Assembly (NCBI GenBank): GCA_022710975.1
Contig: JAKLGA010000003.1
Location: 248,001-312,000 of the forward strand
Origin: Myxococcota bacterium
GTDB lineage: Bacteria; Myxococcota; B64-G9
Length of the DNA stretch: 64,000 nucleotides
Direction: 5' to 3'
Shown here: in pieces, positions 1 through 64,000 of the stretch
Layout of the letters: each line of letters begins with the position of its first letter
How positions within the stretch are numbered: position 1 is the first letter of the stretch
The notes under the pieces: generated by a model
Databases searched by the model: none
What the model was told of the DNA's origin: nothing
Seen by the model: the letters and a program-made list of their open reading frames with translations, nothing else
Program-made: the position numbers and the translations under genes

Positions 1-994
1 AGTCGACGATCAGCTCGAAGGCGCCCGGGGTCTGGCTCCAGGAGTCCACCACCACCCAGTAGGTGGCCCCGGCCTGGACGCTGGCGAACAGGCTCTCCTC
101 ACCCGGGCCGAGCACGCGATCGGCGCCGGCCTCGCAGTGCGCCGAGTCGCAGCCGTACACGCCCGGGACCCAGGCCAGGGCCAGGTCGGCCTCCGCGGAG
201 CGCAGGCGGACGCGCAGCTCCCCGTCCCGCGGGGCGGTGAAGCGGTAGCCCACCTCCGGCCCGTTCTCCGGGTAGGGCAGGCAGGCGTAGCTGGACAGCA
301 GCCGGGTGGCGGCCGCGTCCGCGGTGCTGGCCTGCACCCAGGTGTCGCAGGCGAGCTCCCCCAGGTCGCCGCAGCTCGGGCAGGGGCGATCGGCGCCGTC
401 GCAGTCCTGGTCCAGTCCGTCGTCGCACACGTCCAGCGCCCCGGGATGGACCGAGGCGTCCTGGTCGTCGCAGTCGTCGCCGACCGGGCACAGCGCGGCG
501 TCGTAGGGCGAGTGGCCGTCGTGGTCCACGTCCAGGCAGGTGGCCGGCGCGTCGCACTCGAGGGTGAGCACGTAGTCGCCCGCGTCGCCCGAGTAGCCAT
601 CGACGACGATCACGTACTGGCCTGGCTGCAGCTCGGCGCTGGCCTGCTCGGGGTTGCCGCCGTCCTCTCCGTCGAGGCAGGCGTCCGGATCGCAAGCCGC
701 GCCGCTCCAGGGCAGCAGCGCGATGGCGAAGTCGGTGTAGCCGCCGGTGTCGTCGACCGAGGCGGTCACGGTCCGGGTGGCCCCCACGGTCAGCAGGTAG
801 TAGGCCTCGGGGCCCGACTCGGTGTAGCCGATGCAGCTGTAGTCGTCGATCTGATCCGGCCCCCCGACCGTGGTCCCGTTCGCGGTGCTGTTGCAGGTGA
901 TGGGGGTCGGGTTGGGGCAGGTCTGGGCCAGGGCCAGCGCCGGCAGGCCCAGGCCCGCCAGGGTCGCCAGAGCTTGAAACAGTCGACGCTTCAC
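1..994 (-). CDS. Secreted MopE-type cysteine-rich protein, C-terminus beyond the window
   Basis: This is the 5' part (331 codons) of a gene that runs off the left edge. The GTG start at 994 is chosen because GGAGGCG lies 7 bases upstream. Residues 1 to about 22 form a signal peptide (KRRLFQ, hydrophobic core, ALAQ). The mature protein begins with a pre-peptidase-like beta domain (about residues 23-145) rich in Asp, Gly and Cys. One MopE-type putative metal-binding motif follows, with the pattern DxDxDG, CPxGDDCDD, HPGA, DQDCDGAD. A second beta domain starts near residue 200. The layout matches the N-terminus of the protein at 30111-33476, so the two are paralogues. By family it should be exported and surface-exposed; the missing end could carry a MYXO-CTERM tail. 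Function is not known, and metal binding is inferred from the motif only. Confidence 0.85.
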   Translation of the reverse strand, partial: MKRRLFQALATLAGLGLPALALAQTCPNPTPITCNSTANGTTVGGPDQIDDYSCIGYTESGPEAYYLLTVGATRTVTASVDDTGGYTDFAIALLPWSGAACDPDACLDGEDGGNPEQASAELQPGQYVIVVDGYSGDAGDYVLTLECDAPATCLDVDHDGHSPYDAALCPVGDDCDDQDASVHPGALDVCDDGLDQDCDGADRPCPSCGDLGELACDTWVQASTADAAATRLLSSYACLPYPENGPEVGYRFTAPRDGELRVRLRSAEADLALAWVPGVYGCDSAHCEAGADRVLGPGEESLFASVQAGATYWVVVDSWSQTPGAFELIVD

Positions 995-1030
995 GGGGTT
1001 CGCCTCCGGGCGCAGGGATTCGGGGGAGCC

Positions 1031-1060
1031 ATGGTAGCGGCACGCGGGTCGGCCTGTCAA
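1031..1060 (-). promoter_or_regulatory. Sigma-70-like promoter of the 994 gene
   Basis: On the minus strand a perfect TTGACA (-35, 1060-1055) is followed after 18 bases by TACCAT (-10, 1036-1031). It lies about 36 bases upstream of the GTG start at 994, which leaves room for the GGAGGCG ribosome-binding site. Confidence 0.65.
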
Positions 1061-1079
1061 TCGGCCCGAAAAATGTGGG

Positions 1080-1108
1080 TTGACGGCGCACCGCGGAATT
1101 CTTATACA
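1080..1108 (+). promoter_or_regulatory. Sigma-70-like promoter of the 1194 gene
   Basis: TTGACG at 1080-1085 and TATACA at 1103-1108 are separated by 17 bases. The region around the -10 is unusually AT-rich for this window. It points at the gene starting at 1194, with a leader of about 80 bases, and is back to back with the promoter of the 994 gene. Confidence 0.7.
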
Positions 1109-1193
1109 ATGGTGGTTGCTTCGGCAGTCGATGTGTTGCCAACCCACGCGTCACAACCCGCGGAGAGGTCCTGACCTCGGTCGAGGAGTTTCT

Positions 1194-1847
1194 ATGGCGT
1201 ACGACAGACCTAGCTGGAAAGAGATCGACAGGGCGCGAGACGGCAGCTCACGGCGCACCAACAAGAAGAAGGGCGCCGAGGAGGTCAAGGAGCACTCCAC
1301 GCGCTACGACAAGTACAAGGCCGATCTCAACCGGCTGTTCGATCAGGGCATGGCGTCGGAGCTGCTGAAGAAGGTGGCCAAGGAGCGCAACAAGCCCCAG
1401 GCCGAGGAGGCGCCCAAGCCCGCCGGGGACGCTCAGGCCGAGGGCGCGGAGGCCGCGGGCGACGGCCAGGCGGCCAAGGCCAACGGGACGGTACGGCGCA
1501 AGGGCGGCAGCGGCCGGATCCCCCAGGACACCGCCAAGTCGACCTCGCGCTTCAAGCTGCTCCGGGCCGTCCAGGACGCGACGGACCGGGCGACGCTCAT
1601 CGCCGCGCTGGACGAGCTGGTGCAGGGCTTCGGCTTGCCGGACGACTTCGAGGTCCTGGTGCGAGTCGTGGAGCACCCCGACGAGGCCCTGGTCAAGGCC
1701 GCCATCGTCAAGATGTCCAGCCTGCTGGCCGCGACCGCCAAGGTGCCGCGCAAGGCCAGCCTGAAGGAGCGCCTGCGCACCATCGGCCAGACCGCGGTCG
1801 ATCACGAGCTGCGCACGGCGGCGAGCGATCTCGAAGCGAGGCTGTGA
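1194..1847 (+). CDS. Conserved hypothetical protein, charged N-terminus and helical C-terminal domain
   Basis: The 217-residue protein starts at ATG 1194 behind GAGGAG, rather than at the in-frame codon at 1080, which would lie in the promoter. The N-terminal 60 residues are strongly charged (MAYDRPSWKEIDRARDGS, then RRTNKKKG) and include a predicted helix ending near LLKKVAKERNK. A linker rich in Ala, Glu, Lys and Gly (about residues 65-110) leads to a compact helical domain (about 115-217) with HEAT-like spacing of leucines. There is no signal peptide or membrane segment, so it is cytoplasmic. Proteins beginning MxYxRxSWxEIDxxRD occur as conserved hypotheticals in myxobacteria and relatives (from memory); no function is known to me. 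A strong promoter and a site in front of the convergent cNMP-binding gene are its only context. Confidence 0.85.
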   Translation: MAYDRPSWKEIDRARDGSSRRTNKKKGAEEVKEHSTRYDKYKADLNRLFDQGMASELLKKVAKERNKPQAEEAPKPAGDAQAEGAEAAGDGQAAKANGTVRRKGGSGRIPQDTAKSTSRFKLLRAVQDATDRATLIAALDELVQGFGLPDDFEVLVRVVEHPDEALVKAAIVKMSSLLAATAKVPRKASLKERLRTIGQTAVDHELRTAASDLEARL

Positions 1848-1873
1848 GCGCGGACGGCGGGGACCGGGCGGAG

Positions 1874-2317
1874 TCAGTCGTCCTTCATCATCTTCTCCAG
1901 GGTGTCCTCGGTGCGGGCCACGCCGATCTTGGCCACGACCTCCTTCACCTTGGGGTAGTCCTTCAGGATGGCCAGCACCTGGTCCCTGGGGATGCGCAGC
2001 ACCTCGAGCGGGCCCCTGGCCGTGACGGTGGCCGAGCGGGGCTGGCTGGTGATGACCGCCATCTCGCCGAAGAACTGGCCGTCGCCCAGCTCGCCGAGCT
2101 GCTTCTCCGCGACCAGGTTGTCCGCGCTGATCGCCGCCAGCCCGGCCACGATGATGTAGAGCGCGTCGCCGGGCTCGCCCTCGCGCACCACCACCTGTCC
2201 GTCCTGGAAGCGCAGCGCCTCCGCCGCGGCCAGCAGGCGCTTGCGGCCCTCGGTGTCCAGCATGCGCAGGAAGCGGGCGTTGGCGAAGAAGCGCAGGGTC
2301 TGCTCGAGGTCCGGCAT
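1874..2317 (-). CDS. Cyclic nucleotide-binding (Crp/PKA-R type) domain protein
   Basis: A 147-residue single-domain protein. The cNMP-binding beta-roll spans about residues 10-120. The phosphate-binding cassette reads GDGQFFGEMAVI followed by QPRSATV, with Gly, Glu and the Arg that contacts the cyclic phosphate in the expected order. There is no helix-turn-helix after the domain, only a helical tail ending EKMMKDD, so it is a sensor or docking subunit rather than a Crp-type transcription factor. The ATG at 2317 follows GGGAGGAGA. It begins 20 bases after the stop of the TPR gene on the same strand, so the two are probably co-transcribed and may act together. The ligand (cAMP, cGMP or other) cannot be told from sequence. 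Confidence 0.9.
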   Translation of the reverse strand: MPDLEQTLRFFANARFLRMLDTEGRKRLLAAAEALRFQDGQVVVREGEPGDALYIIVAGLAAISADNLVAEKQLGELGDGQFFGEMAVITSQPRSATVTARGPLEVLRIPRDQVLAILKDYPKVKEVVAKIGVARTEDTLEKMMKDD

Positions 2318-2337
2318 GGCGGTCTCCTCCCGCGTGC

Positions 2338-5300
2338 TCACAGGGCGGCGTTGAGCGCCTTGCGCAGCCGGAAGTACTCGTCGCTGATGGAGTAGAAGAT
2401 CAGCTCGCGGATGAGGGTGCGGTGGGAGCCGGACGGGCTGACCACCCGGGCGGCCTTGAGCACCTGGACCGCGGCCTCGAGGTCGCCGCACAGGAGCAAC
2501 CCGGCCCGGTTGCAGGTGTGCTCGATGCCCTCCAGCCAGTCCCGAATGGACAGCTCCTCGGCCCGCTCGCGGAACTGCCCGGCCAGCTGGCGCAGCCGCT
2601 CCCGCTTGCCCTCGGGCACCTGGCGCCCCAGGCGCTTGGCCAGCTCGCTCACCTCCTGGTCCGCGGGCAGCACCGAGCCGCCCGGGAAGGCCAGCTCGAC
2701 CAGGGCGTCCAGGAGCTGGCGCAGCTGCTTGGGGCTCAGGCTGGCCGAGATCAGGTGCTCGGGCCGGGTGAAGGCCACCGCGCGGGCCGCCATGAAGCGC
2801 AGCTCGGCCACCGAGGCCAGCTTGGCGGCCTCCTCGGAGTACAGCACCGACACCGGCGAGGTGTTGAAGGCCATCAGCCCCTTGACCGACGGCCCGCGGG
2901 CGTACACCTCGGGCGGCGGCAGGCCGAGGCTGGAGACCGCCAGCTGCAGCACCTCGGCCAGCTTGGTCTGCGGCTTGGCGAGCTCGAGCCGGTCGCGGGC
3001 GCGCAGCTTGAGCTCCTTGGGGTCCACCAGGAACAGCGGCCGGGCGTAGTCCGCGGCGAAGGCGAACATCTCCCCCAGCAGGCCGCGGGCGCTCGGGTGC
3101 AGCAGCAGCTCGGCGTGCTCCGCCTCGCCCAGGTGGCGCCCCGGGGGCAGCGGCAGGGCGTGGCGGTTGGACCTGAGGAACTCGCGCTCGTCCTCGTCGG
3201 CCTCGTCCAGGAAGGCCAGGGTGGCGCACAGGCACAGGGTGCGATCGCGCTCGCCGCGGGTCTCGTAGATGCGCCGCAGCGCGTGGTAAGAGTCGATGGC
3301 GAAGGGGCTGTCGGCGATCAGCGAGCGGTGCAGCAGGATGGCCCGCTCGGCCAGCCCCTCGGCCTCGTACAGCCGGGCCAGATCCTCGCGCACCTTGAGC
3401 TGGCCCTTGTCGATGGCCAGCAGCGACTCGCAGCAGGCGATGGCCTTGCGGCGGTCCTCGATGCGGTAGCGGTACAGCTCGGTCAGCTCGGCCAGCATCG
3501 GCACCCGGCGGTCATCCTGGCCGGGGATGGGCGGGGGCAGGCGCTTGAGCTGATCCTCGTACAGGACCGCCAGGCGCTGCCAGTCCCGCTGGCGGGAGAG
3601 GATCTTGACCGCCTGCCCGTGGGCCCGGACGTCCAGGGGCGCGGCCTGCAGCGCGCGTACGTAGAACTCGAGCGCCCGCGCGTCGTCGTCCAGCCGCTCG
3701 CGGGCCAGATCGCCGGCGATGCGCAGGTAGCGAGCCCGCTCGCGCTCGTTGTCCGACAGGTGGGCCAGGCTCTCGAGCACGTCGACCGCCTCCGCGAACC
3801 GCTCGGCGTGGACCAGCACCCGGCGCAGGCTCTCGAGCAGGCGCAGGTTGCCCGGCTCCTGCTCGAGCGCCTGGCGGTAGGCCAGCGCGGCCTCCTCCGG
3901 GCGGTTCAGGGTGTCGGCCAGCAGATCGCCGATCTGCACCGACAGGTCCATGCGCCCGGCCGGCGAGGGGGTCAGCTCGCGCAGCCGGCTGAGCAGCGCC
4001 ACGGTCTCCGCGTGGAGCCCGAGGCCCCGGCTGAGCTCGAGCAGCGCCCGCAGGGCCGGCAGGTGGCGCGGGCGGATGGTCAGGGCGCCGCGGTAGTGGT
4101 CGGCCGCCTCGGCCGGCTGCCCGAGCTTGGCGTGGCCCTGGGCCGCCAGGCAGTGGAGGTCGGCGGCCTCGTCGTCCGAGAGCCGCGCCCGGTGGTCGGC
4201 CAGGATCTGGCGGTACAGCTCCACGGCCCGCTGCCACTGGCCGCGGCGGGCCAGGAAGAAGCCGTAGGCCCGCATGGCGGCGTACCCGCCCGGGGCGAGC
4301 GCCAGGCAGCGCTCGAAGGCCTGCTCCGCCTCCTCGAGCCGCTCGAGCGCCTCGGCCGTCTGGGCCAGCTTCAGCTCGACGGCCGCGAGCTCCTCGGGGG
4401 GCTGGCCCTCCTCCGCGCCGCGGCGCGCCAGGCGCTGCAGCAGCTCGAGCGCCTCGGCGTGATGGTGACCCTGGAGCTTGGCCTCGGCCACGAAGCGGGC
4501 GGCCTCGAGCTGATCGGGATCGAGCTCCAGGGCGCGCTGGTAGCACTCCATGGCCTTGTCGGTGTTCTCCAGCCGCTCGCGCCACACCCGGGCCAGTTCG
4601 ATCTGCAGCCCGGCCCGCTCGCGCGGCTCCACGGCCTGACGCAGCTGGATGTGGATCAGGCGCAGGAGCTCGACCCAGTCGCTCCGCCGGCGGGCCATGC
4701 CCTTGAGCGCCAGCAGCGCCTCGATGCACGGGCTCTCCCCCGCGACCGCCTGGCGGTAGGCCTCCTCGGCCTCCTCCGGCCGCAGGAGCTGCTCCTCCAG
4801 GATGCGCCCGATGCGGCAGTGGACCTGGTTGGACTGCGCGCGCTCCTTGAGCGCGCCGGCCGAGCGGCGCAGCACCTCCAGCGCCCCCAGCCAGTCGCGC
4901 CGGCGCTCCAGCAGATCCACCAGCGAGTCCAGCGCCGGCAGGCGGGAGGGATCGGCCTCCAGGGCGCGCCGGTAGCACCCCAGCGCCGCGTCGGGGTTGC
5001 GGAGCGTGCCCTCGTACAGCACGGCCATGGCCAGCAGCAGCTCGACCCGCTCGCCGACGTCCTCGACCAGCGGCGCGCGCCGCTCGTAGGCCTTGACCAG
5101 CTCCTCGTGGCGCTCGGTGCGCTCCAGGATCTCCTCCTGGATCTCGAGCGCCTCCAGATCGACGGGCTCGTCCGCCCGCAGCAGCGGCTCCAGATCCCGC
5201 AGCGCGTCGTCCAGCCGGCCGAGCTCGCGCGCGCGCAGGGCCGCCCGGCGCAGCAGCAGGGCGCGGCGCCGGGACGCATCCGGGGCGTCCTTGATGGCCC

Positions 5301-8300
5301 GCGACAGGAAGGCGTCGAAGCGCTCGAGGGCGCCGCGTTTCTGGTACAGGCGCATCAGGCCGTCGAGCGCCCGGGCGTGGCCGGCGTCGGAGCGCAGCAC
5401 CGTGCGGTAGGACGACTCGGCGTCGTCCAGCCGGTCGCGCGCCTCCAGCAGCTCGGCCAGCCGCAGCCGCAGCTCGGTGTCCTGTGCGAGCAGCGACATG
5501 CGCCGGTAGAGGCGGGCCCGGGCCTCGTCGTCGGCCACGGCCGCCAGTCCCTCCACCAGGGCCGAGAAGGCCTCCCGGGCGCTCGCCTTCTCGGCCAGCA
5601 GGCTGGCCAGCTTCTCCCACACGGCCGGATCCAGCGGGTCGGCCCGGGCCGTGCGCCACTGGGCCTCCAGCGGATCGAGCGCCTGGCCCGGCGAGGTCTT
5701 CTCCTCTTCCATGGGTCCGTCGTCGTCACCTGGTTGAGTGGACGAGGTGGACGAAGTGGACGAAGTGGACGGAGGAGGAGGGGCCTCCGGGGCCGGCTCC
5801 TCGACGGCCTCGAAGTCGGACTCCTCGAGCTCCTCGGGCTCCGCGGGCGGAGGGGGAGGCTCCGGGGGCGCGGCGATCGCACCGGCCAGGGCCGCCTCCA
5901 GCGCCGCGGCCGGCGTGGACGCGGACCCCGGCGGCGCGGCGACGGCAGCCAGCGGGGGCGGGCTCACCTGGGTCGGTTCCCGGGCCAGCTCGCTCTCGTC
6001 CTCGGCCTCCTGCGCCGCGGGCTCGGCGATGTCCTGCAGCCGGGCGGCGGCCACCGACGAGGGGCGCAGCCCCTCGTGCGGGCGCGGCGGTGCGGAGACC
6101 ACCATGGCGGCCTCGTCCTCGGCGGAGGCCAGCTTGAGCGGGCCCACGTCGGTGATCTCCTCCGGCCCATCCTCATCGACCGGCGAGGCCACCGGGGCGG
6201 CCGGCACCGGGCGGACGAGATCGGGCGGCGAGAACACCTCGGCCACCTCGTCCTTCTCAGCCGCCGGCGCGGGCGGCGAGAACACCTGGGCCACCTCGTC
6301 CTTCGCGGCCGCCGGCGCGGGCGGCGAGAACACCTCGGCCACCTCGTCCTCCGCGACCGCCGGCTCGGGCGGGAGCGGAGGCGGGGGCGCCGCCGGGGCG
6401 GGCGCGGGGGGCGGCCTGGAGGGCGGGCGGGCCGTGGCCTTGGCGGCCGGCCGGGCGGTCGAGTAGCCCGCCGCCTTGCGCAGCCGCTCGTAGGCCTTGC
6501 GCGCGGCCAGCGAGTCCGGCGCCAGGCTGAGGATGCGGTCGAACACGTCCGCGGCGCGCTCGCCGGCGTGCAGCCGCTCCTCGAGCAGCTCCGCGGCCGC
6601 GAACAGCAGCTCGAGCTTCTCCTCGGTGTCCTGGATGCGGGAGGCGCGGCGCAGATCCAGCTCCACCACCTGCTCCCAGCCCTCGTGGTTCTCGGCCCGC
6701 GCGCGCAGCTTCTGGTAGGCCACCGGTTGGGTGGCGTCCATCGCCAGCGCCCGCTCGTACTGGTCGACGGCCTCGTCCGGACGGCCCTCGGCCTCGGCCA
6801 GCAGGCCGAGGCGAACGTGCAGGCCGGCGGCCTGGCCGATCTCGACCGTGTTGGCGAGATCCTGCAGCGCGGAGCGCAGCGCCGCGCCCAGCCCCGCCTC
6901 CTGGCCGAGGCGGAACAGCTCGTCGAGCAGCCGCTCCTCGCCCGGGGCCTGCTTCACCGCCCGCAGGAGCTCGAAGAACGCCAGATCCGGCTGCTCGAGC
7001 TGACGCTCCTGCAGCTCGGCCATCTCCAGGGCCAGCGCGGCGATGGCGGCCGGCTCCTGGGCGGCCTTCAGCCTGGCGCCCAGCAGCTTCAGCAGCTCCT
7101 CGTAGGCGCCCTGGCGCCGGTAGAGCTGCTCGAGGATCTCCTCGCGGCTCTCGTCCGCTCCGGGTTGCGGCGCGTCGCCCAGGTTCTCGCGGTACAGCGC
7201 CACGGCCCGGTCGCGGTTGTCGAGCTTCTGCTCGTACAGCCGGGCCAGGCGCTTGCGCTGCTCCTTGGCCACCTCGGGCTCCAGGTCAGTCCGGGCGATG
7301 AGCGTCTCCAGGGCCGCCGCCAGGGCCACGAACTCACGTCCAGCCTCGAGCAGATCGAAGCGCAGCAGCTGGGCCGGGATGAAGTCCGGATCGGCCTCCA
7401 GGGCTCGGCTGAGCACCAGGCGCGCCTGCTCGGCGTTCTGCAGGGACTCGAGGTGCAGGCGGGCCAGGCGGGTGAAGAGCTGCACCCGGATGGCCGGCGA
7501 CTCCACCCGGGCGCCCACGTCCTCGAGCACGGCGGCGAGCTCCAGGTGCTTGTCGCAGCTCTCCCCCAGCGCGAACAGCTCGTCCACCAGGCCCGGCACG
7601 GACGGGTCGTAGCGCGCGACCCGCACCAGCTCGTAGAAGGCGGCGTCGGGATCCTGCAGCCCGTCGCGGTAGATGCGGGCCACCTCGCGGCGGATGGCGG
7701 TCTTCAGGCCCGGCTCCTCGGCGAAGCGGATGAGCTGGGTGTAGGTGGCGATGAGCTCGCTCCACTCCGCCTCCTCGCCGTACACGTTGGAGATGGAGAA
7801 CAGCAGCTCGGGGCGGTTGCGGGCCAGCTCCAGCGCCCGCCGGTAGTAGCCCTCGGCGGTGGTCTCGTCCTCCAGGTGCTGGGTGTACAGCCGCGCCAGC
7901 TTGAGGTACAGCGCCACCCGCAGCTCGATGCGCTCGGTGCGCTCGACCACGTCCTCGTAGACCGCCAGCAGCTCGCGGAAGCTCTCGGTGCGGGTGGCCA
8001 GCTTCTCCATGTGCAGCAGGACGCGCACGTTCTGCGGCGCCAGGCGCGCGGCGCGGATGTACTCCATCAGCGCCTGGTCCTCCTGCTGCAGCCGCTGCTC
8101 GTAGATCTGCGCGAGCTGGGCCCGCAGGGATAGTTTCTCCTCCAGGCTCTCGGCCAGGTTGATGCGCAGCAGGTAGATCTCGATGACCTTCTCCCAGTCC
8201 TCGAGATCGTTGTACAGCACGCCCAGCGCCCACAGGGCGCGGCGGTTGCGGGGATCGAGCTCCAGCACCTGGTGGTAGGCCCGCACCGCCCGCTGCTCGT

Positions 8301-8592
8301 CCCCCAGCTTCTCGTCGGCCACCATGCCCAGCCGCAGCAGGGCGCGCACCTTGTCCTGGGGATCCGCGAGCAGCGCGGCGCGGCCCTCGAGCAGGCTCGC
8401 CACCCCGGGCCAGTCCTCGGCCGCGGCCAGGAGATCCCAGAGCTGGACGAAACCCTCCTCGTCCGCGGGGTCCTTCTGCACCCGGCGCTGGAGCTCCTGG
8501 ATCTCGCGGCGGCCCTTGTCGGCCCGCGCGCCCCTGACCGGGCCGGCCGCGGAACCTGCCTCCGAGCCGCGTTTTTTCGGCGTCTTTGCCAT
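2338..8592 (-). CDS. Giant tetratricopeptide-repeat protein with Pro-rich acidic linker
   Basis: A 2084-residue cytoplasmic protein starting at ATG 8592; an in-frame TTG at 8616 would add 8 residues but has no better ribosome-binding site. After a short basic N-terminus (AKTPKKRG), TPR units fill roughly residues 25-720. A linker of about 250 residues follows, rich in Pro, Ala and Glu. It contains three tandem copies of a 16-residue unit with core DEVAxVFSPP and, near 5735-5770, a Ser-Thr tract (STSSTSSTSST). A second TPR block covers about 970-1790. The last 290 residues form a distinct helical domain found at the end of other deltaproteobacterial TPR proteins (recalled). TPR arrays mediate protein-protein contacts, so a scaffold role is inferred. 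It is followed by the cNMP-binding gene and is divergent from the DUF3467 gene at 8702. Confidence 0.9.
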   Translation of the reverse strand: MAKTPKKRGSEAGSAAGPVRGARADKGRREIQELQRRVQKDPADEEGFVQLWDLLAAAEDWPGVASLLEGRAALLADPQDKVRALLRLGMVADEKLGDEQRAVRAYHQVLELDPRNRRALWALGVLYNDLEDWEKVIEIYLLRINLAESLEEKLSLRAQLAQIYEQRLQQEDQALMEYIRAARLAPQNVRVLLHMEKLATRTESFRELLAVYEDVVERTERIELRVALYLKLARLYTQHLEDETTAEGYYRRALELARNRPELLFSISNVYGEEAEWSELIATYTQLIRFAEEPGLKTAIRREVARIYRDGLQDPDAAFYELVRVARYDPSVPGLVDELFALGESCDKHLELAAVLEDVGARVESPAIRVQLFTRLARLHLESLQNAEQARLVLSRALEADPDFIPAQLLRFDLLEAGREFVALAAALETLIARTDLEPEVAKEQRKRLARLYEQKLDNRDRAVALYRENLGDAPQPGADESREEILEQLYRRQGAYEELLKLLGARLKAAQEPAAIAALALEMAELQERQLEQPDLAFFELLRAVKQAPGEERLLDELFRLGQEAGLGAALRSALQDLANTVEIGQAAGLHVRLGLLAEAEGRPDEAVDQYERALAMDATQPVAYQKLRARAENHEGWEQVVELDLRRASRIQDTEEKLELLFAAAELLEERLHAGERAADVFDRILSLAPDSLAARKAYERLRKAAGYSTARPAAKATARPPSRPPPAPAPAAPPPPLPPEPAVAEDEVAEVFSPPAPAAAKDEVAQVFSPPAPAAEKDEVAEVFSPPDLVRPVPAAPVASPVDEDGPEEITDVGPLKLASAEDEAAMVVSAPPRPHEGLRPSSVAAARLQDIAEPAAQEAEDESELAREPTQVSPPPLAAVAAPPGSASTPAAALEAALAGAIAAPPEPPPPPAEPEELEESDFEAVEEPAPEAPPPPSTSSTSSTSSTQPGDDDGPMEEEKTSPGQALDPLEAQWRTARADPLDPAVWEKLASLLAEKASAREAFSALVEGLAAVADDEARARLYRRMSLLAQDTELRLRLAELLEARDRLDDAESSYRTVLRSDAGHARALDGLMRLYQKRGALERFDAFLSRAIKDAPDASRRRALLLRRAALRARELGRLDDALRDLEPLLRADEPVDLEALEIQEEILERTERHEELVKAYERRAPLVEDVGERVELLLAMAVLYEGTLRNPDAALGCYRRALEADPSRLPALDSLVDLLERRRDWLGALEVLRRSAGALKERAQSNQVHCRIGRILEEQLLRPEEAEEAYRQAVAGESPCIEALLALKGMARRRSDWVELLRLIHIQLRQAVEPRERAGLQIELARVWRERLENTDKAMECYQRALELDPDQLEAARFVAEAKLQGHHHAEALELLQRLARRGAEEGQPPEELAAVELKLAQTAEALERLEEAEQAFERCLALAPGGYAAMRAYGFFLARRGQWQRAVELYRQILADHRARLSDDEAADLHCLAAQGHAKLGQPAEAADHYRGALTIRPRHLPALRALLELSRGLGLHAETVALLSRLRELTPSPAGRMDLSVQIGDLLADTLNRPEEAALAYRQALEQEPGNLRLLESLRRVLVHAERFAEAVDVLESLAHLSDNERERARYLRIAGDLARERLDDDARALEFYVRALQAAPLDVRAHGQAVKILSRQRDWQRLAVLYEDQLKRLPPPIPGQDDRRVPMLAELTELYRYRIEDRRKAIACCESLLAIDKGQLKVREDLARLYEAEGLAERAILLHRSLIADSPFAIDSYHALRRIYETRGERDRTLCLCATLAFLDEADEDEREFLRSNRHALPLPPGRHLGEAEHAELLLHPSARGLLGEMFAFAADYARPLFLVDPKELKLRARDRLELAKPQTKLAEVLQLAVSSLGLPPPEVYARGPSVKGLMAFNTSPVSVLYSEEAAKLASVAELRFMAARAVAFTRPEHLISASLSPKQLRQLLDALVELAFPGGSVLPADQEVSELAKRLGRQVPEGKRERLRQLAGQFRERAEELSIRDWLEGIEHTCNRAGLLLCGDLEAAVQVLKAARVVSPSGSHRTLIRELIFYSISDEYFRLRKALNAAL

Positions 8593-8605
8593 GCGAGCGC
8601 CCACG

Positions 8606-8635
8606 ACTGTACCCAATGGGTGCGGGCCAAGTCAA
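8606..8635 (-). promoter_or_regulatory. Possible promoter of the TPR gene
   Basis: On the minus strand TTGACT (8635-8630) and TACAGT (8611-8606) are 18 bases apart. The -10 ends only 13 bases before the ATG at 8592, so the leader would be very short, consistent with the lack of a clear Shine-Dalgarno. Confidence 0.35.
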
Positions 8636-8701
8636 ACCCCGCGCGGACGGGTGCGCGCGGCCCGCTTCCGTAGTAAGCTCCGCCCCCGAGGAGGACGAGC
8701 C

Positions 8702-9010
8702 ATGACCGAGGAGAAGAAGGTGGAAGGCCGCGGCAAGGTGAACATCGAGATCCAGCTCGACGAGGCCATCGCGCAGGGCGCGTACGTGAACCTGGCCATG
8801 GTGAACCACACCGAGACCGAGTTCATCATGGACTTCATCTACGTCCAGCCGCAGCAGCCCAAGGCCAAGGTGCGCGCCCGGCTCATCACCAGCCCCAAGC
8901 ACACCAAGCGGCTGCTCGAGGCGCTGAAGGACAACGTGGCCAAGTACGAGAAGCGCTTCGGGGTGATCGACATCTCCGGCCCCGCCCCGCACGACGAGAT
9001 CCTCCATTGA
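8702..9010 (+). CDS. DUF3467 family protein
   Basis: A 102-residue soluble protein that fits the DUF3467 family over its whole length: an acidic/basic start, GAYVNLAMVNHTETEFIMDF, then a Pro-Gln-Ala loop (VQPQQPKAKVRARLI), SPKHTKRLLEALKDN and a C-terminal YEKRFGVI. The ATG at 8702 follows GAGGAGG. Members are widespread in deltaproteobacteria and other phyla and have no established role. It is transcribed away from the giant TPR gene, and the 109-base gap probably holds both promoters. No signal peptide or membrane segment is present. Confidence 0.9.
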   Translation: MTEEKKVEGRGKVNIEIQLDEAIAQGAYVNLAMVNHTETEFIMDFIYVQPQQPKAKVRARLITSPKHTKRLLEALKDNVAKYEKRFGVIDISGPAPHDEILH

Positions 9011-9201
9011 CCGCATCCCTCCATTGACCACATCGAGGGAGGGCGGGGCGAGCCCATGGGGGTGCCGGGGGTGTGTCCGTAAATCGGTCACGCCCGGGCG
9101 GCTCGCGGGTCCGCCAGGCCGCTGCTCCCCCGGCCTGTCATCGGCCAAATCCTGTGGATGTTCCGAAGAGTGACGGGCCGCGCCGCGCTTCGCCGCGCGC
9201 G

Positions 9202-9217
9202 TGGCACACGCCTTGCT
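9202..9217 (+). promoter_or_regulatory. Sigma-54 (RpoN) -24/-12 promoter
   Basis: TGGCAC at 9202-9207 and TTGCT at 9213-9217 match the sigma-54 consensus TGGCACG-N4-TTGCW. The invariant GG and GC are exactly 10 bases apart. The site is 77 bases upstream of the 9294 gene in a 283-base stretch (9011-9293) that holds no gene. That stretch also contains CCTCCATTGACC twice in slightly varied form just after the DUF3467 stop. No sigma-54 activator gene is in this window. Confidence 0.6.
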
Positions 9218-9293
9218 AAACCCCGGGCCGTCCGCGGTTGCGGACCCGGGTCGGCGGTGCGGACGGAGCGAGACGAGAGAAAGGAGGGACGGC

Positions 9294-9524
9294 ATGGCCG
9301 GATCGGCCACGGCGATGATGGACGTGTTCACCGTCATCGAGCGGGAGGGGATGCAGAAGCCGTTCTGGTTGCGGGTCGGCGCCTGCTTCACCAACCGGGA
9401 CGGGTCGTTCAGCGTGCTGCTCGACGCGTACCCGAAGGACGGCAAGCTGCAGATCCGCGCCCGCCCGCAGGAGTGGGATCGGGGCAAGGGCAAGGACAAG
9501 GACCGGGATGGGGCCGGGCACTGA
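9294..9524 (+). CDS. Small hypothetical protein, 76 residues
   Basis: ATG 9294 is preceded by AAGGAGGG at ideal spacing, so this start is preferred over the in-frame ATG at 9201, which would overlap the sigma-54 site. The core reads MMDVFTVIEREGMQKPFW, then LRVGACFTNRDGSFSVLLDA, DGKLQIRARPQEW and a charged Lys/Asp tail. The alternating hydrophobic pattern suggests a small beta-rich cytoplasmic domain. I do not recognise a characterised family. It sits between the sigma-54 promoter and the ComEA-like gene, with 52 bases between the two genes, so both are probably in one regulated transcript. Confidence 0.75.
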   Translation: MAGSATAMMDVFTVIEREGMQKPFWLRVGACFTNRDGSFSVLLDAYPKDGKLQIRARPQEWDRGKGKDKDRDGAGH

Positions 9525-9576
9525 CCGTGGGGGCGGTGTCCGGTGGGTCTGGAACGCACGAACAGGAGGGAGTGAG

Positions 9577-9939
9577 ATGAAGAGCGCGTGGAACCTGGCG
9601 GTGGTGGGGGTGGCGGTGGTGGCGGCCTGCGCGCTGCTGCTCGTGGGGGCCCCGGCCCATGCGGCCGGCGGCGCGGCCGACGGGGCCGGGGTGGTGAACG
9701 TGAACTCGGCCAGCGCCCAGCAGCTGCAGCTGCTGCCGGGCATCGGGGCCAAGAAGGCCCAGGCCATCCTCGAGCACCGCGCCAAGAGCCCGTTCGGCTC
9801 GGTGGACGAGCTGCTCAAGGTCAAGGGCATCGGGCAGAAGCTGCTCGAGCGCATCCGGCCGCAGGTGGTGCTGCAGGGCGACACGACGCTGAAGCCCAGC
9901 GCGAAGAAGAAGGGGAGCCGGGCCAAGAAGAGCGACTGA
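9577..9939 (+). CDS. ComEA-like helix-hairpin-helix protein, exported or membrane-anchored
   Basis: The 120-residue protein starts at ATG 9577 after GGAGGGAG. Residues 1-31 form a signal peptide or anchor (hydrophobic stretch, then APAHAAGG). Residues about 41-101 carry a ComEA-type double helix-hairpin-helix: VVNVNSASAQQLQLLPGIG, KKAQAILEHR, SPFGSVDELLKVKGIGQKLLERI. The two GIG hairpins are the non-specific DNA-backbone contacts of the family. The tail is basic (KKKGSRAKKS). ComEA proteins bind incoming DNA in the periplasm during natural transformation, but single HHH proteins of this size are common and uptake competence cannot be claimed from this gene alone. It lies downstream of a sigma-54-type promoter. 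Confidence 0.85.
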   Translation: MKSAWNLAVVGVAVVAACALLLVGAPAHAAGGAADGAGVVNVNSASAQQLQLLPGIGAKKAQAILEHRAKSPFGSVDELLKVKGIGQKLLERIRPQVVLQGDTTLKPSAKKKGSRAKKSD

Positions 9940-9963
9940 CGGGTCGGCGGGGAAGGGAGGGGC

Positions 9964-9996
9964 GGGGGCCGTCGTCCGGCGCGGGCGGCGGCCCCC
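9964..9996. terminator. GC-rich hairpin between convergent genes
   Basis: GGGGGCCG (9964-9971) and CGGCCCCC (9989-9996) are perfect inverted repeats around a 17-base loop. The hairpin lies between the ComEA-like gene and the convergent 10015-10200 gene. No U-tract follows on either strand, so intrinsic termination is only possible, not shown. Confidence 0.35.
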
Positions 9997-10014
9997 GGTC
10001 CGTTTCGGGCCGGC

Positions 10015-10200
10015 CTACTTCTTCTTGTAGACGTTCAGGCCGATCTTGACGCCCTGCTCCTCGGCCCCGGGGACGCTCTGGTTGCCCTCGGTGGTGGCGA
10101 TGATGATGTTCTTCTGCGAGGAGGACAGCCCGAACTCCTTGCCCAGGTCCACGGTGATGATCAGCTTCTTGTCCACGATCTTCATGTCGACGTTCTTCAT
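10015..10200 (-). CDS. Small conserved hypothetical protein, 61 residues
   Basis: The protein starts at ATG 10200 (MKNVDMKIVDKKL) with AGAGGGTG upstream. Its body is a short beta-rich domain: KLIITVDLGKEFG, then SSSQKNIIIATTEGNQSVPG, and a C-terminal KIGLNVYKKK. Proteins with this pattern (alternating strands, ASTEGN/PGAEE-like centre, IGLNVYKK end) are frequent small hypotheticals in deltaproteobacteria (recalled, not searched). No function is known. It has no export signal. The longer in-frame reading up to 10317 has no ribosome-binding site and would enter the promoter area. Confidence 0.75.
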   Translation of the reverse strand: MKNVDMKIVDKKLIITVDLGKEFGLSSSQKNIIIATTEGNQSVPGAEEQGVKIGLNVYKKK

Positions 10201-10242
10201 GCCCGCACCCTCTTTGGTTCGTGGTTCGCCAGATCGGGGCGA

Positions 10243-10271
10243 ATCGTGCCATGGGCGCGGCGGGCTGCCAA
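10243..10271 (-). promoter_or_regulatory. Possible promoter of the 61-residue gene
   Basis: On the minus strand TTGGCA (10271-10266) and CACGAT (10248-10243) are 17 bases apart, and a TGN extension precedes the -10. It lies about 43 bases before ATG 10200. Confidence 0.35.
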
Positions 10272-10324
10272 GCTTTTTTCTGCGGGGTTGACGCGCCCCT
10301 GGCAGGCGTGCGAACACCGGGAGC

Positions 10325-11242
10325 GTGAGCGCTCCCGATTCCAGGATCCGTCGCCGCGGCCTCGCCTGGCTGGCCTGTCTCCTGCTCGCCCCGGCCGCGG
10401 CCCAGGCCCAGCCCGCCGAGCCCGTCTACCTCGGCCAGGCCCGGCCGGAGGGGGTCCCGGCCCGGGTGATCTCGCTCGCCCCGAACCTGACCGAGGCCAT
10501 CTTCGCCCTGGGCGCCGGCGGGAGCCTGGTCGGCGTGACCCGGTACGACGACCACCCGCCCGAGGTGGCCGCGCTCCCGCGCGTGGGCGGCTTCACCGAC
10601 CCGAGCCTGGAGGCCATCCTGGCGCTGCGTCCGGAGCTGGTGGTGTGCGTGCCGAACGCCGGCAACCGCAAGGCCATGGAGGCGCTCGGGCGGGTGAAGG
10701 TCCCGGTGCTGGTGCTGCCGGCCGAGACGCTCGAGGACGTGTTCCTCTCCCTGGAGACGCTGGGCAAGGTGCTGGGGCGCGAGGCCGCGGCCCGGGAGCT
10801 CCAGGGCTCGCTGCGCCGCAGGGTGGAGGCCGTCCGCGCGCGCACCCGGGGGGCGCCGAAGCCCTCGGTGCTGGTGGTGTACGGCCACAAGCCCCTGGTC
10901 GCGGCCGGGGAGGGCACCTTCGCCCAGGCCCTGATCGAGCTGGCCGGCGGGCGCAACGTGCTGGCAGGGAGCCGGGTGCGCTACCCGACGGTGCCCATGG
11001 AGGAGGTGCTCAGGCTGGCGCCCGAGGTGATCCTCGACGCCTCGATGAGCGGCACCGGCTCCGAGCTGGAGCCCGGCCAGGCCCGGGAGGCCTGGGCTCG
11101 CTGGAGCGTGCTACCTGCGGTCCGCGCGGGCAGGGTCCACCTGGTGGACTCGGTGCTCTGGTTCCGGCCCGGCCCACGCATCGTCCAGGGCCTCGAGCAG
11201 ATGGCCAGGCTGCTGCACCCGGAGCTCGACTGGGGCGATTGA
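10325..11242 (+). CDS. Periplasmic binding protein of a FecCD-type ABC importer (BtuF-like)
   Basis: A 305-residue protein from GTG 10325. Residues 1-28 are a signal peptide (LAWLACLLLAPAAAQAQ). The mature part is a class III substrate-binding protein of the cobalamin/haem/siderophore type: RVISLAPNLTEAIFALGAG, VGVTRYDDHP, RVGGFTDPSLEAILALRPELVV in lobe 1, a long connecting helix, then VLVVYGHKPLVAAGEGTF and VLPAVRAGRVHLVDS in lobe 2. This arrangement is closest to BtuF, so vitamin B12 is a possible ligand, but haem and siderophores are also bound by this fold. A FecCD permease (18655) and a matching ATPase (26807) in this window would complete the importer although they are not adjacent. TTGACG at 10288 is a possible -35. 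No cobalamin riboswitch was seen upstream. Confidence 0.85.
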   Translation: MSAPDSRIRRRGLAWLACLLLAPAAAQAQPAEPVYLGQARPEGVPARVISLAPNLTEAIFALGAGGSLVGVTRYDDHPPEVAALPRVGGFTDPSLEAILALRPELVVCVPNAGNRKAMEALGRVKVPVLVLPAETLEDVFLSLETLGKVLGREAAARELQGSLRRRVEAVRARTRGAPKPSVLVVYGHKPLVAAGEGTFAQALIELAGGRNVLAGSRVRYPTVPMEEVLRLAPEVILDASMSGTGSELEPGQAREAWARWSVLPAVRAGRVHLVDSVLWFRPGPRIVQGLEQMARLLHPELDWGD

Positions 11243-11265
11243 CCCTCGGCCCGGGATGTGATAAT
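11239..11265 (+). promoter_or_regulatory. Promoter of the 11274 gene, leaderless type
   Basis: TTGACC (11239-11244, overlapping the upstream stop) and an extended TG-T-GATAAT (-10 at 11260-11265) precede ATG 11274 by only 8 bases. The spacer of 15 is short. The gene has no Shine-Dalgarno, which fits a leaderless mRNA. Confidence 0.4.
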
Positions 11266-11273
11266 CGACCGAT

Positions 11274-12545
11274 ATGCAGTTTGGTTTGAGTCCCAGGCCG
11301 GAGCTCGAGGGAGTTCGCCGCATCGTCCACAGCGGGCGGAGCGCGCTGGTGGTCGGGGCGCTCGGCAGCGGCGTCTCCCACCTCCTGCGAGATCTCGAGA
11401 AGCAGCTCGCAAGAAATGGTGAATTCGGGGTCCTTCGCCTCGATCTGGGCCTTCCCGGGAGCGCTGCCTCGGTGCGCAGCCAGGGGCTCTCCGGGGCGAT
11501 CCGGGAGCAGGCGCAGGCCAGGGGCACGGGGCGGCCGCTCGTGGTGCTGCTCGACGGCGCGGACCGCGTGCAGGGCCAGCTCGCCGAAACTTCCAGATCG
11601 TGGCCGGTCGTGGCCGGGGTGGAAGCGCCACGGGCTGTCGAACCACCTGCTGGATTTGAGAAAATCTCGCTGGAGCCGATGGGTTTGCGAGACTGGATCG
11701 CCCTGGTTGGCGCCCCCTCGCCTCGGCTCATCGATTACCTCGAGCACGGGGGCTTGTTCGTGTCCGGGCGCGAGAATCCCCAGCGCCTGGTCGAGCGCCT
11801 CGAGCAGCTCGTACTGCGCAACGTGCTGCTGCGAACCGAGGTCCGAGATCCTGAAAAACTGATGGACATGGCGGTTGATATTATTGGGAGGCCAGGACAG
11901 CCGGTCTCCGCGACCCGCCTCCGGAAGTTGCACACCCGCTCGCTCGACCAGGCGCGGATGTTCCTGGGACACCTGCAGGCTGCCGGACTGATCCGCCTGG
12001 TCGTCCGGCTCGAAGACCGGGGACGGAAGTCGGCCCAGGCGTCCAGGCTCGCGTTCTCGCTGGACACCGCCCTCCCTCTGGCGATGCGGTTGGGGACGGA
12101 GGCGCGCGAGGACGCGGTCCTGCCCGGCCCCTGGATGCGCGGATGGATCACGAACGCGATCTTCGTCGAGTTGCTGAAGGCGAACGCAGACGTATCCTGC
12201 TGGCGCGAGGAGGATCGCTGGGGGCTCGCGCTTCCGTCCCCGGCAGGGCCGGAGGGGAGCGTGCTGGTGGACGTCCGGTTCCCTGGAGAACCTCCCCCCC
12301 GAGAGATCGAGAAAGCCATGCGGAAGCTCGGAGCACGACAGGCGCTGGTGTTCGTGCCGGGCGAGCTCGACCGCCCCCTGGCGGCGGGCACGGGCACGGC
12401 GGCGAAACGGCTGCGGGAGGGGAGCGGGCTCCAGGAGGTCGATCTCGCCACCTGGCTCATGGATCCGGTTCTTCTGTCTGGAAAACGGACCGACATAAAG
12501 GTTGGTAGCGTGATGCCGTCCCGGCGGAGGTCTCACCTGTTATAG
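11274..12545 (+). CDS. AAA_14/DUF4143-like ATPase with degenerate P-loop
   Basis: The 423-residue protein resembles bacterial AAA-type ATPases that pair an N-terminal nucleotide-binding domain with a winged-helix/nuclease-like C-terminus. The P-loop position reads GALGSGVSH at residues 28-36, so the lysine of GxxGxGKS is a valine at 34. The Walker B site PLVVLLDGAD (88-97) is intact in outline. The middle (about 190-260) looks like a winged helix (SATRLRKLHTRSLDQARMFLGHLQAAGLI). The C-terminus (about 280-400) has VLVDVRFPG and a Lys-Leu-Gly-Ala segment like restriction-endonuclease-type folds. Loss of the P-loop lysine suggests it cannot hydrolyse ATP normally. It shows more AT-rich codons than its neighbours (for example 11860-11895), possibly reflecting transfer. 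The family assignment is tentative. Confidence 0.7.
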   Translation: MQFGLSPRPELEGVRRIVHSGRSALVVGALGSGVSHLLRDLEKQLARNGEFGVLRLDLGLPGSAASVRSQGLSGAIREQAQARGTGRPLVVLLDGADRVQGQLAETSRSWPVVAGVEAPRAVEPPAGFEKISLEPMGLRDWIALVGAPSPRLIDYLEHGGLFVSGRENPQRLVERLEQLVLRNVLLRTEVRDPEKLMDMAVDIIGRPGQPVSATRLRKLHTRSLDQARMFLGHLQAAGLIRLVVRLEDRGRKSAQASRLAFSLDTALPLAMRLGTEAREDAVLPGPWMRGWITNAIFVELLKANADVSCWREEDRWGLALPSPAGPEGSVLVDVRFPGEPPPREIEKAMRKLGARQALVFVPGELDRPLAAGTGTAAKRLREGSGLQEVDLATWLMDPVLLSGKRTDIKVGSVMPSRRRSHLL

Positions 12546-12559
12546 GCTGATACGGCGGT

Positions 12560-12784
12560 CTATTTTCTTTCGAGCCCGTACCGCAGGACTTTGCTGGCGC
12601 AGCGTAGGCAGTAGGTCATGATTTCGCCCGGGTCGGTGATGGGTTGGTACTGGTTGAACTTCTCGCAGCGGGCGTTCTCGCAGATCTGGTACACCTTGGC
12701 TCCCTGCTGGAGGAGCTGGAGCAACCTGGCCTTGGGCATCTCCTCGAAGGAGTACTCGTCGATGATCTGGAAATCGTCGCTCAA
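12560..12784 (-). CDS. Small zinc-ribbon-like protein, 74 residues
   Basis: The start is a TTG at 12784, chosen because GGGAGAAGG lies 4-5 bases before it and no in-frame ATG upstream is usable. The sequence has an acidic N-terminus (SDDFQIIDEYSFEEMPKA), a Leu/Gln helix (RLLQLLQQGAK), then two Cys pairs: CENARC around residue 35 and CLRC around residue 60. The spacing CxxxxC and CxxC suggests a single zinc ribbon. I know no function. It ends 14 bases from the convergent ATPase-like gene and is divergent from the YfcC gene at 12831, separated by 46 bases. Confidence 0.75.
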   Translation of the reverse strand: MSDDFQIIDEYSFEEMPKARLLQLLQQGAKVYQICENARCEKFNQYQPITDPGEIMTYCLRCASKVLRYGLERK

Positions 12785-12830
12785 GGCGCCTTCTCCCGTA
12801 TTCCACCTCCCGTCCTACCGCGGGTGAGCC

Positions 12831-14219
12831 ATGCTGCGCAAGATCCCCGACGTGTTCGCCATCGTGTTCACCCTGAGCCTGCTGGCCGCGGTCGCGACCT
12901 GGTTCGTCCCGGGCGGAGAGTACGAGCGCAGGCAGGAGAAGGTGGGCTCCAGTGTCCGCACGGTGCTGGTCGAGGGCTCGTACCATGAGGTCGATGCGCG
13001 GCCGCAGGTGCTCGAGGTGCTCACCGCGCCCCTGCGCGGGTTCCTCCGGCTGGGCGAGATCATCGCCTTCATCTTCATCGTGGGCGGGGCGTTCTTCATG
13101 CTGAACGAGACCGGCGCCCTGTCGGCCGGCATCCGCCGCCTGGTGAAGCGCCTGGCGGGGCGCGAGTTCCTGGTCATCCCCCTCGTCATGACCCTGTTCT
13201 CCTTCTTCGGCGCCGCCTTCGGCATGTGCGAGGAGGCCATGCCGTTCGTCCTGCTGTTCGTGCCGCTGGCGATCGCCCTGGGCTACGACTCCCTGGTGGG
13301 GGTGAGCCTGAGCTTCCTGGCCGCCGGGGTGGGCTTCGCCGGGGCCTTCTTCAACCCCTTCACCCTGCAGATCGCCCAGGGGCTGGCGGGGGTGGAGCCG
13401 CTCTCGGGCATGGGCTACCGGGTGCTGGTCTGGGCCCTGGTGACCACGGTGACCATCGCCTGGGTCATGGTGTACGCCGCCCGCATCAAGAAGCACCCGG
13501 AGAAGAGCCCGATGTTCGAGCTGGATCGGACCCGGCGGGAGGAGCTCGCCCGGGAGGCGGCCCAGGACGCCCCCTTCACCTGGCGCCACGCCGCCGTGCT
13601 CGGCGTGCTGTTCACCGGTATGGCCGGCATGGTGACCGGGGTGATCGTCTGGGGTTGGTACATCCAGGAGTTGGCCGGGCTGTTCCTCGGCATGGGGCTG
13701 CTCGCCGGGGCCCTGTCCGGCCTGGGGCCGAGTCGGCTGGCCAGGAGCTTCGTGGCCGGCTGCAAGGACATCGCCTCGGCTGCCCTGGTGGTCGCCTTCG
13801 CGGGCGGCATCATCGTGCTGCTGGAGGACGGCCGGATCATGGACACCCTCCTGCACGGACTGGCCGAGAGCACCTCCAGCCTGCCCCCCTTGCTGGCCGC
13901 GGACGTCCAGTACCTCATCCAAATGACAGTGAATTTCTTCATTCCCTCGGGCTCGACCAAGGCCGCCCTGACCATCCCGATCATGGCGCCGCTGGCAGAC
14001 CTCTCGGGCATCACCCGGCAGACCGCGGTGCTGGCCTACCAGCTCGGCGACGGGTTCACCAACATGATCATCCCGACCTCCGGGGTGACGGTGGGCACCC
14101 TGGCCATGGCCAAGATCCCCTTCGAGCGCTGGTTCCGTTGGCACCTGCCGCTCCAGGTCGTGTTCGTGGTGCTGTCGCTGCTGCTGCTGATCTGGCCGGT
14201 GCTGACGGGCTGGAGCTGA
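12831..14219 (+). CDS. YfcC/DcuC-family anion or amino-acid transporter
   Basis: A 462-residue inner-membrane protein with about 12 hydrophobic segments. It fits the YfcC branch of the DcuC superfamily (C4-dicarboxylate/arginine-ornithine type carriers). Signature stretches are a FVPGGEYER-type loop after helix 1, IAFIFIVGGAFFMLNETGAL, FFGAAFGMCEEAMPF in the first half and VNFFIPSGSTKAAL and YQLGDGFTNMIIPTSG in the second; the last two resemble the paired hairpin substrate sites of the ion-transporter superfamily. Length and layout are normal for YfcC. The substrate cannot be told; members are annotated as putative basic amino-acid antiporters. The ATG at 12831 has only a weak ribosome-binding site. 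Confidence 0.85.
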   Translation: MLRKIPDVFAIVFTLSLLAAVATWFVPGGEYERRQEKVGSSVRTVLVEGSYHEVDARPQVLEVLTAPLRGFLRLGEIIAFIFIVGGAFFMLNETGALSAGIRRLVKRLAGREFLVIPLVMTLFSFFGAAFGMCEEAMPFVLLFVPLAIALGYDSLVGVSLSFLAAGVGFAGAFFNPFTLQIAQGLAGVEPLSGMGYRVLVWALVTTVTIAWVMVYAARIKKHPEKSPMFELDRTRREELAREAAQDAPFTWRHAAVLGVLFTGMAGMVTGVIVWGWYIQELAGLFLGMGLLAGALSGLGPSRLARSFVAGCKDIASAALVVAFAGGIIVLLEDGRIMDTLLHGLAESTSSLPPLLAADVQYLIQMTVNFFIPSGSTKAALTIPIMAPLADLSGITRQTAVLAYQLGDGFTNMIIPTSGVTVGTLAMAKIPFERWFRWHLPLQVVFVVLSLLLLIWPVLTGWS

Positions 14220-14223
14220 GCGC

Positions 14224-15249
14224 TCAGCGCTTCTTCTTGGCGAACAGGGAGATGATCCAGAAGACCAGCACCAGGGCGAAGATCCCCCCGGTGACGCAGC
14301 CGTCGTCGCAGTCTTCGCAGTCGTCTCCCGCGTGGAGGGAGGCGGGCACCGTCGAGGGCGCGTCGCCCGCGAGCTCGTCCCCGCTGAAGGGCACGATCTG
14401 GGCGCTCTTGTCGGCCCCGACGGCGATCTCCCGGAAGGGGCGCCAGTCGTCCCGGCTCCACCCCGGCGGGACCGGGTACTCGCCCGCCAGGACGTCGTCC
14501 AGGATCACCCGCACCACCACCCCGGACTCGCCGAGCGTGGGGTTGCCGCTGTAGTTGTGGACCCAGTACACGTAGCTGCCCGGCGGCGGCTCGAGCACGG
14601 TGATGGTCTCCGGGCCGCCCCAGTCCATGTCGTCCACGTCCAGGCTCACCTCGTGCCTGGGCTCGTCTGCGCTGTGGGTCTTGTTGCCGAAGTACACGTG
14701 CTCGTTCGAGCAGGGGCAGGCCAGGTGGGAGTCGGCGTCCTTGACCTGGCTCTGGGCCGAGCCCCAGTTGAGCACGATCTGGATGCGCTTCTGGCCGCTC
14801 TGGCCGGTGGACTCGAGCAGCATGGTGAGCGTGGTGGTGATCACCTGCCCGTCGGTGCTGACCTCGGTCGGGCTCCGCTCCACGGCCACGTATCCGGGGC
14901 GCCGGTAGGTGACCAGCCAGCGGCCGGCCGGGACCCGGAGCGCGAGCTTTCCGTCCGGCCCCGTGTTGCCCTTGAACATCGGCGCGTCCTCGGGGCTGGC
15001 GCGCAGCTCCACCTGCGTGTCGCCCAGGACCTTGTCCTTGACCAGGGAGTCGTTGACCTGGAACACCACCCCGACCGGCGGCCCGAGCTCGAGGGTCCTC
15101 GCCGGCGGGCCGGCGTCGGCCTGGGCGGGGGCCGCCGCGTCGGTCTGGGCGGGGGCCTCGGTGCCGCCGTCCACGGGCGCGGGTGGCTCCTGGGCAGGCG
15201 CGCCCAGGGGCAGGGCCAGCAGGGCGATCACCAGCGCGAGGCGATTCAT
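14224..15249 (-). CDS. Exported protein with carboxypeptidase-regulatory-like domain and Cys/TM/KKKR tail
   Basis: A 341-residue protein starting at ATG 15249, whose first bases overlap the stop of the phosphoesterase gene (ATGA), so translation is probably coupled. Residues 1-19 are a signal peptide ending GAPAQ. An Ala/Pro/Asp/Gln-rich low-complexity stretch runs to about 55. Next comes a beta-sandwich of the carboxypeptidase-regulatory type (TQVELRA, GPDGKLALRVPAGRWLVTYR), then a second beta domain (about 135-265) with VLNWGS, ADSHLACPC and a collagen-binding-like PPGSYVYWVHNYSG. The tail has a Cys/Asp cluster (DDCEDCDDGC, about 309-318), a hydrophobic stretch (about 323-337) and terminal KKKR. 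That tail resembles a C-terminal sorting signal such as MYXO-CTERM but with different spacing. The surface location is inferred. Confidence 0.8.
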   Translation of the reverse strand: MNRLALVIALLALPLGAPAQEPPAPVDGGTEAPAQTDAAAPAQADAGPPARTLELGPPVGVVFQVNDSLVKDKVLGDTQVELRASPEDAPMFKGNTGPDGKLALRVPAGRWLVTYRRPGYVAVERSPTEVSTDGQVITTTLTMLLESTGQSGQKRIQIVLNWGSAQSQVKDADSHLACPCSNEHVYFGNKTHSADEPRHEVSLDVDDMDWGGPETITVLEPPPGSYVYWVHNYSGNPTLGESGVVVRVILDDVLAGEYPVPPGWSRDDWRPFREIAVGADKSAQIVPFSGDELAGDAPSTVPASLHAGDDCEDCDDGCVTGGIFALVLVFWIISLFAKKKR

Positions 15250-16727
15250 CGGGGCACCTCCTCGGGGAGCCGGGAGGGCGCCACGCGCACCTCCTCGATG
15301 CCCCCGGGCCGGACGGTGAACACGGTCATGTGGGGTCCGAGCTGGAACTGCATGCCGGGCACGGGCTCGTACCCGTCCAGGCGCGAGCCGCCGCCCGCGC
15401 TGGTCAGGTACACGGTCCCGGCCTCCTCGAGCCTCGCGTGCAGGTGGACGTGGCCGGAGACGACGTAGGCCACCCCGTGGGCCGCGGCCAGCGCCTTGAG
15501 GCGGGCCGCATCGTCCGGCGACAGGTTGCCGGGGTATCCGGCCAGGCTCGTGTGCATGGGGTGGGGCGGCACGTGCAGCCCGACGATCTTCCAGGGCACC
15601 GCTTCGCTCCGCGCGAGCTCCTGGTCGAGCCACCCGAGCTGCTCTTGCCCGAGGTGGTAGCCCTGCGCGTCCCAGCGGGTGGAGTCCAGCACGGCGAAGA
15701 AGAGCTCGCCGACGCGGAAGGAGTAGCGATCCGGGCCGAACCAGCGCGCGTAGTGCCGCCGACCCTGGCAGTTGGTCTCGTGGTTGCCCTTGATGGGGTA
15801 GGTGGGGAAGGGGAAGGACGCGGTGCGGGCGAAGTACTGCTCCAGCTCGCCCGGGAGCGAGTTGCGGGTGTAGTCCCCGACCGCGAGCAGGAACAGCGGA
15901 TCGTGCTCCTGGCGGACCGCCTCGATCACCGACACGAAGATGCCGAGCTGCTCCTTCACGTCCCCGCCGACCATGAACGAGTAGGGCCTCACCAGCGGCC
16001 GGGGCGAGAGGTGCACCCGGCCCCTGGCGTGGGCGGGCAGCCGGCCGGTGAGCTCCAGCGCGAGCGGGCCCTCGCGGCGGAAGCGCGGCTCCTCGAGCCC
16101 CTCGCTGCCCGGCGCCGACAGGCGGTCCGAGGTGTTCTGGATGCGCAGCGCCACCTGCCTGGCCTCGCCGCTCGCGTTCTCCAGCGACACGTCCGTGTCC
16201 GGCCCGAGGGACTGGACGATCGGCCGGCCCCCCTCGATCCGCAGGAAGGCCCCGCCCCGGACCGAGTAGATCAGGCCGCCGTGCTCGAGCCGGGCCGCGT
16301 CCGGCAGCGGCTCGACCGGTGGCTCGATCGACACCAGGTTGTAGCTCTCGGCGAACACGGGCAGGCCGACCCGCACCCGTCCGGCCCCCAGGGCCTCGGC
16401 CCGTCCCGTCTGGCCCTCGGCCGAGTAGAAGCGGAAGAACACCCGCTCGGGCGAGAGCCCGGGCCCGGCCAGCTCGAAGCCGCAGGCGCGCTCCGCCGGC
16501 CCGGGGTTGACCAGCATGAAGCTGGCCGGCTCGGTCAGGACCTCGACCCGCGGCGCCTCGGCCGCGCCGGCCACGCGCACCCCCTGCGCGGCCTTGACGG
16601 CCAGGCCGCACAGGCCGGGGGGCGCCGCGGCCGCGGGGGGCGCCTCGGTCCGGGCACAGCCCGCGGCGAGCGCGGCGAGGTCGAGGCAGAGCCAGAGGAG
16701 CACGGCGGATCGGAGCCAGGGCTGCAT
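15246..16727 (-). CDS. Calcineurin-like metallophosphoesterase lipoprotein
   Basis: The 493-residue protein starts at ATG 16727 after AGGAGGAG; a longer in-frame reading to 16805 would overlap the upstream gene. It has a lipoprotein signal with the lipid-accepting Cys at residue 24 (LAAGC). Residues 40-245 form an N-terminal beta-rich region. The phosphoesterase core is at about 250-470, with all metal-site blocks visible: GGDV (254-257, where GDxH is usual), GDY (284-286), GNHE (314-317), GLHVPPHP (His385) and GHVHLH (425-430). The first block lacks the usual His. The product is expected on the periplasmic face of a membrane and to cleave a phosphoester of unknown identity. It is the middle gene of an operon with the UDP-sugar pyrophosphorylase upstream (25 bases apart) and the Cys/TM-tailed protein downstream (overlapping). 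Confidence 0.88.
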   Translation of the reverse strand: MQPWLRSAVLLWLCLDLAALAAGCARTEAPPAAAAPPGLCGLAVKAAQGVRVAGAAEAPRVEVLTEPASFMLVNPGPAERACGFELAGPGLSPERVFFRFYSAEGQTGRAEALGAGRVRVGLPVFAESYNLVSIEPPVEPLPDAARLEHGGLIYSVRGGAFLRIEGGRPIVQSLGPDTDVSLENASGEARQVALRIQNTSDRLSAPGSEGLEEPRFRREGPLALELTGRLPAHARGRVHLSPRPLVRPYSFMVGGDVKEQLGIFVSVIEAVRQEHDPLFLLAVGDYTRNSLPGELEQYFARTASFPFPTYPIKGNHETNCQGRRHYARWFGPDRYSFRVGELFFAVLDSTRWDAQGYHLGQEQLGWLDQELARSEAVPWKIVGLHVPPHPMHTSLAGYPGNLSPDDAARLKALAAAHGVAYVVSGHVHLHARLEEAGTVYLTSAGGGSRLDGYEPVPGMQFQLGPHMTVFTVRPGGIEEVRVAPSRLPEEVPR

Positions 16728-16752
16728 GCGGGCGCTCCTCCTGCGCGGTGGT

Positions 16753-18558
16753 TCAGAGCTCGAGCCGCTGGCCGGGGCCGACCTCGACGTCGGCGTCCGC
16801 GGCAAACACCCTGCCGTCCCCGACGCGGAGGCTCCCGCCCTCGGCCACGCGCAGGCGCACCCGCACCCCCCGGCGCACCACGAGCCCGCGGCCCAGGCGC
16901 AGCCGGCTCTGCCCCTCGGGCTGGAGCACGAGCCTCCGGCCGGGCAGGAGCTGGCAGCGCCCGTAGGGCCGGGCGCAGTCGGCCACCAGGCTGGCGCCCT
17001 CCTCGAGGGTGAGGCCGGGCGCGCCCACCGGGGCGCCGTCCCGCGCGTCGTTCCGGGCGCACACGTACAGCCGGGCGCCGGGGCCCAGGAGCCAGCCCGG
17101 CCCGAGGCCGCGTGCCGCGAGATCCTGATCGCACGAGGCCAGATCGCACATGGCCGAGGGCTCCAGCGCGGCGCCCGCCTCGGTCAGCAGGCGGGCCGCG
17201 CGCCGGGAGAGCGCCTGGCTGGTCGAGACCGCGGAGTCCACCCCGGTCACGTTCTTGGTGGGCATGAAGAAGTCCTCGCGCCGCACCTCGTAGGCCCGCA
17301 CGCGGGCGGGGTCGAGCAGCCGGGTCAGGTGCTGGTTGAGCATCTCCAGCGAGGACGACTCCACCGGCCCGCGGCGGCTGGCGATCTTCTTGCCGGTGTA
17401 CAGGGTGGGCTCGATCTCGGCCCGCACCGCCGCGAGCGCCACCAGGCTGGTGTTGATGTTGCCGGCCTCGTGCACCAGCCGCCCGGTGGCGGGATCGCGC
17501 AGGCGGGCCAGGGCCGGGTCGAGCACGTTGTACTCGACCACCTCGATCCGGCCGGTCGAGCGCAGGCGCATGGGCACGCCCACCTTCTCCTCCGGCGCGG
17601 CCTTGCGGGTGGCCGACAGGGTGAACAGGGCGTCCTCCCGCAGGTGGAAGCCGATGCGCGCCGGGGCGAAGGGCCGGGCGGCGGCGTTGTCGACGTTGTG
17701 CATGACCAGGTGCTCGACGCCCTCGGCCAGCAGGCGCGCGTGCAGGCTCGCGCCGCCCGCCGCGGGGCGCAGCAGCGCCCGGTACACCCCGCCGTGGCCG
17801 TCGCCGGTGCTCGCCAGGTGGCCCTGGTCGTCGACGGCGATGAGCTCTCCCTGGACGTCCAGGCGGGGCTCCTCGGACTGGTCGAAGAGCAGCCAGCCGT
17901 CGGGCGGGAAGCCCCACGGGGCGGCCCGCTCGAGGAAGGCCCGGGTGCGCGCGTGGGTGGCGCTGCTGGTCAGCATGAGCACCCAGGGCAGCCGGCCGGT
18001 GCGGGCGGCCAGCGCCAGGGCGTCGGCCAGGATGAGCTCGTAGAAGCTGAGCCCGCGCACGGGGGAGATGGGGAAGACGCCCTTGGGCTCGCCCGCGTCG
18101 AAGCGGGTGGTGGCCAGCACCTCGTTGGGCCAGGGCAGCGCGCCCTCCAGCTCGGCCAGGCCGGAGAAGAAGCGCGTGCCGGCGCCGCCGGCGAAGGCCA
18201 GGGCGGCCACCCGGCCCGCGGCCAGGGCCGCCTCGCCCGCGGCCGTGTCCGCGGCCTGCCGGGCGGCCTGCTGCTCGAGCGTGACGAGCGCCACCGGCTC
18301 CACGTCCTCCGGCCCGAGGGGCGCGAGCTCGCTGCGGCGGCGGAGCTCGCGGTGCAGCTCGACGCGCGCCAGATCGATGGTCAGGCTCTCGCGCAGGCAG
18401 GTGGCGATGGCCGGCGCCGGGGCGTCGGCCAGGTAGCGGGTCAGCACCCCGGCGAGCCCGGCCTCCAGGAGGCGGGCGACGGCCGTGGCGAGCTGCGGCT
18501 CCGCGGCCAGCGCCTGGCCGAGGGCGGGGCAGATTCGAAACAGCTCGCTGCGCTCCAT
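16753..18558 (-). CDS. UTP-dependent sugar-1-phosphate uridylyltransferase (UDPGP/UAP family)
   Basis: A 601-residue cytoplasmic enzyme of the eukaryote-like UDPGP/UAP family (UDP-N-acetylglucosamine or UDP-glucose pyrophosphorylase). The nucleotide-binding loop is LAFAGGAGTRF (about residues 117-127). Further blocks are EPKGVFPISPV, WVLMLTSSATHART, GHGGVYRALL, VMHNVDNAAARP (divalent-metal Asp region), EEKVGVPMRL and EVVEYNVLD (sugar site), and INTSLVAL. The C-terminal 110 residues form a left-handed beta-helix-like tail with a repeating Gly-Arg-Leu pattern. It would make UDP-sugars for glycans or envelope polymers. The ATG at 18558 follows GGGAGGC. It heads a three-gene operon. Which sugar phosphate is used cannot be decided by eye. 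Confidence 0.85.
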   Translation of the reverse strand: MERSELFRICPALGQALAAEPQLATAVARLLEAGLAGVLTRYLADAPAPAIATCLRESLTIDLARVELHRELRRRSELAPLGPEDVEPVALVTLEQQAARQAADTAAGEAALAAGRVAALAFAGGAGTRFFSGLAELEGALPWPNEVLATTRFDAGEPKGVFPISPVRGLSFYELILADALALAARTGRLPWVLMLTSSATHARTRAFLERAAPWGFPPDGWLLFDQSEEPRLDVQGELIAVDDQGHLASTGDGHGGVYRALLRPAAGGASLHARLLAEGVEHLVMHNVDNAAARPFAPARIGFHLREDALFTLSATRKAAPEEKVGVPMRLRSTGRIEVVEYNVLDPALARLRDPATGRLVHEAGNINTSLVALAAVRAEIEPTLYTGKKIASRRGPVESSSLEMLNQHLTRLLDPARVRAYEVRREDFFMPTKNVTGVDSAVSTSQALSRRAARLLTEAGAALEPSAMCDLASCDQDLAARGLGPGWLLGPGARLYVCARNDARDGAPVGAPGLTLEEGASLVADCARPYGRCQLLPGRRLVLQPEGQSRLRLGRGLVVRRGVRVRLRVAEGGSLRVGDGRVFAADADVEVGPGQRLEL

Positions 18559-18592
18559 GCGAGCCTCCCGGCGGAGGAACGGATCCAGGCTG

Positions 18593-18622
18593 GGAGTACC
18601 ACGCCGCGCGCGCGGCTGGCAA
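18593..18622 (-). promoter_or_regulatory. Possible promoter of the 18558 operon
   Basis: On the minus strand TTGCCA (18622-18617) and TACTCC (18598-18593) are 18 bases apart, about 35 bases before ATG 18558. On the plus strand TAGGAT at 18640-18645 lies 9 bases before the ATG at 18655, so the divergent permease gene may be transcribed leaderlessly. Confidence 0.4.
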
Positions 18623-18654
18623 CCGGCGCGCGCCGAGGGTAGGATCCCGGCCCG

Positions 18655-19701
18655 ATGCCCACCGCCCCCGTCACCGGTCCGCGCAGCCTGACCGCGCGCC
18701 GCTTCCTGCTGGTGAACGCCTGCCTGCTGCTGCTGCTCGTCGCCAGCCTGGCGGCCGGCGCGCTGCTCGGGCCCGGCGGCACCGACTTCGGGCGGCTGCT
18801 GCCGCTCGACCCGGACACCAACAGCGCGGCCGCCACCCTGCTGCTCTACCGCCTGCCGCGCGCGCTGCTGGCCGCCCTGGTGGGCATGGCCTTGGCCGCG
18901 GTGGGGGTGGCCTTCCAGGCGCTGCTGCGCAACCCGCTGGCCGATCCGTTCATCATGGGCGTCTCGGGCGGGGCGGCGCTCGGCGGCACGCTCGCGCTGG
19001 CGCTGCTCGGCGGGAGCCTGGGCTTCGGCCTGGCCCTGGAGGGGCCGGCCGCCTTCCTGGGCGCGCTCCTGGCGACCCTGCTGGTGTACTGGATGGGCCG
19101 GGTGGCCGGGCGGGTGGACACCACCACCGTCCTGCTGGTCGGCGTGGTCTTCAACGCCTTCGCCTCGGCGGTGATCATGTTCCTGGAGAGCACCCTGGCG
19201 GCCACCAAGACCCAGGAGATCCTGGTGTGGCTGATGGGCTGCCTGGGCTACCCGGAGTACGCCACCCTGGCGGCGCTCGGCGCGGTCACCCTGCCCGGGG
19301 TGCTCGGGCTGTGGGCCCTGTCGGCGCGCATGAACGCGCTCGCCCTCGGTGAGCAGGGCGCCTCCCACCTGGGGGTCGACGTGGAGCGCACCAAGCGCTG
19401 GGTGTTCGGCCTGGCCTCGCTGCTGGTCGGCCTGGCCGTGGCGGTCTCGGGCATGATCGGATTCGTCGGGCTGATCGTGCCCCACCTGTGCCGGCTGGTG
19501 CTGGGCCCGGATCACCGGCTGCTGCTGCCGGCCGCCGCGCTGGCGGGCGCCTCGTTCCTGGTGCTGGCCGATCTGATCGCGCGCCTGCTGTTCGTGTGGC
19601 TCGGCTCGGAGCCGCCCGTGGGCGCGGTGACCGCCTTCCTGGGCGGGCCCTTCTTCCTGCTGCTCCTGCGGCGCCGGGCCGGACAGGTGGGCTCTAACTA
19701 A
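18655..19701 (+). CDS. FecCD-family ABC importer permease (BtuC-like)
   Basis: A 348-residue inner-membrane protein with about ten hydrophobic segments, typical of BtuC/FhuB/FecD permeases. Family blocks are YRLPRALLAALVGMALA, VGVAFQALLRNPLADPF followed by MGVSGGAALG, LVGVVFNAFASAVIMF, GEQGASHLGVD (after which comes the coupling helix that meets the ATPase), and VSGMIGFVGLIVPHLCR. The cargo would be cobalamin, haem or an iron chelate. The gene stands alone: its likely partners are the binding protein at 10325 and the ATPase at 26807. There is no Shine-Dalgarno before ATG 18655. Confidence 0.9.
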   Translation: MPTAPVTGPRSLTARRFLLVNACLLLLLVASLAAGALLGPGGTDFGRLLPLDPDTNSAAATLLLYRLPRALLAALVGMALAAVGVAFQALLRNPLADPFIMGVSGGAALGGTLALALLGGSLGFGLALEGPAAFLGALLATLLVYWMGRVAGRVDTTTVLLVGVVFNAFASAVIMFLESTLAATKTQEILVWLMGCLGYPEYATLAALGAVTLPGVLGLWALSARMNALALGEQGASHLGVDVERTKRWVFGLASLLVGLAVAVSGMIGFVGLIVPHLCRLVLGPDHRLLLPAAALAGASFLVLADLIARLLFVWLGSEPPVGAVTAFLGGPFFLLLLRRRAGQVGSN

Positions 19702-19711
19702 GGTAGCAACT

Positions 19712-21376
19712 TCACCGCTCGATCCAGAAGAAACGGAACCGGTCCGTGCGGTAGTTGTAAGCCACCGGGAACCCCACACGTGAGACCATGTCAGCGCGCG
19801 AGTGGGTGCCGTAGTTCCGGTAGTGTCCGCCCACGCCCTGGCTGAATCGCTTGACGCGGTATTGCATGTAGCTCTTGGCGCCATTGTTCTGAACGTGGGT
19901 GAACAGCCAGTCGTAGAGGCTTGAGGCAATCGCCATCTCGGCGTGGCTTTCGTTCCAGGTGGACCAGTCCGTGGCCGATGTGACCAGGTGGGTGTTGTCA
20001 GCAGTCATGCCGAAAGCCTGCTGGTCGATCCATCGGGTGTCGGCTGTACGGAACTGCTTGTACATCATCAGGCATGTGCTGGTCAGGACGAGGCCGTTGT
20101 AGCAGGTCAGGGCTGGAGCATGCCACGGGCTGGTCACAAACTCGGGGAAAGTAGGATCGCTCCCTTCGTACGTGTAGGGGGCGTTCCAGTTGGTTCCCGC
20201 AGTGTTGGTCGAGACCATGGCAGCGATGCGATGTCGGCTGTTGGTCCCGGTCGAACCGTCCATGACCCAGGAGATCACATAGCGGTATCGGCCAGGCATG
20301 AAGGTCACCACGGGTTCCGAGAGAGGCTGGTAGGGGCTCAGCCCTTCGCACTCGAGATAGGTCAGGGAGCTGCCGTCGGTGGCGGCCTGCAGTCTGGCCG
20401 TGGCGAGGATGTTCGAGGTGCCGGAGTTTTTCCATACCACCAAGATCTGGTTCGAGTCACCCACCGCGATCGAGGGACTGAAGCGAGTCTGGCCGCAAGG
20501 CAGGCTGAGCATGGACCGTACCTGGAGGCTACCGTCTGTGTTGTCCTTCAGGAGCGCGACCTTGATGGTGGTGCCAACGACCCAGGCTGCGGCGTAGTCC
20601 CAGCCGTAGCTGCCGCCGATGCCCTGGTGCCAGTTGCCCACGATGGAGGGCCGGACGCCGGTCTTGTAGTCCGTTGCGGACCACTGGGTGATGGAGGAGA
20701 AGGTGTTCAAAGCGCCGGTAGTGTAGTTGACCCCGTAGCCAAGGCGGGACTTGATCCCCTGAGCCCTCACCCCGTAGCGGTTGACCAGGCCGTTTGCGTC
20801 GTCGCTGTGGAAGATTCTTTCTGCATCGTACGACATCAGCGCGTTGGGCCCATTGGCGCCAGGGAAATCCCCCAGGCTCATGCTGTGCCCGAACTCATGG
20901 GACGCCGTATTCACGAACGAACCATAGGTATGTGCGGCCTGCGCTGTCATCCCGAACGGATAGGTCGCATTGTAGACCTGATAGTACCAGAGGTTCCCAA
21001 GGTCGGGAGCGCAGTCTATATCCAGACCGTAGTGAAGGGTATTGTATGCGACGACTCCAGGATCATCATCGAAGACACTATCTTCGTACTCGTACCTGGC
21101 GCAAATTGTGTTGTCTCCGTAGCAGGAAGCCGAGGTGTTGTTGGCGTAGCCGATGCAGAGGTCCTCTTGCATGTGGTTCCACCCGGGGGCAGCGTCACGC
21201 AGCTGATCGATCACGTCGCTGAAAAATCCTCGGCTGGTGAAGGAGGTCAGATCGATAGAAAATGACGGGACGCAGTCATCCACGCACCACGAGTGGGTTG
21301 AAAGCTGGTACGCCTTCGAGGAAGTTGCGGCAAGCAGAAGCGCGACAGACGCACAAACCAGTCCTTTGGTTTTCAT
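19712..21376 (-). CDS. Secreted metzincin-like metalloprotease, HExxHxxxxxD type
   Basis: The 554-residue protein has a signal peptide (1-22, ATSSKA). A Cys-rich pro- or N-domain contains CVDDCVPSF and CYGDNTIC. The zinc motif is HEFGHSMSLGD at 160-170: two His and the catalytic Glu are present, the third ligand is Asp170, and the metzincin Gly at position 8 of the motif is Ser. A Met-turn candidate (ALMSYD, Met181) follows. An Asp third ligand is known from snapalysins; overall similarity to them is otherwise low. Residues about 200-554 are a beta-rich region with WDYAAAWVVG and ISWVMDGS, possibly a propeller. ATG 21376 follows GAGGTGA. It lies 17 bases downstream of a lipoprotein gene on the same strand. 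Codon use is clearly less GC-biased than the rest of the window. Confidence 0.8.
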   Translation of the reverse strand: MKTKGLVCASVALLLAATSSKAYQLSTHSWCVDDCVPSFSIDLTSFTSRGFFSDVIDQLRDAAPGWNHMQEDLCIGYANNTSASCYGDNTICARYEYEDSVFDDDPGVVAYNTLHYGLDIDCAPDLGNLWYYQVYNATYPFGMTAQAAHTYGSFVNTASHEFGHSMSLGDFPGANGPNALMSYDAERIFHSDDANGLVNRYGVRAQGIKSRLGYGVNYTTGALNTFSSITQWSATDYKTGVRPSIVGNWHQGIGGSYGWDYAAAWVVGTTIKVALLKDNTDGSLQVRSMLSLPCGQTRFSPSIAVGDSNQILVVWKNSGTSNILATARLQAATDGSSLTYLECEGLSPYQPLSEPVVTFMPGRYRYVISWVMDGSTGTNSRHRIAAMVSTNTAGTNWNAPYTYEGSDPTFPEFVTSPWHAPALTCYNGLVLTSTCLMMYKQFRTADTRWIDQQAFGMTADNTHLVTSATDWSTWNESHAEMAIASSLYDWLFTHVQNNGAKSYMQYRVKRFSQGVGGHYRNYGTHSRADMVSRVGFPVAYNYRTDRFRFFWIER

Positions 21377-21393
21377 GCTGTCACCTCGCCCTC

Positions 21394-22089
21394 TCAGGGA
21401 AGATTCCTGCCACCATCAAAATAAGACAAGACGGTCTCGGCGACCGCGCGCTCACTTTCGTCTCGGGAGTCCAGGAACGTCGCTCCCCTCCTGTTTCCCC
21501 TGAGCATGTAGGCGGAACTTCCATCTGGTAGTGAGCCTCTACCATGAAGCGCCACGAGGATACGGTCCTCGAGCTCGAAAGCCACCCCGATGTCCAGCTC
21601 GCATCCCATGGGCTTTCCTTCCGCCCAATCCTCTTGATCGAGCATGCCGCACTGATGCCAGAACTCGATATTGGCATCATGCGGTACCTCCCGGTATGAG
21701 CTCTGGACCTCGAACGTGACGCGGGTCAGGATGCGGAAGCGTGGCCCGTCGGTTTCGGCTCCCTCGACCGACGACGTGTCGAACAGAAACGCCTTCTTGG
21801 CGATCACCCTTCCAACCAGGACGTGGGTGGTGTCTTTGTGGCCGAGGACCTCCATCCGCCTCGCCGCTTCCGCGTCGATCCTTGCGGAATCTTCGACCGT
21901 CGAGTCCATTGCTCCATCTTCGAGGGATACAGCGACAGGCTGCGGCCCAGCCTGGCTCTCCTGTGGAGAGACGATCATCAGTTGCTCGTGAACAGCCATC
22001 TCGGTGGGGTTCTCAATGACACCGCACCCCGATACGACCAGGAGCAGGCCCAGAAGACACACGAATCCCCTTGGGACTGAACTGCCCAT
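21394..22089 (-). CDS. Lipoprotein of unknown function
   Basis: A 231-residue protein with a type II signal peptide: hydrophobic core, VVSGC, lipidated Cys22. The mature part has an acidic N-terminal stretch (SLEDGAMDSTVEDSARIDAE), then a beta-rich region with THVLVGRVIAKKAF, RVTFEVQSSYREVP and VAFELEDRILVALHG. The pattern of a strand-rich domain with a transient-value check (DRILVALHGRG) recalls small secreted proteins with OB- or tissue-inhibitor-like folds, but I cannot name the family. It sits directly upstream of the metalloprotease gene (17 bases), so an inhibitor or chaperone role for that protease is possible but unproven. It shares the lower GC content of this block. Confidence 0.75.
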   Translation of the reverse strand: MGSSVPRGFVCLLGLLLVVSGCGVIENPTEMAVHEQLMIVSPQESQAGPQPVAVSLEDGAMDSTVEDSARIDAEAARRMEVLGHKDTTHVLVGRVIAKKAFLFDTSSVEGAETDGPRFRILTRVTFEVQSSYREVPHDANIEFWHQCGMLDQEDWAEGKPMGCELDIGVAFELEDRILVALHGRGSLPDGSSAYMLRGNRRGATFLDSRDESERAVAETVLSYFDGGRNLP

Positions 22090-22131
22090 CGCTTCCTCCC
22101 TTCAACTGCCTGGTTTGTGGTCCGAGGCCGG

Positions 22132-23649
22132 CTACTCAGCCGACCTCACAAGTAGCAACGCGTCTTTTTCTCCCGTGGCCTCAATGGCCATGTCCCCATT
22201 GTTTGCGTCACGCACCGTGACCTCCCCCATGTACCTGAAAGAAACCAGGTTCTGGTCTGCGCCAATGTTGATGATGTCGCTGAAAGAATCAGCGTCTGTT
22301 CCGCTGGCACGTGGCGTTGCTGCAAGAACCTCGTTCGCCACCGCCTCTCCAGCCTCCGAGAAATCGATCATGAAAGCGTCCTCGGCATCGACTTCCTTCG
22401 CTGCGACCTCCTCGATGCTGAAGCCTTGCAACGACCCGTACCCGATGGCCCTCAGCGTGTCGCCGGTCGGGAGCTCGACGATGCCGATGGTCAGATCCTG
22501 GCTCCAGGAGCCGTACGGATGGACCCAGGAGAGCGCGCCCGAGGATTCGAACCGCGAGATGTAGCTGTCGTGCTGATCGGGCCAGCGATTGAACGTGGGC
22601 AGATCCATGTAGACGCCATCGGTCCCTCGAAGCTTGGATGCGTTCACGTAGAAGCCGACCGCAGAGAAACCGCCATCCGCGTCCTCGGCCAGATCCTTGA
22701 GGTAGAGCGTCGAACCCGCCGCGCCGCTCGAGAACATCCACTGGATCTCACCTTCCTGGCTCAACGAGAGGACCAGCAGACCTTGACCGCCCTGGATGGT
22801 GTGCTCGCCCGCCGGCACGCCCATTCGGTCGATCTGCACCGACTCGGTGAATGCCATGGTGAACTTGATGGAGCCGTCCGAGAAGCGGCGAACGAGTGTC
22901 GAGTACTCCTCGAGCGAACCGCCGAGCTGCAGCCACCAATCCACCACGCCGTCCGTGCCCAGCTTGACCAGAGCCACATCGTTCCTGCCGCGTGAGGTGA
23001 GGACAGTAGGCGTTGCACTGCCCGTGTCGAGCTCGAGAGTGCCGTCGAATTCTACGGAGACCACCGCGTGATCGTCGTCCGCCCAGTCGATGGCCCGTGC
23101 ATGGGAATCGTCGGCCTGGAAAGCGAGGGACGAGATCTCGCCCCCGTCTTGGTCGAAGAAGGCGACCAGCGCGTTCTCGCGCTGTCCGCGAGCCGCGTGG
23201 TGACTTGTACCACCGGGCGCGTCGATGATGTCCCACTCCGGGCTGCCGGAATATCCGGCAAGAGCGGTGTCTCCCATGTGGTTCACCGCCAGCGCCTCGA
23301 TGATTTGCGCATTCTCGCCGACGATGGTGAGGTGCCAGATCAGGGTCCCGTCCAGCCCGAGCCTGGCCACGAAGGCGTCAGGGCGCCGCGGGTCGGATCC
23401 TGCGGCCTCGAGCGTGAAGGAATCCCCCTTGATGGTTGTCAGGGTGCAGGTCTCCTCGCAGGTGCCAGAAACGACGAAATCGTCCAGCCAAGCCGTCCCG
23501 AGCCCGTCGAGGTTCTCGAACTGAGGTCCGTGGAGCTCGGCCAGCAAGTGGAATGGGTTGTCCCAAGGGTCGGTCGAATCGCCGCAGTTCGCCATGGACA
23601 AGGCCAGGAGCAGCACACCCATCGCCCGCGGGAGCACGGTTTGGATCAT
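22132..23649 (-). CDS. Lipoprotein with SBBP-like beta-propeller repeats
   Basis: The 505-residue protein starts at ATG 23649; a TTG at 23685 is in frame but less likely. The signal peptide ends SMANC with lipidated Cys22. The mature protein contains repeated blades in which an Asp-Ala/Ser-x-Phe/Val/Ile start is followed by Gly-x-Leu-x-Trp: DAFVARLGLDGTLIWHL, DVALVKLGTDGVVDWW, DSYISRFESSGALSWV. This is the pattern of SBBP-type propeller repeats common in myxobacterial surface proteins. Four to six blades are visible. Two early Cys (CEETC) may form a disulphide. It heads the minus-strand cluster 23649-19712, 42 bases before the next lipoprotein. The role is unknown; surface binding is inferred. 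Confidence 0.8.
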   Translation of the reverse strand: MIQTVLPRAMGVLLLALSMANCGDSTDPWDNPFHLLAELHGPQFENLDGLGTAWLDDFVVSGTCEETCTLTTIKGDSFTLEAAGSDPRRPDAFVARLGLDGTLIWHLTIVGENAQIIEALAVNHMGDTALAGYSGSPEWDIIDAPGGTSHHAARGQRENALVAFFDQDGGEISSLAFQADDSHARAIDWADDDHAVVSVEFDGTLELDTGSATPTVLTSRGRNDVALVKLGTDGVVDWWLQLGGSLEEYSTLVRRFSDGSIKFTMAFTESVQIDRMGVPAGEHTIQGGQGLLVLSLSQEGEIQWMFSSGAAGSTLYLKDLAEDADGGFSAVGFYVNASKLRGTDGVYMDLPTFNRWPDQHDSYISRFESSGALSWVHPYGSWSQDLTIGIVELPTGDTLRAIGYGSLQGFSIEEVAAKEVDAEDAFMIDFSEAGEAVANEVLAATPRASGTDADSFSDIINIGADQNLVSFRYMGEVTVRDANNGDMAIEATGEKDALLLVRSAE

Positions 23650-23726
23650 GCCCCGATGCTCGACGAGGGCAGGTTCGGAATGCAAGCCTCGAATTGTAAG
23701 CCCGTGTAAGCTCGGAGGCGATGCCG

Positions 23727-23756
23727 TTGACAGCGCTAACCGGTGATGGATAGCGT
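23727..23756 (+). promoter_or_regulatory. Promoter of the response-regulator gene
   Basis: TTGACA (23727-23732) and TAGCGT (23751-23756) are 18 bases apart, 24 bases before the GTG at 23781. The 131-base gap also holds TACAAT on the minus strand near 23695, which may serve the lipoprotein gene at 23649. Confidence 0.45.
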
Positions 23757-23780
23757 GGTTGACTATACGAGGGGTGGGTC

Positions 23781-24569
23781 GTGGGGAAGCCCGGGCAGAT
23801 TCTAATCGTGGAGGATCACGCGGTCTTGGCGGAGGCCATGATGGCGGGCCTACGACGAAGGCTCGGCGCCAAGGTTGGAATTGCGACGAACGGCCTGGAG
23901 GCAGTAAGGCGGATCCTCAAGGAAAGGCCAGACGTGGTGGTGCTCGATATCGGGTTGCCTGACATACCCGGGATAGAAGTGCTGCGTCAGGTGAAGGCCA
24001 CCTACCGAGGGCAAATCCTGGTGTTGACCGGGGAGCAAAGTGAAAAGGTCCGCGTCGAGGCGCATCACGCGGGTGCCGCCCATTGGATTTCCAAGCCCAT
24101 CGGCAACGACGCCCTTGCAGCACAAATCGGGGTCCTTTTTCAGGGCGCTGCCGACTCGTCGCCCGTGCGAGTAGAGCCCAAGGAGATCGAGGTTGCCGGG
24201 CTGCGGCTTGAGAGGTCGACGGGAAGTGCCTTTCTCGAGGGGGAGAGAGTTGGGCTCGGGCCCAAGCAGTTCATCGTGCTCTGGACCCTGGCATGCCAGC
24301 CCGACACACCTGTACCCCGCGAGATCCTGTCGAGTGCTCTGGGAATGAATGATTGGAGCAAGGACGATCGAGCCGTGGACATGCTAATCCACGAAATCCG
24401 CCAGAAATTGGGAGATGCTGCCTGGGGCTTGGTGGTTTGCGTTCGAGGCGAAGGATACGTCCTTCGATCGCGGGGAGTTGGGGGGGGGGGCAGATTCATG
24501 ATACCGCCAACGTGCGATGCGTACCGAAACCAAGGTGAGCCGATGTCTGGCCTCGGTTGCTCGGCCTAG
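23781..24569 (+). CDS. OmpR/PhoB-family response regulator with poly-G-extended tail
   Basis: A 262-residue regulator from GTG 23781 (GAGGGGTGGG upstream). The receiver domain (about 6-120) has the acidic pair Glu11-Asp12, phospho-acceptor Asp56 (VVVLDIGLP), Thr83 and Lys105 (ISKP), so it should be phosphorylatable. The winged-helix DNA-binding domain (about 138-228) shows GLGPKQFIVLWTLA, VPREILSS, DDRAVDMLIHEIRQKLG and the terminal wing VVCVRGEGYVLRSRG. A family member normally ends there; here 31 further residues follow an 11-G tract and look unrelated to the fold. No partner histidine kinase is in the window. The stop overlaps the stop of the convergent patatin gene. Like its neighbours it is less GC-rich. 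Confidence 0.88.
   Translation: MGKPGQILIVEDHAVLAEAMMAGLRRRLGAKVGIATNGLEAVRRILKERPDVVVLDIGLPDIPGIEVLRQVKATYRGQILVLTGEQSEKVRVEAHHAGAAHWISKPIGNDALAAQIGVLFQGAADSSPVRVEPKEIEVAGLRLERSTGSAFLEGERVGLGPKQFIVLWTLACQPDTPVPREILSSALGMNDWSKDDRAVDMLIHEIRQKLGDAAWGLVVCVRGEGYVLRSRGVGGGGRFMIPPTCDAYRNQGEPMSGLGCSA
24480..24490 (+). repeat. G11 homopolymer in the response-regulator gene
   Basis: Eleven consecutive G residues lie immediately after the codons for the DNA-binding domain. With ten G the frame would stop at TGA about four codons on; with eleven it reads to 24569; with twelve it ends at another TGA about 45 bases later than the ten-G stop. The tract is a candidate slippage site or a sequencing error. 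Confidence 0.8.
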
Positions 24570-25438
24570 GCGAGCTGCTTGCGCTTGAGCACCTGGTAGC
24601 AGTCGCTCATGCCGAGGTCGATCAGCTCCTGGGCGCGGGCGCCCGAGAAGCGCAGGTAGCTGGTCACGTTGCCCAGATCCCGCGAGGGGTAGATGGAGAT
24701 CACCTCCACCTGCCGGTAGGGCTTGTGCTGGAACAGGTGGGCGTCCACCCCCAGGGAGCGCAGGCGGAAGAGCTCCTGGTTGGTGCTCTCGATCTGGGCC
24801 CGGTCCGAGGTGATGGAGGAGGACAGCAGCACCTCCAGCACCCGGTCGGACAGGTCGAGCAGGTTGGTGGGCGGATCCAGGCGCGGCCGGCGCGGGCTCA
24901 GGAACACGGTGAAGATGCGGCTGGCGCCCGCCTTCAGCAGCGGCTTCAGCGGCCTGAGCAGCGAGAAGGCCCCGTCGATGTACCAGTCCCGGCCGAGGCG
25001 CACGGGCGGGAACAGGATGGGGATGGCGGAGGAGGCCAGCACGTGCTGGTAGGTGATGTCGGCGTTGGTGAACACCTCGTTCGTCTTCTGGGTCAGGTTG
25101 GTGGCGCTGATGAACACCTGCACGCTGGAGCGGGCCAGCTTCGCCCAGTGCACCCGGGTGCGCAGGCGATCGGCCAGCCCGCCCGTGTCGGTCAGCGAGC
25201 GCCAGCGCAGCAGGTTCCACACGTCCAGGCGGGGCCGGTAGATGGCCAGCGTGGACAGGTGGCGCCACACCTCCATCAGCTCGTCGAGCTGGCCGGTGGC
25301 GGCCAGGACCGCGTTGATGGCCCCGACGCTGGCCCCGCCGATGACCTGGATGGGCGGCCCGTCCTTGAGCAGGGCCTTGAGCACCCCGACCTCGTAGGCG
25401 CCGCGCGCGCCGCCGCCGGACAGGAAGACCGCGTTCAT
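24566..25438 (-). CDS. Patatin-like phospholipase
   Basis: The 290-residue protein starts at ATG 25438 (MNAVFLSGGG), not at the in-frame TTG at 25474, which lies in the promoter. It carries the full patatin catalytic set: oxyanion hole GGGARG (8-13), nucleophile elbow GASVG with Ser37 (35-39) and the dyad Asp in DGA (Asp155). The stretch ASSAIPILFPPVRLG before the DGA motif is typical of RssA/NTE-type patatins. There is no signal peptide, so it would act on lipids from the cytoplasm. It would hydrolyse acyl esters of phospholipids or lysophospholipids. A promoter-like pair sits just 7 bases before the ATG. The gene is convergent with the response regulator. Confidence 0.9.
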   Translation of the reverse strand: MNAVFLSGGGARGAYEVGVLKALLKDGPPIQVIGGASVGAINAVLAATGQLDELMEVWRHLSTLAIYRPRLDVWNLLRWRSLTDTGGLADRLRTRVHWAKLARSSVQVFISATNLTQKTNEVFTNADITYQHVLASSAIPILFPPVRLGRDWYIDGAFSLLRPLKPLLKAGASRIFTVFLSPRRPRLDPPTNLLDLSDRVLEVLLSSSITSDRAQIESTNQELFRLRSLGVDAHLFQHKPYRQVEVISIYPSRDLGNVTSYLRFSGARAQELIDLGMSDCYQVLKRKQLA

Positions 25439-25445
25439 CGCCCCC

Positions 25446-25474
25446 ACGCTAGCATTCGCGCCGCGGTGCGGCAA
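25446..25474 (-). promoter_or_regulatory. Promoter of the patatin gene, leaderless type
   Basis: On the minus strand TTGCCG (25474-25469) and TAGCGT (25451-25446) are 17 bases apart. Only 7 bases separate the -10 from ATG 25438, and no Shine-Dalgarno is present. Confidence 0.45.
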
Positions 25475-25546
25475 CTATCCCTTCCCCCGCGCCGGGGTTC
25501 GTGGAATCGTGGGAGGCAACAACGACCGATCCGGAGGAGGCTGGGG

Positions 25547-26752
25547 ATGAGAGCGTTCGCCACGTGGGTGTGCCTGGCGTGCCTGAGCGCCTGCGCCGGA
25601 GCGCCGGAGCCCCGGCCGGCCGCCTTCGCCCTGGGGGCGCGGGCTCCGCTCCTGGGCGAGGTGGAGCTGCTCCAGGCGCCCGGGCCCCGGCTCGACCTGG
25701 ACGCGCTCGAGGGGCAGGTGGTGGTGCTCGAGCTGTGGGCCACCTGGTGCCTGCCCTGCGTGGAGGCCATCCCGCACCTGAACGAGCTCGAGCAGCGCTT
25801 CGCGGGCCAGGGGGTGACCTTCGTGTCGATCACCGACGAGCCGCGCCAGGAGATCCTGGCCTTCCTGGAGAAGACGCCCATGCGCGGCTGGATCGGGCTG
25901 CACGCGGGGGAGCTGCCGCTGGCGAGCCTGGGGCTGCGCGGGCTGCCGGCGACCGCGCTCCTCGGCCGGGACGGCCAGCTCCTCGGCCTGACCCACCCCG
26001 AGCACCTGAAGGCGGAGCACCTGGAGGCCGCGCTGCGCGGCGAGCGGCCCGACCTGCCGCCGCCGCCCGCCAGACGCCCCGCCGGAGTGGACCAGCGCGG
26101 TGATCCCACCAGGCTGGTCTACCTGGCCCGCCTGGAGCGCGCCGCCGAGGATGAGGAGTCCTACGGGCAACCCGTCGACGGGGGGTACGTGTCCCGCGGG
26201 AGCTCCCTCGAGAGCCTGCTGTCCTTCGCTTACCAGACCCCGCCTGCCGGGATCCGCATCCAGGCCCCGCTACCCGAGGGGCGGTGGAACTTCGAGCTGA
26301 AGCTGCCCGCCGGCCAGCAGAGCTGGGACAGGGTCTCCGCGGTCATGCAGGCCGAGCTGCTGACCGGCCTCGGGCTGCAAGCCTCGAGGGTGACCGAGGA
26401 CGCCCCGGGCCTGGTGCTGGCCGTGGACGATCGGGCCAAGCTCGAGGGTTGCCAGGTCACGGACACGGTTCACGGCTCGTCCCAGCTCCGCCCGGACGGG
26501 CTGCGGGTGAGGAGCCAGCCGGTGAAGGCGCTGGCCCGGATGCTCGAGCACCTCCTGGCCGAGCGCGTGGTGGACGAGACGAACCTGGAGGGCCGGTTCG
26601 ACTTCAACCTGCCCATTCCGTTCGATCCGTCCGCGCGGCCTGCAACCGCAGCGGTCGACGCCGTGCTCCGGGAGCACGCGGGCCTGTCACTGAAGGAAGC
26701 CACGCGGTCCCTGGAGTTCATCGTCCTGACCCCGCTGCCCGCCGCCAGGTGA
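25547..26752 (+). CDS. TlpA-like thioredoxin lipoprotein fused to DUF3738/TIGR03435
   Basis: The 401-residue protein starts at ATG 25547 behind GGAGGAGG. The signal peptide ends LSAC with lipidated Cys16. Residues about 30-165 are a TlpA/ResA-type thioredoxin domain: LELWATWCLPCVEAIPHL (active site Cys68-Leu-Pro-Cys71), VTFVSITDEP, RGLPATALLGRDG (cis-Pro). Residues about 190-401 match the DUF3738 / TIGR03435 soil-associated family: RGSSLESLLSFAY, LPEGRWNFELKLPA, GLRVRSQPVKALARMLEHLL, DETNLEGRFDFNLP, LSLKEATRSLEFIVLTP. The family is mostly known from Acidobacteria, where fusions to thioredoxin domains also occur (recalled). The product would be a membrane-anchored periplasmic thiol oxidoreductase. 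It is followed 54 bases later by an ABC ATPase. Confidence 0.88.
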   Translation: MRAFATWVCLACLSACAGAPEPRPAAFALGARAPLLGEVELLQAPGPRLDLDALEGQVVVLELWATWCLPCVEAIPHLNELEQRFAGQGVTFVSITDEPRQEILAFLEKTPMRGWIGLHAGELPLASLGLRGLPATALLGRDGQLLGLTHPEHLKAEHLEAALRGERPDLPPPPARRPAGVDQRGDPTRLVYLARLERAAEDEESYGQPVDGGYVSRGSSLESLLSFAYQTPPAGIRIQAPLPEGRWNFELKLPAGQQSWDRVSAVMQAELLTGLGLQASRVTEDAPGLVLAVDDRAKLEGCQVTDTVHGSSQLRPDGLRVRSQPVKALARMLEHLLAERVVDETNLEGRFDFNLPIPFDPSARPATAAVDAVLREHAGLSLKEATRSLEFIVLTPLPAAR

Positions 26753-26806
26753 GCCCGGTGGACGGGGCCGCCCGGCCCGGGTAGCATGCCCCCTGGAGGT
26801 GGCCCC

Positions 26807-27610
26807 TTGGCGGACCCGGCGCTGCGCTTCGAGGCGGTGAGCTTCGCCTACGGGCCCCGGCCGGTGCTCACCGGCCTCGACCTCGAGGTCCCGGCCGGCT
26901 CGTTCTGCGGGCTGCTCGGGCCCAACGGGGCGGGCAAGTCGACCCTGCTGCAGCTCGCCGCCGGCGCGCTCCGTCCCCGGGCGGGGCAGGTGAGCGTGCT
27001 GGGCCGGCCGCTCGCGGCCTGGGGGCGGCGCGAGCTGGCCCGCTGCGTGGCGGTGGTGCCCCAGCGCTTCGAGCTGGCCTTCCCCTTCAGCGTGCTCGAG
27101 GTGGTGTTGCTCGGCCGCCTGCCCCACCGGGGTCCGCTGGCGCTCGACAGCGCCCGCGACCTGGAGCTCGCCCGCGAGGCCATGCGGGCCACCGAGACCC
27201 TGGAGTTCGCCGGCCGGCGCCTGCACGAGCTGTCCGGCGGCGAGTGGAAGCGGGTGCTGGTGGCCAAGGCGCTGGCCCAGGAGCCGCGCGTGCTGCTGCT
27301 CGACGAGCCGGCCGCGGAGCTCGACATCCGCCACCAGGTGGCGCTGTACGAGCTGGTCGACCGGGTGCGGCGGGAGCGCGAGGTGACCGTGCTGGCCGCC
27401 ATGCACGAGCTCAACCTGGCCGCGGCCTACTGCGACCGCTTCGTGCTGCTCCGGGACGGCGCGGTGGCGCGGAGCGGCGCGCTCGAGGAGGTCATGACCT
27501 ACCAGCACCTGACGGCGGCGTTCGGCATCGACATCTACGTGGGCGTCAACGAGCTGACCGGCCACCGCCTGTTCACCCCGCTGGTGCGCCGGGGCGGGGA
27601 GGGCGCGTGA
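26807..27610 (+). CDS. ABC transporter ATPase of the FecE/BtuD type
   Basis: The 267-residue protein is taken from TTG 26807 because GGAGG lies 7 bases before it; an ATG at 26786 has no ribosome-binding site. Walker A is LGPNGAGKST (37-46), the Q-loop lies in VAVVPQRF, the signature is LSGGEWKR, Walker B is VLLLDEPAAELD and the H-loop is AAMHELNLAA. The C-terminal tail (SGALEEVMTYQHLTAAFGI, VYVG-like end) is typical of iron-siderophore and cobalamin importers. It should power the FecCD permease at 18655 with the binding protein at 10325. Its last bases overlap the GTG of the FG-GAP gene (GTGA), so the two are translationally coupled. Confidence 0.9.
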   Translation: MADPALRFEAVSFAYGPRPVLTGLDLEVPAGSFCGLLGPNGAGKSTLLQLAAGALRPRAGQVSVLGRPLAAWGRRELARCVAVVPQRFELAFPFSVLEVVLLGRLPHRGPLALDSARDLELAREAMRATETLEFAGRRLHELSGGEWKRVLVAKALAQEPRVLLLDEPAAELDIRHQVALYELVDRVRREREVTVLAAMHELNLAAAYCDRFVLLRDGAVARSGALEEVMTYQHLTAAFGIDIYVGVNELTGHRLFTPLVRRGGEGA

Positions 27611-29151
27611 GCTCGCGGGCGGGTGGGCTCCTGCTGGCCTGGGTCCTCCTGGCCCCGGGCGCGGCCACCCGGGCCGACGCGCCGCCGCCCTTCGGCCCGC
27701 GCATCGATCTCCGGGTCGCGGGCCGCGTGGTGGCGGCCCGGCCCGCGGACGTGGACGGCGACGGCCTCCTGGACGTGCTGGTCTTCTGGCGCCAGGGCGA
27801 TCCGCCGGAGTCCAGGGGCCGGGTGTCGGTGCACCGGGCCGGGCCCGGCGGGCCGGCCGCGACGCCGCTCCAGGTCCTGGGGCTGCCCGAGGGCTGCGCG
27901 GCCTTCGACGTGGGCGACGCCGACGGGGACGGCCGGGCGGACGTGCTGCTGCTGCAGGGCGACGGGGTGTACGCGCTCCCGGGCCAGGCCGACGGCCGGC
28001 TGGCCGAGCAGCCGCGGGCGCTGCTGCGCGCGCCCATGCTGGCCGCCTTCCCCCACCCGGACCACGTGCCGCCCCTGGAGCTGCTGGTCGACCTGGGCGC
28101 GCCCGGCAAGCCGCGGCGCGCGCTGCTCGCGCCGGGCTTGCCGCCCGGGCCGCTCACCCTGGCCGAGCCCGGGCCGGACGGCGCCTTCGAGCGCCGGGAG
28201 CTGCTGCGGGTGCCCACCCGCTCGAACCTGCACACCGCGGCCGAGGACGCCCACGCGGTGCGCGAGTTCGGCGCCCTCGTCCAGTTCACCCTCCCGCGCC
28301 TGCGGGTGGCGGACCAGGACGGGGACGGGCGGGCGGATCTGCTGTTCTTCGCGGACGACGCGCTGGCGGTCTTCCGCGCCCGGGCGGACGGCGGCTTCCC
28401 CCGCGACCCGGACCTGTGGCGGGCCTTCGGGCTGCTGTCGCCCGAGGAGCGCGTGTCCCGCAACGTGTTCGTGCGCGGGGACGCGGCCGACCTCGACGGG
28501 GACGGGCGGGCCGATCTGATGTTCAACAAGACCCGCGGCGGGCTGGCCAGCATGAGCGCGGAGACCCAGCTCTACCGGGCCGCGCCGGACGGCGGCTACC
28601 CCGCCCGGCCCGACGTGCGTATCCAGAGCGCCGGGTTCGGCTCCGCGGTGCGGCTGCTGGACGTGGACGGCGACGGGCGCACGGATCTGGTGCGGCCGCA
28701 CCTCGAGGTGGGCCTGGTGGTCATGAGCCAGGTGCTGTTCACCGGCCGGGTGGGCGTGGACTTCCTGGTGCACCTCTCCCGCCGTGGCCTGCCCGGGCCG
28801 CGGCCCGACTGCGCCCTGGCGGGCTCCCTCGGCATCGACTTCCAGTCCAGCCAGGAGATGCGCGGGCCCTACCCGCTGCTCGGCGAGGACTTCACCGGCG
28901 ACGGGCGGGCGGACGCGATCGTGGGGGTGGCCGGCGGCGGCTCGGGCGACAACCCCGACCGGCTGGACCTGCTGCCCGGGCTCGCGGAGGGCTGCTTCGA
29001 CGACGACGCGAGCTGGAGCCTGGAGCTGCCCGGCACGCGCAACGTGGGCGCCTACCGGGTGCGGGCCGGTGGGAGCCCGGGCCTGATCCTGTTCTTCTCC
29101 CAGGGCACGACGCACCGCGGGGACGTGTGGGTCTTCCCCCCGCGGCCCTGA
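27607..29151 (+). CDS. Exported FG-GAP/VCBS repeat protein
   Basis: The 514-residue protein starts at GTG 27607, overlapping the stop of the ATPase gene. Residues 1-25 are a signal peptide (LLLAWVLLAPGAATRADA). The rest is a beta-propeller of FG-GAP/VCBS units, each with a calcium-loop motif DxDGDGxxD: DVDGDGLLDVLVF, DADGDGRADVLLL, DQDGDGRADLLFF, DLDGDGRADLMF, DVDGDGRTDLV and a variant TGDGRADAIVG. Six such loops suggest a six- or seven-bladed propeller. It would lie outside the cytoplasm and bind calcium; the ligand is unknown. Coupling to an importer ATPase is odd for a surface propeller and may be only economy of space. Confidence 0.88.
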   Translation: MSSRAGGLLLAWVLLAPGAATRADAPPPFGPRIDLRVAGRVVAARPADVDGDGLLDVLVFWRQGDPPESRGRVSVHRAGPGGPAATPLQVLGLPEGCAAFDVGDADGDGRADVLLLQGDGVYALPGQADGRLAEQPRALLRAPMLAAFPHPDHVPPLELLVDLGAPGKPRRALLAPGLPPGPLTLAEPGPDGAFERRELLRVPTRSNLHTAAEDAHAVREFGALVQFTLPRLRVADQDGDGRADLLFFADDALAVFRARADGGFPRDPDLWRAFGLLSPEERVSRNVFVRGDAADLDGDGRADLMFNKTRGGLASMSAETQLYRAAPDGGYPARPDVRIQSAGFGSAVRLLDVDGDGRTDLVRPHLEVGLVVMSQVLFTGRVGVDFLVHLSRRGLPGPRPDCALAGSLGIDFQSSQEMRGPYPLLGEDFTGDGRADAIVGVAGGGSGDNPDRLDLLPGLAEGCFDDDASWSLELPGTRNVGAYRVRAGGSPGLILFFSQGTTHRGDVWVFPPRP

Positions 29152-29160
29152 GCCGGCGCG

Positions 29161-30060
29161 CTAGAGGAACAGGCGCACCGAGGCGCCCAGGGTGCCGCCC
29201 CAGCCGTGGGAGACCGGGCCGCGGTAGCCGAGATCCACGCCGAACGACTCGGACACGTAGCCCGCGCCGAAGCTGTACCAGTGCTCGGAGCCGTAGGGCG
29301 AGGCGTCGTCGAACTGGTAGCCGGCGCGGACGACCAGCTCGCCGAAGACCAGGTACTCGGCCCCGACGCAGTAGCGGTAGCCCTGGTCCTTCGCGCCCAC
29401 CATGTCCCCGGGGTCGGCCAGGCGCTGGAAGTTGGCGAACCAGTCGAAGGCGATCACCAGGGAGCGGAAGGGCGACCAGGCCACGGCCGCGGCCATGGAC
29501 ATGGGGTGGTCGAGGTAGTCGCCGGTGTTGGTCAGGTTGTAGCCCACCACCCCCACGCTGAAGCCCATGGGCAGCACGGCCAGCAGGCCGACGTCCACGG
29601 AGACCGCGTCGACCGCGTCCTCGCGGCCGTTGCGGTCGAAGTTCAGGTACTTCACGTTCAGGCCGAGGTGGAACATGTCGCCCAGCGGGAAGGCGAAGGC
29701 CATGTCGTAGCGGTTGCCGTGCTTCGAGTCGCCGGTGCGCTGGACACGGGTGTAGGCCACGCCGGTGGCGAAGGGCCCGAGCTGGTTGTCCAGCACCGAG
29801 GCGTTGAAGATGTGCTCCTCGGGCCCGCCCTCTTCCAGGTAGTCCGGGGTGACCACGTACTGGACGTCGAAGGCGTAGCGCTTGAACAGGCTCAGGCCGG
29901 CCGGGTTGTAGAAGATCGTGTCGGTGCTGCTGGCCACGGCGCGGTAGGCCTCCCCCATGCCCATGGGGCGGGTGAGCTGCATGTCCTCGCCGGCCAGGGC
30001 CGGCGCGGACAGGAGCAGGCACGAGAGCGAGCAGACGAACAGGCGCATGGCTGAAGGCAT
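29161..30060 (-). CDS. Outer-membrane beta-barrel protein of the PorV/FadL type
   Basis: The 299-residue protein starts at ATG 30060, with GGAGAGG upstream; the ATG at 30048 lacks a site. The signal peptide ends SAPALAGE. The mature N-terminus MQLTRPMGMGEAYRAVA, then STDTIFYNPAGLSLFKRY, is the hatch-like start seen in PorV/PorQ and FadL-related barrels. Alternating amphipathic strands with aromatic girdles follow (GVAYTRVQ, YDMAFAFPLG, LGLNVKYLNF, and so on). The last residues are GTLGASVRLFL, a beta-signal-like end. It should be inserted by BAM. Its cargo is unknown. It ends 9 bases from the convergent FG-GAP gene. Confidence 0.85.
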   Translation of the reverse strand: MPSAMRLFVCSLSCLLLSAPALAGEDMQLTRPMGMGEAYRAVASSTDTIFYNPAGLSLFKRYAFDVQYVVTPDYLEEGGPEEHIFNASVLDNQLGPFATGVAYTRVQRTGDSKHGNRYDMAFAFPLGDMFHLGLNVKYLNFDRNGREDAVDAVSVDVGLLAVLPMGFSVGVVGYNLTNTGDYLDHPMSMAAAVAWSPFRSLVIAFDWFANFQRLADPGDMVGAKDQGYRYCVGAEYLVFGELVVRAGYQFDDASPYGSEHWYSFGAGYVSESFGVDLGYRGPVSHGWGGTLGASVRLFL

Positions 30061-30110
30061 GGGTTGGCCTCTCCTCGGGTACGCCACACTAACCGCCCAT
30101 GCGGGGCAGT

Positions 30111-33100
30111 TCAATCCCCGCGACGGCGGCGGGCGAAGCAGAGCGCGCCCAGGCCGAGCCCGAGGCCGAGCAGCGCGGGCGCCTCCGGCCCGCCCTGGGT
30201 CCCGCAGGCGCAGCCGCCGCCGCCGCCCGGGCAGGGCCGATCCTGCCCGTCGCAGTCCTGATCGAGCCCGTCCCCGCAGCTCTCCAGCGCCCCCGGGTGG
30301 ACGCCGGCGGCCTGATCGTCGCAGTCGTCGCCGCCGCAGGCCAGGGCCTGGTGGCCGTCGCTGTCCGCGTCGCAGGCGCAGGGCTCGTCGCCCCCGCTGC
30401 AGTCCTGATCGACGCCGTCGCCGCAGGTCTCCGCGGCGCCCGGGTGGGCGGCCGGGTTCCCGTCGTTGCAGTCGTCCCCGCCGCAGGCCGCGTCCTGGTG
30501 CCCGTCCCCGTCCGCGTCCGCGCAGCCGCAGGCCTGGTCCGCGCCGCTGCAGTCCTGGTCGACGCCGTCGCCGCAGGTCTCGGCCGCGCCAGGGTGGATG
30601 GCCGCGTCCGCGTCGTCGCAGTCCGTGCCGCCGCAGGCCTGGGCCTGGGCGCCGTCGCCGTCCGCGTCCGCGCAGCCGGCGCAGCCCTCGTCGACCGTGC
30701 CGTCGCAGTCGTTGTCCCGGCCGTCGGTGCAGCGCTCCGCCGCGCCCGGGTGGTCCAGGCCGTCGTAGTCGTTGCAGTCGTCCCCGCCGCAGTTGGCGGC
30801 CTGGTAGCCGTCGCCGTCCGCGTCACGGCAGTTGCTCTCGCACTGGCCGGCCCGGCAGCTCTCGGTGCCGGCGCAGGCGCGCTCGCACGCGCCGCAAGTC
30901 GCCTCCGAGGACAGGTCGGCCTCGAAGCCGTCGGCGGGGGCCAGGTTGCAGTCGTCCCAGCCCGCCAGGCAGCGCTCCAGGCTGCAGCCTCCGGCCGCGC
31001 AGGCGCCCTCGCCGTGGGCGAAGGTGCAGGCGTCGGCGCAGCCCAGGCAGTCCGTGGCGGTGCCGAGCGGGGTCTCGCAGCCGTCCGCCTCCTGCTCGTT
31101 GCAGTCCTCGAAACCGGCGGCGCAGGTGGCCAGGGTGCAGGCCCCGGCCATGCAGGCGCCGGTCCCGTTCGGGAAGACTGCGCGGCAGTCGTCGCCGCAG
31201 GCGGCGCAGTTCGCGTCCCCGCCCAGCTCGGTCTCGCAGCCGTCGGCCGGGCCGCCCGCGCAGTCGCCGAAGCCCTCCAGGCAGCTCGCCAGCACGCACA
31301 CCCCGGCCTGGCAGCCGCCCACCGCGTGGGGGTAGTCGCCGGTGCAGTCGTCGCCGCAGCCCGCGCAGTCGCCGGGCGTGCCGAGCGGGGTCTCGCAGCC
31401 GTCGGCGGGCCCGCCGGCGCAGTCCTCCCAGCCGGGCTCGCAGCCCAGGATGACGCAGCCGCTGTCCACGCAGCCCATCTGGGTGTGGGCCGGCGCCTGG
31501 CAGGGCTGGCCGCAGCCGCCGCAGTTCAGGGGGTCCGCGCTGGTGTCGATGCAGGCGTCGTCGCAGCGGGTGAGCCCGTCCGGGCAGTCGGTGATGCAGC
31601 CGGACTGCCAGCAGAACTCGCCCGCCCCGGCGTCGCAGGTGGTGAGGCAGTCGCCGCAGTGTCCCTCGTCGCTCAGGGTGTCGGTCTCGCAGCCGGCCTC
31701 CGCCGAGCAGTCGCCGAAGCCCGGGTCGCATACCACCAGGCAGGCGGGCCCGGCCGGGTCGCAGCTCGAGCCCCCGGCGTGGGGCAGGGCGGCGCAGGCG
31801 TCGCCGCAGCCGGCGCAGTCCGCGTCCGTGCCGAGCGGGGTCTCGCAGCCGTCGGCCGCGCCCCCGGCGCAGTCGGCCTGGCCCGCGTCGCAGGCCTGGA
31901 TGACGCAGTCGCCGGCCACGCACGCAGGCGTGGCGTGCGGGGTGACGCAGCCCTGGCCGCAGCCGCCGCAGTTCTCGAGATCGCCCTGGGTGTCGACGCA
32001 GGCGCCGGAGCACTCCTCCTCGCCGTCCGGGCAGTCGATCTCGCAGCTCGAGCTCAGCGTGTAGCTGCCGACCACCTCGGGCCGCCAGGAGTCCACCAGC
32101 ACGTAGTACATCCGGCCCGGCGTGGTGGTGAAGCTGACCACCTCGGCCGGGTTCTGGGTGTCGTCCTGCACCCGATCGCTGAAGGCGACCAGCCCGCCGG
32201 ACACGCACAGGCCGTCGAGGTTCTCCTCGACGACGTACAGGCCCAGGTCCGGGGCGGGGTTCCAGCCGTCCGGGTCGATGTCCAGGCTGAGCGTCACCCG
32301 GGTCGGCTCCAGGCTGCTCAAGCTGTAGACCACCTCGGGCCCGCGCGCGCCCCAGGCGATGTCCGGGTAGGCGGACAGGCTGTTCGTGCCGCCGGTGGTG
32401 TCGCCGGTCACGGCGGCGCCGCAGGCCAGCGCGGCGCCGGCCTGGCAGGTCTCGTTCAGGCAGGCCAGGGTGTAGTCGAACAGGTCGTAGCCGCCCGTCC
32501 AGTACTCCACCGAGATGAAGTAGGTCTGGTCCGCGTGGGCGAAGAAGGCCACGGTCGGCTCGGCGCTGCCCACGGCGTAGCCCGCGCACGCGGACGGGTC
32601 GCACACGTCGTCCCGGCCGAAGGACTCGACCACGAACAGGTCCACGTCCGAGTCGGAGGTCACCTCGACCAGCACCGTGGTGTCGCGGGTGAGCTCGATG
32701 GAGGCGATGTACTCCTCGTCGTACCAGTCCCCGGCCGCGGTGCCGCAGTAGTCCTCGACCGTGTCCGTGCCGTCCAGCAGGCTGGCCGTGCCGCTCGCCC
32801 CGCAGGCCCAGGCGGTCACCGCGCCGCAGGCCGGGCAGGCGGCGTCCCCGCCGCCGCAGTCGTCGTCCACGCCGTTGTCGCAGATCTCGTCCGCGCCCGG
32901 GTGGATGGCGGGATCGGCGTCGTCGCAGTCGTCGCCGCAGGGGCAGGTGGCGGCGTCCAGGCCGGGGTGGCCGTCGCCGTCCCCGTCCGCGCAAGCCGGG
33001 TAGGTGGTGCAGGCGAGCTCCAGCTCGTACGGCCCGTAGTCCCAGGAGTAGTAGCCGTCCACGCTCAGGATGTACTCGCCCGGCGGCAGATCCACCGCCA

Positions 33101-33476
33101 GGCTCTCGGGGGCGCCCGAGTAGCCGCTGTCGGCGCCCGCCAGGCAGGCGCCCGGCGCGCAGTCGCCGCCCACCACGGGCAGCACGGCCAGGGTCCCGTC
33201 GAAGGACGCGGGGCGCAGCTGTGCGTTCAGCCGGACGCACTCGGTCAGCACCAGGCGGTGGTTGGCCTCGCGGCCGGGCTCGCTGGTCAGGCAGCTGTAG
33301 CTGGCGATCAGGTTCTGGCCGTCGCTGGAGTCGCCGGCCAGGGTCTGCCCGCAGGTGATCGCCACGGGCGACGGGCAGGTCTGGGCCCGGGCGGGGCCGG
33401 CCGCCAGCGCCAGCAGCAGGGGCGCGGCGAGCAGGGCGAGACCCCGGGCCGGGCGGGCGGAGGATCGGTAGTCCAT
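30111..33476 (-). CDS. Large cysteine-rich MopE-type surface protein with MYXO-CTERM-like tail
   Basis: The 1121-residue protein starts at ATG 33476, which is 6 bases after GAGGAG; the ATG at 33482 abuts that site. The signal peptide ends PARAQ. Three beta domains of the pre-peptidase type cover about 35-155, 215-330 and 340-470, with a MopE motif between the first two. A Cys-rich region (about 480-875) has repeats of the type GFxDCxxxxADGCETxLG followed by CxxCGxxC, and Stig1-like units (CVDTQGDLENCGGCGQGC). Four tandem MopE motifs follow (about 880-1080; DADGDG, CGGDDCxD, HPGAAE, CGDGxDQDCSG). The tail GGCACGTQ, hydrophobic stretch and RRRRG resembles a MYXO-CTERM sorting signal. It is a paralogue of the gene at 1-994. 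MopE motifs are reported to bind copper; binding here is inferred. Confidence 0.9.
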   Translation of the reverse strand: MDYRSSARPARGLALLAAPLLLALAAGPARAQTCPSPVAITCGQTLAGDSSDGQNLIASYSCLTSEPGREANHRLVLTECVRLNAQLRPASFDGTLAVLPVVGGDCAPGACLAGADSGYSGAPESLAVDLPPGEYILSVDGYYSWDYGPYELELACTTYPACADGDGDGHPGLDAATCPCGDDCDDADPAIHPGADEICDNGVDDDCGGGDAACPACGAVTAWACGASGTASLLDGTDTVEDYCGTAAGDWYDEEYIASIELTRDTTVLVEVTSDSDVDLFVVESFGRDDVCDPSACAGYAVGSAEPTVAFFAHADQTYFISVEYWTGGYDLFDYTLACLNETCQAGAALACGAAVTGDTTGGTNSLSAYPDIAWGARGPEVVYSLSSLEPTRVTLSLDIDPDGWNPAPDLGLYVVEENLDGLCVSGGLVAFSDRVQDDTQNPAEVVSFTTTPGRMYYVLVDSWRPEVVGSYTLSSSCEIDCPDGEEECSGACVDTQGDLENCGGCGQGCVTPHATPACVAGDCVIQACDAGQADCAGGAADGCETPLGTDADCAGCGDACAALPHAGGSSCDPAGPACLVVCDPGFGDCSAEAGCETDTLSDEGHCGDCLTTCDAGAGEFCWQSGCITDCPDGLTRCDDACIDTSADPLNCGGCGQPCQAPAHTQMGCVDSGCVILGCEPGWEDCAGGPADGCETPLGTPGDCAGCGDDCTGDYPHAVGGCQAGVCVLASCLEGFGDCAGGPADGCETELGGDANCAACGDDCRAVFPNGTGACMAGACTLATCAAGFEDCNEQEADGCETPLGTATDCLGCADACTFAHGEGACAAGGCSLERCLAGWDDCNLAPADGFEADLSSEATCGACERACAGTESCRAGQCESNCRDADGDGYQAANCGGDDCNDYDGLDHPGAAERCTDGRDNDCDGTVDEGCAGCADADGDGAQAQACGGTDCDDADAAIHPGAAETCGDGVDQDCSGADQACGCADADGDGHQDAACGGDDCNDGNPAAHPGAAETCGDGVDQDCSGGDEPCACDADSDGHQALACGGDDCDDQAAGVHPGALESCGDGLDQDCDGQDRPCPGGGGGCACGTQGGPEAPALLGLGLGLGALCFARRRRGD

Positions 33477-33527
33477 GGCCATCTCCTCGTCTGGATTCCC
33501 CGAGACTGGACCGAAGGGGGCGCGGCG

Positions 33528-34835
33528 TCAACGCCCGCGCTGCAGCAGACGGACCAGGGCGTCGTTCTCCTGCGCGCGGGCGAGCTCGAGCGGCGTGGCC
33601 CCGGAGCGCGTGCGGACATCCCTGCGGGCGCCGGCCTGGAGCAGCGCCTCGGCCTCGAGGAAGTTGCCCCGCCAGGCCGCGGTGTGCAGGGCCGTCCAGC
33701 CGTTCGCGTCCGGCGCGTCCGGCCTGGCCCCGGCCCGCAGGAGGCGCACCAGCACGGGCCGGTGGCCGCCCCAGGCCGCGGCGTGCAGCGCGGTGGCCCG
33801 CGCGCCGAGGTCGGGCAGGAACCCGTGCAGCTCGCCGGGCGCCGCGCCCTTGGCGAGCAGCAGCTCGACCGCGCTCTCCTGGCCCTCGGCCGAGGCCTGG
33901 AACAGGGCCGCCGAGCGCAGGAGGGCGTGCCGCAGGCAGGCATGGTCGGAGACCGAGGCCGGCCGGTCCCGGCGCTCCTCCAGCAGCGCGGCGCACCGGC
34001 GGGCCAGCCAGGCCAGCGGGCGCTCGCCCGCGCTGTCCTCCACCAGGGGATCGGCCCCGCGCTCGACCAGCAGGGCGGCCAGGTCCAGATCGCCCTTCTC
34101 CACCGCGCGGTGGAGCGGGGTGCGGCCCTCCGCGTCCCGGCTGGCGAGCGCCTCCGGCCGGTCGGACAGCAGCCGGGCCAGCCAGAAGCCCCCCCGAGCG
34201 ACGGCGGTGTGCAGGGGGTTGGCGCCGTGCTTGTCGCGGGCCAGCGGATCGGCTCCCCGGGCGAGCAGCAGGCCGGCCTCCTCGAGCCGCTCCAGCTCGG
34301 CCGCGCGGTGGAGCGGGGTGCGGCCCTCCGCGTCGGGCGCGCTCGGCCGGGCGCCCGCCTCGAGCAGCCGCTCGATGAGCTTCAGCTTGCCGCGCTCCAC
34401 CGCCGCGTGCAGCGGGGTGCGGCCCAGGTTGTCGGCCAGGTCGGGATCGGCGCCGCCCGCGAGCAGCAGCTCCAGCACGGGCTCCTCGGCGCGCCAGTTG
34501 CGGCCGGAGAAGAAGGCCAGCAGCGCGGTCTCGCCGCGGCCGTCCCGGGCGTTGGGATCGGCGCCGCCCTCCAGGAGCTTCTGCACCTGCCGCGCGTCCC
34601 CGGCCTGGATGGCCTGGGTGAGCAGGCCGGCCGGCGGCACCGCGATCACGCCGCCCGGGCCGCCCTCCTCCGGGGGACCCTCGGCGAAGTCGCGGATCCG
34701 CTCGGCGGGCCGCTCGAGCCGCTCGAAGCGGGTCTCGGCCGGCGGCGGGTCCTGGCAGGCCGGGCCCGCCAGGCAGGCCAGGCAGGCCAGCAGGGCACGG
34801 GCCGGCGGCGGGCGGGCAGGGGTCCGGGGGAGCAT
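33528..34835 (-). CDS. Exported ankyrin-repeat protein
   Basis: A 435-residue protein from ATG 34835, with a signal peptide rich in Ala, Cys and Leu (ALLACLACLAGPAC) that may be lipidated although the lipobox is not canonical. About nine ankyrin repeats follow from residue 70, several textbook: GRTPLHAAVERGKLKLIERL, GRTPLHRAAELERLEEAGLL, GANPLHTAVARGGFWLARLL, GRTPLHRAVEKGDLDLAALL, GWTALHTAAWRGNFLEAEAL. A non-repeat insert lies at about 285-320. Ankyrin stacks bind proteins, so a periplasmic adaptor or immunity-like role is conceivable; nothing in the context decides it. A perfect inverted repeat (34840-34854) lies directly before the start. It is 51 bases upstream of the large MopE-type gene on the same strand. 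Confidence 0.85.
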   Translation of the reverse strand: MLPRTPARPPPARALLACLACLAGPACQDPPPAETRFERLERPAERIRDFAEGPPEEGGPGGVIAVPPAGLLTQAIQAGDARQVQKLLEGGADPNARDGRGETALLAFFSGRNWRAEEPVLELLLAGGADPDLADNLGRTPLHAAVERGKLKLIERLLEAGARPSAPDAEGRTPLHRAAELERLEEAGLLLARGADPLARDKHGANPLHTAVARGGFWLARLLSDRPEALASRDAEGRTPLHRAVEKGDLDLAALLVERGADPLVEDSAGERPLAWLARRCAALLEERRDRPASVSDHACLRHALLRSAALFQASAEGQESAVELLLAKGAAPGELHGFLPDLGARATALHAAAWGGHRPVLVRLLRAGARPDAPDANGWTALHTAAWRGNFLEAEALLQAGARRDVRTRSGATPLELARAQENDALVRLLQRGR

Positions 34836-35027
34836 GCCAGGCCGATCATCGGCCAGAGGGCGCACAGAGGCAAGGGGCCGCGAGCCTGCTCAGGCTCCTG
34901 CCGCGTGCCGAGTGCCCCCGCCGACCGACGACCGCCGACTGCAGCCCGACACGTGCTCGAGAACTGTGAGTTTCGATGCTCGTTCTCCGACACATCCCTT
35001 ACGGTTGCACCTTCGGAGGGGGCGCCC

Positions 35028-35645
35028 TCAGTGCAAGGGATCTCCGGGCGTGTAGCACCAATCCAGCGAGCATACCTCGCCCGGCAGATCGCAGGTTTGA
35101 GCCGCGCACTCGCTCTCGAACGGCGGGCACTCGCAGGTTCTCCCCTGGCACAGGCCGTCGATGCAGCGCTCCGAGGTCCAGGTGCAGTCCGCGGCCGTCG
35201 TACATGGCACGACGGCGTGGAGGGCGCAGATCCCGTCGAACCCACCCGAGAGGATGCTTCTGCAGCGGGCCTCGTCCGCGAAACACTCGGCAATCCACTC
35301 CTCGCTCGTCAGGCATGCGTGGCAGGGCGCAGCGCCCGAATCCCAGGGTGGCTCTGGCCTGCACAAGCTCGCCGGGAATGGGACGCACTGGTGGCCCGTG
35401 GCCCTGACATTCAACCCGTCCGGATCGGACTGGTAGGAGACGATCAGCTCCTCCCCGAGCTTCCAGCAACGGCAGGGCCAGCACGAGTCATCGAGCTCCG
35501 CGCACCACTCATCCGCGAGCGCGTCGGTGAACTCGAGGTACCGCGCGCAGTCCGATTGGCTCGTGCAGGACCCCAGCGTCAGGCACGCCGCGATCCCGGT
35601 AAGGGTCAGCACGAGAGGCCGAGCCGAGAGTTTCCTCACCGCCAA
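35028..35645 (-). CDS. Cysteine-rich lipoprotein
   Basis: A 205-residue protein taken from TTG 35645 (GGAG 11 bases upstream); a GTG at 35639 is an alternative. The lipobox LGSC gives lipidated Cys27. The mature protein has about 24 Cys in short spaced pairs: CWPCRCW, PCHACLTSEEW, CTTAADCTW, ERCIDGLCQG, CECPPF, CSLDWCY. The last third resembles the C-x(3)-C disulphide-knot repeats (xDCxx..CxxGxC) of myxobacterial secreted proteins. The function is unknown. No gene lies in 34836-35027. A TTGCCG-17-TAGAAG promoter-like pair lies upstream on the minus strand. Confidence 0.75.
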   Translation of the reverse strand: MAVRKLSARPLVLTLTGIAACLTLGSCTSQSDCARYLEFTDALADEWCAELDDSCWPCRCWKLGEELIVSYQSDPDGLNVRATGHQCVPFPASLCRPEPPWDSGAAPCHACLTSEEWIAECFADEARCRSILSGGFDGICALHAVVPCTTAADCTWTSERCIDGLCQGRTCECPPFESECAAQTCDLPGEVCSLDWCYTPGDPLH

Positions 35646-35840
35646 TTCGTCGCTTTCTCCACCCCTAGTCCCAATCTTCTAGCAGAACACGAGGGGCACG
35701 GCAACGCACCTCTCTGCCTCGACAGACAGGCGCCTCCGGGCTTGATCGATCGCCAGACCAGAGCGACCCGAGAATCGGATCGCGGAACGCCCTGCTGAGG
35801 TTCATCCGTGGGTATTCTGCCTCGATGCCGCCCTCGCGGC

Positions 35841-35870
35841 TTGCGCTGGGGCCCCGGAGGGGGGGATAAC
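35841..35870 (+). promoter_or_regulatory. Possible promoter of the 35903 gene
   Basis: TTGCGC (35841-35846) and GATAAC (35865-35870) are 18 bases apart, 32 bases before ATG 35903. The rest of the 257-base gap from 35646 shows no gene; it is less GC-rich than average. Confidence 0.4.
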
Positions 35871-35902
35871 TGGAGCATCCAGGCCCCACCCGGGAGGTTC
35901 CC

Positions 35903-36562
35903 ATGATCCGGCGGCTCTCGGTCCTGCTCGCGGGCTGCGCGCTCCTCGCGGCCCCCGCGGCCGCGCGCGAGGGCTTCTCGCTCCAGCTCGGGCTGGGCGG
36001 GGGGTTCTTCGAGCTGAACAGCGGTGCCCTGGACAGCGCGCTCACCGAGATCGGCCGCGTCGGCGAGCGGCGCCTGCTGAGCTCACCCCTGGCCGACGGC
36101 CTGGCCGTGCGCTTCGCCCTGGCCTACAACATCAAGGGCTACGCCTCGCTCGAGCTGGGCATGACCGGCCACGGCTACAACCTGGACGACTCCGGGGCGC
36201 TGGGCGGCTCCGGCCACGTCAGCCTGGTGGCGCACCTGCACCCCTTCCAGTTCGTGTGGCCCGAGCGGGACTGGGACGCGAGCGTGTTCCTGGGCGGGGG
36301 CTGGAGCATCCTGGGCGGGGGCCAGCCCGGGAGCCAGGACGACCGCGGGCTGGACGGCGGGCAGCTCGAGTGCGGGCTCACCGGGCGCTACTTCCTCACC
36401 CGCTGGTTCTCGCTGGGGGCGGAGGTGCGCTTCAGCGTGCCCTTCTGGGATCGCTGGCACGTGGACTGGGAGGACGGCGAGGAGTACGACCTGCCCGGCA
36501 GCCCGACCTCGTTCTTCACGGCCGTGCTGCTGTCGATCGGCTTCCACTTCGTGCCGGGCTGA
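35903..36562 (+). CDS. Small outer-membrane beta-barrel protein
   Basis: The 219-residue protein starts at ATG 35903 after GGGAGG. The signal peptide ends APAAARE. Strands with alternating hydrophobic residues and Gly/aromatic turns run through the mature part: GFSLQLGLGGGFFEL, VRFALAYNIKGYASLELGMT, HVSLVAHLHPFQFV, DASVFLGGGWSIL, GLTGRYFLTRWFSLGAEVRFSVPFW, and finally SFFTAVLLSIGFHFVPG. This suggests an eight-stranded barrel of the OmpA/OmpW size class. No specific family can be named. It is followed 12 bases later by the receiver/RING-like gene, so the two may be co-transcribed. Confidence 0.8.
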   Translation: MIRRLSVLLAGCALLAAPAAAREGFSLQLGLGGGFFELNSGALDSALTEIGRVGERRLLSSPLADGLAVRFALAYNIKGYASLELGMTGHGYNLDDSGALGGSGHVSLVAHLHPFQFVWPERDWDASVFLGGGWSILGGGQPGSQDDRGLDGGQLECGLTGRYFLTRWFSLGAEVRFSVPFWDRWHVDWEDGEEYDLPGSPTSFFTAVLLSIGFHFVPG

Positions 36563-36574
36563 CGGGAGCTGCCC

Positions 36575-37294
36575 TTGCGCGGGCTCATCCTCGTCCTGCT
36601 GATCGGCTTCGCCGTCTTCCGGCTCGTGCGCTGGTGGATCCAGCGGGAGCTCGGGAAGGCGCCCCGGCCGGCCCTGGGCGAGGAGGGGGCGCCGGCCGTC
36701 CGGCCCGGGCCCGTCGCCGCCGTGCCTCCCCCGCCCGCGCGCGAGCGGCTGGCCCTGGCCGTGGAGGGGAGCCTGACCGTGGCCAAGGCGCTGGAGCTGG
36801 TGCTCGGGCCCGAGGGGTTCGAGGTGCGTTGCGTGGAGACCCCGGACGAGGTCGACCGGGCGCTCGACGCGGCTCGGCCGGAGGTGATCCTGCTGGATCC
36901 GGACCTCCTGGGCGCGGAGGCCCGGGGGCGGCTGGCGCGCCGGCTGAAGCAGGACGGGCGGCTCCAGGGGGTGCCGGTGGTGCTGATCGGCGAGACGGCG
37001 GAGAACCTCTGGCCGCTCGAGCCCGTGACCCAGCTGCCCCGCCCGTTCGAGAGCCAGGAGCTCGTCCACGTGGTGAGCTCGGCCGCGCTGGTGGGGAGGG
37101 CGAACGCGCCCCGGGTCGAGCACCCCGCGCAGGCGGCGGCCGCGGCCGTCGAGGCGCCCGTGTGCCCGGTCTGCAGCGACGAGATCGAGGGCGCGCCCAC
37201 GCGCTGCCCGGCCTGCGGTCGGGCGCACCATCCGGAGTGCTGGAAGCTCAACGACGGCTGCGGGTCCTGCGGGCCTCGTCCTCCAACGCCATGA
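36575..37294 (+). CDS. Membrane-anchored receiver-like domain fused to a prokaryotic RING-like zinc finger
   Basis: A 239-residue protein from TTG 36575 (GGGAG upstream). Residues 3-21 are a single membrane segment. A Pro/Ala linker follows. Residues about 58-172 have the alternating beta-alpha pattern of a response-regulator receiver: LALAVEGSLTVAKALELVL, VILLDPD with Asp108 at the phosphorylation position, VPVVLIGETAE. The acidic pair at the end of strand 1 and the conserved Lys are not evident, so the domain may be unphosphorylated. The C-terminus carries Cys197, Cys200, Cys211, Cys214, His218/His219, Cys222, Cys229 and Cys232, matching a Prok-RING-type double zinc site (CPVC, CPACGRAHHPECW, GCGSCG). 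The fusion and its membrane anchor are unusual. Confidence 0.75.
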   Translation: MRGLILVLLIGFAVFRLVRWWIQRELGKAPRPALGEEGAPAVRPGPVAAVPPPPARERLALAVEGSLTVAKALELVLGPEGFEVRCVETPDEVDRALDAARPEVILLDPDLLGAEARGRLARRLKQDGRLQGVPVVLIGETAENLWPLEPVTQLPRPFESQELVHVVSSAALVGRANAPRVEHPAQAAAAAVEAPVCPVCSDEIEGAPTRCPACGRAHHPECWKLNDGCGSCGPRPPTP

Positions 37295-37303
37295 TAAGAT
37301 TGA

Positions 37304-37356
37304 ATTGACGCAAAAATGACGCGCGTCAAAACCGCCAGAAAGTGGCTGGCACCTTT
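37304..37356 (+). repeat. Palindromic repeat, copy 1
   Basis: It starts with ATTGACGCAA, then the palindrome TGACGCGCGTCA (37317-37328), and ends with AAGTGGCTGGCACCTTT, a slightly damaged version of the hairpin in copy 2. It lies just after the stop of the receiver/RING-like gene and covers the proposed GTG start of the next gene. Confidence 0.75.
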
Positions 37357-38058
37357 CCATGGGGGCTCGTCGTGGGGCAGATGCACCTCTCCTCGGTGAC
37401 CCTGGACTGGCTGGTCGAGCGCGCGACCGCCATCCTCGAGGTGAGTCCGCTGGACCCGGAGTGGCGTCCGCGGGAGCTCGCGTGCGGCCCGGGGGTCGAG
37501 CCCTTCCAGCACGCGGAGCGGAAAGTCCGGGTGGCCGGGGTGCTGCGCGCCCCGGCCGGGATCCAGGCCGGGCAGGAGCTGGTGTGGACCTCGTTCTGCG
37601 GCCTGTCGCTGCGCCTGCACCTCGACTACCACCTCCGGGGAATCAGCCGCCACGTGGCAGTCGAGCAGTACGCTCCCTCCGTGCCCCTGCCCGTGGATCC
37701 AGCCGCGTCCCGCATTCTGTTCCTGGAGCGGCGGGCCTTCGTGCGGTTCGAGCCGGGCAGGGACCGGCTGACGAAGGAGATAGACGCCCACGCCGCGGTC
37801 TGTCTCGGGGCGGAGGAGGCGTGCGAGCGCAGGGCGGAGATCGCGGCCCTGGCAGGATCGTCCCCGGCGCCCGGATCGCTCGGCGCCAGGGGGGTGGGCA
37901 TCGTCGTCGGGGTGGTCGGGAAGGACGGGGACGGAGAGCTCGGGACCCGGGCCGGAGATCGGCTCGGGGAACGCATCCGGGGGCTCTTCCCCGGAGAGCC
38001 CGCGCTCTCCTGGACCCTCCTGGGTATGCCGTGTAACTCCTCGAAAGGACGAGATTGA
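37342..38058 (+). CDS. Orphan hypothetical protein between two repeat copies
   Basis: This 238-residue reading runs from GTG 37342 to TGA 38058. An internal ATG at 37381 (MHLSSVTLDWLVER) is an equally good start because the GTG lies inside the repeat. The product has no signal peptide, membrane segment or motif I know. It begins with a helix, then HAERKVRVAGVLRAPAGIQ, a beta-rich centre (RLHLDYHLRGISRHVAVEQY), a region with RAFVRFEPGRDRLTKE and a Gly-rich stretch (ARGVGIVVGVVG). The codon bias fits the window, so it is probably real. Its start overlaps repeat copy 1 and its stop lies in copy 2, as if gene and repeats had moved or duplicated together. Confidence 0.55.
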   Translation: MAGTFPWGLVVGQMHLSSVTLDWLVERATAILEVSPLDPEWRPRELACGPGVEPFQHAERKVRVAGVLRAPAGIQAGQELVWTSFCGLSLRLHLDYHLRGISRHVAVEQYAPSVPLPVDPAASRILFLERRAFVRFEPGRDRLTKEIDAHAAVCLGAEEACERRAEIAALAGSSPAPGSLGARGVGIVVGVVGKDGDGELGTRAGDRLGERIRGLFPGEPALSWTLLGMPCNSSKGRD

Positions 38059-38107
38059 CGCAAGATTGACGCGCGTCAAAATGCGTCCAAAGGTGGCTGG
38101 CACCTTC
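38054..38107 (+). repeat. Palindromic repeat, copy 2
   Basis: ATTGACGCAAG is followed by the perfect 14-base palindrome TTGACGCGCGTCAA (38066-38079) and by the hairpin AAGGTG-GCTGG-CACCTT (38090-38106). It lies between the convergent genes ending at 38058 and 38114 and could also end transcription. It is about 75% identical to copy 1, by eye. Confidence 0.75.
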
Positions 38108-38113
38108 TCCCGC

Positions 38114-40045
38114 TCATGGCGCGTACCAGATGGGGGAGGTCCAGGCCCGCTCCTGCACCGCGCGGTAGAAGCGCGGATCGGAGCAGCTCTCCGGGAGGTC
38201 CGCGCCGGCCTGGGCCAGGGCGTGGCACTGCCGCACGCTCCAGCGGCAGGTGGGCACCTCGAGCACGCGCGCGTAGTAGAAGGCGGGCAGGACCGGGTCG
38301 AACTCCGGGTCGACGTGCTCGGCGCACAGGCTCGGCGCCCCGCCCGCCGAGGTCTCGCAGGTCTCGAGATCCACGCTGGCCGGCTGGTCGCTCACGGCGA
38401 GATCGAGCACCCGCTCGTGCCAGGCTCCGGCCCCGTCCAGCCAGCCCTTGACCAGCTGCAGCCGCTCGAGCGGCAGCCCGGGCGTCCCGGGCGCGCCGGG
38501 GTCGGCCTCGGCCTCCACCACCAGGCGGAGCGGCCGTCCGGCCGCGTCGGGCCCGAGCTCGCCGCCCATGGGCACCCCGCCGGCGTAGCCGCGCGCCACG
38601 CGATCCCCCCGCGCGCACCAGCCCTCCGGCAGCCCGAACCCGGCGAAGGCCCGCACCCGGATGCGGGTGCCGCTGGTGCCGTACACCTCGCGCCGGCGGA
38701 GCGCCTCGAACAGCGCGTCGCGCGAGTTCTCCACGGCCCAGATGGCCGCCAGGCCGCCCGGGTTGTAGAGCACCCCGTGGTGGGTCATGTTGCCGCGCCC
38801 CAGGCGGTCCTCGGGCAGATCGTCGGTCGAGCCCACGTGGCCGTGGAACACGGGCTCGTCCACGTCGCCCGGGGTGGCGTTGTGGGTGTCGGTCGAGCCG
38901 ATCACCCCGAACCGGTAAGGGTTCACTCCCAGCCGGGCCCGCTCCTGCAACCCCAGCTTGAACACGTTCCTGAGGAAGTCGAGCCGGGACACGCAGCCCA
39001 TCAGGCTGACCCCGCCCGCGCCGACCGTGTCGCCGCAGTCCTCGAACGGCGCGTGGCGCTGCTTCTCGTACTCGCACAGCGGGTCGGCCTCCCCGCCCAG
39101 GCCGCTCAGGTTGCTCTCGCACTCCATGTCGCCCTTGTGCTGGAAGATCTCTGCCACTGGCTCCAGGCGGGCGCGCGTGGCGGCGAGCGCCGCCTGGGCG
39201 CGGGAGGTGCGCGCGTCCTCGTAGTCCGGGGTGTAGAGCTGGCCGTTCGACCAGTTGGAGTTGTGCGGGATGGAGATGAGCTCGCAGCCGGTCCCGGCCT
39301 CCAGGCAGGTCCGATCGAGCTGGCGCCAGAGCTCCCAGACCGTGGAGGCCTCGAAGAACGAGGGCGGCAGCGCCGGCACGTTCGCGTTCCGGTAGATCAC
39401 GTTGCGGTGCAGGTTGGTGATGCTGATCGCGTTGGTGTACTCGTAGGCCGGGAAGGCGCTGAAGGAGCAGGCCGCGCTCTTGTCATCGGCCGCCTCCGCC
39501 GCGGCCACGATCTCCGCCCACACCCCGGTGGCCCAGTCGAGGCAGCCCTGGGGCGCGGGCGCGCACACGTCCTCGAAGCGCGCCGGGTCCGAGATGGCGA
39601 GCTGGGTCCCGAACAGGACCACGTTGCCCATGTCGCCCTGGCGGTAGTCGGTGCAGGTCTCGCAGCCGTGGGTCGGAGAGCCGGCCGTGGTGCACAGGCC
39701 CACCTCGCCCAGGAACTCGTGGTGGTCGGTGACCGCGGCGAAGTCCAGCGGGCGGTCCAGGCGCACCTCGACGCTGCCGCCCTCGGCCGCGAGCTCGAGC
39801 GCCTCTCCGCGCGCGAAACGGTACGCGTCGGCGGGGGCGTGGTGGGTGCCGTAGGCCCAGGCGTCGAAGGAGAGGCCCGTGTGGGCGTGGAGATCCCCGA
39901 AGTACACGTTCCGCTCCGGGTTCCGGTCCGCGCAGGGCTCGCGCGCCTGGGTGTAGGTGACCAGCGGGGCCGCGCTCTCCCCGGGACAGCCCGGAAGCAG
40001 CGCGCAGGCGAGCAACAGCCAGGGGGGGAGGGATCGGGTGTGCAT
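38114..40045 (-). CDS. DUF3604 family lipoprotein (PHP-like metal-dependent fold)
   Basis: A 643-residue protein from ATG 40045. The signal peptide ends LLPGC, with lipidated Cys20. It matches DUF3604 throughout: NVYFGDLHAHTGLSFDAW (metal-site GDLHAHT at 50-56), DAYRFARGE, FAAVTDHHEFLGEV, SIPHNSNWSNG, FGVIGSTDTHNATPG and GHVGSTDDLPEDR. The several His/Asp motifs correspond to metal ligands of the PHP-type phosphoesterase fold. A Cys-rich insertion (CTTAGSPTHGCETC) is typical of the exported branch. Substrates of the family are unknown. The gene ends 7 bases from repeat copy 2. No Shine-Dalgarno is seen before the ATG. Confidence 0.88.
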   Translation of the reverse strand: MHTRSLPPWLLLACALLPGCPGESAAPLVTYTQAREPCADRNPERNVYFGDLHAHTGLSFDAWAYGTHHAPADAYRFARGEALELAAEGGSVEVRLDRPLDFAAVTDHHEFLGEVGLCTTAGSPTHGCETCTDYRQGDMGNVVLFGTQLAISDPARFEDVCAPAPQGCLDWATGVWAEIVAAAEAADDKSAACSFSAFPAYEYTNAISITNLHRNVIYRNANVPALPPSFFEASTVWELWRQLDRTCLEAGTGCELISIPHNSNWSNGQLYTPDYEDARTSRAQAALAATRARLEPVAEIFQHKGDMECESNLSGLGGEADPLCEYEKQRHAPFEDCGDTVGAGGVSLMGCVSRLDFLRNVFKLGLQERARLGVNPYRFGVIGSTDTHNATPGDVDEPVFHGHVGSTDDLPEDRLGRGNMTHHGVLYNPGGLAAIWAVENSRDALFEALRRREVYGTSGTRIRVRAFAGFGLPEGWCARGDRVARGYAGGVPMGGELGPDAAGRPLRLVVEAEADPGAPGTPGLPLERLQLVKGWLDGAGAWHERVLDLAVSDQPASVDLETCETSAGGAPSLCAEHVDPEFDPVLPAFYYARVLEVPTCRWSVRQCHALAQAGADLPESCSDPRFYRAVQERAWTSPIWYAP

Positions 40046-40096
40046 GGGGGCCAAGGGGAGCACGACCGGGCCCGACGCGCAAGCTCCCGCGGGGCA

Positions 40097-40125
40097 TTGA
40101 CCCGCGCCCGGGAGGGCCGTACCAT
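40097..40125 (+). promoter_or_regulatory. Sigma-70-like promoter of the 40150 gene
   Basis: TTGACC (40097-40102) and TACCAT (40120-40125) are 17 bases apart, 24 bases before GTG 40150. The -10 is identical to that of the 994-gene promoter. Confidence 0.6.
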
Positions 40126-40149
40126 GCGCCGGCTTTCGACGGAGGAACC

Positions 40150-40911
40150 GTGGACGAGGCGCGTTTCTACACCTGGCTGTTCTACGCCTGGATCGCGCTC
40201 GCCGCCGTGACCTGCGTGGTGCTCCTGTTCGTCCCCGCGCCTTACGGGCGGTTCCTGCGCGCGGGCTGGGGGCCGCGCCTCGGCGCGCGCCTGTCCTGGG
40301 TGCTCCAGGAGTCCCCGGCCGTGTTCGCCTTCGTGGCCTTCTACCTGCTGGGGGAGCGGCGCCTCGAGCCGGTGCCGCTCGTCGCCCTCGGGCTGTGGCT
40401 GGCGCACTACCTGCACCGCACCTTCATCTTCCCCTTCCGCCTGCGCGGGGACCGCAAGCAGGCCACCTGGGCCACGACCCTCCTGGCGATCGCCTTCAAC
40501 CTGGGCAACGCCTACCTGAACGGTCGCGCGCTCACCCAGCTCGGGCCGGTCTACCCGCTGGCCTGGCTCTGGGACCCACGTTTCCTGGGCGGGGTGGCCC
40601 TGTTCGTCGCCGGCTACGCCATCAACCGGCACGCCGATCACGTGCTGATCCACCTGCGCTCGCCCGGCGAGACGGGCTACAAGATCCCCCGCGGGGGCCT
40701 GTACCGGTGGGTGAGCTGCCCCAACTACCTGGGGGAGCTGCTCGAGTGGGGCGGCTTCGCCCTGGCCTTCTGGAACCTGGGCGCGCTGGCCTTCCTGGTC
40801 TGGACCGCGGCCAACCTGGTGCCCCGGGCCTTCGCCACCCACCGCTGGTACCGGGCCCAGTTCCCGGACTACCCGCCCGAGCGTCGGGCTTTGCTGCCGT
40901 TCCTGGCCTGA
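40150..40911 (+). CDS. Steroid 5-alpha-reductase-like (DUF1295/ICMT superfamily) membrane enzyme
   Basis: A 253-residue integral membrane protein with about six hydrophobic segments, from GTG 40150 behind GGAGGA. It fits 3-oxo-5-alpha-steroid 4-dehydrogenase (SRD5A) proteins over nearly the full length: VLQESPAVFAFVAFYLLG, LWLAHYLHRTFIFPFRLRG, INRHADHVLIHLRSPG, YKIPRGGLYRWVSCPNYLGELLEWGGFALAFW (NADPH and substrate region) and the C-terminal HRWYRAQFPDYPPERRALLPF. Several myxobacteria make sterols, so a sterol or polyprenoid enone substrate is plausible, but the substrate of bacterial members is rarely known. It is followed 10 bases later by the unknown gene at 40922. Confidence 0.88.
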   Translation: MDEARFYTWLFYAWIALAAVTCVVLLFVPAPYGRFLRAGWGPRLGARLSWVLQESPAVFAFVAFYLLGERRLEPVPLVALGLWLAHYLHRTFIFPFRLRGDRKQATWATTLLAIAFNLGNAYLNGRALTQLGPVYPLAWLWDPRFLGGVALFVAGYAINRHADHVLIHLRSPGETGYKIPRGGLYRWVSCPNYLGELLEWGGFALAFWNLGALAFLVWTAANLVPRAFATHRWYRAQFPDYPPERRALLPFLA

Positions 40912-40921
40912 GCATACCAGC

Positions 40922-42223
40922 ATGAGCTCGCAGCCCGGCGCGCCACCCGATCTCGAGGCCCTGCGCCGCGCCGGCCGCCCGCGGCTGGCCGCGCTGCTCG
41001 AGGGCCTGTGGGGCGTGCCGCTCCTCGAGCACTCCCTGCGGCTGCACGCCCACCGGCCGGCGCTGCCGCTCGAGCCCGAGCTGGAGGAGGCCTTCTTCCT
41101 GGAGCTGCTCCGGCTGGGTACCGATCCGGACGTACTCGAGGCCGCCCTGGCCGATCTGCGCGCCCGGCGGGTGCTGATGACCGCCACCCACCTGACCGCC
41201 AGCGAGGGGCCCACCTTCCTGGCCGTGCACCGGGCCGCCAGCCTGGGCCTGCCCGCGGGGGTGCCCTACCTGGTGGGCGCCTACGCCAACGTGCCCTTCT
41301 CCAGCGCGGCCTGGTCGGGCTGCCTGAGCCACAGCGACCGGCACAACCTGAGCGAGCTGCTCGAGCCCGCCAGCGAGACCTTCCGAGCCCTCTCGCGGGA
41401 CGAGGCGCAGCGCGCCCTCGACACCCGGGCGGGCCACGAGCGGCGGGTGTCGCTGGTGCGGGGCTCCCAGCGGGACGCGCGGGTGTACCGGGCGGGCGTG
41501 GCTCAGAAGCTGCGCGAGGTGCGCGCCGCCCTGCGGCCGCCGCTGGCCGGGCTGCTGCCACCGGTCACGGGCGAGAGCTTCACCGCCTGGGCGCTGGCGG
41601 CCAGCCAGGCGGTGCTCGCCCGGGTGCTGCCCGGGGTGTCCCCGGTGTACCTGGATCTCACCGAGGTGGCGGCCGCCTACCTGCAGCGGGTGCTGCCGCG
41701 GGCCGCCCACCCGGTCGCCCGGCTGCTGTTCGACCCGGCGGTGCGCGCGCGCGCGCTGGGCGCGCTCGGGGATCTCGCGCTGTTCGGCGCGGACGAGGCC
41801 CGCCGGAAGGGCGAGCGCTGGGCGCCGGTGAACGAGCAGGGCGGGCGGCTGGTCGGCGCCGGCCTGGAGCTCCCGCTCGCGCCTGGCCCGGTGGTCGAGG
41901 CGCTGCGCGCCGGCCGGCTGGCCCCCGGGCTGCTCTTGACCTTCGCGCCGCTGTGCGCCCTGTCCGGCTTCCGCTGCCTGGGCTCGTTCGAGCAGGTCGA
42001 GTACCTGCCGCGGGTCAAGGCGGCGCTCGAGGTGGCGGGCTGCTTCCCCGCGGACGCGCTCGCGGCCATGGACTGCGACGCGCTCGCCACCGGGCGGTGC
42101 GTGGACCGGGCCGGCAAGCCCGTCTGGCCGCTCGATCTGGTGCTGGGCACCCGCTGGAGCTTCCCCGAGGAGACCACGGTGGGCGCGTGGCTCGCGCCGC
42201 TCTGGCCGAGGCTCACCTCTTAA
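40922..42223 (+). CDS. Unknown 433-residue protein
   Basis: I do not recognise this protein. It is Ala/Leu-rich with no signal peptide or clear membrane segment. A first domain (about 1-130) ends with a strongly conserved-looking stretch ATHLTASEGPTFLAVHRAA. The next part reads YLVGAYANVPFSSAAWSGC, LSHSDRHNLSELL and LVRGSQRDARVYRAG. The centre (about 215-330) is helical, and the end has GFRCLGSFEQVEYLPRVK, two CDALATGRC-type Cys and WPLDLVLGTRW. The many His, Ser and Asp residues in the 80-150 region suggest an enzyme. It is 10 bases downstream of the steroid-reductase-like gene, so a linked pathway step is possible. Its stop overlaps the stop of convergent hemW by 4 bases. Confidence 0.7.
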   Translation: MSSQPGAPPDLEALRRAGRPRLAALLEGLWGVPLLEHSLRLHAHRPALPLEPELEEAFFLELLRLGTDPDVLEAALADLRARRVLMTATHLTASEGPTFLAVHRAASLGLPAGVPYLVGAYANVPFSSAAWSGCLSHSDRHNLSELLEPASETFRALSRDEAQRALDTRAGHERRVSLVRGSQRDARVYRAGVAQKLREVRAALRPPLAGLLPPVTGESFTAWALAASQAVLARVLPGVSPVYLDLTEVAAAYLQRVLPRAAHPVARLLFDPAVRARALGALGDLALFGADEARRKGERWAPVNEQGGRLVGAGLELPLAPGPVVEALRAGRLAPGLLLTFAPLCALSGFRCLGSFEQVEYLPRVKAALEVAGCFPADALAAMDCDALATGRCVDRAGKPVWPLDLVLGTRWSFPEETTVGAWLAPLWPRLTS

Positions 42224-43329
42224 GCCAGCATGCGAGCGATGGCGTCGGCCACCAGGAAGCCGCGCGGGGTGGGCAGGACGCGGTCGGGCAGCAGCTGGAC
42301 CCGGCCCTCGGCCTCGAGGCGGGTCAGCAGCGCCGGGGCGCCCGGGTTCTGCGCGGCCACCTGCAGCGAGACCCCCTCCACGGTGCGCAGCCCCAGCGCC
42401 AGCTCCTCCAGCCGGAGCTGGCCCGCGTCCAGCGTCTCGAACCCCTGCATGGGCAAGCGCCCGGCGTCGAGCGCCGCCAGGTAGGCGTCCAGGGTGCGGT
42501 GGTTCCAGGAGCGGCTGTGGCCCTCGAAGGAGTGGGCCGCGGGCCCCAGCCCCAGGTAGGGCTCCCCGTGCCAGTACTTCTGGTTGTGGCGCGAGCGGTG
42601 GGCGGGCCCGAGGGCGAAGTTGGACACCTCGTAGTGCTCGTAGCCGCGCCGGGTGAGCAGCTCCGAGGTGCGCAGGTACAGCTCGGCCTGCACCGCCTCG
42701 CTGGGCAGCTCGAACTCGCCCGCCTTGGCGGCCTGGCCGAGCGGCGTGTGCTCGTCCAGCGTCAGGCCGTAGCAGGAGATGTGCTCGGGCTCGAAGTCGA
42801 GCGCGGCCTCGAGGTTCTGGCGCCAGGGCTCCCAGTCCTGCAGCGGCAGCCCGTGGATGAGATCCACCCCCAGGCTGGCGAAGCCCTGGTGGCGCACCCG
42901 GCGCAGCGCCGCCCGGGCCTGGCTGACCGAGTGCCGCCGGCGCAGGAAGCGCAGCTCGCGCTCGTCGAAGCTCTGCACCCCCACGCTGATGCGGTTCACC
43001 CCCAGGGCGGCCAGCGCGTCCAGCAGCGGCTGGCCGAGGTCCGCGGGGTTGGCCTCCAGGGTGATCTCGGCCCCGGGCTCCAGGGTGAGGGCGCTCCTGA
43101 GGCCCATGACCAGGGTGGCCAGCTCGTCAGGCGAGAGGCTGGACGGCGTGCCGCCGCCCAGGTAGAGGGTGTCGTAGGCCGGGTGGGCCTCCCGGCGCAG
43201 GTGGGCCTCGCGCTCGATCGCCCCCAGGTAGGCCGGGATGCGCTCGGGGGCGCACTCCGAGTAGAAGTCGCAGTACGGGCACTTGGTCCGGCAGAAGGGC
43301 ACGTGGACGTACAGGCCGGGGCGGAGCAT
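42220..43329 (-). CDS. hemW: HemW, radical SAM haem chaperone (coproporphyrinogen oxidase-like)
   Basis: A 369-residue protein from ATG 43329 (GGGAG upstream). The radical SAM [4Fe-4S] site is CRTKCPYC near the N-terminus (residues 13-20), within LYVHVPFCRTKCPYCDFYS. Other blocks are YLGGGTPSSL (SAM), LEANPADL, RISVGVQSFDE, GVDLIHGLPLQ, ISCYGLTLDEHTPL and NQKYWHGEPYLGLGPAAHSF. The Cys set and lack of HemN N-terminal features favour HemW over true anaerobic coproporphyrinogen oxidase. HemW binds haem and helps insert it into target proteins. It lies 11 bases downstream of lepA; this pairing is common in bacteria, and the genes are probably co-transcribed. Confidence 0.95.
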   Translation of the reverse strand: MLRPGLYVHVPFCRTKCPYCDFYSECAPERIPAYLGAIEREAHLRREAHPAYDTLYLGGGTPSSLSPDELATLVMGLRSALTLEPGAEITLEANPADLGQPLLDALAALGVNRISVGVQSFDERELRFLRRRHSVSQARAALRRVRHQGFASLGVDLIHGLPLQDWEPWRQNLEAALDFEPEHISCYGLTLDEHTPLGQAAKAGEFELPSEAVQAELYLRTSELLTRRGYEHYEVSNFALGPAHRSRHNQKYWHGEPYLGLGPAAHSFEGHSRSWNHRTLDAYLAALDAGRLPMQGFETLDAGQLRLEELALGLRTVEGVSLQVAAQNPGAPALLTRLEAEGRVQLLPDRVLPTPRGFLVADAIARMLA

Positions 43330-43340
43330 CGCGTCTCCCG

Positions 43341-45137
43341 TCAATCCCCGTCGGTCTTCAGCACGGCCACGAAGGCGCTCTGTGGGATCTCGACCTGACC
43401 CACCATCTTCATGCGCGCCTTGCCCTTCTTCTGCTTCTCGAGCAGCTTCCGCTTGCGGGTGATGTCGCCGCCGTAGCACTTGGCGGTGACGTCCTTGCGG
43501 AAGGCGGAGACGGTGGTGCGGGCGATGATCTGCCCGCCGATGGCGCCCTGGATGGCGATCTTGAACTGCTGGCGCGGGATCTCCTCCTCCAGCCGCTCGC
43601 AGATCTGCAGCGCGCGCTGGCGGGAGCGATCGCGGTGCACCATGCACGAGAGCGCGTCGACCGGCTCGCCGTTGACCAGGATGTCCACCTTGCACAGGCT
43701 GCTCTCGCGGTAGCCGATCAGCTCGTAGTCGAACGAGCCGTAGCCCTGGGTGACGCTCTTCAAGCGGTCGTAGAAGTCGAAGATCACCTCGGCCAGCGGC
43801 ATGTCGAACTTGATCTCGATGCGCCCCGGGGCGGGGTAGGTGAAGGTCGAGTTCTCGCCCCGGCGCTCCAGGCAGAGCGTCATCACCGCGCCCATGTAGC
43901 GCTCGGGGATCATGATGCTGGTGCGGATGTAGGGCTCCTCGGACTTCTCGATCAGGCCCGGATCCGGGTAGTAGGCCGGGTTGTCCACCACCACCTGCTT
44001 GCCGTCCTGGAGGGTGTAGCGGTACTGGACGCTCGGCATGGTCATGATGATGGACTGGTCGAACTCCCGCTCCAGGCGCTCCTGGACGATCTCCAGGTGC
44101 AGCAGCCCCAGGAAGCCGCAGCGGAAGCCCTGGCCGAGCGCCACCGAGGAGTCCTTCTGGTAGATCAGCGAGGCGTCGTTGAGCTTGTACTTGGCCAGCG
44201 CGTCCACCAGCCCCGGGTAGTCGTCCGAGGAGATGGGGTAGACGGAGGAGAACACCACCGGCTTGACTTCCTTGAAGCCGGGCAGCAGCGCGGCGCACGG
44301 GCGGGCCTCCAGGGTCACGGTGTCGCCGATGGCCACGTCCGAGACCGTCTTGATGCCCGCGATCAGGTAGCCCACCTCGCCCGCCACCAGCTCCTTGCAA
44401 GGCACCCGGCGGATCTTGAAGCGGCCGACCTCCTCGACCTTGTAGGTGGACTTGTTGGCCATGAAGCGGATCACGTCGCCGGGTTTCAGCCGGCCGTTCT
44501 TCACCCGGAAGGCGACCACCGTGCCGCGGAACGGGTCGTAGTGGGCGTCGAACACCAGGCACGAGAGCGGCTCGTCCTCCGCGCCAGTGGGCCCGGGGAT
44601 GCGGGTGACGATGGCCTCCAGCAGCTCGTCCACGCCCTGGCCGGTCTTGCCCGAGCACAGCACCACGTCGTCCGAGTCCAGCCCCAGCTCGCTGTCGATC
44701 TGCTCGCGGATCCGGTCGAGGTCCATGCCGGGGAGATCGATCTTGTTGATCACCGGGACGATCGCGAGGTCGTGCTCGAGCGCCGCGTACAGGTGGGCGA
44801 GCGTCTGGGCCTCGACCCCCTGGCCGGCGTCCACCAGCAGCACCACGCCCTCGCAGGCCGCCAGGGCCCGGCTGACCTCGTAGGTGAAGTCCACGTGGCC
44901 CGGGGTGTCGATCAGGTTGAGCTCGTAGTCCACCCCGTCCTTGGCCGTGTACTGCATGGTCACGGTGTTGGACTTGATGGTGATGCCGCGCTCGCGCTCG
45001 ATGTCCAGGTTGTCCAGCATCTGATCGCGGAACTCGCGCTGCTCGATCAGCCCGGCCCGCTGGATGAAGCGGTCGGCCAGCGTGCTCTTGCCGTGGTCGA
45101 TGTGGGCCACGATGGAGAAGTTGCGGATCTGCTTCAT
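43341..45137 (-). CDS. lepA: Elongation factor 4 (LepA), ribosome back-translocating GTPase
   Basis: The 598-residue protein has the normal LepA length and order. The G domain shows AHIDHGKST (G1), RGITIKS (G2), DTPGHVDF (G3) and NKIDLP (G4). Domains II and III follow, then the LepA-specific C-terminal domain with YGGDITRKRKLLEKQKKGKARMK and VEIPQSAF. ATG 45137 is preceded by AGGTGG at 8 bases. It acts on the ribosome during translation and initiation under stress. A TTGACA promoter lies upstream. It heads the lepA-hemW operon. Confidence 0.97.
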   Translation of the reverse strand: MKQIRNFSIVAHIDHGKSTLADRFIQRAGLIEQREFRDQMLDNLDIERERGITIKSNTVTMQYTAKDGVDYELNLIDTPGHVDFTYEVSRALAACEGVVLLVDAGQGVEAQTLAHLYAALEHDLAIVPVINKIDLPGMDLDRIREQIDSELGLDSDDVVLCSGKTGQGVDELLEAIVTRIPGPTGAEDEPLSCLVFDAHYDPFRGTVVAFRVKNGRLKPGDVIRFMANKSTYKVEEVGRFKIRRVPCKELVAGEVGYLIAGIKTVSDVAIGDTVTLEARPCAALLPGFKEVKPVVFSSVYPISSDDYPGLVDALAKYKLNDASLIYQKDSSVALGQGFRCGFLGLLHLEIVQERLEREFDQSIIMTMPSVQYRYTLQDGKQVVVDNPAYYPDPGLIEKSEEPYIRTSIMIPERYMGAVMTLCLERRGENSTFTYPAPGRIEIKFDMPLAEVIFDFYDRLKSVTQGYGSFDYELIGYRESSLCKVDILVNGEPVDALSCMVHRDRSRQRALQICERLEEEIPRQQFKIAIQGAIGGQIIARTTVSAFRKDVTAKCYGGDITRKRKLLEKQKKGKARMKMVGQVEIPQSAFVAVLKTDGD

Positions 45138-45162
45138 CGGTCGACCACCTAGGCGACCTGCG

Positions 45163-45192
45163 TACTTAGCCTCCGGCGGGCTCGCCTGTCAA
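45163..45192 (-). promoter_or_regulatory. Sigma-70-like promoter of lepA
   Basis: On the minus strand a perfect TTGACA (45192-45187) and TAAGTA (45168-45163) are 18 bases apart, 25 bases before ATG 45137. The bases after the -35 (GGCGAGCCCGCC) resemble those of the promoter at 1031-1060. Confidence 0.6.
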
Positions 45193-45453
45193 CTCCGGGC
45201 TGCCCGCCTGACGTCGGGACCCCGCCGGTCACCGCGTCCACGAGCTGCCCGGAGAGGATGGCCTGCTCCGCCGCTCCGCGTGTGCCCCGGGGGCACGCGG
45301 GTTGCCATGGTGCGTCGCTGACGCCGGGATCGTGTCGGGGCTGCGTGACGCGGCGCACGCGATGATCTCTTGCGTTTCCCGTCAGATGGCCGCCCCGCCG
45401 GGCGCGGGTACCCTTTTCGCAATGTAGGCCGGCGAGCGAGGGAGGAGGACCCC
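45193..45453. other. Intergenic region between lepA and the lipoprotein array
   Basis: Together with the lepA promoter this makes a 316-base gap. It contains a GTGCCCC/GGGGCAC palindrome (45282-45296) that could be an operator or hairpin. No gene, RNA or clear promoter for the array was recognised. GGGAGGAGGA at 45440-45449 is the ribosome-binding site of the first array gene. Confidence 0.4.
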
Positions 45454-46170
45454 ATGAACGCGAGATCGCTGCTCTTGCTCTCGGCCCTGGCGCTGGCGCC
45501 GTTCGGCTGCTCGTTCACCTACGTGATCCAGCCCGAGGAGATGGCGCGGGCCACCCGCGAGCTCGTGCGCGGCGGCGAGGCGCGGGTGCGAGCCCGGGCG
45601 AGTGACGGCCGCGAGGTGATCGTCCGGCTCGAGCGCGACGCCCGGATCAATCCCCTGGATGACCAGGGCAGCTACCTCGACGAGAGCGAGCTGCGCCCAG
45701 CCGATCGCACCGGGGTGCCCCGCCGGTCCCCGGCAGCCTACGAGTACACCCACCGAAACCTGGGGGTGCCGCTCCTGGCGGGCGGGCTGGGCCTGCTCGC
45801 CGGAGGCATCGCCATCCAGGGGATCTACGGGTTGGACGAGGCCGGGTACGCCATCCCGCTGGTCGGGCCGGTGCTGGCCATGCAGCACAACTTCACATTC
45901 CAGGAGGAGCCCTGCTCGGACGAGGCCATCTACTGCTTCGATGGACTGGGTGAGGCGGTCCACAGGCTGATGGGGGTCGGCAACCTGCTCACCCTGCTCA
46001 TGCAGGTGGCCGGGATGGGGGTGGCCGTCGGCGGGGCGATCGCCTGGCGGGGTGCGCCCGAGGGGGCGATACCTCCTGGCCTTGCCTCGGCCGACACCTT
46101 GACCTTCACCCTCGAGCCCATCTCCTACGGGGACGGAGGTGGTGGGGGCGCGTTCACCCTGCGGTTCTGA
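45454..46170 (+). CDS. Array lipoprotein 1 (divergent member)
   Basis: A 238-residue exported protein from ATG 45454. The signal peptide ends PFGC, a weak lipobox with Cys19. After it comes the array motif in the form FTYVIQPEEMARATREL, then the polar domain EARVRARASDGREVIVRLE. It has the first hydrophobic segment (LAGGLGLLAGGIAIQGIYG), the central motif AIPLVGPVLAM, two Cys (EEPCSDEAIYC), the second segment (LLTLLMQVAGMGVAVGGAI) and the ending TFTLEPISYGDGG followed by GGGAFTLRF. Members of this array have no family name known to me. It is most similar to members 2 and 3. Its role is unknown; membrane anchorage is inferred from the lipid signal and two hydrophobic helices. Confidence 0.78.
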   Translation: MNARSLLLLSALALAPFGCSFTYVIQPEEMARATRELVRGGEARVRARASDGREVIVRLERDARINPLDDQGSYLDESELRPADRTGVPRRSPAAYEYTHRNLGVPLLAGGLGLLAGGIAIQGIYGLDEAGYAIPLVGPVLAMQHNFTFQEEPCSDEAIYCFDGLGEAVHRLMGVGNLLTLLMQVAGMGVAVGGAIAWRGAPEGAIPPGLASADTLTFTLEPISYGDGGGGGAFTLRF

Positions 46171-46188
46171 ACCGAACCTCCCCGCGGG

Positions 46189-46218
46189 TTGCGGTGGCCG
46201 TGCTCTCCCGGGTACTAT
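46189..46218 (+). promoter_or_regulatory. Promoter of array lipoprotein 2
   Basis: TTGCGG (46189-46194) and TACTAT (46213-46218) are 18 bases apart, 28 bases before ATG 46247. It lies in the only sizeable gap between members 1 and 2. Confidence 0.5.
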
Positions 46219-46246
46219 CTCTCCAGGGGAGCCAGGAGAGGTCGAC

Positions 46247-46930
46247 ATGCGGGCGGTGTTCGGGCGTGGGTGCGTGCTGGCGGTCGTGTGCGCCTGGCTG
46301 GCGTGCTCGGCGGGCTGCGACCGGCGCTACGTGATCTCCGGCGCCGAGGCCCTGCGGGTGAGCGGGGAGCTCTCGGCCCGCGGGGTGGCCGAGGTGCGCG
46401 CCATGGACGAGCAGGCGCGCGAGGTGCACATCCAGGTGCGCGCCTCGGACGACTACACCCTGGAGCGGGATGGCTGGTACCAGGGCTCCATCCTGCCCAC
46501 GGACCGGGAGTCGCTCGGCCAGGTGAGCCAGGTGGTGCTGTACCACGACCAGCCAGGCGACGACATGGTGATGGGCGGCCTGTGGGCCATGCTGCCGGGC
46601 GTGGCGACCTCGATCATCGTGGCCGCGGCCACCGAGGACTGGCGCTTCGGGCTGCCGATCCTGGGCTCGGCCTGGGCCCTGGCCGAGGGCATCGAGCAGG
46701 CCAGCGAGGCCGGCGATGACGGGGGGGACGTCGTGGGGGGCCTGGGCGCGGCCTTCAGCGCCCTGCACCTGGCCGGGCAGCTCGCGGGGCTGGTGCTCAT
46801 CATCTACGGCGGGGTGGTGTGGGGCGAGGGGCGGGAGGTCGAGGGCGAGCCCGGGATCCAGGGCCTCACCTTCGCGCCGATCACCTTCGACCAGGGCGGG
46901 CTGGGTGGGTCGTTCGGTTTCCAGTTCTAG
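46247..46930 (+). CDS. Array lipoprotein 2 (divergent member)
   Basis: A 227-residue protein from ATG 46247 (AGGAGAGG upstream). The signal peptide is followed by Cys20 or Cys24 (SAGC), then RRYVISGAEALRVSGEL and the polar domain AEVRAMDEQAREVHIQVRAS. The first hydrophobic segment reads GGLWAMLPGVATSIIVAAA, the central motif is degenerate (GLPILGSAWAL), and the second segment is LAGQLAGLVLIIYGGVVWG. The end is LTFAPITFDQGGLGGSFGFQF, so the terminal Phe is preserved. It is separated from member 3 by only 10 bases. The central Pro-Leu-x-Gly-Pro-x-Tyr motif is the least well kept of the set. Confidence 0.78.
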   Translation: MRAVFGRGCVLAVVCAWLACSAGCDRRYVISGAEALRVSGELSARGVAEVRAMDEQAREVHIQVRASDDYTLERDGWYQGSILPTDRESLGQVSQVVLYHDQPGDDMVMGGLWAMLPGVATSIIVAAATEDWRFGLPILGSAWALAEGIEQASEAGDDGGDVVGGLGAAFSALHLAGQLAGLVLIIYGGVVWGEGREVEGEPGIQGLTFAPITFDQGGLGGSFGFQF

Positions 46931-46940
46931 GAGAAGGACG

Positions 46941-47522
46941 ATGCGTCTGCCGAGCCTGTGCTGCTCCTTGCTGGTCCTGCTCACGGTCGCGGGCTGCGGG
47001 CCAGAGAGGTACTTCATCCCGGCCCGGGAGGCCCGGCGCGCGGCCGAGGCCCTGCGCGCCGGGGACGAGACCGTGGTGCGCGGGGTGGAGCCCGACGGCC
47101 GCGAGGTGCGCCTGCGGCTCCGGGCCGGGGACTGGTTCACCGTCACCCACCCTGGCTACGAGCACGAGAGCGGCGGGCCGGAGCTGCTGGCCAGGGTCGC
47201 GGACGCGGACCGGGTGGAGGTCGAGCCGGACCTCGCGGGCCACGACCAGGTCTTCCTGGGCCTGGGGATCCTGGGCGGCAGCCTGCTGCGCGGGGTGATC
47301 GCGGCCGCGACCCAGGGCGAGGCCATGTCGTTCGTGCCGTTCGCCGGGCCCATCTTCGAGCTGCAGCGGGGCAGGGGGCAGGAGGAGGGCCTGCCGGACA
47401 ACGGCTTCGTCGCCCTCTCGGCCATCTCCCTCGCGGTGCAGGCCGTGGGGCTGGCCGTGCTGGTCTGGGGTTGCGCGGTCTGGGAGCCCGAGCGCGGGTC
47501 GCCGTTCGCCATCCGCTTCTAG
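46941..47522 (+). CDS. Array lipoprotein 3 (short member)
   Basis: At 193 residues this is the shortest member, from ATG 46941 with AGGAGAAGG upstream. The lipobox is VAGC (Cys19). The array motif reads ERYFIPAREARRAAEALRAG and the polar domain TVVRGVEPDGREVRLRLRAGD. The first hydrophobic segment (LGLGILGGSLLRGVIAAAT) leads to SFVPFAGPIFEL, the second is LSAISLAVQAVGLAVLVWGCAVW, and the protein ends SPFAIRF without the glycine-rich run of its relatives. A strong hairpin right after the stop closes this first sub-cluster of three. Confidence 0.78.
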   Translation: MRLPSLCCSLLVLLTVAGCGPERYFIPAREARRAAEALRAGDETVVRGVEPDGREVRLRLRAGDWFTVTHPGYEHESGGPELLARVADADRVEVEPDLAGHDQVFLGLGILGGSLLRGVIAAATQGEAMSFVPFAGPIFELQRGRGQEEGLPDNGFVALSAISLAVQAVGLAVLVWGCAVWEPERGSPFAIRF

Positions 47523-47531
47523 CGGCGTGCC

Positions 47532-47558
47532 GGCGTGACCGGAAAAACCGGTCACGCC
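47532..47558 (+). terminator. Perfect hairpin after array lipoprotein 3
   Basis: GGCGTGACCGG (47532-47542) and CCGGTCACGCC (47548-47558) form an 11-base-pair stem with an AAAAA loop, starting 9 bases after the stop codon. No U-run follows, so termination would be Rho-assisted or the site may have another role. Confidence 0.55.
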
Positions 47559-47690
47559 CCCGGCCTCGCCCACCTCCGTCCCTGCTCGTCGGTCAGACGA
47601 AGCCGAGCCAATCCAGGGGGTTGTCTCTCACGTCCGGGCTGGCCCACGGGTTGCTTCGCCCCACGCCGAACCAATCACGGGAGGTGCGGG

Positions 47691-48314
47691 ATGACGCGGA
47701 CCGAGGGGTGGGTGGGGCGGCGGGAGCGGGGGCTCGGCTGGATCGGACTGGGGCTGGTCCTGGCCATGTTCTGGGCGGGAGCGGCCTCGGCCACGGGGGC
47801 TGGTGCGGCCAGACCGGAGGCCGGGCGCACCCCGGACGCGGCCGTGTTCTGGGGCCCGGGCTACGTGTTCAGCCTCGTGGCCCCCAGGGGGTTCGTGGTG
47901 GACGAGGCCGCGGGGCGCGAGCACGGCTACGAGGCCTTCGTCGTGCCCGCCGCGCCCGAGGCGCCGGACCTGTTGATCGCCGTGGAGGTGATCCGCCGCG
48001 GGCCCACGGGCGACCCCTCGGCCGCGGAGCTGGCGCGGGAGGAGGTCCACACCTACCGGCTCACGGACCGGGGCGCGGAGCAACGCGAGCCCGCGCCGCT
48101 GGAGACGCGCGATGGCCGCCGGCCGGTCCTCAGCCACCACTACGTGCCGCGCTGGAGGGAGCACCACCTGTCGGCCTACTTCGAGGAGCGCGTGGCGGTG
48201 GTGCGCCTGTTCATGGCCGTGCCGGCCGAGCAGCTCCCGGCCGGGGCGCTCGAGGCCTTCGCCAGCCTGGTGTCCTCCTACCGCTTCGTCACCGACCGGG
48301 TGGCCTTCGAGTGA
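47691..48314 (+). CDS. Exported hypothetical protein inserted in the lipoprotein array
   Basis: The 207-residue protein starts at ATG 47691 after GGGAGG. It has a signal peptide (GLGLVLAMFWAGAASA) but no lipobox and lacks all array motifs. The mature part has GPGYVFSLVAPRGFVVDEAA, ELAREEVHTYRL, RRPVLSHHYVP, LSAYFEERVAVVRLFMAVP and LEAFASLVSSYRFV, a pattern like small secreted alpha/beta proteins of the DUF1795/PsbP-like type that measure the tolerance of a surface value; this comparison is weak. It separates the divergent members (1-3) from the closely related ones (4-7). Confidence 0.75.
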   Translation: MTRTEGWVGRRERGLGWIGLGLVLAMFWAGAASATGAGAARPEAGRTPDAAVFWGPGYVFSLVAPRGFVVDEAAGREHGYEAFVVPAAPEAPDLLIAVEVIRRGPTGDPSAAELAREEVHTYRLTDRGAEQREPAPLETRDGRRPVLSHHYVPRWREHHLSAYFEERVAVVRLFMAVPAEQLPAGALEAFASLVSSYRFVTDRVAFE

Positions 48315-48500
48315 GCGGCCCCCTGTGAGCCATCGGCACGCGCGTCCCGGCCGGCCTCACGGCCCTGGGCGGCGATGTGCTCGCGGTCACACCCCGGAAA
48401 TCCGAAAAACGATGCAGGAACAGGGACGAAGGAGGTCCTGACGGCCTGCGGCATCCTTCCTGCTATCTGCTCGGTCGTGCTTCGAGAGAGGGAGGCTGCC

Positions 48501-49247
48501 ATGTCGAAGACCTGGTCGTTCGCCGGTCTGGTCGCGGTCCTCACGCTCGGTGCCCTCGGCGCGGGCTGCACGACGAAGACCTACACCCTGAAGCCCGAGG
48601 AGGCCCGGCGGGTGGCCGAGGCGCTGCAGAGCCAGGAGGAGGTCGAGGCGGTTGCGGTGGACGAGGAGGACGGGCTGGTCCGCATCCGCCTGACCGCCGG
48701 AGACACGCTTCGGCTCCAGGCGCCAGGTGGCTCGGTGGCATTCGAGGTGCCCGCCGCCCAGGCTGCCCAGGCGCTCCCGCCCGGCGCTTTCCTCAGCGTG
48801 GAGCAGAGCAACGCAGGGAGCGTGCGGCTGGCCTCCGGGCTGCTCATGCTGGCGACGGGCTATGGCCTGAGCTTCCTGGGAGCGGCTCAGACCGGTGACT
48901 GGGTCGGCGTGGTCCCGCTGGCCGGCCCGGTCTACACCATGGCCTCGGGCGCGAGCGGCTCCCTCCTGTGCGGCCTCGGCGAGGACCCCCACAGCCGCTG
49001 CGAGAAGAGCTACGGGACGGTGTTCGCCTCGGTGGCCAGCCTGGCCATGCAGAGCGCGGGCCTGGCCCTGACCATCGCCGGCGCGGTCGAAGGCGGCTGG
49101 GATCGCGAGGTGTACCGCGCCCCCGGGCAGGTGCGGCCAGGGGAGGGCCAGGGCACCGGGGAGGGCGGCCTGGGGGTCACGGTGAGTTTCGAACCGGTGG
49201 TCAGCCCGGACGGGGCCGTGGGCGGCGTGCTGACGGGGCGCTTCTAG
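48501..49247 (+). CDS. Array lipoprotein 4
   Basis: The 248-residue protein starts at ATG 48501 behind AGGGAGG. The lipobox LGAGC gives Cys23. Directly after it stands the array motif TKTYTLKPEEARRVAEAL, then the polar domain VEAVAVDEEDGLVRIRLTAG with DTLRL. A Pro-Gly-Ala turn and SLLMLATGYG-like first hydrophobic segment lead to GVVPLAGPVYTMASG. Two Cys (LLCGLGEDPHSRC) lie in the loop, the second segment is SLAMQSAGLALTIAGAV with WDREVYRAPGQ behind it, and the end is SFEPVVSPDGAVGGVLTGRF. It is the first gene of the tight sub-cluster 4-7, and only 15 bases separate it from member 5. Confidence 0.82.
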   Translation: MSKTWSFAGLVAVLTLGALGAGCTTKTYTLKPEEARRVAEALQSQEEVEAVAVDEEDGLVRIRLTAGDTLRLQAPGGSVAFEVPAAQAAQALPPGAFLSVEQSNAGSVRLASGLLMLATGYGLSFLGAAQTGDWVGVVPLAGPVYTMASGASGSLLCGLGEDPHSRCEKSYGTVFASVASLAMQSAGLALTIAGAVEGGWDREVYRAPGQVRPGEGQGTGEGGLGVTVSFEPVVSPDGAVGGVLTGRF

Positions 49248-49262
49248 CGCGGGAGGTGCGGG

Positions 49263-49958
49263 ATGAGCACCTGGAGGCTTCTGCTGCTTGCCCTGATCGC
49301 GACCCTGGCCCCGGGCTGCACGGCGAAGACCTACACGCTGCTGCCCGGGGAGGCCCGAAGGGCGGCGTCCCAGCTCGCGCGGGGAGAGAGCGCGGTGGTG
49401 GAGGCCCAGGACCGCAAGGGCCGCGCGGTGAGGATCGAGGTGCGGGCGGACGACCAGCTCGAGGCGATCCCCGCGGCCCGGGTGGGGCGCGCGAACAGCA
49501 GCACCTCCGTCGAGGCCAGCCGGCTGGACCTGCTGGACCTCGAGGCCGTGGAGCTCGAGCTCCACCCCCACAATCCCGGCGCGCCCCTCCTGGCCATCGG
49601 CGTGCCGCTCATGCTCGTGGGCTGGGGCGCTGGCGTGGCCGGTGCGGCGGCTGGCGAGCACGGCACCTGGGCCATCCCGATCGCCGGGCCCCTGGTCATG
49701 ATGGCCGACCTACTCGACTGCGACTCGGAGCACGACTCGAACTGCGGGCTGTTCGCCATCTCCTCCGTGCTGGCCTTCTTCGACTTCGCGGTCCAGGCGG
49801 TCGGGACCGGCATGATCCTCGGCGGCGCGCTGCGCTGGGAGGGGAGCCGGGAGATCGAGGTGAAGGGCGCGGACGGGGAGACGGCCTTCTCCTTCACCCT
49901 GGAGCCGGCGGTGATGGGCGAGGGTGGGGCGGGCGGATTCATCACGGGGCGCTTCTAG
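49263..49958 (+). CDS. Array lipoprotein 5
   Basis: A 231-residue protein from ATG 49263 (GGGAGG upstream). The lipobox is APGC (Cys19), the array motif AKTYTLLPGEARRAASQL and the polar domain AVVEAQDRKGRAVRIEVRAD. Segment 1 is LAIGVPLMLVGWGAGVAG, the central motif WAIPIAGPLVMM, loop Cys are in LDCDSEHDSNCG, and segment 2 is FFDFAVQAVGTGMILGGAL. It ends FSFTLEPAVMGEGGAGGFITGRF (terminal Phe kept). It lacks the WDREV stretch shared by members 4, 6 and 7, so it is intermediate between the two sub-clusters. Confidence 0.82.
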   Translation: MSTWRLLLLALIATLAPGCTAKTYTLLPGEARRAASQLARGESAVVEAQDRKGRAVRIEVRADDQLEAIPAARVGRANSSTSVEASRLDLLDLEAVELELHPHNPGAPLLAIGVPLMLVGWGAGVAGAAAGEHGTWAIPIAGPLVMMADLLDCDSEHDSNCGLFAISSVLAFFDFAVQAVGTGMILGGALRWEGSREIEVKGADGETAFSFTLEPAVMGEGGAGGFITGRF

Positions 49959-49979
49959 CGCGGGGAGGAAACCGATGAA
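49944..49979 (+). repeat. Junction repeat between array members 5 and 6
   Basis: A 36-base sequence covers the last codons and stop of member 5, the ribosome-binding site and the start of member 6. It is identical to 50707-50742. The first 21 bases recur after member 4 at 49233-49253. Confidence 0.85.
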
Positions 49980-50721
49980 CGCCAGGAACCTGCTCGCGAT
50001 CGCGCTGGTGCTGTCCGCGGCCCCGGGCTGCGTGACGAAGACCTACACCCTCAAGCCCGAGGAGGTCCGGCGGGTGGCGGAGGAGCTGGGCACCCGGGAC
50101 GAGATCGAGGCCGATGCGCAGGACAAGCATGGCCAGCCCGTCCGCATCCTGGTGAGGAGCGGCGATGGCCTGCGAATCGAGCGCCAAGGTGCTGAGCCCC
50201 GCGAGCTGGATCTGCTGGCAGCCGCCCGGGATCTGCCTCCCGACGCCCGGTTCACCCTGAAGCCGGACAGTCCGGCCCCCAGTCTGTTGATCTGGGGCCT
50301 GTCGACCTTCGCTGCGGGTTGGGGGTTGTCCGTCTACCCGGCCGTTGCCAGCGATGAATGGATGAACAACACCTGGTGCGGTGTGATCCCCCTCGGGGGT
50401 CCACTCTACATCGCCATCATCACCGGAGCCGCATCGAGCATCGATTGGGGTGGCTCGAGCGAGACCCTCCGCTCAGCTCACCATGATCAGGGCTCGACCT
50501 CTGGCGTGATGGCGGCGGCGACACTGTCCTTCCTCCTGCAGGCGGCAGGGCTCGGACTGACCATCGCCGGGGCGGTCGAGGCCAGGGCTGAATGGGACCG
50601 CGAGGTGGGACGAACGGACGGCGAGGGTCTGCGCGAAGAGGGGCCGGGGGTCACGTTGGGCTTCGAGCCGGTGGTGACTCCGGACGGCGCGGTGGGCGGC
50701 TTGTTGACGGGGCGCTTCTAG
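49975..50721 (+). CDS. Array lipoprotein 6
   Basis: The 248-residue protein starts at ATG 49975 (GGGGAGGAAACCG upstream, identical to member 7). The lipobox APGC gives Cys19. It has the array motif TKTYTLKPEEVRRVAEEL, the polar domain IEADAQDKHGQPVRILVRSG and segment 1 LLIWGLSTFAAGWGLSVYP. The central motif CGVIPLGGPLYIAII has its own Cys. The loop is longer and more polar (SETLRSAHHDQGSTSG), segment 2 is TLSFLLQAAGLGLTIAGAV, then EWDREVGRTDG, and the end is GFEPVVTPDGAVGGLLTGRF. The stretch 50260-50520 is less GC-rich than the copies beside it. Confidence 0.82.
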   Translation: MNARNLLAIALVLSAAPGCVTKTYTLKPEEVRRVAEELGTRDEIEADAQDKHGQPVRILVRSGDGLRIERQGAEPRELDLLAAARDLPPDARFTLKPDSPAPSLLIWGLSTFAAGWGLSVYPAVASDEWMNNTWCGVIPLGGPLYIAIITGAASSIDWGGSSETLRSAHHDQGSTSGVMAAATLSFLLQAAGLGLTIAGAVEARAEWDREVGRTDGEGLREEGPGVTLGFEPVVTPDGAVGGLLTGRF

Positions 50722-50742
50722 CGCGGGGAGGAAACCGATGAA
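50707..50742 (+). repeat. Junction repeat between array members 6 and 7
   Basis: This is the second exact copy of the 36-base sequence at 49944-49979. It includes GGGGCGCTTCTAGCGC, in which the stop codon sits in a short palindrome (GCGCTTCTAGCGC). Confidence 0.85.
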
Positions 50743-51490
50743 AGCCAGGAACTTGCTCGGTCTCGCGATCGTGATGGGACTGACGCCAGGCTGCGTGACG
50801 AAGACTTACACCTTGAAGCCCGAGGACTCCCGGCGCGTGGCAGAGGCGCTCGCCTCCGGCGAGGTGGACGAGGTCAAGGCGGTCGCGGTGGACGAGGGGG
50901 GCGAGCCGGTGCAGATCCTGGTGAAGGACGGCGACGATCTCCGTCTGGTGATCGCCGGCGTGGAGGTTGCCGAGGTCGAGGGTGAAGAGGCCGCGCGCAC
51001 CCTGCCGCCAGGCGCCGGGCTGCGGCTCGAGCAGGTGGAGGGCGGGGGAACCATGCTGGTCACTGGCCTGATCCTCTTCACCTCGGGCTGGATTGTCTCG
51101 GGCGTGCCCGGTCTGGTCCTCGGCTCCTGGCCCGAGGCGATCCCGCTCGGCGGGCCGATCTACGGCGGCGTGATGTCCGCGGTCGCCAACGCGTTCTGCG
51201 GTTGGGGCAGCGAGGACGGCGACAGCGACTGCGGCGGCAGCAGCCCCTGGGCGGTTGCCTACGCCCTGAGCTTCCTGATGCAGGCCACGGGCTTGGGGCT
51301 CACCATCGCCGGCGGGGTGATACGAGGCTGGGACCGCGAGGTGTACCGGGCCCCTGGTAGGGAGTGGCCGAAGGAAGAGCGGAAGGAGCGCGAGGACACC
51401 GGGGAGGGCAGCCTGGGGGTCACGCTGGGCTTCGAGCCGGTGGTGACTCCGGACGGCGCGGTGGGCGGGGTGCTGACGGGAAGGTTTTGA
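50738..51490 (+). CDS. Array lipoprotein 7
   Basis: A 250-residue protein from ATG 50738. The lipobox LTPGC gives Cys19; the array motif is TKTYTLKPEDSRRVAEALASG and the polar domain VKAVAVDEGGEPVQILVKDG with DDLRL. Segment 1 is MLVTGLILFTSGWIVSGVPG, the central motif EAIPLGGPIYGGVMS, loop Cys in FCGWG and SDCGG, and segment 2 is ALSFLMQATGLGLTIAGGV followed by WDREVYRAPGREW. It ends GFEPVVTPDGAVGGVLTGRF. It is the closest relative of member 4 in the WDREVYRAPG stretch and of member 6 at both ends, which suggests gene conversion within the array. Confidence 0.82.
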   Translation: MKARNLLGLAIVMGLTPGCVTKTYTLKPEDSRRVAEALASGEVDEVKAVAVDEGGEPVQILVKDGDDLRLVIAGVEVAEVEGEEAARTLPPGAGLRLEQVEGGGTMLVTGLILFTSGWIVSGVPGLVLGSWPEAIPLGGPIYGGVMSAVANAFCGWGSEDGDSDCGGSSPWAVAYALSFLMQATGLGLTIAGGVIRGWDREVYRAPGREWPKEERKEREDTGEGSLGVTLGFEPVVTPDGAVGGVLTGRF

Positions 51491-51516
51491 GTCCGGCCGC
51501 GGGTCTGGCGTATGCT
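51487..51516 (+). promoter_or_regulatory. Promoter of the permease gene, leaderless type
   Basis: TTGAGT (51487-51492, overlapping the stop of array member 7) and TATGCT (51511-51516) are 18 bases apart. Only 9 bases separate the -10 from ATG 51526, and there is no Shine-Dalgarno. Confidence 0.45.
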
Positions 51517-51525
51517 CCCATCCCC

Positions 51526-53013
51526 ATGGGGTTCTTCCGCTCGCTGGGGCGCATCAAGTCCATCGACGCCATCGTGGCCGAGAGCCAGGGCGCCGGCCGC
51601 AGCCTCAAGCGGGTGCTCGGGCCCGTCGATCTGATCGCGCTCGGCATCGGCGGCATCATCGGCGCGGGCATCTTCGCCCTGGTGGGCACGGCCGCCGCCG
51701 GGGACGCGGCCCGCCTGGGCGCTGGCCCGGCGCTGATGGTGTCCTTCCTGATCACCGGGGTGGCCTGCGCCTTCACCGCCCTGTGCTACGCCGAGTTCGC
51801 CTCGGTGGTGCCCATCTCCGGCAGCGCCTACACCTACTCCTACGCCACCCTGGGGGAGCTGGCCGCCTGGATCATCGGCTGGGACCTGGTGCTCGAGTAC
51901 GCGGTGGGCAATGTGGCCGTGGCGGTGTCCTGGTCGGGCTACTTCTGCGAGTTCCTGCGCGGCTTCGGGCTGGAGTTCCCCCGCTGGCTGGCGGTCGATC
52001 TGCGCACCGCGCTGGCGAGCCCCGACCTGCTGGCCTCGGCGCCGCACGTGCTCGGGGTGCCCGTGGTCTTCAACCTGCCGGCGGTGTTCATCGTCGGCGC
52101 GCTGACCGCGCTGCTGTTCGTGGGCATCAAGGAGAGCGCGCGCTTCAACGCCGTCATGGTCGGCATCAAGCTGGTGGTGCTGGCCGTGTTCGTGGCCGTG
52201 GGCGCCTTCTACGTGAAGCCGGAGCACTACACCCCCTTCGCGCCGAACGGCTGGGGAGGCATCCAGGCCGGCGCGGCGGTGGTGTTCTTCGCCTTCATCG
52301 GCTTCGACGCGGTCTCCACCACCTCCGAGGAGTGCAGGAACCCCAAGCGCGATCTGCCGATCGGCATCCTGGGCTCGCTGGCCGTCTGCACGGTGGTGTA
52401 CATCGCGGTGGCCGCGGTGCTCACCGGCATGGTCAGCTACCGCGAGCTCAACTCGGCCGAGCCCCTGTCGGTCGCCATGCGCAGCGTGGATCTCCCGGCC
52501 GTGGCCGGGTTCGTGGCCTTCGGCTCCATCGTGGCGCACACGGCGGTGCTGCTCGTCTTCCAGCTCGGCCAGCCGCGCATCTTGTTCGCCATGAGCCGCG
52601 ACGGGCTGCTGCCCCGTTTCTTCGGCCGGGTGCACCCGCGCTTCAAGACCCCGCACGTGGCCACGGTGGTGACCGGGCTGTTCGTGGCCTCCGGCGCGGC
52701 GCTGGCCAGCCTGGAGGAGATGGCCGACCTGTGCAGCATCGGCACGCTGTCGGCCTTCGTGCTGGTGTGCGCCGGGGTGATCATCTCGCGCCACCGGGAG
52801 CCCGATCGGCCGCGGCCCTTCCGCGCGCCGTGGGTGCCCTGGGTGCCGCTCGCGGGCATCGGGGCGTGCCTGTACCTGATGCTCGGCCTGCCCTGGGCCG
52901 CCTGGATCCGCTTCGGCGCGTGGCTGGTGATCGGCGCGGGCATCTACCTCGCCTACGGCCGGAAGAGGAGCCACCTGGCCCGGCAGATCCCGGACGGCCC
53001 CCGTCCGTCTTGA
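51526..53013 (+). CDS. APC-superfamily amino-acid permease (cationic amino-acid transporter type)
   Basis: A 495-residue inner-membrane protein with about 12-14 helices. The start is ATG 51526 (MGFFRSLGRIKSIDAI). Helix 1 carries the APC substrate motif GIGGIIGAGIF. Other family blocks are CAFTALCYAEFASVVPISGSAY, GWDLVLEYAVGNVAV, FFAFIGFDAVSTTSEECRNPKRDLP (highly conserved in CAT-type carriers) and QPRILFAMSRDGLLP. Length and order fit the CAT (YfnA-like) family, which moves lysine, arginine or neutral amino acids. The substrate is not resolved. The gene seems to have its own promoter and is independent of the lipoprotein array. Confidence 0.92.
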   Translation: MGFFRSLGRIKSIDAIVAESQGAGRSLKRVLGPVDLIALGIGGIIGAGIFALVGTAAAGDAARLGAGPALMVSFLITGVACAFTALCYAEFASVVPISGSAYTYSYATLGELAAWIIGWDLVLEYAVGNVAVAVSWSGYFCEFLRGFGLEFPRWLAVDLRTALASPDLLASAPHVLGVPVVFNLPAVFIVGALTALLFVGIKESARFNAVMVGIKLVVLAVFVAVGAFYVKPEHYTPFAPNGWGGIQAGAAVVFFAFIGFDAVSTTSEECRNPKRDLPIGILGSLAVCTVVYIAVAAVLTGMVSYRELNSAEPLSVAMRSVDLPAVAGFVAFGSIVAHTAVLLVFQLGQPRILFAMSRDGLLPRFFGRVHPRFKTPHVATVVTGLFVASGAALASLEEMADLCSIGTLSAFVLVCAGVIISRHREPDRPRPFRAPWVPWVPLAGIGACLYLMLGLPWAAWIRFGAWLVIGAGIYLAYGRKRSHLARQIPDGPRPS

Positions 53014-53045
53014 GCCAGCGGCCCCCGAGGGCCAGGAGGTTTCAC

Positions 53046-54035
53046 ATGCGCCGCGCGTGTCTCGCCCTGCTGTGCCTGCCGCTGCTCGGGTCGCCCCCGG
53101 CCCGCGCGGGGGCCGTGGCCGAGGCCATCGCCAAGGACCGGCGGGTGGTCGAGGTGCGCCTGCCGGTGAACCAGACCCCGTTCGACCTGGCGGTGGCGGC
53201 CGACGGCCAGCGCGTGTGGGTCACCCAGGTCTGGTCGCACACGCTCAGCGAGGTGCGCGACAACAAGGTGGTGCGCTCGGCCCACGTGGGCCAGGGGCCG
53301 ACCGGGCTCGGGCTGTCCGCGGACGGGAGGCTCCTGTTCGTGGCCCTGGGCGTGGACGGGGCCCTGGCCGTGGTGGACACGGAGAGCTTCACGGTGCTGC
53401 GCAAGGTGCCGGTGTGCGGCTTCCCCATCGGGGTGGAGGTCGCCTCCCACGGGCGCTTCGTGGCCGTCACCTGCCAGCAGCAGAGCAGCGTGGCGCTGGT
53501 GTCCACCTCCACCTGGGAGGTGGCGCTGGTCCCGGTGGGCGCGATGCCCTACTTCTCGGCGCTCTCCCCGGACGGGGCCCGGCTGTACACCTCGAGCACC
53601 GGCGCGAACGTCCTCACGGTGACCCAGATCGAGCTGGACCGCGAGCCGCTCGGCGCCAAGGGCTTCCACGCCGCCAAGCTCGCGGACGTCGAGGTGGGCG
53701 CCTACCCGGTGGGCGTGTGCGTCTCGGCCGACGGCGCGCGGGTGTACGTGGCCAACTACAACGGGGCCTCGGTGAGCGTGGTGGGGGCCAGGAGCCTGGC
53801 GGTCGAGCAGACCCTCTCGGTGGGGGCCCAGCCCTACTGGGTGGCCGTGCACCCCAAGGACGGCGCGCTGCTGGTGACCAACTTCGGCGCCACGGCCATC
53901 GACGTGATCGGCCCGGGCGACAGGCGCACCCAGGTCGAGGTGGGCCAGGGCCTGGTCATGCTGCGCCCGACCCGGGACGGGCGGCGCCTGTTCACCACGA
54001 GCTGGAACTCCGGCCAGCTCGCCATCGTCGAGTAG
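53046..54035 (+). CDS. Periplasmic YVTN-type beta-propeller protein
   Basis: The 329-residue protein starts at ATG 53046 with CCAGGAGG upstream. Residues 1-21 are a signal peptide (LLCLPLLGSPPARAG). The mature protein is a seven-bladed propeller of YVTN type. Each blade has a variant of SxDGxxVYVxNxxxxxVSVxD: AADGQRVWVTQVWSHTLSEV, SADGRLLFVALGVDGALAVV, SPDGARLYTSSTGANVLTV, SADGARVYVANYNGASVSVV, HPKDGALLVTNFGATAIDVI and RDGRRLFTTSWNSGQLAIV. The WDR-like surface should bind a protein or glycan. It precedes the M50 protease gene by 3 bases, so co-transcription is likely. Confidence 0.9.
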   Translation: MRRACLALLCLPLLGSPPARAGAVAEAIAKDRRVVEVRLPVNQTPFDLAVAADGQRVWVTQVWSHTLSEVRDNKVVRSAHVGQGPTGLGLSADGRLLFVALGVDGALAVVDTESFTVLRKVPVCGFPIGVEVASHGRFVAVTCQQQSSVALVSTSTWEVALVPVGAMPYFSALSPDGARLYTSSTGANVLTVTQIELDREPLGAKGFHAAKLADVEVGAYPVGVCVSADGARVYVANYNGASVSVVGARSLAVEQTLSVGAQPYWVAVHPKDGALLVTNFGATAIDVIGPGDRRTQVEVGQGLVMLRPTRDGRRLFTTSWNSGQLAIVE

Positions 54036-54038
54036 TGT

Positions 54039-54926
54039 ATGCTGCCAGGCGTGGAACCCCGGCCCGACGATCCGCCGTCCGAGGCCCCGCCCCCCGCGGG
54101 GCCCACGCCGGCCTTCCCTCCCGCGCCCGCGCCGCAGCACCCGCCCAGCCGCTGGGCGGTGCTGAAGAAGCTGCTCGGCCCGGTCGTGGTGGTGGGGCTG
54201 CTGCTCCTCAAGTTCGGGGCCAAGCTCAAGTTCCTGATCCTCCCGGTGATCAAGTTCTTCCCCCTCCTGCTCAAGACCGGCGGCACCATGGCGCTCAGCC
54301 TGTGGCTCTACGCCGCGCACTGGGGCGTGGCCTTCGCCGCGGGCTTCGTGGGGCTGCTGCTGGTGCACGAGTGCGGCCACCTGCTGGCCGCCCGGCGGGT
54401 GGGGCTCAAGGTGGGCGCGCCCGTGTTCATCCCCTTCATGGGCGCCTTCATCGCGCTGAAGGAGGCGCCCCGCAACGCCTGGATCGAGGCCCAGGTGGGG
54501 CTGGGGGGCCCGCTGCTGGGCTCGCTCGGGGCGGCGCTGTGCTACGCCGTGTACCTGGGCAGCGGCGAGCCCTTCTGGGCGGCCCTGGCCTACACGGGCT
54601 GCCTGCTCAACCTGTTCAACCTGATCCCCATCGGCTTCCTGGACGGCGGGCGGGTGGCCACCGCGCTGTCGCCCTGGCTGTGGGTGGTCGGGCTCGCGGT
54701 GGGCCTGGCGCTGGCGATCTACCACCCCAACCTGATCCTGTTCCTGGTCATCCTGGCCGCGCTGCCCCGGGTCTTCTGGCTGTTCCGCAAGAAGAGCGAC
54801 CAGGAGCGGCGCTACTTCGAGCTCCGGCCGGGCCAGCGCGGGCTGATGGCCGCGGCCTACTTCGGCCTGGTGCTGCTGCTGGCGCTGGGCATGCAGGCCG
54901 CCCACCAGCCGCTGCCCGGCGGCTGA
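54039..54926 (+). CDS. M50-family intramembrane zinc metalloprotease
   Basis: A 295-residue membrane protein. The annotated start is ATG 54039; a GTG at 54051 is possible. A Pro-rich tail of about 37 residues precedes several membrane helices. The catalytic zinc motif is HECGH (110-114) in the second or third helix, and the third ligand lies in NLIPIGFLDGGR (Asp202 in LDGG). This is the site-2-protease layout (HExxH plus N-x-(I)P-x-x-x-LDGG). No PDZ domain is present, so it is not an RseP homologue but a compact M50 protease. It would cleave transmembrane substrates; the target is unknown. Its neighbour encodes an exported propeller protein. It ends 1 base before the convergent sbcC stop. Confidence 0.88.
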   Translation: MLPGVEPRPDDPPSEAPPPAGPTPAFPPAPAPQHPPSRWAVLKKLLGPVVVVGLLLLKFGAKLKFLILPVIKFFPLLLKTGGTMALSLWLYAAHWGVAFAAGFVGLLLVHECGHLLAARRVGLKVGAPVFIPFMGAFIALKEAPRNAWIEAQVGLGGPLLGSLGAALCYAVYLGSGEPFWAALAYTGCLLNLFNLIPIGFLDGGRVATALSPWLWVVGLAVGLALAIYHPNLILFLVILAALPRVFWLFRKKSDQERRYFELRPGQRGLMAAAYFGLVLLLALGMQAAHQPLPGG

Positions 54927-54927
54927 G

Positions 54928-57900
54928 TCAACCGGCCTCGCCCGGCCCGCGCACCAGCACCCGCGAGCGGCCCGGGGACACCTTCTCCACACGGACCTGG
55001 TGGGAGATGCGCTCGGCCAGCTCGGGCACGTGGGAGATGATCACCACCTGGCAGCCCCCGGCCTGCAGCGCCTCGAGCGCGGCCAGCGCGAGCTGCAGGC
55101 TGTCCGCGTCCAGGCTGCCGAAGCCCTCGTCCACGAACAGCGAGCCCAGGGCGGCGCGCTCGGCGTTCAGGCCAGACAGCCCCAGCGCGAGCGCCAGCGA
55201 CACCAGGAAGCCCTCGCCGCCCGACAGGCTCTGCAGCCCGCGCAGCTCGTCGCCCAGATCCGCGTCCAGCACCAGCAGGCCGAGCTCGTCGCCCGGGGCC
55301 CGCTGCAGGCGGAAGCGGGGCGCGAGCGCGCGCAGGTGGGCGTCGGCCAGGGCCGCCAGCAGGTCCAGGTTCAGCCCCTGGGCCAGGCGCTGCAGCTTCA
55401 GCCCCTCGCCGTGGCCGATCAGCTCGTCCAGCTCCTGCCACACCCGGATGGCCTGGCTGGACCGGCCCAGCTCGTCGTCCAGGGCCGCGATCCGCCTGCG
55501 GGCCTCGTCGTCCTGGGCGAGCCGGAGGCCGAGCGCCCGGTGCGCCTCGCCGCGGGCGCGGAGCTCCGCCTCGGCCCGGGCCAGTACGTCCGGGGCGTCG
55601 CCGGCCTGCGCCTGGCCGGAGGCCTCGGCCTCCAGCTCGGTCTGGCGGCGGCGGCGCTCGGCCCGCACGGCCCGGGCCTGCTCGAGCCGCCCGCGCGGGC
55701 CCTCGAGCCCGGCCAGCCAGCCCTCCGCCCCGGGGGGCGCGCTCTCCAGGGCGCCGGCCGGGGCGAGCCGCGCGGCCTCCAGCGCGCACAGGCGCGCGGT
55801 CAGGCCGGCGACCTCGCGCTCCGCCTGGGCGATGAGCTCGTGGTGCTCGCGCTGCAGGCCGACGGCCTCGGCCAGCAGCCCGTGCATGGCCTCGGGGTCG
55901 TCGATCAGCGCGCTCACCTCGAGCGGCGCCCCGCCCAGCTCGTGCCCGAGGCGCTCGGCCAGCGCCGCGGCCAGCGCGCGCGCGCGCGCGGGGCCCACCC
56001 GCAGGCGGGCCAGGCAGGCGTCGATGTCGCGCTCCGCCTCCTGATCGACGCGGGCGTCCGCGGCCATCTTGGTGCGCCGGCGGTGGGACTCCTGGAGCCT
56101 GAGCCCGAGGAGCTGGGCCGCCTCGCTCTGCGCCTCGAGCCCCTGGCGCTCGGCCTCCAGGTGCGCGGCCTGCCCCTCGAGATCTGCGCGCAGCGCCGCG
56201 CAGGCCTCGACCGCCGCGGGGCCGCCCGGCTCGGGCAGCTCCGGGCTCGCGCCGGCGGCGGCGAGCTCGGCGCGCAGCGCGACGAAGCGCGCGCGTTCCT
56301 CGGCGGCCGCCCGGGCGAGCTCCTCGGCCTGGACCTGCGCCTCGCGCTGGCGGGAGTCCAGCGCGCGCAGCGAGGCCTCGCGCTCCAGGCGGCTGGCCAC
56401 GGCCGCGTCGTGATCGGCCTCGATGTCGGCCAGGGCCCGCCGGCAGTCGTCGAGGTCGCCGGCCGGGGCGGGCGCGCTGGTCCAGGGGTGCTCGGTGGAG
56501 CCGCACAGCGGGCAGGGCTCGCCGGGCACGAGCTCGGCCCGGCGCGAGTCCAGGCTGCGCACGGCCTCGGCTTGCCGCAGGGCCTCGGTGGCCTGGTCGC
56601 GCAGCTCGCGGAGCTGCTCCTGGGCGCTCTCCTCCACCCGCTGGCGCCGCGCGATCTCCGCGGCCTCGGCGGCCAGGGCCTGCCCGCGCTTCTCCTGCGC
56701 CTCCTGCGCGCCGGCGAGATCGGACAGCCTCCGGGCGCAGGCCTCCAGGCCCTCGGCCGGGCGGCGCCGGGCCTCCAGCGCCTGGCGGCGCGCCGCGGCC
56801 GCCGCGCGATCCACCCCCTCCAGGCGGCCGCGCAGCGCGGTCAGCTCCTGCTCCCAGCGGGCGGCCTCGGCCTCCTCCTGGCCCAGCCGGGCGCGCAGCG
56901 CCTCCAGCGCCCTGGCGACCCGCTGGCGCTCGGCCTCCAGCGCCGTGATCTGATCGGCGTTCTCCTCGGCCCCGGCCAGGCTGGCCAGCACGTGCTCGAA
57001 CTCCGCCGCGAAGGCCTCCCAGCGGGCGGCCACGGGCTCCAGCCAGGCGTGCTCGCGGAGCCAGGTGTGCGCCGCCTCGCCGATCGAGGCCTCCTGGGCC
57101 AGGCGGGCGCGCAGCGTGTCCGCCTGCGCGGCCAGCGCGGCGGACCAGGCCCGCTCGGCCGCGGCCAGCGCCTGGGCGGACTCGGCCTCCTCCAGCCGGG
57201 CGCGGTCGAGCTCGGAGAGCCTGCGCACCACCGCCTCGGCCGCGCGCTGGCGCGCCTCCGCCTCGGCCAGCGCGCCCTGGGCCGCCCCGGCCTCGGCCTC
57301 CAGGGCGGCGCGCTCTCCGGACGGGAGCACGCTCACCGCGGCCACCTCGCCGGCCAGGCGCGCGTGCCCGGCCTCCGCCTCCTGGCGCCTGCGGTGCGCG
57401 GCCCGCGAGATGTCGCGGTACAGCCCGGTGCCGGTCACCCGCGCCAGGAGCTCGGCGCGCTCGTCGGTGCCGGCCCGCAGGAACGCGGCGAACTCGCCCT
57501 GGGCGAGCAGCACCGCCCGGCGGAACTGGTCGCCGTCCAGCCCCAGGGCGCGCACCACGGCCGCGGCCGTGTCCTTCTTGCCCTCGGCCACGGGGGCGTC
57601 GGTCTCCAGCTCGCGCAGGCTGCGATCGGCGTCCTGGAGCCGGCCGTCGGGGCGGCGGCGGGCCCGGTGCACCGACCAGCGGGCCCGGTAGCGGTGGCCG
57701 TCCTGGCCGAGGAAGTCCACCTCGGCGAAGCCCTCGGCGGCCCCGCGCCGCAGCAGGCAGCGCGCGTCGCCGCTCCCCAGCCCCTCCTCCGCGCCGGCCT
57801 CGGGGATGGTCGCCCTGGCGCCCTGCCCGAGCCGCGGGGCGTCCCCGAACAGGGCCAGGCACATGGCGTCGAGCAGGGTGCTCTTGCCGGCCCCGGTGGG

Positions 57901-58011
57901 GCCGCAGATCACCACCAGGCCCGCGCCGCCCAGCACCGGCCCGGCCAGATCGACCTCGAACGGGCCGTCCAGGCTGGCCAGGTTCTGGCCGCGGATGGCC
58001 AGGATCCTCAT
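54928..58011 (-). CDS. sbcC: SbcC, ATPase subunit of the SbcCD (Rad50/Mre11-like) nuclease
   Basis: The 1027-residue protein starts at ATG 58011, which overlaps the stop of sbcD (ATGA). Walker A is CGPTGAGKST (36-45) and the Q-loop is LLAQGEFAAFLRA (about 168-180). Two long Ala/Glu/Arg-rich coiled-coil arms flank the zinc hook CPLC (500-503). The C-terminal head has the signature LSGGEGFLVSLALALGLS, Walker B SLFVDEGFGSLD and the switch His in VVIISHVPELAE. Order and length fit SbcC fully. It opens and tethers DNA ends for the SbcD nuclease during repair and hairpin removal. Confidence 0.96.
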   Translation of the reverse strand: MRILAIRGQNLASLDGPFEVDLAGPVLGGAGLVVICGPTGAGKSTLLDAMCLALFGDAPRLGQGARATIPEAGAEEGLGSGDARCLLRRGAAEGFAEVDFLGQDGHRYRARWSVHRARRRPDGRLQDADRSLRELETDAPVAEGKKDTAAAVVRALGLDGDQFRRAVLLAQGEFAAFLRAGTDERAELLARVTGTGLYRDISRAAHRRRQEAEAGHARLAGEVAAVSVLPSGERAALEAEAGAAQGALAEAEARQRAAEAVVRRLSELDRARLEEAESAQALAAAERAWSAALAAQADTLRARLAQEASIGEAAHTWLREHAWLEPVAARWEAFAAEFEHVLASLAGAEENADQITALEAERQRVARALEALRARLGQEEAEAARWEQELTALRGRLEGVDRAAAAARRQALEARRRPAEGLEACARRLSDLAGAQEAQEKRGQALAAEAAEIARRQRVEESAQEQLRELRDQATEALRQAEAVRSLDSRRAELVPGEPCPLCGSTEHPWTSAPAPAGDLDDCRRALADIEADHDAAVASRLEREASLRALDSRQREAQVQAEELARAAAEERARFVALRAELAAAGASPELPEPGGPAAVEACAALRADLEGQAAHLEAERQGLEAQSEAAQLLGLRLQESHRRRTKMAADARVDQEAERDIDACLARLRVGPARARALAAALAERLGHELGGAPLEVSALIDDPEAMHGLLAEAVGLQREHHELIAQAEREVAGLTARLCALEAARLAPAGALESAPPGAEGWLAGLEGPRGRLEQARAVRAERRRRQTELEAEASGQAQAGDAPDVLARAEAELRARGEAHRALGLRLAQDDEARRRIAALDDELGRSSQAIRVWQELDELIGHGEGLKLQRLAQGLNLDLLAALADAHLRALAPRFRLQRAPGDELGLLVLDADLGDELRGLQSLSGGEGFLVSLALALGLSGLNAERAALGSLFVDEGFGSLDADSLQLALAALEALQAGGCQVVIISHVPELAERISHQVRVEKVSPGRSRVLVRGPGEAG

Positions 58012-59231
58012 GGCTTCTCCCCCGCGGCGCGCGCCTCGGCCACCAGCTCCTGGTAGGCCGCCCTGAGCGGCTCGGGCGGCTCGCCCGGGAAGCGGGCCTG
58101 CCAGGCCAGCCGCAGCACCTCCTCGGGCGCGAGCTCGCGCAGCGGGCAGCACAGCTCCCGCTGGCAGGCCGGACCCGCGTGGCCCGGGTAGCGGAGCTGG
58201 AGGCGCGCCAGCCTGAAGGGCTTGTCCCCGAGCGCCTCCTCCACCTCCCGGCGGAGCGTCGGGCTGGGCGCGGACAGCTCGACCGCGAGATCGAGCAGCG
58301 GCGGGAGGCCGCCGTCGCCCGGGGGCGCCAGCGTCCGCAGGCGCTCGAGCAGCGCCGCGGGCGGCAGCGCGCCCTCCTCGGGCAGGCGCACGATCTGCCT
58401 GGCGCGCGGCACGGGCAGGGGCTCGATGCCCGCCAGGCGCGGGCCGTCGAGCGTCACCAGCAGCACCTGGTGGCGGTAGGTGCGCTCGTCCAGCGAGAGC
58501 GGCAGCGGCGAGCCCGCGTAGCGCACGTGCTCCACGCCCACGCGCTGGGCCAGGTGCAGGTGGCCGAGCGCCACGTAGGTCGCCGCCGGCAGCGCCTCGG
58601 CCGCGAGCCCCTCCAGCCCGCCCGTCACCAGCCGGCGCTCGCTGGTCTCCGAGGACAGGCCACCCGCCAGGTGGCAGTGGCCCAGCGCGACGAGCGCCTC
58701 GTCCGGGCCGGCCTGGGCCCGGGCCGCCGCGGCCGCCCTGGTGTAGAACGCCCGCACGCAGGCCGAGGCTGGGTCCTCGCCCGGACCCGGCTCCACCCGC
58801 GGCAGGTCGCCCGGCCGCAGGAAGGGCACGGCCAGCACGCGGGCCGCTGGCCGTCCGCCCGCGTCCAGGAGGGGCACCACCATGGCCGCCGGCTCCGCGC
58901 GCGGTCCGCCCACCACCCGCAGGCCGCAGGCCTCGAGCAGCGGACCGGGCGCGTCCAGGCGCGCGGCCGAGTCGTGGTTGCCGGCGATGGCCACGATCTG
59001 CAGCCGGGGCAGGCGCCGGCGGGCCTCGGCCAGGAAGCCGAACCACTGGGCCAGGGCGCGGGCCGGCGGGTTCGAGGCGTCGAACACGTCCCCGCACACG
59101 AGCAGCGCGTCCACCCGGCGCTCCTCCAGGCGGTCGAGCAGCCAGGCCAGGAAGAGGGCGTGCTCCGGGTGCCGATCGAGGTCGTGCAGGCTGTGGCCCA
59201 GGTGCCAGTCCGCGGTGTGCAGCAGGAGCAT
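58008..59231 (-). CDS. sbcD: SbcD, nuclease subunit of the SbcCD complex
   Basis: The 407-residue protein starts at ATG 59231 (MLLLHTADWHLGHSLH). All Mre11-type phosphoesterase motifs are present: DWHLGH (metal Asp/His, residues 8-13), VCGDVFD (about 45-51), IAGNHDS (about 82-88), GHCHLAGG and YVALGHLHLAQ. The C-terminal capping region has RQIVRLPEEGAL-type strands. It cuts DNA with manganese under control of SbcC. There is no Shine-Dalgarno; TAGGCT on the minus strand lies 7 bases before the ATG, so the operon may have a leaderless transcript. The antisense-free upstream gap is 112 bases. Confidence 0.96.
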   Translation of the reverse strand: MLLLHTADWHLGHSLHDLDRHPEHALFLAWLLDRLEERRVDALLVCGDVFDASNPPARALAQWFGFLAEARRRLPRLQIVAIAGNHDSAARLDAPGPLLEACGLRVVGGPRAEPAAMVVPLLDAGGRPAARVLAVPFLRPGDLPRVEPGPGEDPASACVRAFYTRAAAAARAQAGPDEALVALGHCHLAGGLSSETSERRLVTGGLEGLAAEALPAATYVALGHLHLAQRVGVEHVRYAGSPLPLSLDERTYRHQVLLVTLDGPRLAGIEPLPVPRARQIVRLPEEGALPPAALLERLRTLAPPGDGGLPPLLDLAVELSAPSPTLRREVEEALGDKPFRLARLQLRYPGHAGPACQRELCCPLRELAPEEVLRLAWQARFPGEPPEPLRAAYQELVAEARAAGEKP

Positions 59232-59264
59232 GGCCCCGAGCCTACCAAACTTTCCGGGGTTCGG

Positions 59265-59293
59265 TTGCGGATTTTCGCGGGCCGGCTTACAGT
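59265..59293 (+). promoter_or_regulatory. Promoter of the 59344 gene
   Basis: TTGCGG (59265-59270) and TACAGT (59288-59293) are 17 bases apart, 50 bases before ATG 59344. The sequence around it is the most AT-rich of the gap. A closely similar pair precedes the paralogous gene at 63612. Confidence 0.55.
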
Positions 59294-59343
59294 TTCGGGC
59301 GTGTTTCGGGGGGATCCAGGCCTTTGGAACCAGGAGGCTCGTG

Positions 59344-62300
59344 ATGCGGCGCCTTGGACTGTCCGGCAGGTCGCTTCTGGCCCTCGGGGTGCTCTCTCTC
59401 GCGGGACCGGTCGGGGCCCATCCGGTGTCGGTGGATGGCGATCCGGCGGAGTGGACGCTGGCCGCGCCGGCCAACCTCAACACCGGCCACCTCGGGCGGG
59501 ACGGGGCGCTGCAGGGCGAGTACATCTGGCGGGATCGCCTCCTCGACGAGCGCACTGACTTCGCCAGCCCCGACGCGCGGGTGGACATCGAGGTGTTCCG
59601 CGTCAGCGCGGACGCGGTCAACCTCTACTTCCTGATCGAGATGGCGAACATCGACGTCGCCTCAGGGGACGGCGCGCCCCAGGTGCAGATCGCCATCGAC
59701 CGGGATCCGGCCACCGGCGAGGTCTGGCTGGGCGGCACCTGCGACACCCAGGTGGCTCCGACCGCGGCCTGGGAGTTCCTGGTGCAGACCCGCTTCGGGA
59801 GCGGCCAGCAGCCCACGATCTGGACCATCGGCTGGGCCCAGGTGCCCGGCGCCAGCGCGGCCATCTCGGACCCGAACGACGCGATCGAGATCGCGGTGCC
59901 CTGGGCGCTCATCGGCGGCCTGCCCACGGCGCCGATCCGCTTCAGCGTGGCCTCCATGCGCGGCAACGCGAGCGACGAAGCCTGGGACCTGAGCGGCATG
60001 AGCGACGTCCTGGACGCGGTCACCAACTACGACGATCCGGGCTGGCCCCAGAACACCTGGATCGAGGTCCAGGACGGCACGCTCAACTACTTCTTCGAGC
60101 TGTGGTTCCACCTGGATCCCGACTTCGAGCCCTCCCCGCCGTTGGTGGTCAACGAGGTGCTGCCGAACGCCGCGTTCGAGCCGCAAGGAGAGTGGATCGA
60201 GCTCTACAACCGCTCCGGTGCGGCGCTGGACCTCACAGGATTCCGCATTGCAGACGAGGAAACAGTCGACGGAGGCGAGGGTGCTGTGCAGTTCCCTGGT
60301 GGCGTGTCGGTTGCCGCCGTCGATGTGGTCATCGTGGCCGTCAACGCCAATGATTTTCTCACGGTCTATTCATTCCTCCCCGACTTCGAGATCGCAAATT
60401 CGAATATCTTGGTGCCCACCATGACCACCTATGCGGCCTGGGCCGCCGGCTCCGTCAACCTCGGGAACGCCGGCGAGGAGGTGCTGCTCCTCGACCCCCA
60501 CGCCACGGTGATCGACGTGGCCGTCCTGGGCACCGGGGTCTACCCGGGCGTGACCGCGCGCACGCCGGTCCCGCCCGAGCCGCAGAGCATGGAGCGCTTG
60601 CAGAACCGCGAGGACACCGACAACTGCCTCGTCGACTTCATCCAGCAGAACACCCCCACCCCGGGCTTCGTGCTGCTCGAGCTCGGCGAGGCCTGCACCT
60701 TCCCCGCGGCGCTCTGCCAGTCCACCTTCTGCGCGGACGGGTTCTGCTGCGACACCGACTGCAGCGGCCTGTGCGACGACGCCTGCGACCTGCCGGGCAG
60801 CGAGGGCACCTGTGCGCCGCTCGACTGTGACGATTCGAACGTCTGCACCGACGAGATCTGCCTGCCGGCCAGCGGCTGCGAGTACACCGACAACACCGCC
60901 CCCTGCGATGACGGTCTCGCGTGCACCGATTCCGACACCTGCAGCGCAGGGGCTTGCGCGGGCACGCCCAGGGTCTGCGACGATTCGATCGACTGCACGG
61001 ATGACGCCTGTGACCCGGCCGACGGGCTCTGCAAGTCTGTCTCCGACGATGCGAACACCTGCACGGACGGCCTGGTCTGCACCGACGGCGACCACTGCGC
61101 GTCCGGCGCCTGCCTGGCGACCGGGTCGATCGACTGCAGCGACGGCGACGCCTGCACCGTGGACTCCTGCGGGGAGCCGGGCGGCTGCGCGTACACGCCG
61201 GTCGAGTGCGACGACGCGCTCGCCTGCAACGGCCTGGAGACCTGCGATCCGGCCGTGGGCTGCGGGGCCGGGACCCCGCTCGTGTGCGACGACCTGGATG
61301 CCTGCAACGGCGTGGAGACCTGCGATGACGTCGCGGGTTGCCTGCCCGGCGTGGCGCTCGTGTGCGACGACGCGAACGTCTGCAACGGTGCCGAGAGCTG
61401 CGACCCGGCCACGGGCTGCGCGGCCGGCACCCCGCTCGCCTGCGACGACGGCGACGCCTGCAACGGTCTCGAGACCTGCGATGCGGCCGCGGGCTGCGTG
61501 GCCGGCACGCCGCTTGCGTGCGACGACGCGAACGTCTGCAACGGCGCCGAGAGCTGCGATCCGGCCGCAGGCTGCGTGGCCGGCACGCCGCTCGCGTGTG
61601 ACGACGGCACTGCCTGCACGGCGGACAGCTGCGATGCGGCCACGGGCTGCGTGTTCACCGCGGTGGACTGCGACGACGGGGACGCCTGCACCGCGGATGG
61701 CTGCGACGACGCCACGGGCTGCACCCACGCGCCGATCGCGTGCGACGACGGGGACGCCTGCAACGGGGCCGAGAGCTGCGACCCGGGCACGGGCTGCGTC
61801 CCCGGCGCGGCGCTCGTGTGCGACGACCTGGACGCCTGCAGCGCGGACGGCTGCGATCCGGCCACGGGCTGCACCCACGCGCCGGAGATCTGCGACGACG
61901 GCACGGCCTGCACCACGGACAGCTGCGATCCGGCCACGGGCTGCGTGTTCACCGGGGTGGACTGCGACGACGGGAGCCTGTGCACCGCGGACGGCTGCGA
62001 TCCGGCCACGGGCTGCACGCACACGCCGGCCGTCTGCGACGACGGCACGGCCTGCACCACGGACAGCTGCGATCCGGCCACGGGCTGCGTGTTCACCGGG
62101 GTGGACTGCGACGACGGCGATCGGTGCACCGACGATGGCTGCGACGGCGCCCTGGGCTGCACGCACACGGCGGTAGGGTGCGACGACGGGGACGCCTGCA
62201 ACGGCGCCGAGAGCTGCGACCCGGCCACGGGCTGCGTGGCCGGAGAGCCGCTCGTGTGCGACGACGGGGACGCCTGCGACGGCGCGGAGACGTGCGATCC

Positions 62301-63510
62301 CGTGGCCGGCTGCCAGGAAGGGCTGCCGCTCGGCTGCGACGACGGCGCGGCCTGCACGGTCGACACCTGCGATCCGGCCACGGGCTGCGTGTTCACCGCG
62401 GTCGGCTGCGACGACCTGGACGCCTGCACCGCGGACGGGTGCGACGACGCCACGGGCTGCACGCACGCGCCGATTGCCTGCGACGACGGGGACGCCTGCA
62501 CCCTCGACAGCTGCGACTACGTCCTGGGCTGCCTGCATGCGGCCGTGGTGTGCGATGACGGGCAGTTCTGCAACGGCGCCGAGAGCTGCGACGCGGCCAC
62601 GGGTTGCCTGGCGGGCGAGGCCCCGGCCTGCGACGACGGGGTGGGCTGCACGCTGGATGGGTGCGACGAGGACCTCGACGCGTGCGTGTCCACGGCGGAC
62701 GACGCGGCCTGCGAAGACGGCCTGCCCTGCGACGGGGCCGAGCTGTGCGACCCCGCGCTCGACTGCCAGGCGGGCGCGCCGGTGGACTGCAGCGGGCTGG
62801 ACGGGGAGTGCGTGGCCGGGGTGTGCGAGGAGGCCACGGGCGACTGCCTGACCCAGGACCGGGACGACGGCACGGAGTGCACCGACGGCGACGCGTGCAC
62901 CGCGGGCGACGCGTGCACGGCGGGCGCGTGCGCCGGCGCGATCGTGGACGCGGACGGCGACGAGTATGGCCCGGACGCAGCCTGCGGCGGCGACTGCGAC
63001 GACGCGGACGCGAGCGTCCACCCGGGTGCGGCCGAGACCTGTGGGGACGGCCTCGACCAGGACTGCAGCGGGGCGGATCTCGCCTGCGGCTGCGCGGACG
63101 CGGACGGGGATGGGCACCAGGACTCCGCCTGCGGCGGGGACGACTGCGACGACGGTGCCGCGGGTGTTCACCCGGGCGCGCAGGAGACCTGCGGGGACGG
63201 CGTCGACCAGGACTGCAGCGGGGCAGATCTCGCCTGCGGCTGCGCGGACGCGGACGGGGACGGCCACGCGGACGCGGCCTGCGGCGGCACGGACTGCGAC
63301 GACGCGGACACCGACGTGAGCCCGACCGCGGACGAGGTGTGCGGCGACGGGCAGGACAACGACTGCGACGGGCTCGTCGACGCCGCGGACGCAGACTGCG
63401 GCTCGTCCTCCAGCGGGTGCGGCTGCGGCACCCCGGGCTCGCCGGCCGAGGCGGGCCTGCTGGCCCTGGCCCTCGGCCTGGCCGTCCTGCTCCGCCGCCG
63501 CGACGTGTAG
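59344..63510 (+). CDS. Mosaic 1388-residue surface protein: CBM9-like, lamin-tail, CTDC repeats, MopE motifs, MYXO-CTERM-like tail
   Basis: The protein starts at ATG 59344 behind AGGAGG. Signal peptide 1-25. Residues about 26-265 form a DOMON/CBM9-like beta domain (VDGDPAEWTL, GEYIWRDRLLDERTDF, DGAPQVQIAIDRD). Residues about 270-430 are a lamin-tail domain (VVNEVLPNAAFEPQGEWIEL, NRSGAALDLTGFRIAD, VVIVAVNAND). From about 492 to 1190 come some 26 tandem Cys-rich units of 24-26 residues, pattern CDDGDACTxDSCDPATGCVxT or CNGAESCDPATGCVAGTPL, close to the CTDC repeats of Dictyostelium surface proteins. Three MopE motifs (about 1200-1355) follow, with DADGDG, CGGDDCDD, HPGA, DQDCSGAD. The tail GCGCGTPG, Leu/Ala stretch, RRRD is a MYXO-CTERM-like sorting signal. 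Its role is probably adhesion or matrix; this is inferred. Confidence 0.9.
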   Translation: MRRLGLSGRSLLALGVLSLAGPVGAHPVSVDGDPAEWTLAAPANLNTGHLGRDGALQGEYIWRDRLLDERTDFASPDARVDIEVFRVSADAVNLYFLIEMANIDVASGDGAPQVQIAIDRDPATGEVWLGGTCDTQVAPTAAWEFLVQTRFGSGQQPTIWTIGWAQVPGASAAISDPNDAIEIAVPWALIGGLPTAPIRFSVASMRGNASDEAWDLSGMSDVLDAVTNYDDPGWPQNTWIEVQDGTLNYFFELWFHLDPDFEPSPPLVVNEVLPNAAFEPQGEWIELYNRSGAALDLTGFRIADEETVDGGEGAVQFPGGVSVAAVDVVIVAVNANDFLTVYSFLPDFEIANSNILVPTMTTYAAWAAGSVNLGNAGEEVLLLDPHATVIDVAVLGTGVYPGVTARTPVPPEPQSMERLQNREDTDNCLVDFIQQNTPTPGFVLLELGEACTFPAALCQSTFCADGFCCDTDCSGLCDDACDLPGSEGTCAPLDCDDSNVCTDEICLPASGCEYTDNTAPCDDGLACTDSDTCSAGACAGTPRVCDDSIDCTDDACDPADGLCKSVSDDANTCTDGLVCTDGDHCASGACLATGSIDCSDGDACTVDSCGEPGGCAYTPVECDDALACNGLETCDPAVGCGAGTPLVCDDLDACNGVETCDDVAGCLPGVALVCDDANVCNGAESCDPATGCAAGTPLACDDGDACNGLETCDAAAGCVAGTPLACDDANVCNGAESCDPAAGCVAGTPLACDDGTACTADSCDAATGCVFTAVDCDDGDACTADGCDDATGCTHAPIACDDGDACNGAESCDPGTGCVPGAALVCDDLDACSADGCDPATGCTHAPEICDDGTACTTDSCDPATGCVFTGVDCDDGSLCTADGCDPATGCTHTPAVCDDGTACTTDSCDPATGCVFTGVDCDDGDRCTDDGCDGALGCTHTAVGCDDGDACNGAESCDPATGCVAGEPLVCDDGDACDGAETCDPVAGCQEGLPLGCDDGAACTVDTCDPATGCVFTAVGCDDLDACTADGCDDATGCTHAPIACDDGDACTLDSCDYVLGCLHAAVVCDDGQFCNGAESCDAATGCLAGEAPACDDGVGCTLDGCDEDLDACVSTADDAACEDGLPCDGAELCDPALDCQAGAPVDCSGLDGECVAGVCEEATGDCLTQDRDDGTECTDGDACTAGDACTAGACAGAIVDADGDEYGPDAACGGDCDDADASVHPGAAETCGDGLDQDCSGADLACGCADADGDGHQDSACGGDDCDDGAAGVHPGAQETCGDGVDQDCSGADLACGCADADGDGHADAACGGTDCDDADTDVSPTADEVCGDGQDNDCDGLVDAADADCGSSSSGCGCGTPGSPAEAGLLALALGLAVLLRRRDV
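60820..62700 (+). repeat. Tandem CTDC-like coding repeat, about 26 units
   Basis: Units of 72 or 78 bases encode Cys-Asp-Asp-Gly starts. Two alternating unit types (one with CTxDSC, one with CNGAESC) are mixed, suggesting unequal exchange. The repeat lies wholly inside the 59344 gene. Confidence 0.85.
61890..61973 (+). repeat. Exact 84-base duplication inside the CTDC region
   Basis: The sequence recurs unchanged at 62034-62117, offset by 144 bases (two units). It encodes CDDGTACTTDSCDPATG plus the following VFTGVDCDDG. Perfect identity suggests a recent duplication. Confidence 0.85.
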
Positions 63511-63540
63511 CCGGCCCCTCCCTCCCACCCTGCCCCCGGG

Positions 63541-63570
63541 TTGCGGATCTCTCTTCACCTGTCGTAGAGT
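63541..63570 (+). promoter_or_regulatory. Promoter of the 63612 gene
   Basis: TTGCGG (63541-63546) and TAGAGT (63565-63570) are 18 bases apart, 41 bases before ATG 63612. It resembles the promoter at 59265-59293. Confidence 0.5.
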
Positions 63571-63611
63571 GCGCTCGTATTGCTGGGGGTTTGCCTACAA
63601 GGAGGGTTGCG

Positions 63612-64000
63612 ATGCGGCGCCGCGAAACGTTCGCCTGGGTGCTCCTGTCCGTTGGCCTTCTGCTGGCCTCGATACCGGCCGCGGCGGTGAGCATCACCCC
63701 GGACGGCCAGGTGGACGACTGGGATCCGCCCGGCTGGATCTTCGACCCGCCGCCCTTCGACAACCTCGGGCACATCGGTCGCAGCCCGGCCTTCACCGGC
63801 GAGTACATCTGGCGCGACCAGCCGGCCGACGAGCGCAACGACTTCACCGATCCCGCCCGCGACACCCGGGTGGATCTGCTCGAGGTGCGCCTGACCGGCG
63901 ATCTGAACGGCTTCTACGCGCTGGCCCGTTTCGCCGACATCCCCACGGGCGCGGTGGCCGGCGACGGGGCGCCCATGCTGCAGATCGCCGTGAGCACCCC
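63612..64000 (+). CDS. N-terminal part of a surface protein paralogous to 59344
   Basis: About 130 codons are visible before the right edge. ATG 63612 follows GGAGGG. The signal peptide ends SIPAAAV. The mature part is the same CBM9/DOMON-like domain as in the 59344 protein: ITPDGQVDDWDPP, LGHIGRSPAFTGEYIWRD, DERNDFTDPARDTRVDLLEV, FYALARFADI and GDGAPMLQIAVS line up with the GEYIWRD, DERTDF and GDGAPQVQIAI blocks there. Whether it also has lamin-tail or CTDC regions cannot be seen. The two genes probably arose by tandem duplication and are driven by similar promoters. Confidence 0.85.
   Translation, partial: MRRRETFAWVLLSVGLLLASIPAAAVSITPDGQVDDWDPPGWIFDPPPFDNLGHIGRSPAFTGEYIWRDQPADERNDFTDPARDTRVDLLEVRLTGDLNGFYALARFADIPTGAVAGDGAPMLQIAVST

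Follow-up and report, generated by a model that had tools for sequence, protein, structure and literature searches.

A REP-like composite repeat family in an uncultured Myxococcota lineage and a secreted-type protein gene apparently clipped by one of its copies

RAYT and TIRYT systems (REPtrons and TIRtrons) are described by Di Nocera et al. (2013; PMC3733652) as Y1 HUH genes flanked by short inverted repeats; according to the same source the repeats (REPs and TIRs) also occur alone or paired between genes, mostly downstream of coding regions. In REPINs, as presented by Bertels and Rainey (2011; PMC3116915), inverted short ends enclose a further stretch and fold as one hairpin, singlets are seen as likely remnants, and the transposase gene is described as single copy. 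For TnpA-REP classes having a large C-terminal domain, the abstract of PMC6006769 states that they are not associated with REPs. A search of the literature on REPs or tyrosine transposases in myxobacteria found nothing relevant.

The DNA considered here (the window) is a stretch of 64,000 nucleotides on contig JAKLGA010000003.1 of a Myxococcota bacterium, and window coordinates are contig coordinates minus 248000. Two copies of a repeat, placed by a first-pass annotation at 37304-37356 and 38054-38107, are indeed found there. They are direct repeats lying 750-751 nt apart (D1/D2; 47 nt at 77% and 28 nt at 79%), with G+C contents of 47% and 53% against 72% for the window. A sequence-only model (R1), whose training set included both copies, gives them slightly wider spans, 37280..37358 for copy 1 (E 3.0e-18, 67.7 bits) and 38030..38109 for copy 2 (E 2.3e-18, 68.1 bits), both on the minus strand, the element strand being defined as the one beginning AAAGGTGCCAGCC.

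The repeat is composite, consisting of a TGACGC palindrome module and a GGCTGGCACC end. Motif search places the palindrome TTGACGCGCGTCAA at 38066..38079 in copy 2 and its one-mismatch form ATGACGCGCGTCAA at 37316..37329 in copy 1 (no strand assigned). The palindrome is thus common to both copies, as annotated, and with up to two mismatches these are its only sites in the window, while shuffled windows hold 0.15 on average and 0 of 100 reach two. The transposase-type end GTGGCTGGCACCTT is matched exactly in both copies, on the plus strand, at 37342..37355 and 38093..38106; taken alone with three mismatches it is little above chance, with 14 sites in the window against a shuffle mean of 9.1 (5 of 100 shuffles reach 14). 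The hairpin proposed for both copies stands for copy 2 when single-stranded folding is compared with shuffles (z -3.27; 0/200 as good) and weakly for copy 1 (z -1.78; 11/200). A promoter-like match lies inside copy 2 at 38055-38082 (shuffle mean 0.0); a promoter or terminator role for the repeats was considered and set aside.

The repeat is not confined to the window. The organism's own genome (7.13 Mb, 29 contigs) holds at least 11 strong copies of an 83-position element. A first alignment comprised 14 stretches, from which L044 (without a full core), L066 and L067 were left out, and the 11 kept are L007, L008, L009, L010, L012, L013, L015, L016, L040 and the two window copies. The model built on them recovers the same 11 with E-values from 2.3e-18 to 4.3e-12; as these are its own training sequences, the strong set equals the training set, and with the best 150 of 1606 first-look candidates scored in the search, the true number of copies is at least 11. 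Beyond them are 14 partial or weaker matches up to E 1, several being the opposite strand of the same copies, and including one of 26 bits at C1:855302. Seven of the strong copies fall on contig C23, which makes up 7.5% of the genome (binomial P 3.4e-6). Motif counts agree in kind: GTGGCTGGCACCTT has 6 exact sites (reversed control 0), and the palindrome 6 exact sites and 11 with at most one mismatch (reversed control 0), one of which, L014, was dropped as it has no GTGCC end. With 28 sites of AAGGTGCCWGSC and 1 of the reversed pattern, the GGCTGGCACC end is a dispersed repeat; judged by eye, some of these sites are in coding sequence.

On the strand beginning AAAGGTGCCAGCC, this end is followed by a variable stretch, TTTTGACGCGCGTCA, a GCGTCAA box and an edge in which GTT is invariant. 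The TTGACGCG and GCGTCAA boxes are the longest runs of invariant columns in the 11-copy alignment, and in the consensus fold the GCGTCAA box pairs with the first TTGACGC; this fold has 10 pairs with compensatory changes in none, and therefore no covariation support. By eye, four own copies (L007, L008, L012, L013) show a second end in inverted orientation, either GGCTGGCACC or a close variant of it, and L007 folds end to end as a single hairpin (z -2.91; 2/200 shuffles as good). The other seven, including both window copies, have no second inverted end by eye; both window copies presumably once had one.

Five Y1_Tnp genes (PF01797) are above the Pfam cut-off in the own genome, so that candidates for a transposase of the type suggested by the first-pass annotation are present. 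All five have NCBIfam REP_Tyr_transpos as their best model, at E 4.1e-11 to 6.3e-13, with 43-49 bits against a cut-off of 80. A further Y1_Tnp fragment is found on C1, and the C1 transposase copy is interrupted by a stop codon. Four of the five genes have CTGGCACC, the counterpart of the GGCTGGCACC end of the composite repeat, upstream, and two of these four also have GGTGCCAG downstream, while the fifth gene (L022) shows no such ends. The C4 and C1 transposase copies are homologous up to 10 nt past CTGGCACC, and the C4 and C5 copies up to a point before CTGGCACC (L109, 3113 vs. 3156; L111, 3025 vs. 3173). A further palindromic stretch, GTGACCGGAATCCGGTCAC, lies upstream of two transposase copies (L109, about 3065-3113; L111, about 2980-3025). 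The TGACGC module is absent from the transposase elements and does not flank the transposase genes; the link between module and transposase consequently rests on the shared ends and on two copies in the genome G003. Judged from these sequences, a transposase of this kind would move the element.

The earlier REP/RAYT reading is supported in that the repeat is dispersed and its ends match those of four of the five Y1_Tnp genes, but the canonical GTAG foot is absent. The unpaired GT[AG]G foot of the GTAG superfamily is not seen, the GTGG of the window copies being at least partly paired in predicted folds, with ATGGG or GACC in the corresponding place at the ends of the transposase genes. Nor is the unpaired foot of the CGTC superfamily (8-9 bp stem, 4-5 nt loop) seen, as CGTC is part of the TTGACGCG/TGCGTCAA stem in the consensus fold. 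As in REPtrons and TIRtrons, the ends of the transposase genes also occur dispersed between genes; unlike them, the system here has no conserved unpaired GTAG or CGTC foot, has a low copy number, and carries in its dispersed element an extra conserved palindrome module that is absent from the transposase elements. With REPINs, on the published description (PMC3116915), it appears to share inverted short ends, a stretch between them, the single hairpin of L007 and singlets that are likely remnants, but only 4 of its own 11 copies keep both ends, conservation of the inner module is strong and the transposase gene occurs in several related copies. In these transposases the Y1 core is followed by a long C-terminal part, and by this feature alone they are like the large-C-terminal TnpA-REP classes, from which they differ in having repeats at the ends of their genes. 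The family thus looks like a new one of a known kind of mobile repeat and otherwise fits known REP-like DNA, the conserved inner palindrome being its unusual feature.

Transposase homologues were found in all 8 family relatives searched and in 21 of 58 genomes overall, own included; the genomes compared with the own one all belong to other genera. Palindrome matches are restricted to 3 of the 58, own included, the other two being G003 (L066) and G042 (L067); the G042 match was rejected as an element, its flanks being unlike it. G003, which belongs to another genus, has a full element copy, and a model search of it gives two composite places, whereas seven other family genomes have no model match at E 0.1 (best 150 candidates scored in each). 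The cores of both G003 composite copies align, up to the GTT, with the window copies, most visibly with copy 1. Both have GTGGGTGGTACC at the right end, and at the left end one has GTGCCACCCAC and the other a changed GTGCTGCCCACC, so that by eye one inverted doublet is clear and one has a changed left end. In G003 a transposase gene lies between clusters that contain GGTGCCACCC and GGGTGGCACC; in L132 (G003:C544) a transposase gene has a AAAAAAGGTGCC cluster at one flank and repeated TTTGGGTGGCACCTACGATGGGG at the opposite one (1130-1230 and 2590-2690). A variant end, GGGTGG(C/T)ACC, is common to a transposase gene and both composite copies of G003. The ends of the transposase element and of the composite repeat therefore seem, from these comparisons, to have changed together between genera. 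Transposase relatives in G006, G005, G030 and G004 show no clear matching ends in the stretches examined.

According to a simple codon-usage gene caller, each of the 11 strong copies is intergenic or overlaps the end of a gene, some of the gene calls being low-scoring, and REPs are reported in similar placement (PMC3733652). The neighbouring genes are convergent at 4 copies, co-directional at 5 and divergent at 2. At the C27 copy the called start lies about 50 nt inside the repeat, a later start being equally likely. At the copy at C23:104438 a gene with a RelA/SpoT domain (L104, 18480-19883, near C23 position 104479; PF04607, E 8.4e-35) ends inside the repeat, like the gene in the window; the left repeat edge contains its final codons and stop, and its product ends in NPPESLN. 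At the co-directional copies it is the GTT edge, not the GGTGCC end, that faces the stop of the upstream gene in 4 of 5 cases, too few for a test.

Such a placement is compatible with a functional intergenic element, in which the palindromes would be a regulator-binding site or a transcript-end hairpin under selection and the spread by transposase a thing of the past only. One or both flanking genes end towards the repeat at 9 of the 11 copies, and the two boxes with the longest invariant runs are kept in another genus. Set against this, no terminator-like site was found in 36500-38600, the copies are few and clustered on C23, and the names of the neighbours reveal no common class of neighbouring gene. 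We consider this explanation improbable, although it is the strongest competitor of a reading in which the repeats are old insertions of a mobile element.

The gene between the window copies encodes a secreted-type protein without a named family (37342..38058, plus strand). The annotation had it start in one copy and stop in the other, and this is what the 238-aa open reading frame does, with its GTG inside copy 1 (37342, supplied in frame by the GTGGCTGGCACCTT end) and its last codons and TGA (38056-38058) in copy 2. The part supported by homology begins at about 37354, and the codon-usage gene caller prefers an ATG at 37381. No Pfam family matches at E<=1, and the one NCBIfam match, EpsX, is negligible (13.2 of 550 bits). 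The gene is not the orphan it was taken for, as homologues exist in G008 (38%, E 5.2e-33; the sole other match among 58 genomes, own included) and in G190 (E 2.5e-54). A two-row profile matched 7 of 195 genomes of the phylum with at most the best 13 candidates scored per genome, namely the own genome, G008 and G190 (strong) and four weakly; a scan of genome contigs with the clipped protein gave no match.

Both homologues begin with signal-peptide-like stretches, MRIRAFVIFATVLFFPW... and MRRVGTLLMFLALLIVPR..., a call that is based on hydropathy, and the window protein has no such stretch; the hydropathy maxima are 3.4 and 2.9 in the homologues against 1.3 in the window protein. In the three-row alignment (A3) the window protein joins at FPW, directly at the CACCTTT of the repeat. 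The N-terminus is defined here by two good homologues; the FPW anchor is short, and the repeat may have contributed its F codon. With the start of its homologues missing from the window protein and the break at the repeat end, the simplest explanation is loss of the signal-peptide start to the repeat itself or to a deletion that stops there. GC3 of the gene is 0.88, compared with 0.95-0.98 in five neighbours, and the frame is otherwise open, so that the gene was either clipped recently or is used without export; its product is presumably no longer exported, or not made. This beheading of one gene is probable.

The upstream neighbour (36575..37294, plus strand) encodes a small response-regulator-like protein, a receiver-like stretch joined to a RING-like zinc-binding end, both matches being below curated cut-offs, and the left edge of copy 1 contains the stop codon of this gene. 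The downstream neighbour (38114..40063, minus strand) is convergent and encodes a DUF3604 protein (PF12228, E 1.9e-154), whose named relatives are labelled Myxococcota, Myxococcales or Deltaproteobacteria in 9 of 13 cases. Within the flanks examined, neither the clipped gene nor any of six further window proteins has a homologue at the 13 named DUF3604 loci.

That the gene starts and stops inside two copies of the same orientation is also what a cassette or composite transposon would give, i.e., two direct repeats and a gene forming one mobile or exchangeable unit, such as an integron cassette or repeat-flanked cargo. The idea of a repeat travelling with a gene, put forward in the first-pass annotation, fares poorly, since the 11 strong copies adjoin different genes and the window copies are not each other's nearest relatives. 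They are 71% alike, whereas copy 1 and L016 share 76% identity, as do copy 2 and L013, and in 500 bootstraps each is nearest to the other in 60 and 44 only; by the same identities and bootstraps, a local duplication of one repeat within the window is disfavoured. Homologues of the gene occur with no such repeat seen close by: no GGTGCCAG or CTGGCACC is near the G008 and G190 genes in the stretches examined (one TTGACGC is about 1.5 kb from the G008 gene), and a model search of G008 was negative (best 150 of 1170 candidates scored). Conservation of the gene without the repeats is an outcome that the first-pass annotation had itself named as refuting its reading. The window gene, moreover, is clipped.

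A second direct pair on C2 (119631 and 120878) also encloses one gene, which has a penicillin-binding transpeptidase domain (119785-120588, minus strand; PF00905, E 3.5e-30) and is oriented to the element in the same way as the window gene. The members of this pair (L106; G000:C2:119631-119761 and 120878-121020) are the closest copies of all, 88% alike and both two-ended, and their likeness is still seen a few bases beyond the right end, a trace that local duplication could produce. The pair may be a local duplication, which its 88% identity also fits, and its gene is uncut by the copies, with about 290 nt left before the second. An integron cassette was rejected, as no integron integrase is above the TIGR02249 cut-off (best 82.7 of 265 bits); weaker integron-integrase matches are also present in all 14 control genomes. 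Ends of attC sites are RYYYAAC and GTTRRRY, and against this consensus the edges here show, by eye, AAC on one side and no GTT on the other. As two of two close direct pairs enclose a gene, the cassette is kept in consideration, though as a very unlikely arrangement.

A chance likeness of two AT-rich intergenic stretches, to which the modest folding of copy 1 and the near-chance level of GTGGCTGGCACCTT with three mismatches might point, has virtually no probability, being refuted by the eleven strong copies and contradicted by the reversed-pattern controls (0, 0 and 1), by the absence of two palindromes from all 100 shuffles and by related copies in another genus.

The reading we favour, and hold to be probably correct, is that the window contains two independent, old insertions of a non-autonomous REPIN- or MITE-like element of RAYT type, one of which beheaded a gene, and that the gene between them is a coincidence and not a mobile cassette. 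Y1/RAYT-type transposases encoded in the same genome would probably recognise the GGTGCCAGCC...GGCTGGCACC ends, the conserved palindromic module with its TTGACGCGCGTCAA and GCGTCAA boxes would lie between these ends, and such elements would land between genes. One element may have landed inside the signal-peptide codons of a secreted-protein gene, or a deletion may have run up to it there; the other may have landed at the 3' end of this gene and would now supply its last codons and stop.

A broader interpretation, which we regard as rather unlikely but worth stating, is that the ends of the family track the RAYT-type transposase of the lineage from genus to genus while the inner TTGACGCGCGTCAA module is kept. 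If so, the module may have a job of its own, e.g., as a binding site for a host protein or a second transposase-binding site, and insertions would remodel neighbouring genes by supplying a start, last codons or a stop. For the biology of this uncultured and little-known lineage, the finding means a repeat family whose ends match those of its transposase genes, and a concrete case in which a REP-like repeat appears to have removed the export signal of a gene.

Follow-up and report, generated by a model that had tools for sequence, protein, structure and literature searches.

The window that we analysed, a 64,000-nucleotide stretch (GC content, 72%) of contig C23 in the 7.1-Mb genome of a Myxococcota bacterium, carries seven forward-strand genes coding for lipoprotein paralogues of 193 to 250 residues, which an earlier annotation prepared from the letters alone (the first-pass annotation) had already listed and which we confirmed in position and size. 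In order, these are m1 (45454 to 46170; 238 aa), m2 (46247 to 46930; 227 aa), m3 (46941 to 47522; 193 aa), m4 (48501 to 49247; 248 aa), the diverged member m5 (49263 to 49958; 231 aa), m6 (49975 to 50721; 248 aa), whose ends resemble those of m4 and m7 and whose middle has diverged, and m7 (50738 to 51490; 250 aa). The shortest of them, m3, has no linker or first C-terminal strand and retains the last strand (FAIRF) alone. All seven genes are preceded by a purine-rich site resembling a ribosome-binding site, and all seven products have a lipobox with its Cys. The earlier description as one tandem array stands insofar as these are seven paralogues on one strand, but an unrelated open reading frame on the same strand, x (47691 to 48314; 207 aa; a predicted secreted protein with a signal peptide, no lipobox, and no Pfam match), breaks the array into the runs m1 to m3 and m4 to m7. 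The intergenic gaps are 76 and 10 nt in the first run, which is followed by x, and 15, 16, and 16 nt in the second, which is followed by a gene for a permease. A 36-nt junction made up of the end of m5, its stop codon, a 16-nt spacer with the purine-rich site, and the start of m6 (49944 to 49979) is repeated identically between m6 and m7 (50707 to 50742). Scans of the locus for promoters and terminators came back empty, and almost none would be expected at this GC content.

The domain order proposed for the seven held up in that m1 to m7 can be aligned end to end with 15 invariant columns. In all of them, a lipobox signal with its Cys is followed in turn by a Y-x-[IL] stretch and a helix, a polar part, a hydrophobic segment, a segment with the IPLxGP motif, a second hydrophobic segment with a QxxG motif, and a C-terminal Phe. 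A profile of m1 to m7 set the seven, together with two further full copies that had escaped the first-pass annotation, apart from the rest of the genome; this separation and the end-to-end alignment indicate homology rather than chance. Both further copies lie singly on the same contig (contig positions 51638 to 52363, the nearest relative of m1, and 176211 to 176855). With four more proteins from two other genera (see below), the family has 13 members, in every one of which the lipobox Cys, the terminal Phe, P139, G142, and G187 are invariant. The proposal that members 4 to 7 are close to each other applies to m4, m6, and m7 (45 to 53% identity) and not to m5 (32%), which falls outside their group in the tree. 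Two features of the architecture had also been overlooked: a pair of Cys residues in a loop between helices and, in the model of m4, the position of the PL[AG]GP segment itself at the start of a helix.

The view that no described family has this layout was upheld for the libraries searched: no member in the window scored above the curated cut-offs of Pfam (best E = 0.044), no match exceeded those of NCBIfam (best, 0.069), and neither a PHROGs match nor a relative among the PDB sequences was recovered. A weak match to CD20 was judged to reflect chance or composition. A weak profile match between the N-terminal domain and CsrA chains (E = 0.003) may have the same origin; the listed structural matches to the model of this domain do not include CsrA. 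An AlphaFold2 model of m4 based on the seven sequences, which is of moderate confidence (pLDDT, 72; pTM, 0.56), has an N-terminal domain (residues 26 to 102), helices at residues 105 to 131, 141 to 159, and 167 to 198, and a C-terminal beta hairpin (residues 227 to 247). Predicted alone, the N-terminal domain is a confidently modeled unit with a beta-alpha-beta-beta-beta-beta-alpha-beta arrangement (pLDDT, 85.5). Foldseek searches of the PDB with the whole m4 model and with the N-terminal domain model returned nothing with an E value below 0.001, and the best VIA-align scores (Z = 7.3 for tetraspan helices and Z = 4.1 for the N-terminal domain) are both within the stated noise. The former superposes model residues 112 to 197 on the claudin/TARP tetraspan protein TARP gamma-2 (2.5 Å over 86 residues), which is in the chance range for helical bundles; that fold has four helices as opposed to three here, and a relationship in sequence is without support.

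The two halves of these proteins differ in their distribution. The N-terminal alpha/beta domain, which begins after the Cys (in m4, 48567 to 48818, the mature residues from Cys23), was convincingly recovered from only three of the phylum genomes searched, all of the same family, and appears to be lineage specific; four other genomes gave weak matches to it (E = 0.001 to 0.004). The C-terminal half (in m4, 48810 to 49244), which has three hydrophobic helices, bearing the IPxxGP and QxxG motifs, and then a strand ending in RF (GRF in m4), is, as judged by profile comparisons, homologous to a module found across the phylum. The architecture is not an isolated one, as its membrane half belongs to this uncurated Myxococcota module. 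In the phylum search, matches in other families span only profile positions from about 96 to 225. The proteins so recovered have unrelated exported N termini (signal peptides; Pro-rich or with Cys motifs), which places the N-terminal side of the module outside the cytoplasm, and share an end composed of a hydrophobic segment, [IV]P[ILVF]xGP, a hydrophobic segment with QxxG, a short linker, and a strand mostly ending in GRF, GTF, or ARY. A profile built without any sequence from the window recovered m4 (E = 9 × 10−10) and the member from genome G007 (E = 4 × 10−9), reciprocal genome searches link the family and the module, and hhalign unified the two with a probability of 98.2% (E = 3.6 × 10−14) over 111 columns that include the terminal strand. 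As composition alone can make hydrophobic segments match, these comparisons were repeated with control profiles: reversed and column-shuffled profiles gave probabilities of at most 0.6% and 0.4%, respectively, and local column shuffling, which preserves the hydropathy profile, gave at most 20%.

At a threshold of 10−4, the module is present in 21 of the 195 genomes searched, all within the phylum, and these fall into eight families of the phylum by their search labels; it also occurs in records named Archangium, Minicystis rosea, and Sorangium. One match of the phylum search, in genome G074, has an E value of 4 × 10−6. The protein from the Archangium metagenome-assembled genome (L103) has an identical counterpart in G089, which is likewise a genome of this phylum. 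Such relatives, as exemplified by those of Archangium and Minicystis rosea (L106), have the same three helices, IPxxGP, QxxG, and a terminal strand usually ending in Phe. They are usually encoded by a single gene, with an ordinary signal peptide and an N terminus rich in Pro or Cys, whereas the family described here has a lipobox, a different alpha/beta N-terminal domain, and, at this locus, tandem duplications. Neither Pfam nor NCBIfam has a model covering the module. Hence, two uncurated families are brought out, one of lineage-specific lipoproteins and one a membrane module in at least eight Myxococcota families, of which the latter, named in none of the libraries searched, is the more useful.

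A search of the 195 genomes with the profile of the seven recovered the full architecture in only two genomes besides the present one. Both belong to the same family, of which eight other genera were covered: G006 carries three copies in a row, interrupted by a gene for a metallo-beta-lactamase-fold protein, and G007 has one copy near a contig end. Copy number thus ranges from 0 to 9 among the genera of one family. In a tree of all 13 proteins, the nine from this genome stand apart from the G006 trio and the G007 protein, with the trio grouping together (96 to 98% support). The expansions in this genome and in G006 therefore look separate in this tree, although it is unrooted and older shared duplications are possible; the tree also supports the earlier suggestion of long-standing local expansion. 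A pattern search of the genome contigs with the close trio m4, m6, and m7 was without a relative, and m4 had no match in phages and plasmids; we rejected a mobile-element reading on the latter ground. The genes flanking the family vary from copy to copy: at this locus they encode LepA and an amino acid permease, in G006 a metallo-beta-lactamase-fold protein and a VIT/VWA protein, and elsewhere unrelated proteins, including at the module relatives (MMPL once and FadL once). None of the copies and module relatives examined has a conserved partner gene nearby, nor were conserved neighbors found in other genomes, and we therefore set aside neighboring genes as evidence of function.

Several features bear on the location of these proteins. 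Among 13 family and 18 module proteins, Lys and Arg residues occur before helix 1 and after helix 3, and both loops are poor in them. In the family, the loops are acidic, with 2 Lys/Arg against 25 Asp/Glu in the loop between helices 1 and 2 and 11 against 44 in the other. At the loop before helix 3, 9 of the 13 members (m1, m4, m5, m7, the 51-kb copy, the G007 protein, and the G006 trio) have at least two Cys residues, for 18 in total among family members; the pair is missing from m2, m3, m6, and the 176-kb copy. These Cys pairs suggest that the loop lies in an oxidizing compartment. In Myxococcus xanthus lipoproteins, Lys at position +2 marks inner-membrane proteins and Ala at position +7 marks matrix proteins (PMC3222651); neither residue is present at its position in any family member, and the rules are derived from another family of the phylum. 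Taken together, the charges, the Cys pair, the lack of a +2 Lys, and the C-terminal Phe favor a lipoprotein of the outer membrane whose helices form a hairpin and whose acidic loop points outward, a topology that we infer from these residues.

In such an arrangement, the lipid and the alpha/beta domain would lie on the periplasmic side of the outer membrane, which helices 1 and 3 would cross as a hairpin, and the IPxxGP helix would be short or re-entrant. The acidic loop, probably closed by a disulfide in most members, would point outward, and the C-terminal strand would come back to the periplasm. Less certainly, the array may provide several coexpressed variants of one envelope or surface component that diverge from each other and retain the lipobox, motifs, and C terminus. 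Our guess is that the set most likely comprises envelope, probably outer-membrane, lipoprotein variants. We lean, with somewhat less than even confidence, toward a family of lipid-anchored envelope proteins that is specific to this lineage and duplicates in tandem, with outer-membrane hairpin topology and coexpressed, diverging variants. It would be unusual for outer-membrane lipoproteins to carry a helical membrane module. The helices reach 19-residue hydropathy means of 2.3, and helices of such hydropathy are normally retained in the inner membrane; three model helices, if all are membrane spanning, would leave the N and C termini on different sides of the membrane.

These strongly hydrophobic helices also fit a possible but doubtful alternative, in which the proteins are lipoproteins of the inner membrane and cross it with three helices, the lipid and the alpha/beta domain being periplasmic and the C-terminal hairpin cytoplasmic, and in which the variants might assemble into the hetero-oligomeric complex, or serve as the set of sensors, that the first-pass annotation had put forward, the sensors being periplasmic. 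With the three helices of the model, the Cys loop would be periplasmic, as a disulfide needs, and the same-strand clusters with gaps of 10 to 76 and 15 to 16 nt suggest coexpression. However, this orientation breaks the positive-inside rule by making the acidic loop that joins helices 1 and 2 cytoplasmic and the Lys/Arg-bearing flank before helix 1 periplasmic, and it is further disfavored by the lack of a +2 Lys and of a conserved signaling gene nearby.

A separate question is whether the members act as a set at all. They could be redundant envelope lipoproteins, i.e., drifting duplicates without a set-wise function, consistent with the variable copy number noted above and with dN/dS ratios below or near 1 and no sign of positive selection in most pairs (by NG86, with dS underestimated at this third-position GC content [GC3]). 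We consider this unlikely, as every copy has an intact frame and has conserved the lipobox, motifs, and C terminus despite near-saturation divergence. What the locus presents looks like an envelope protein family repeatedly duplicated and diversified.

The history of m6 adds to this picture. The rate at which identical residues are encoded by the same codon is higher at its ends than in its middle when m6 is compared with m4 (0.76 versus 0.39; P = 0.0002), m7 (0.71 versus 0.45; P = 0.003), and m5 (0.65 versus 0.38; P = 0.012), and after correction for the 21 pairwise tests, only m4/m6 clearly holds; m4 and m7 do not differ in this way (0.63 versus 0.60). The plain reading of these codons would be that m6 is a mosaic, arisen via an exchange of its ends or the import of its middle, and part of the signal may come from codon usage, as the GC3 of its middle is 0.78 versus 0.91 in m4 and m7. 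Array-wide gene conversion was rejected, since the ends are clearly more alike than the middle only in pairs with m6. One could go further and propose that these are helical-hairpin lipoproteins exposed at the surface of the outer membrane, a diversity-generating set whose neighbors recombine via the near-identical ends and junctions, swapping diverged middles and so yielding changing cell surfaces for kin, phage, or prey recognition; we regard this as improbable.

It is more improbable still that they are SitA-type polymorphic lipoprotein toxins or helical pore formers passed by outer-membrane exchange: myxobacteria do deploy outer-membrane lipoproteins with polymorphic domains as SitA toxins in this manner (PMC5562445), and the hydrophobic helices weakly resemble the alpha-pore former AhlB (Z = 5.9), but the 15- to 16-nt gaps are too small for a downstream immunity gene, the C terminus is conserved across the 13 members rather than variable, and the membrane module is that of a phylum-wide family usually encoded by a single gene. 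The likeness extends to polymorphic lipoproteins of the same phylum, with a type II signal and lipobox and a probable outer-membrane location; the variable C-terminal toxin domain of SitA and its cognate sitI are both absent here.

The nearest described layout that we found is that of the lpl clusters of Staphylococcus aureus (PMC4470592), which likewise combine a same-strand array of paralogous lipoprotein genes with dispersed copies; a relation in sequence was not seen in the Pfam search, where no family of any kind scores above the cut-off. The lpl host is a Gram-positive, host-associated bacterium. Separate tandem expansions in two genera and a mosaic m6 make the present family a test case for envelope protein diversification in Myxococcota. 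Recombination between copies has been proposed as the source of lpl diversity (PMC4470592), and in lpl genes the core is conserved and the ends vary, whereas m6 displays the reverse.

The N-terminal alpha/beta domain of the array lipoproteins may be joined to different partners elsewhere, as suggested by a sequence match (E = 4e-6) between this half of the family and a lipoprotein-like ORF of 193 aa at another locus (L035; G074:C136:6907-7374), which pairs it with a different membrane part. Among other proteins bearing the C-terminal membrane module, envelope transport genes adjoin two, and only two, cases: an MMPL gene lies 27 nt downstream of one (L107:1795-2508), and a FadL-type channel gene lies about 170 nt upstream of the other (L109:5001-5681).

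A secreted 207-aa protein (window 47691-48314, + strand) is encoded inside the array, yet is unrelated to its lipoproteins and recovered no match in a Pfam search. Downstream of the array, a large Cys-rich protein (window 58882-63510, + strand), whose real start is probably 3' of the first start codon, contains numerous repeats of the form CDDGxxCxxxxCDPxxGC along with MopE-like segments; its C-terminal tail (GCGCG, hydrophobic stretch, RRR) resembles a MYXO-CTERM sorting signal. A 1,123-aa protein with five Cu-binding MopE motifs (window 30114-33482, - strand) adjoins an ankyrin-repeat protein (window 33531-34865). Close to the dispersed copy of the first array gene, m1, is encoded a secreted protein (L028:10104-11900, + strand) built from numerous WGSG..DVWAVG..G...HWDG..W repeats.
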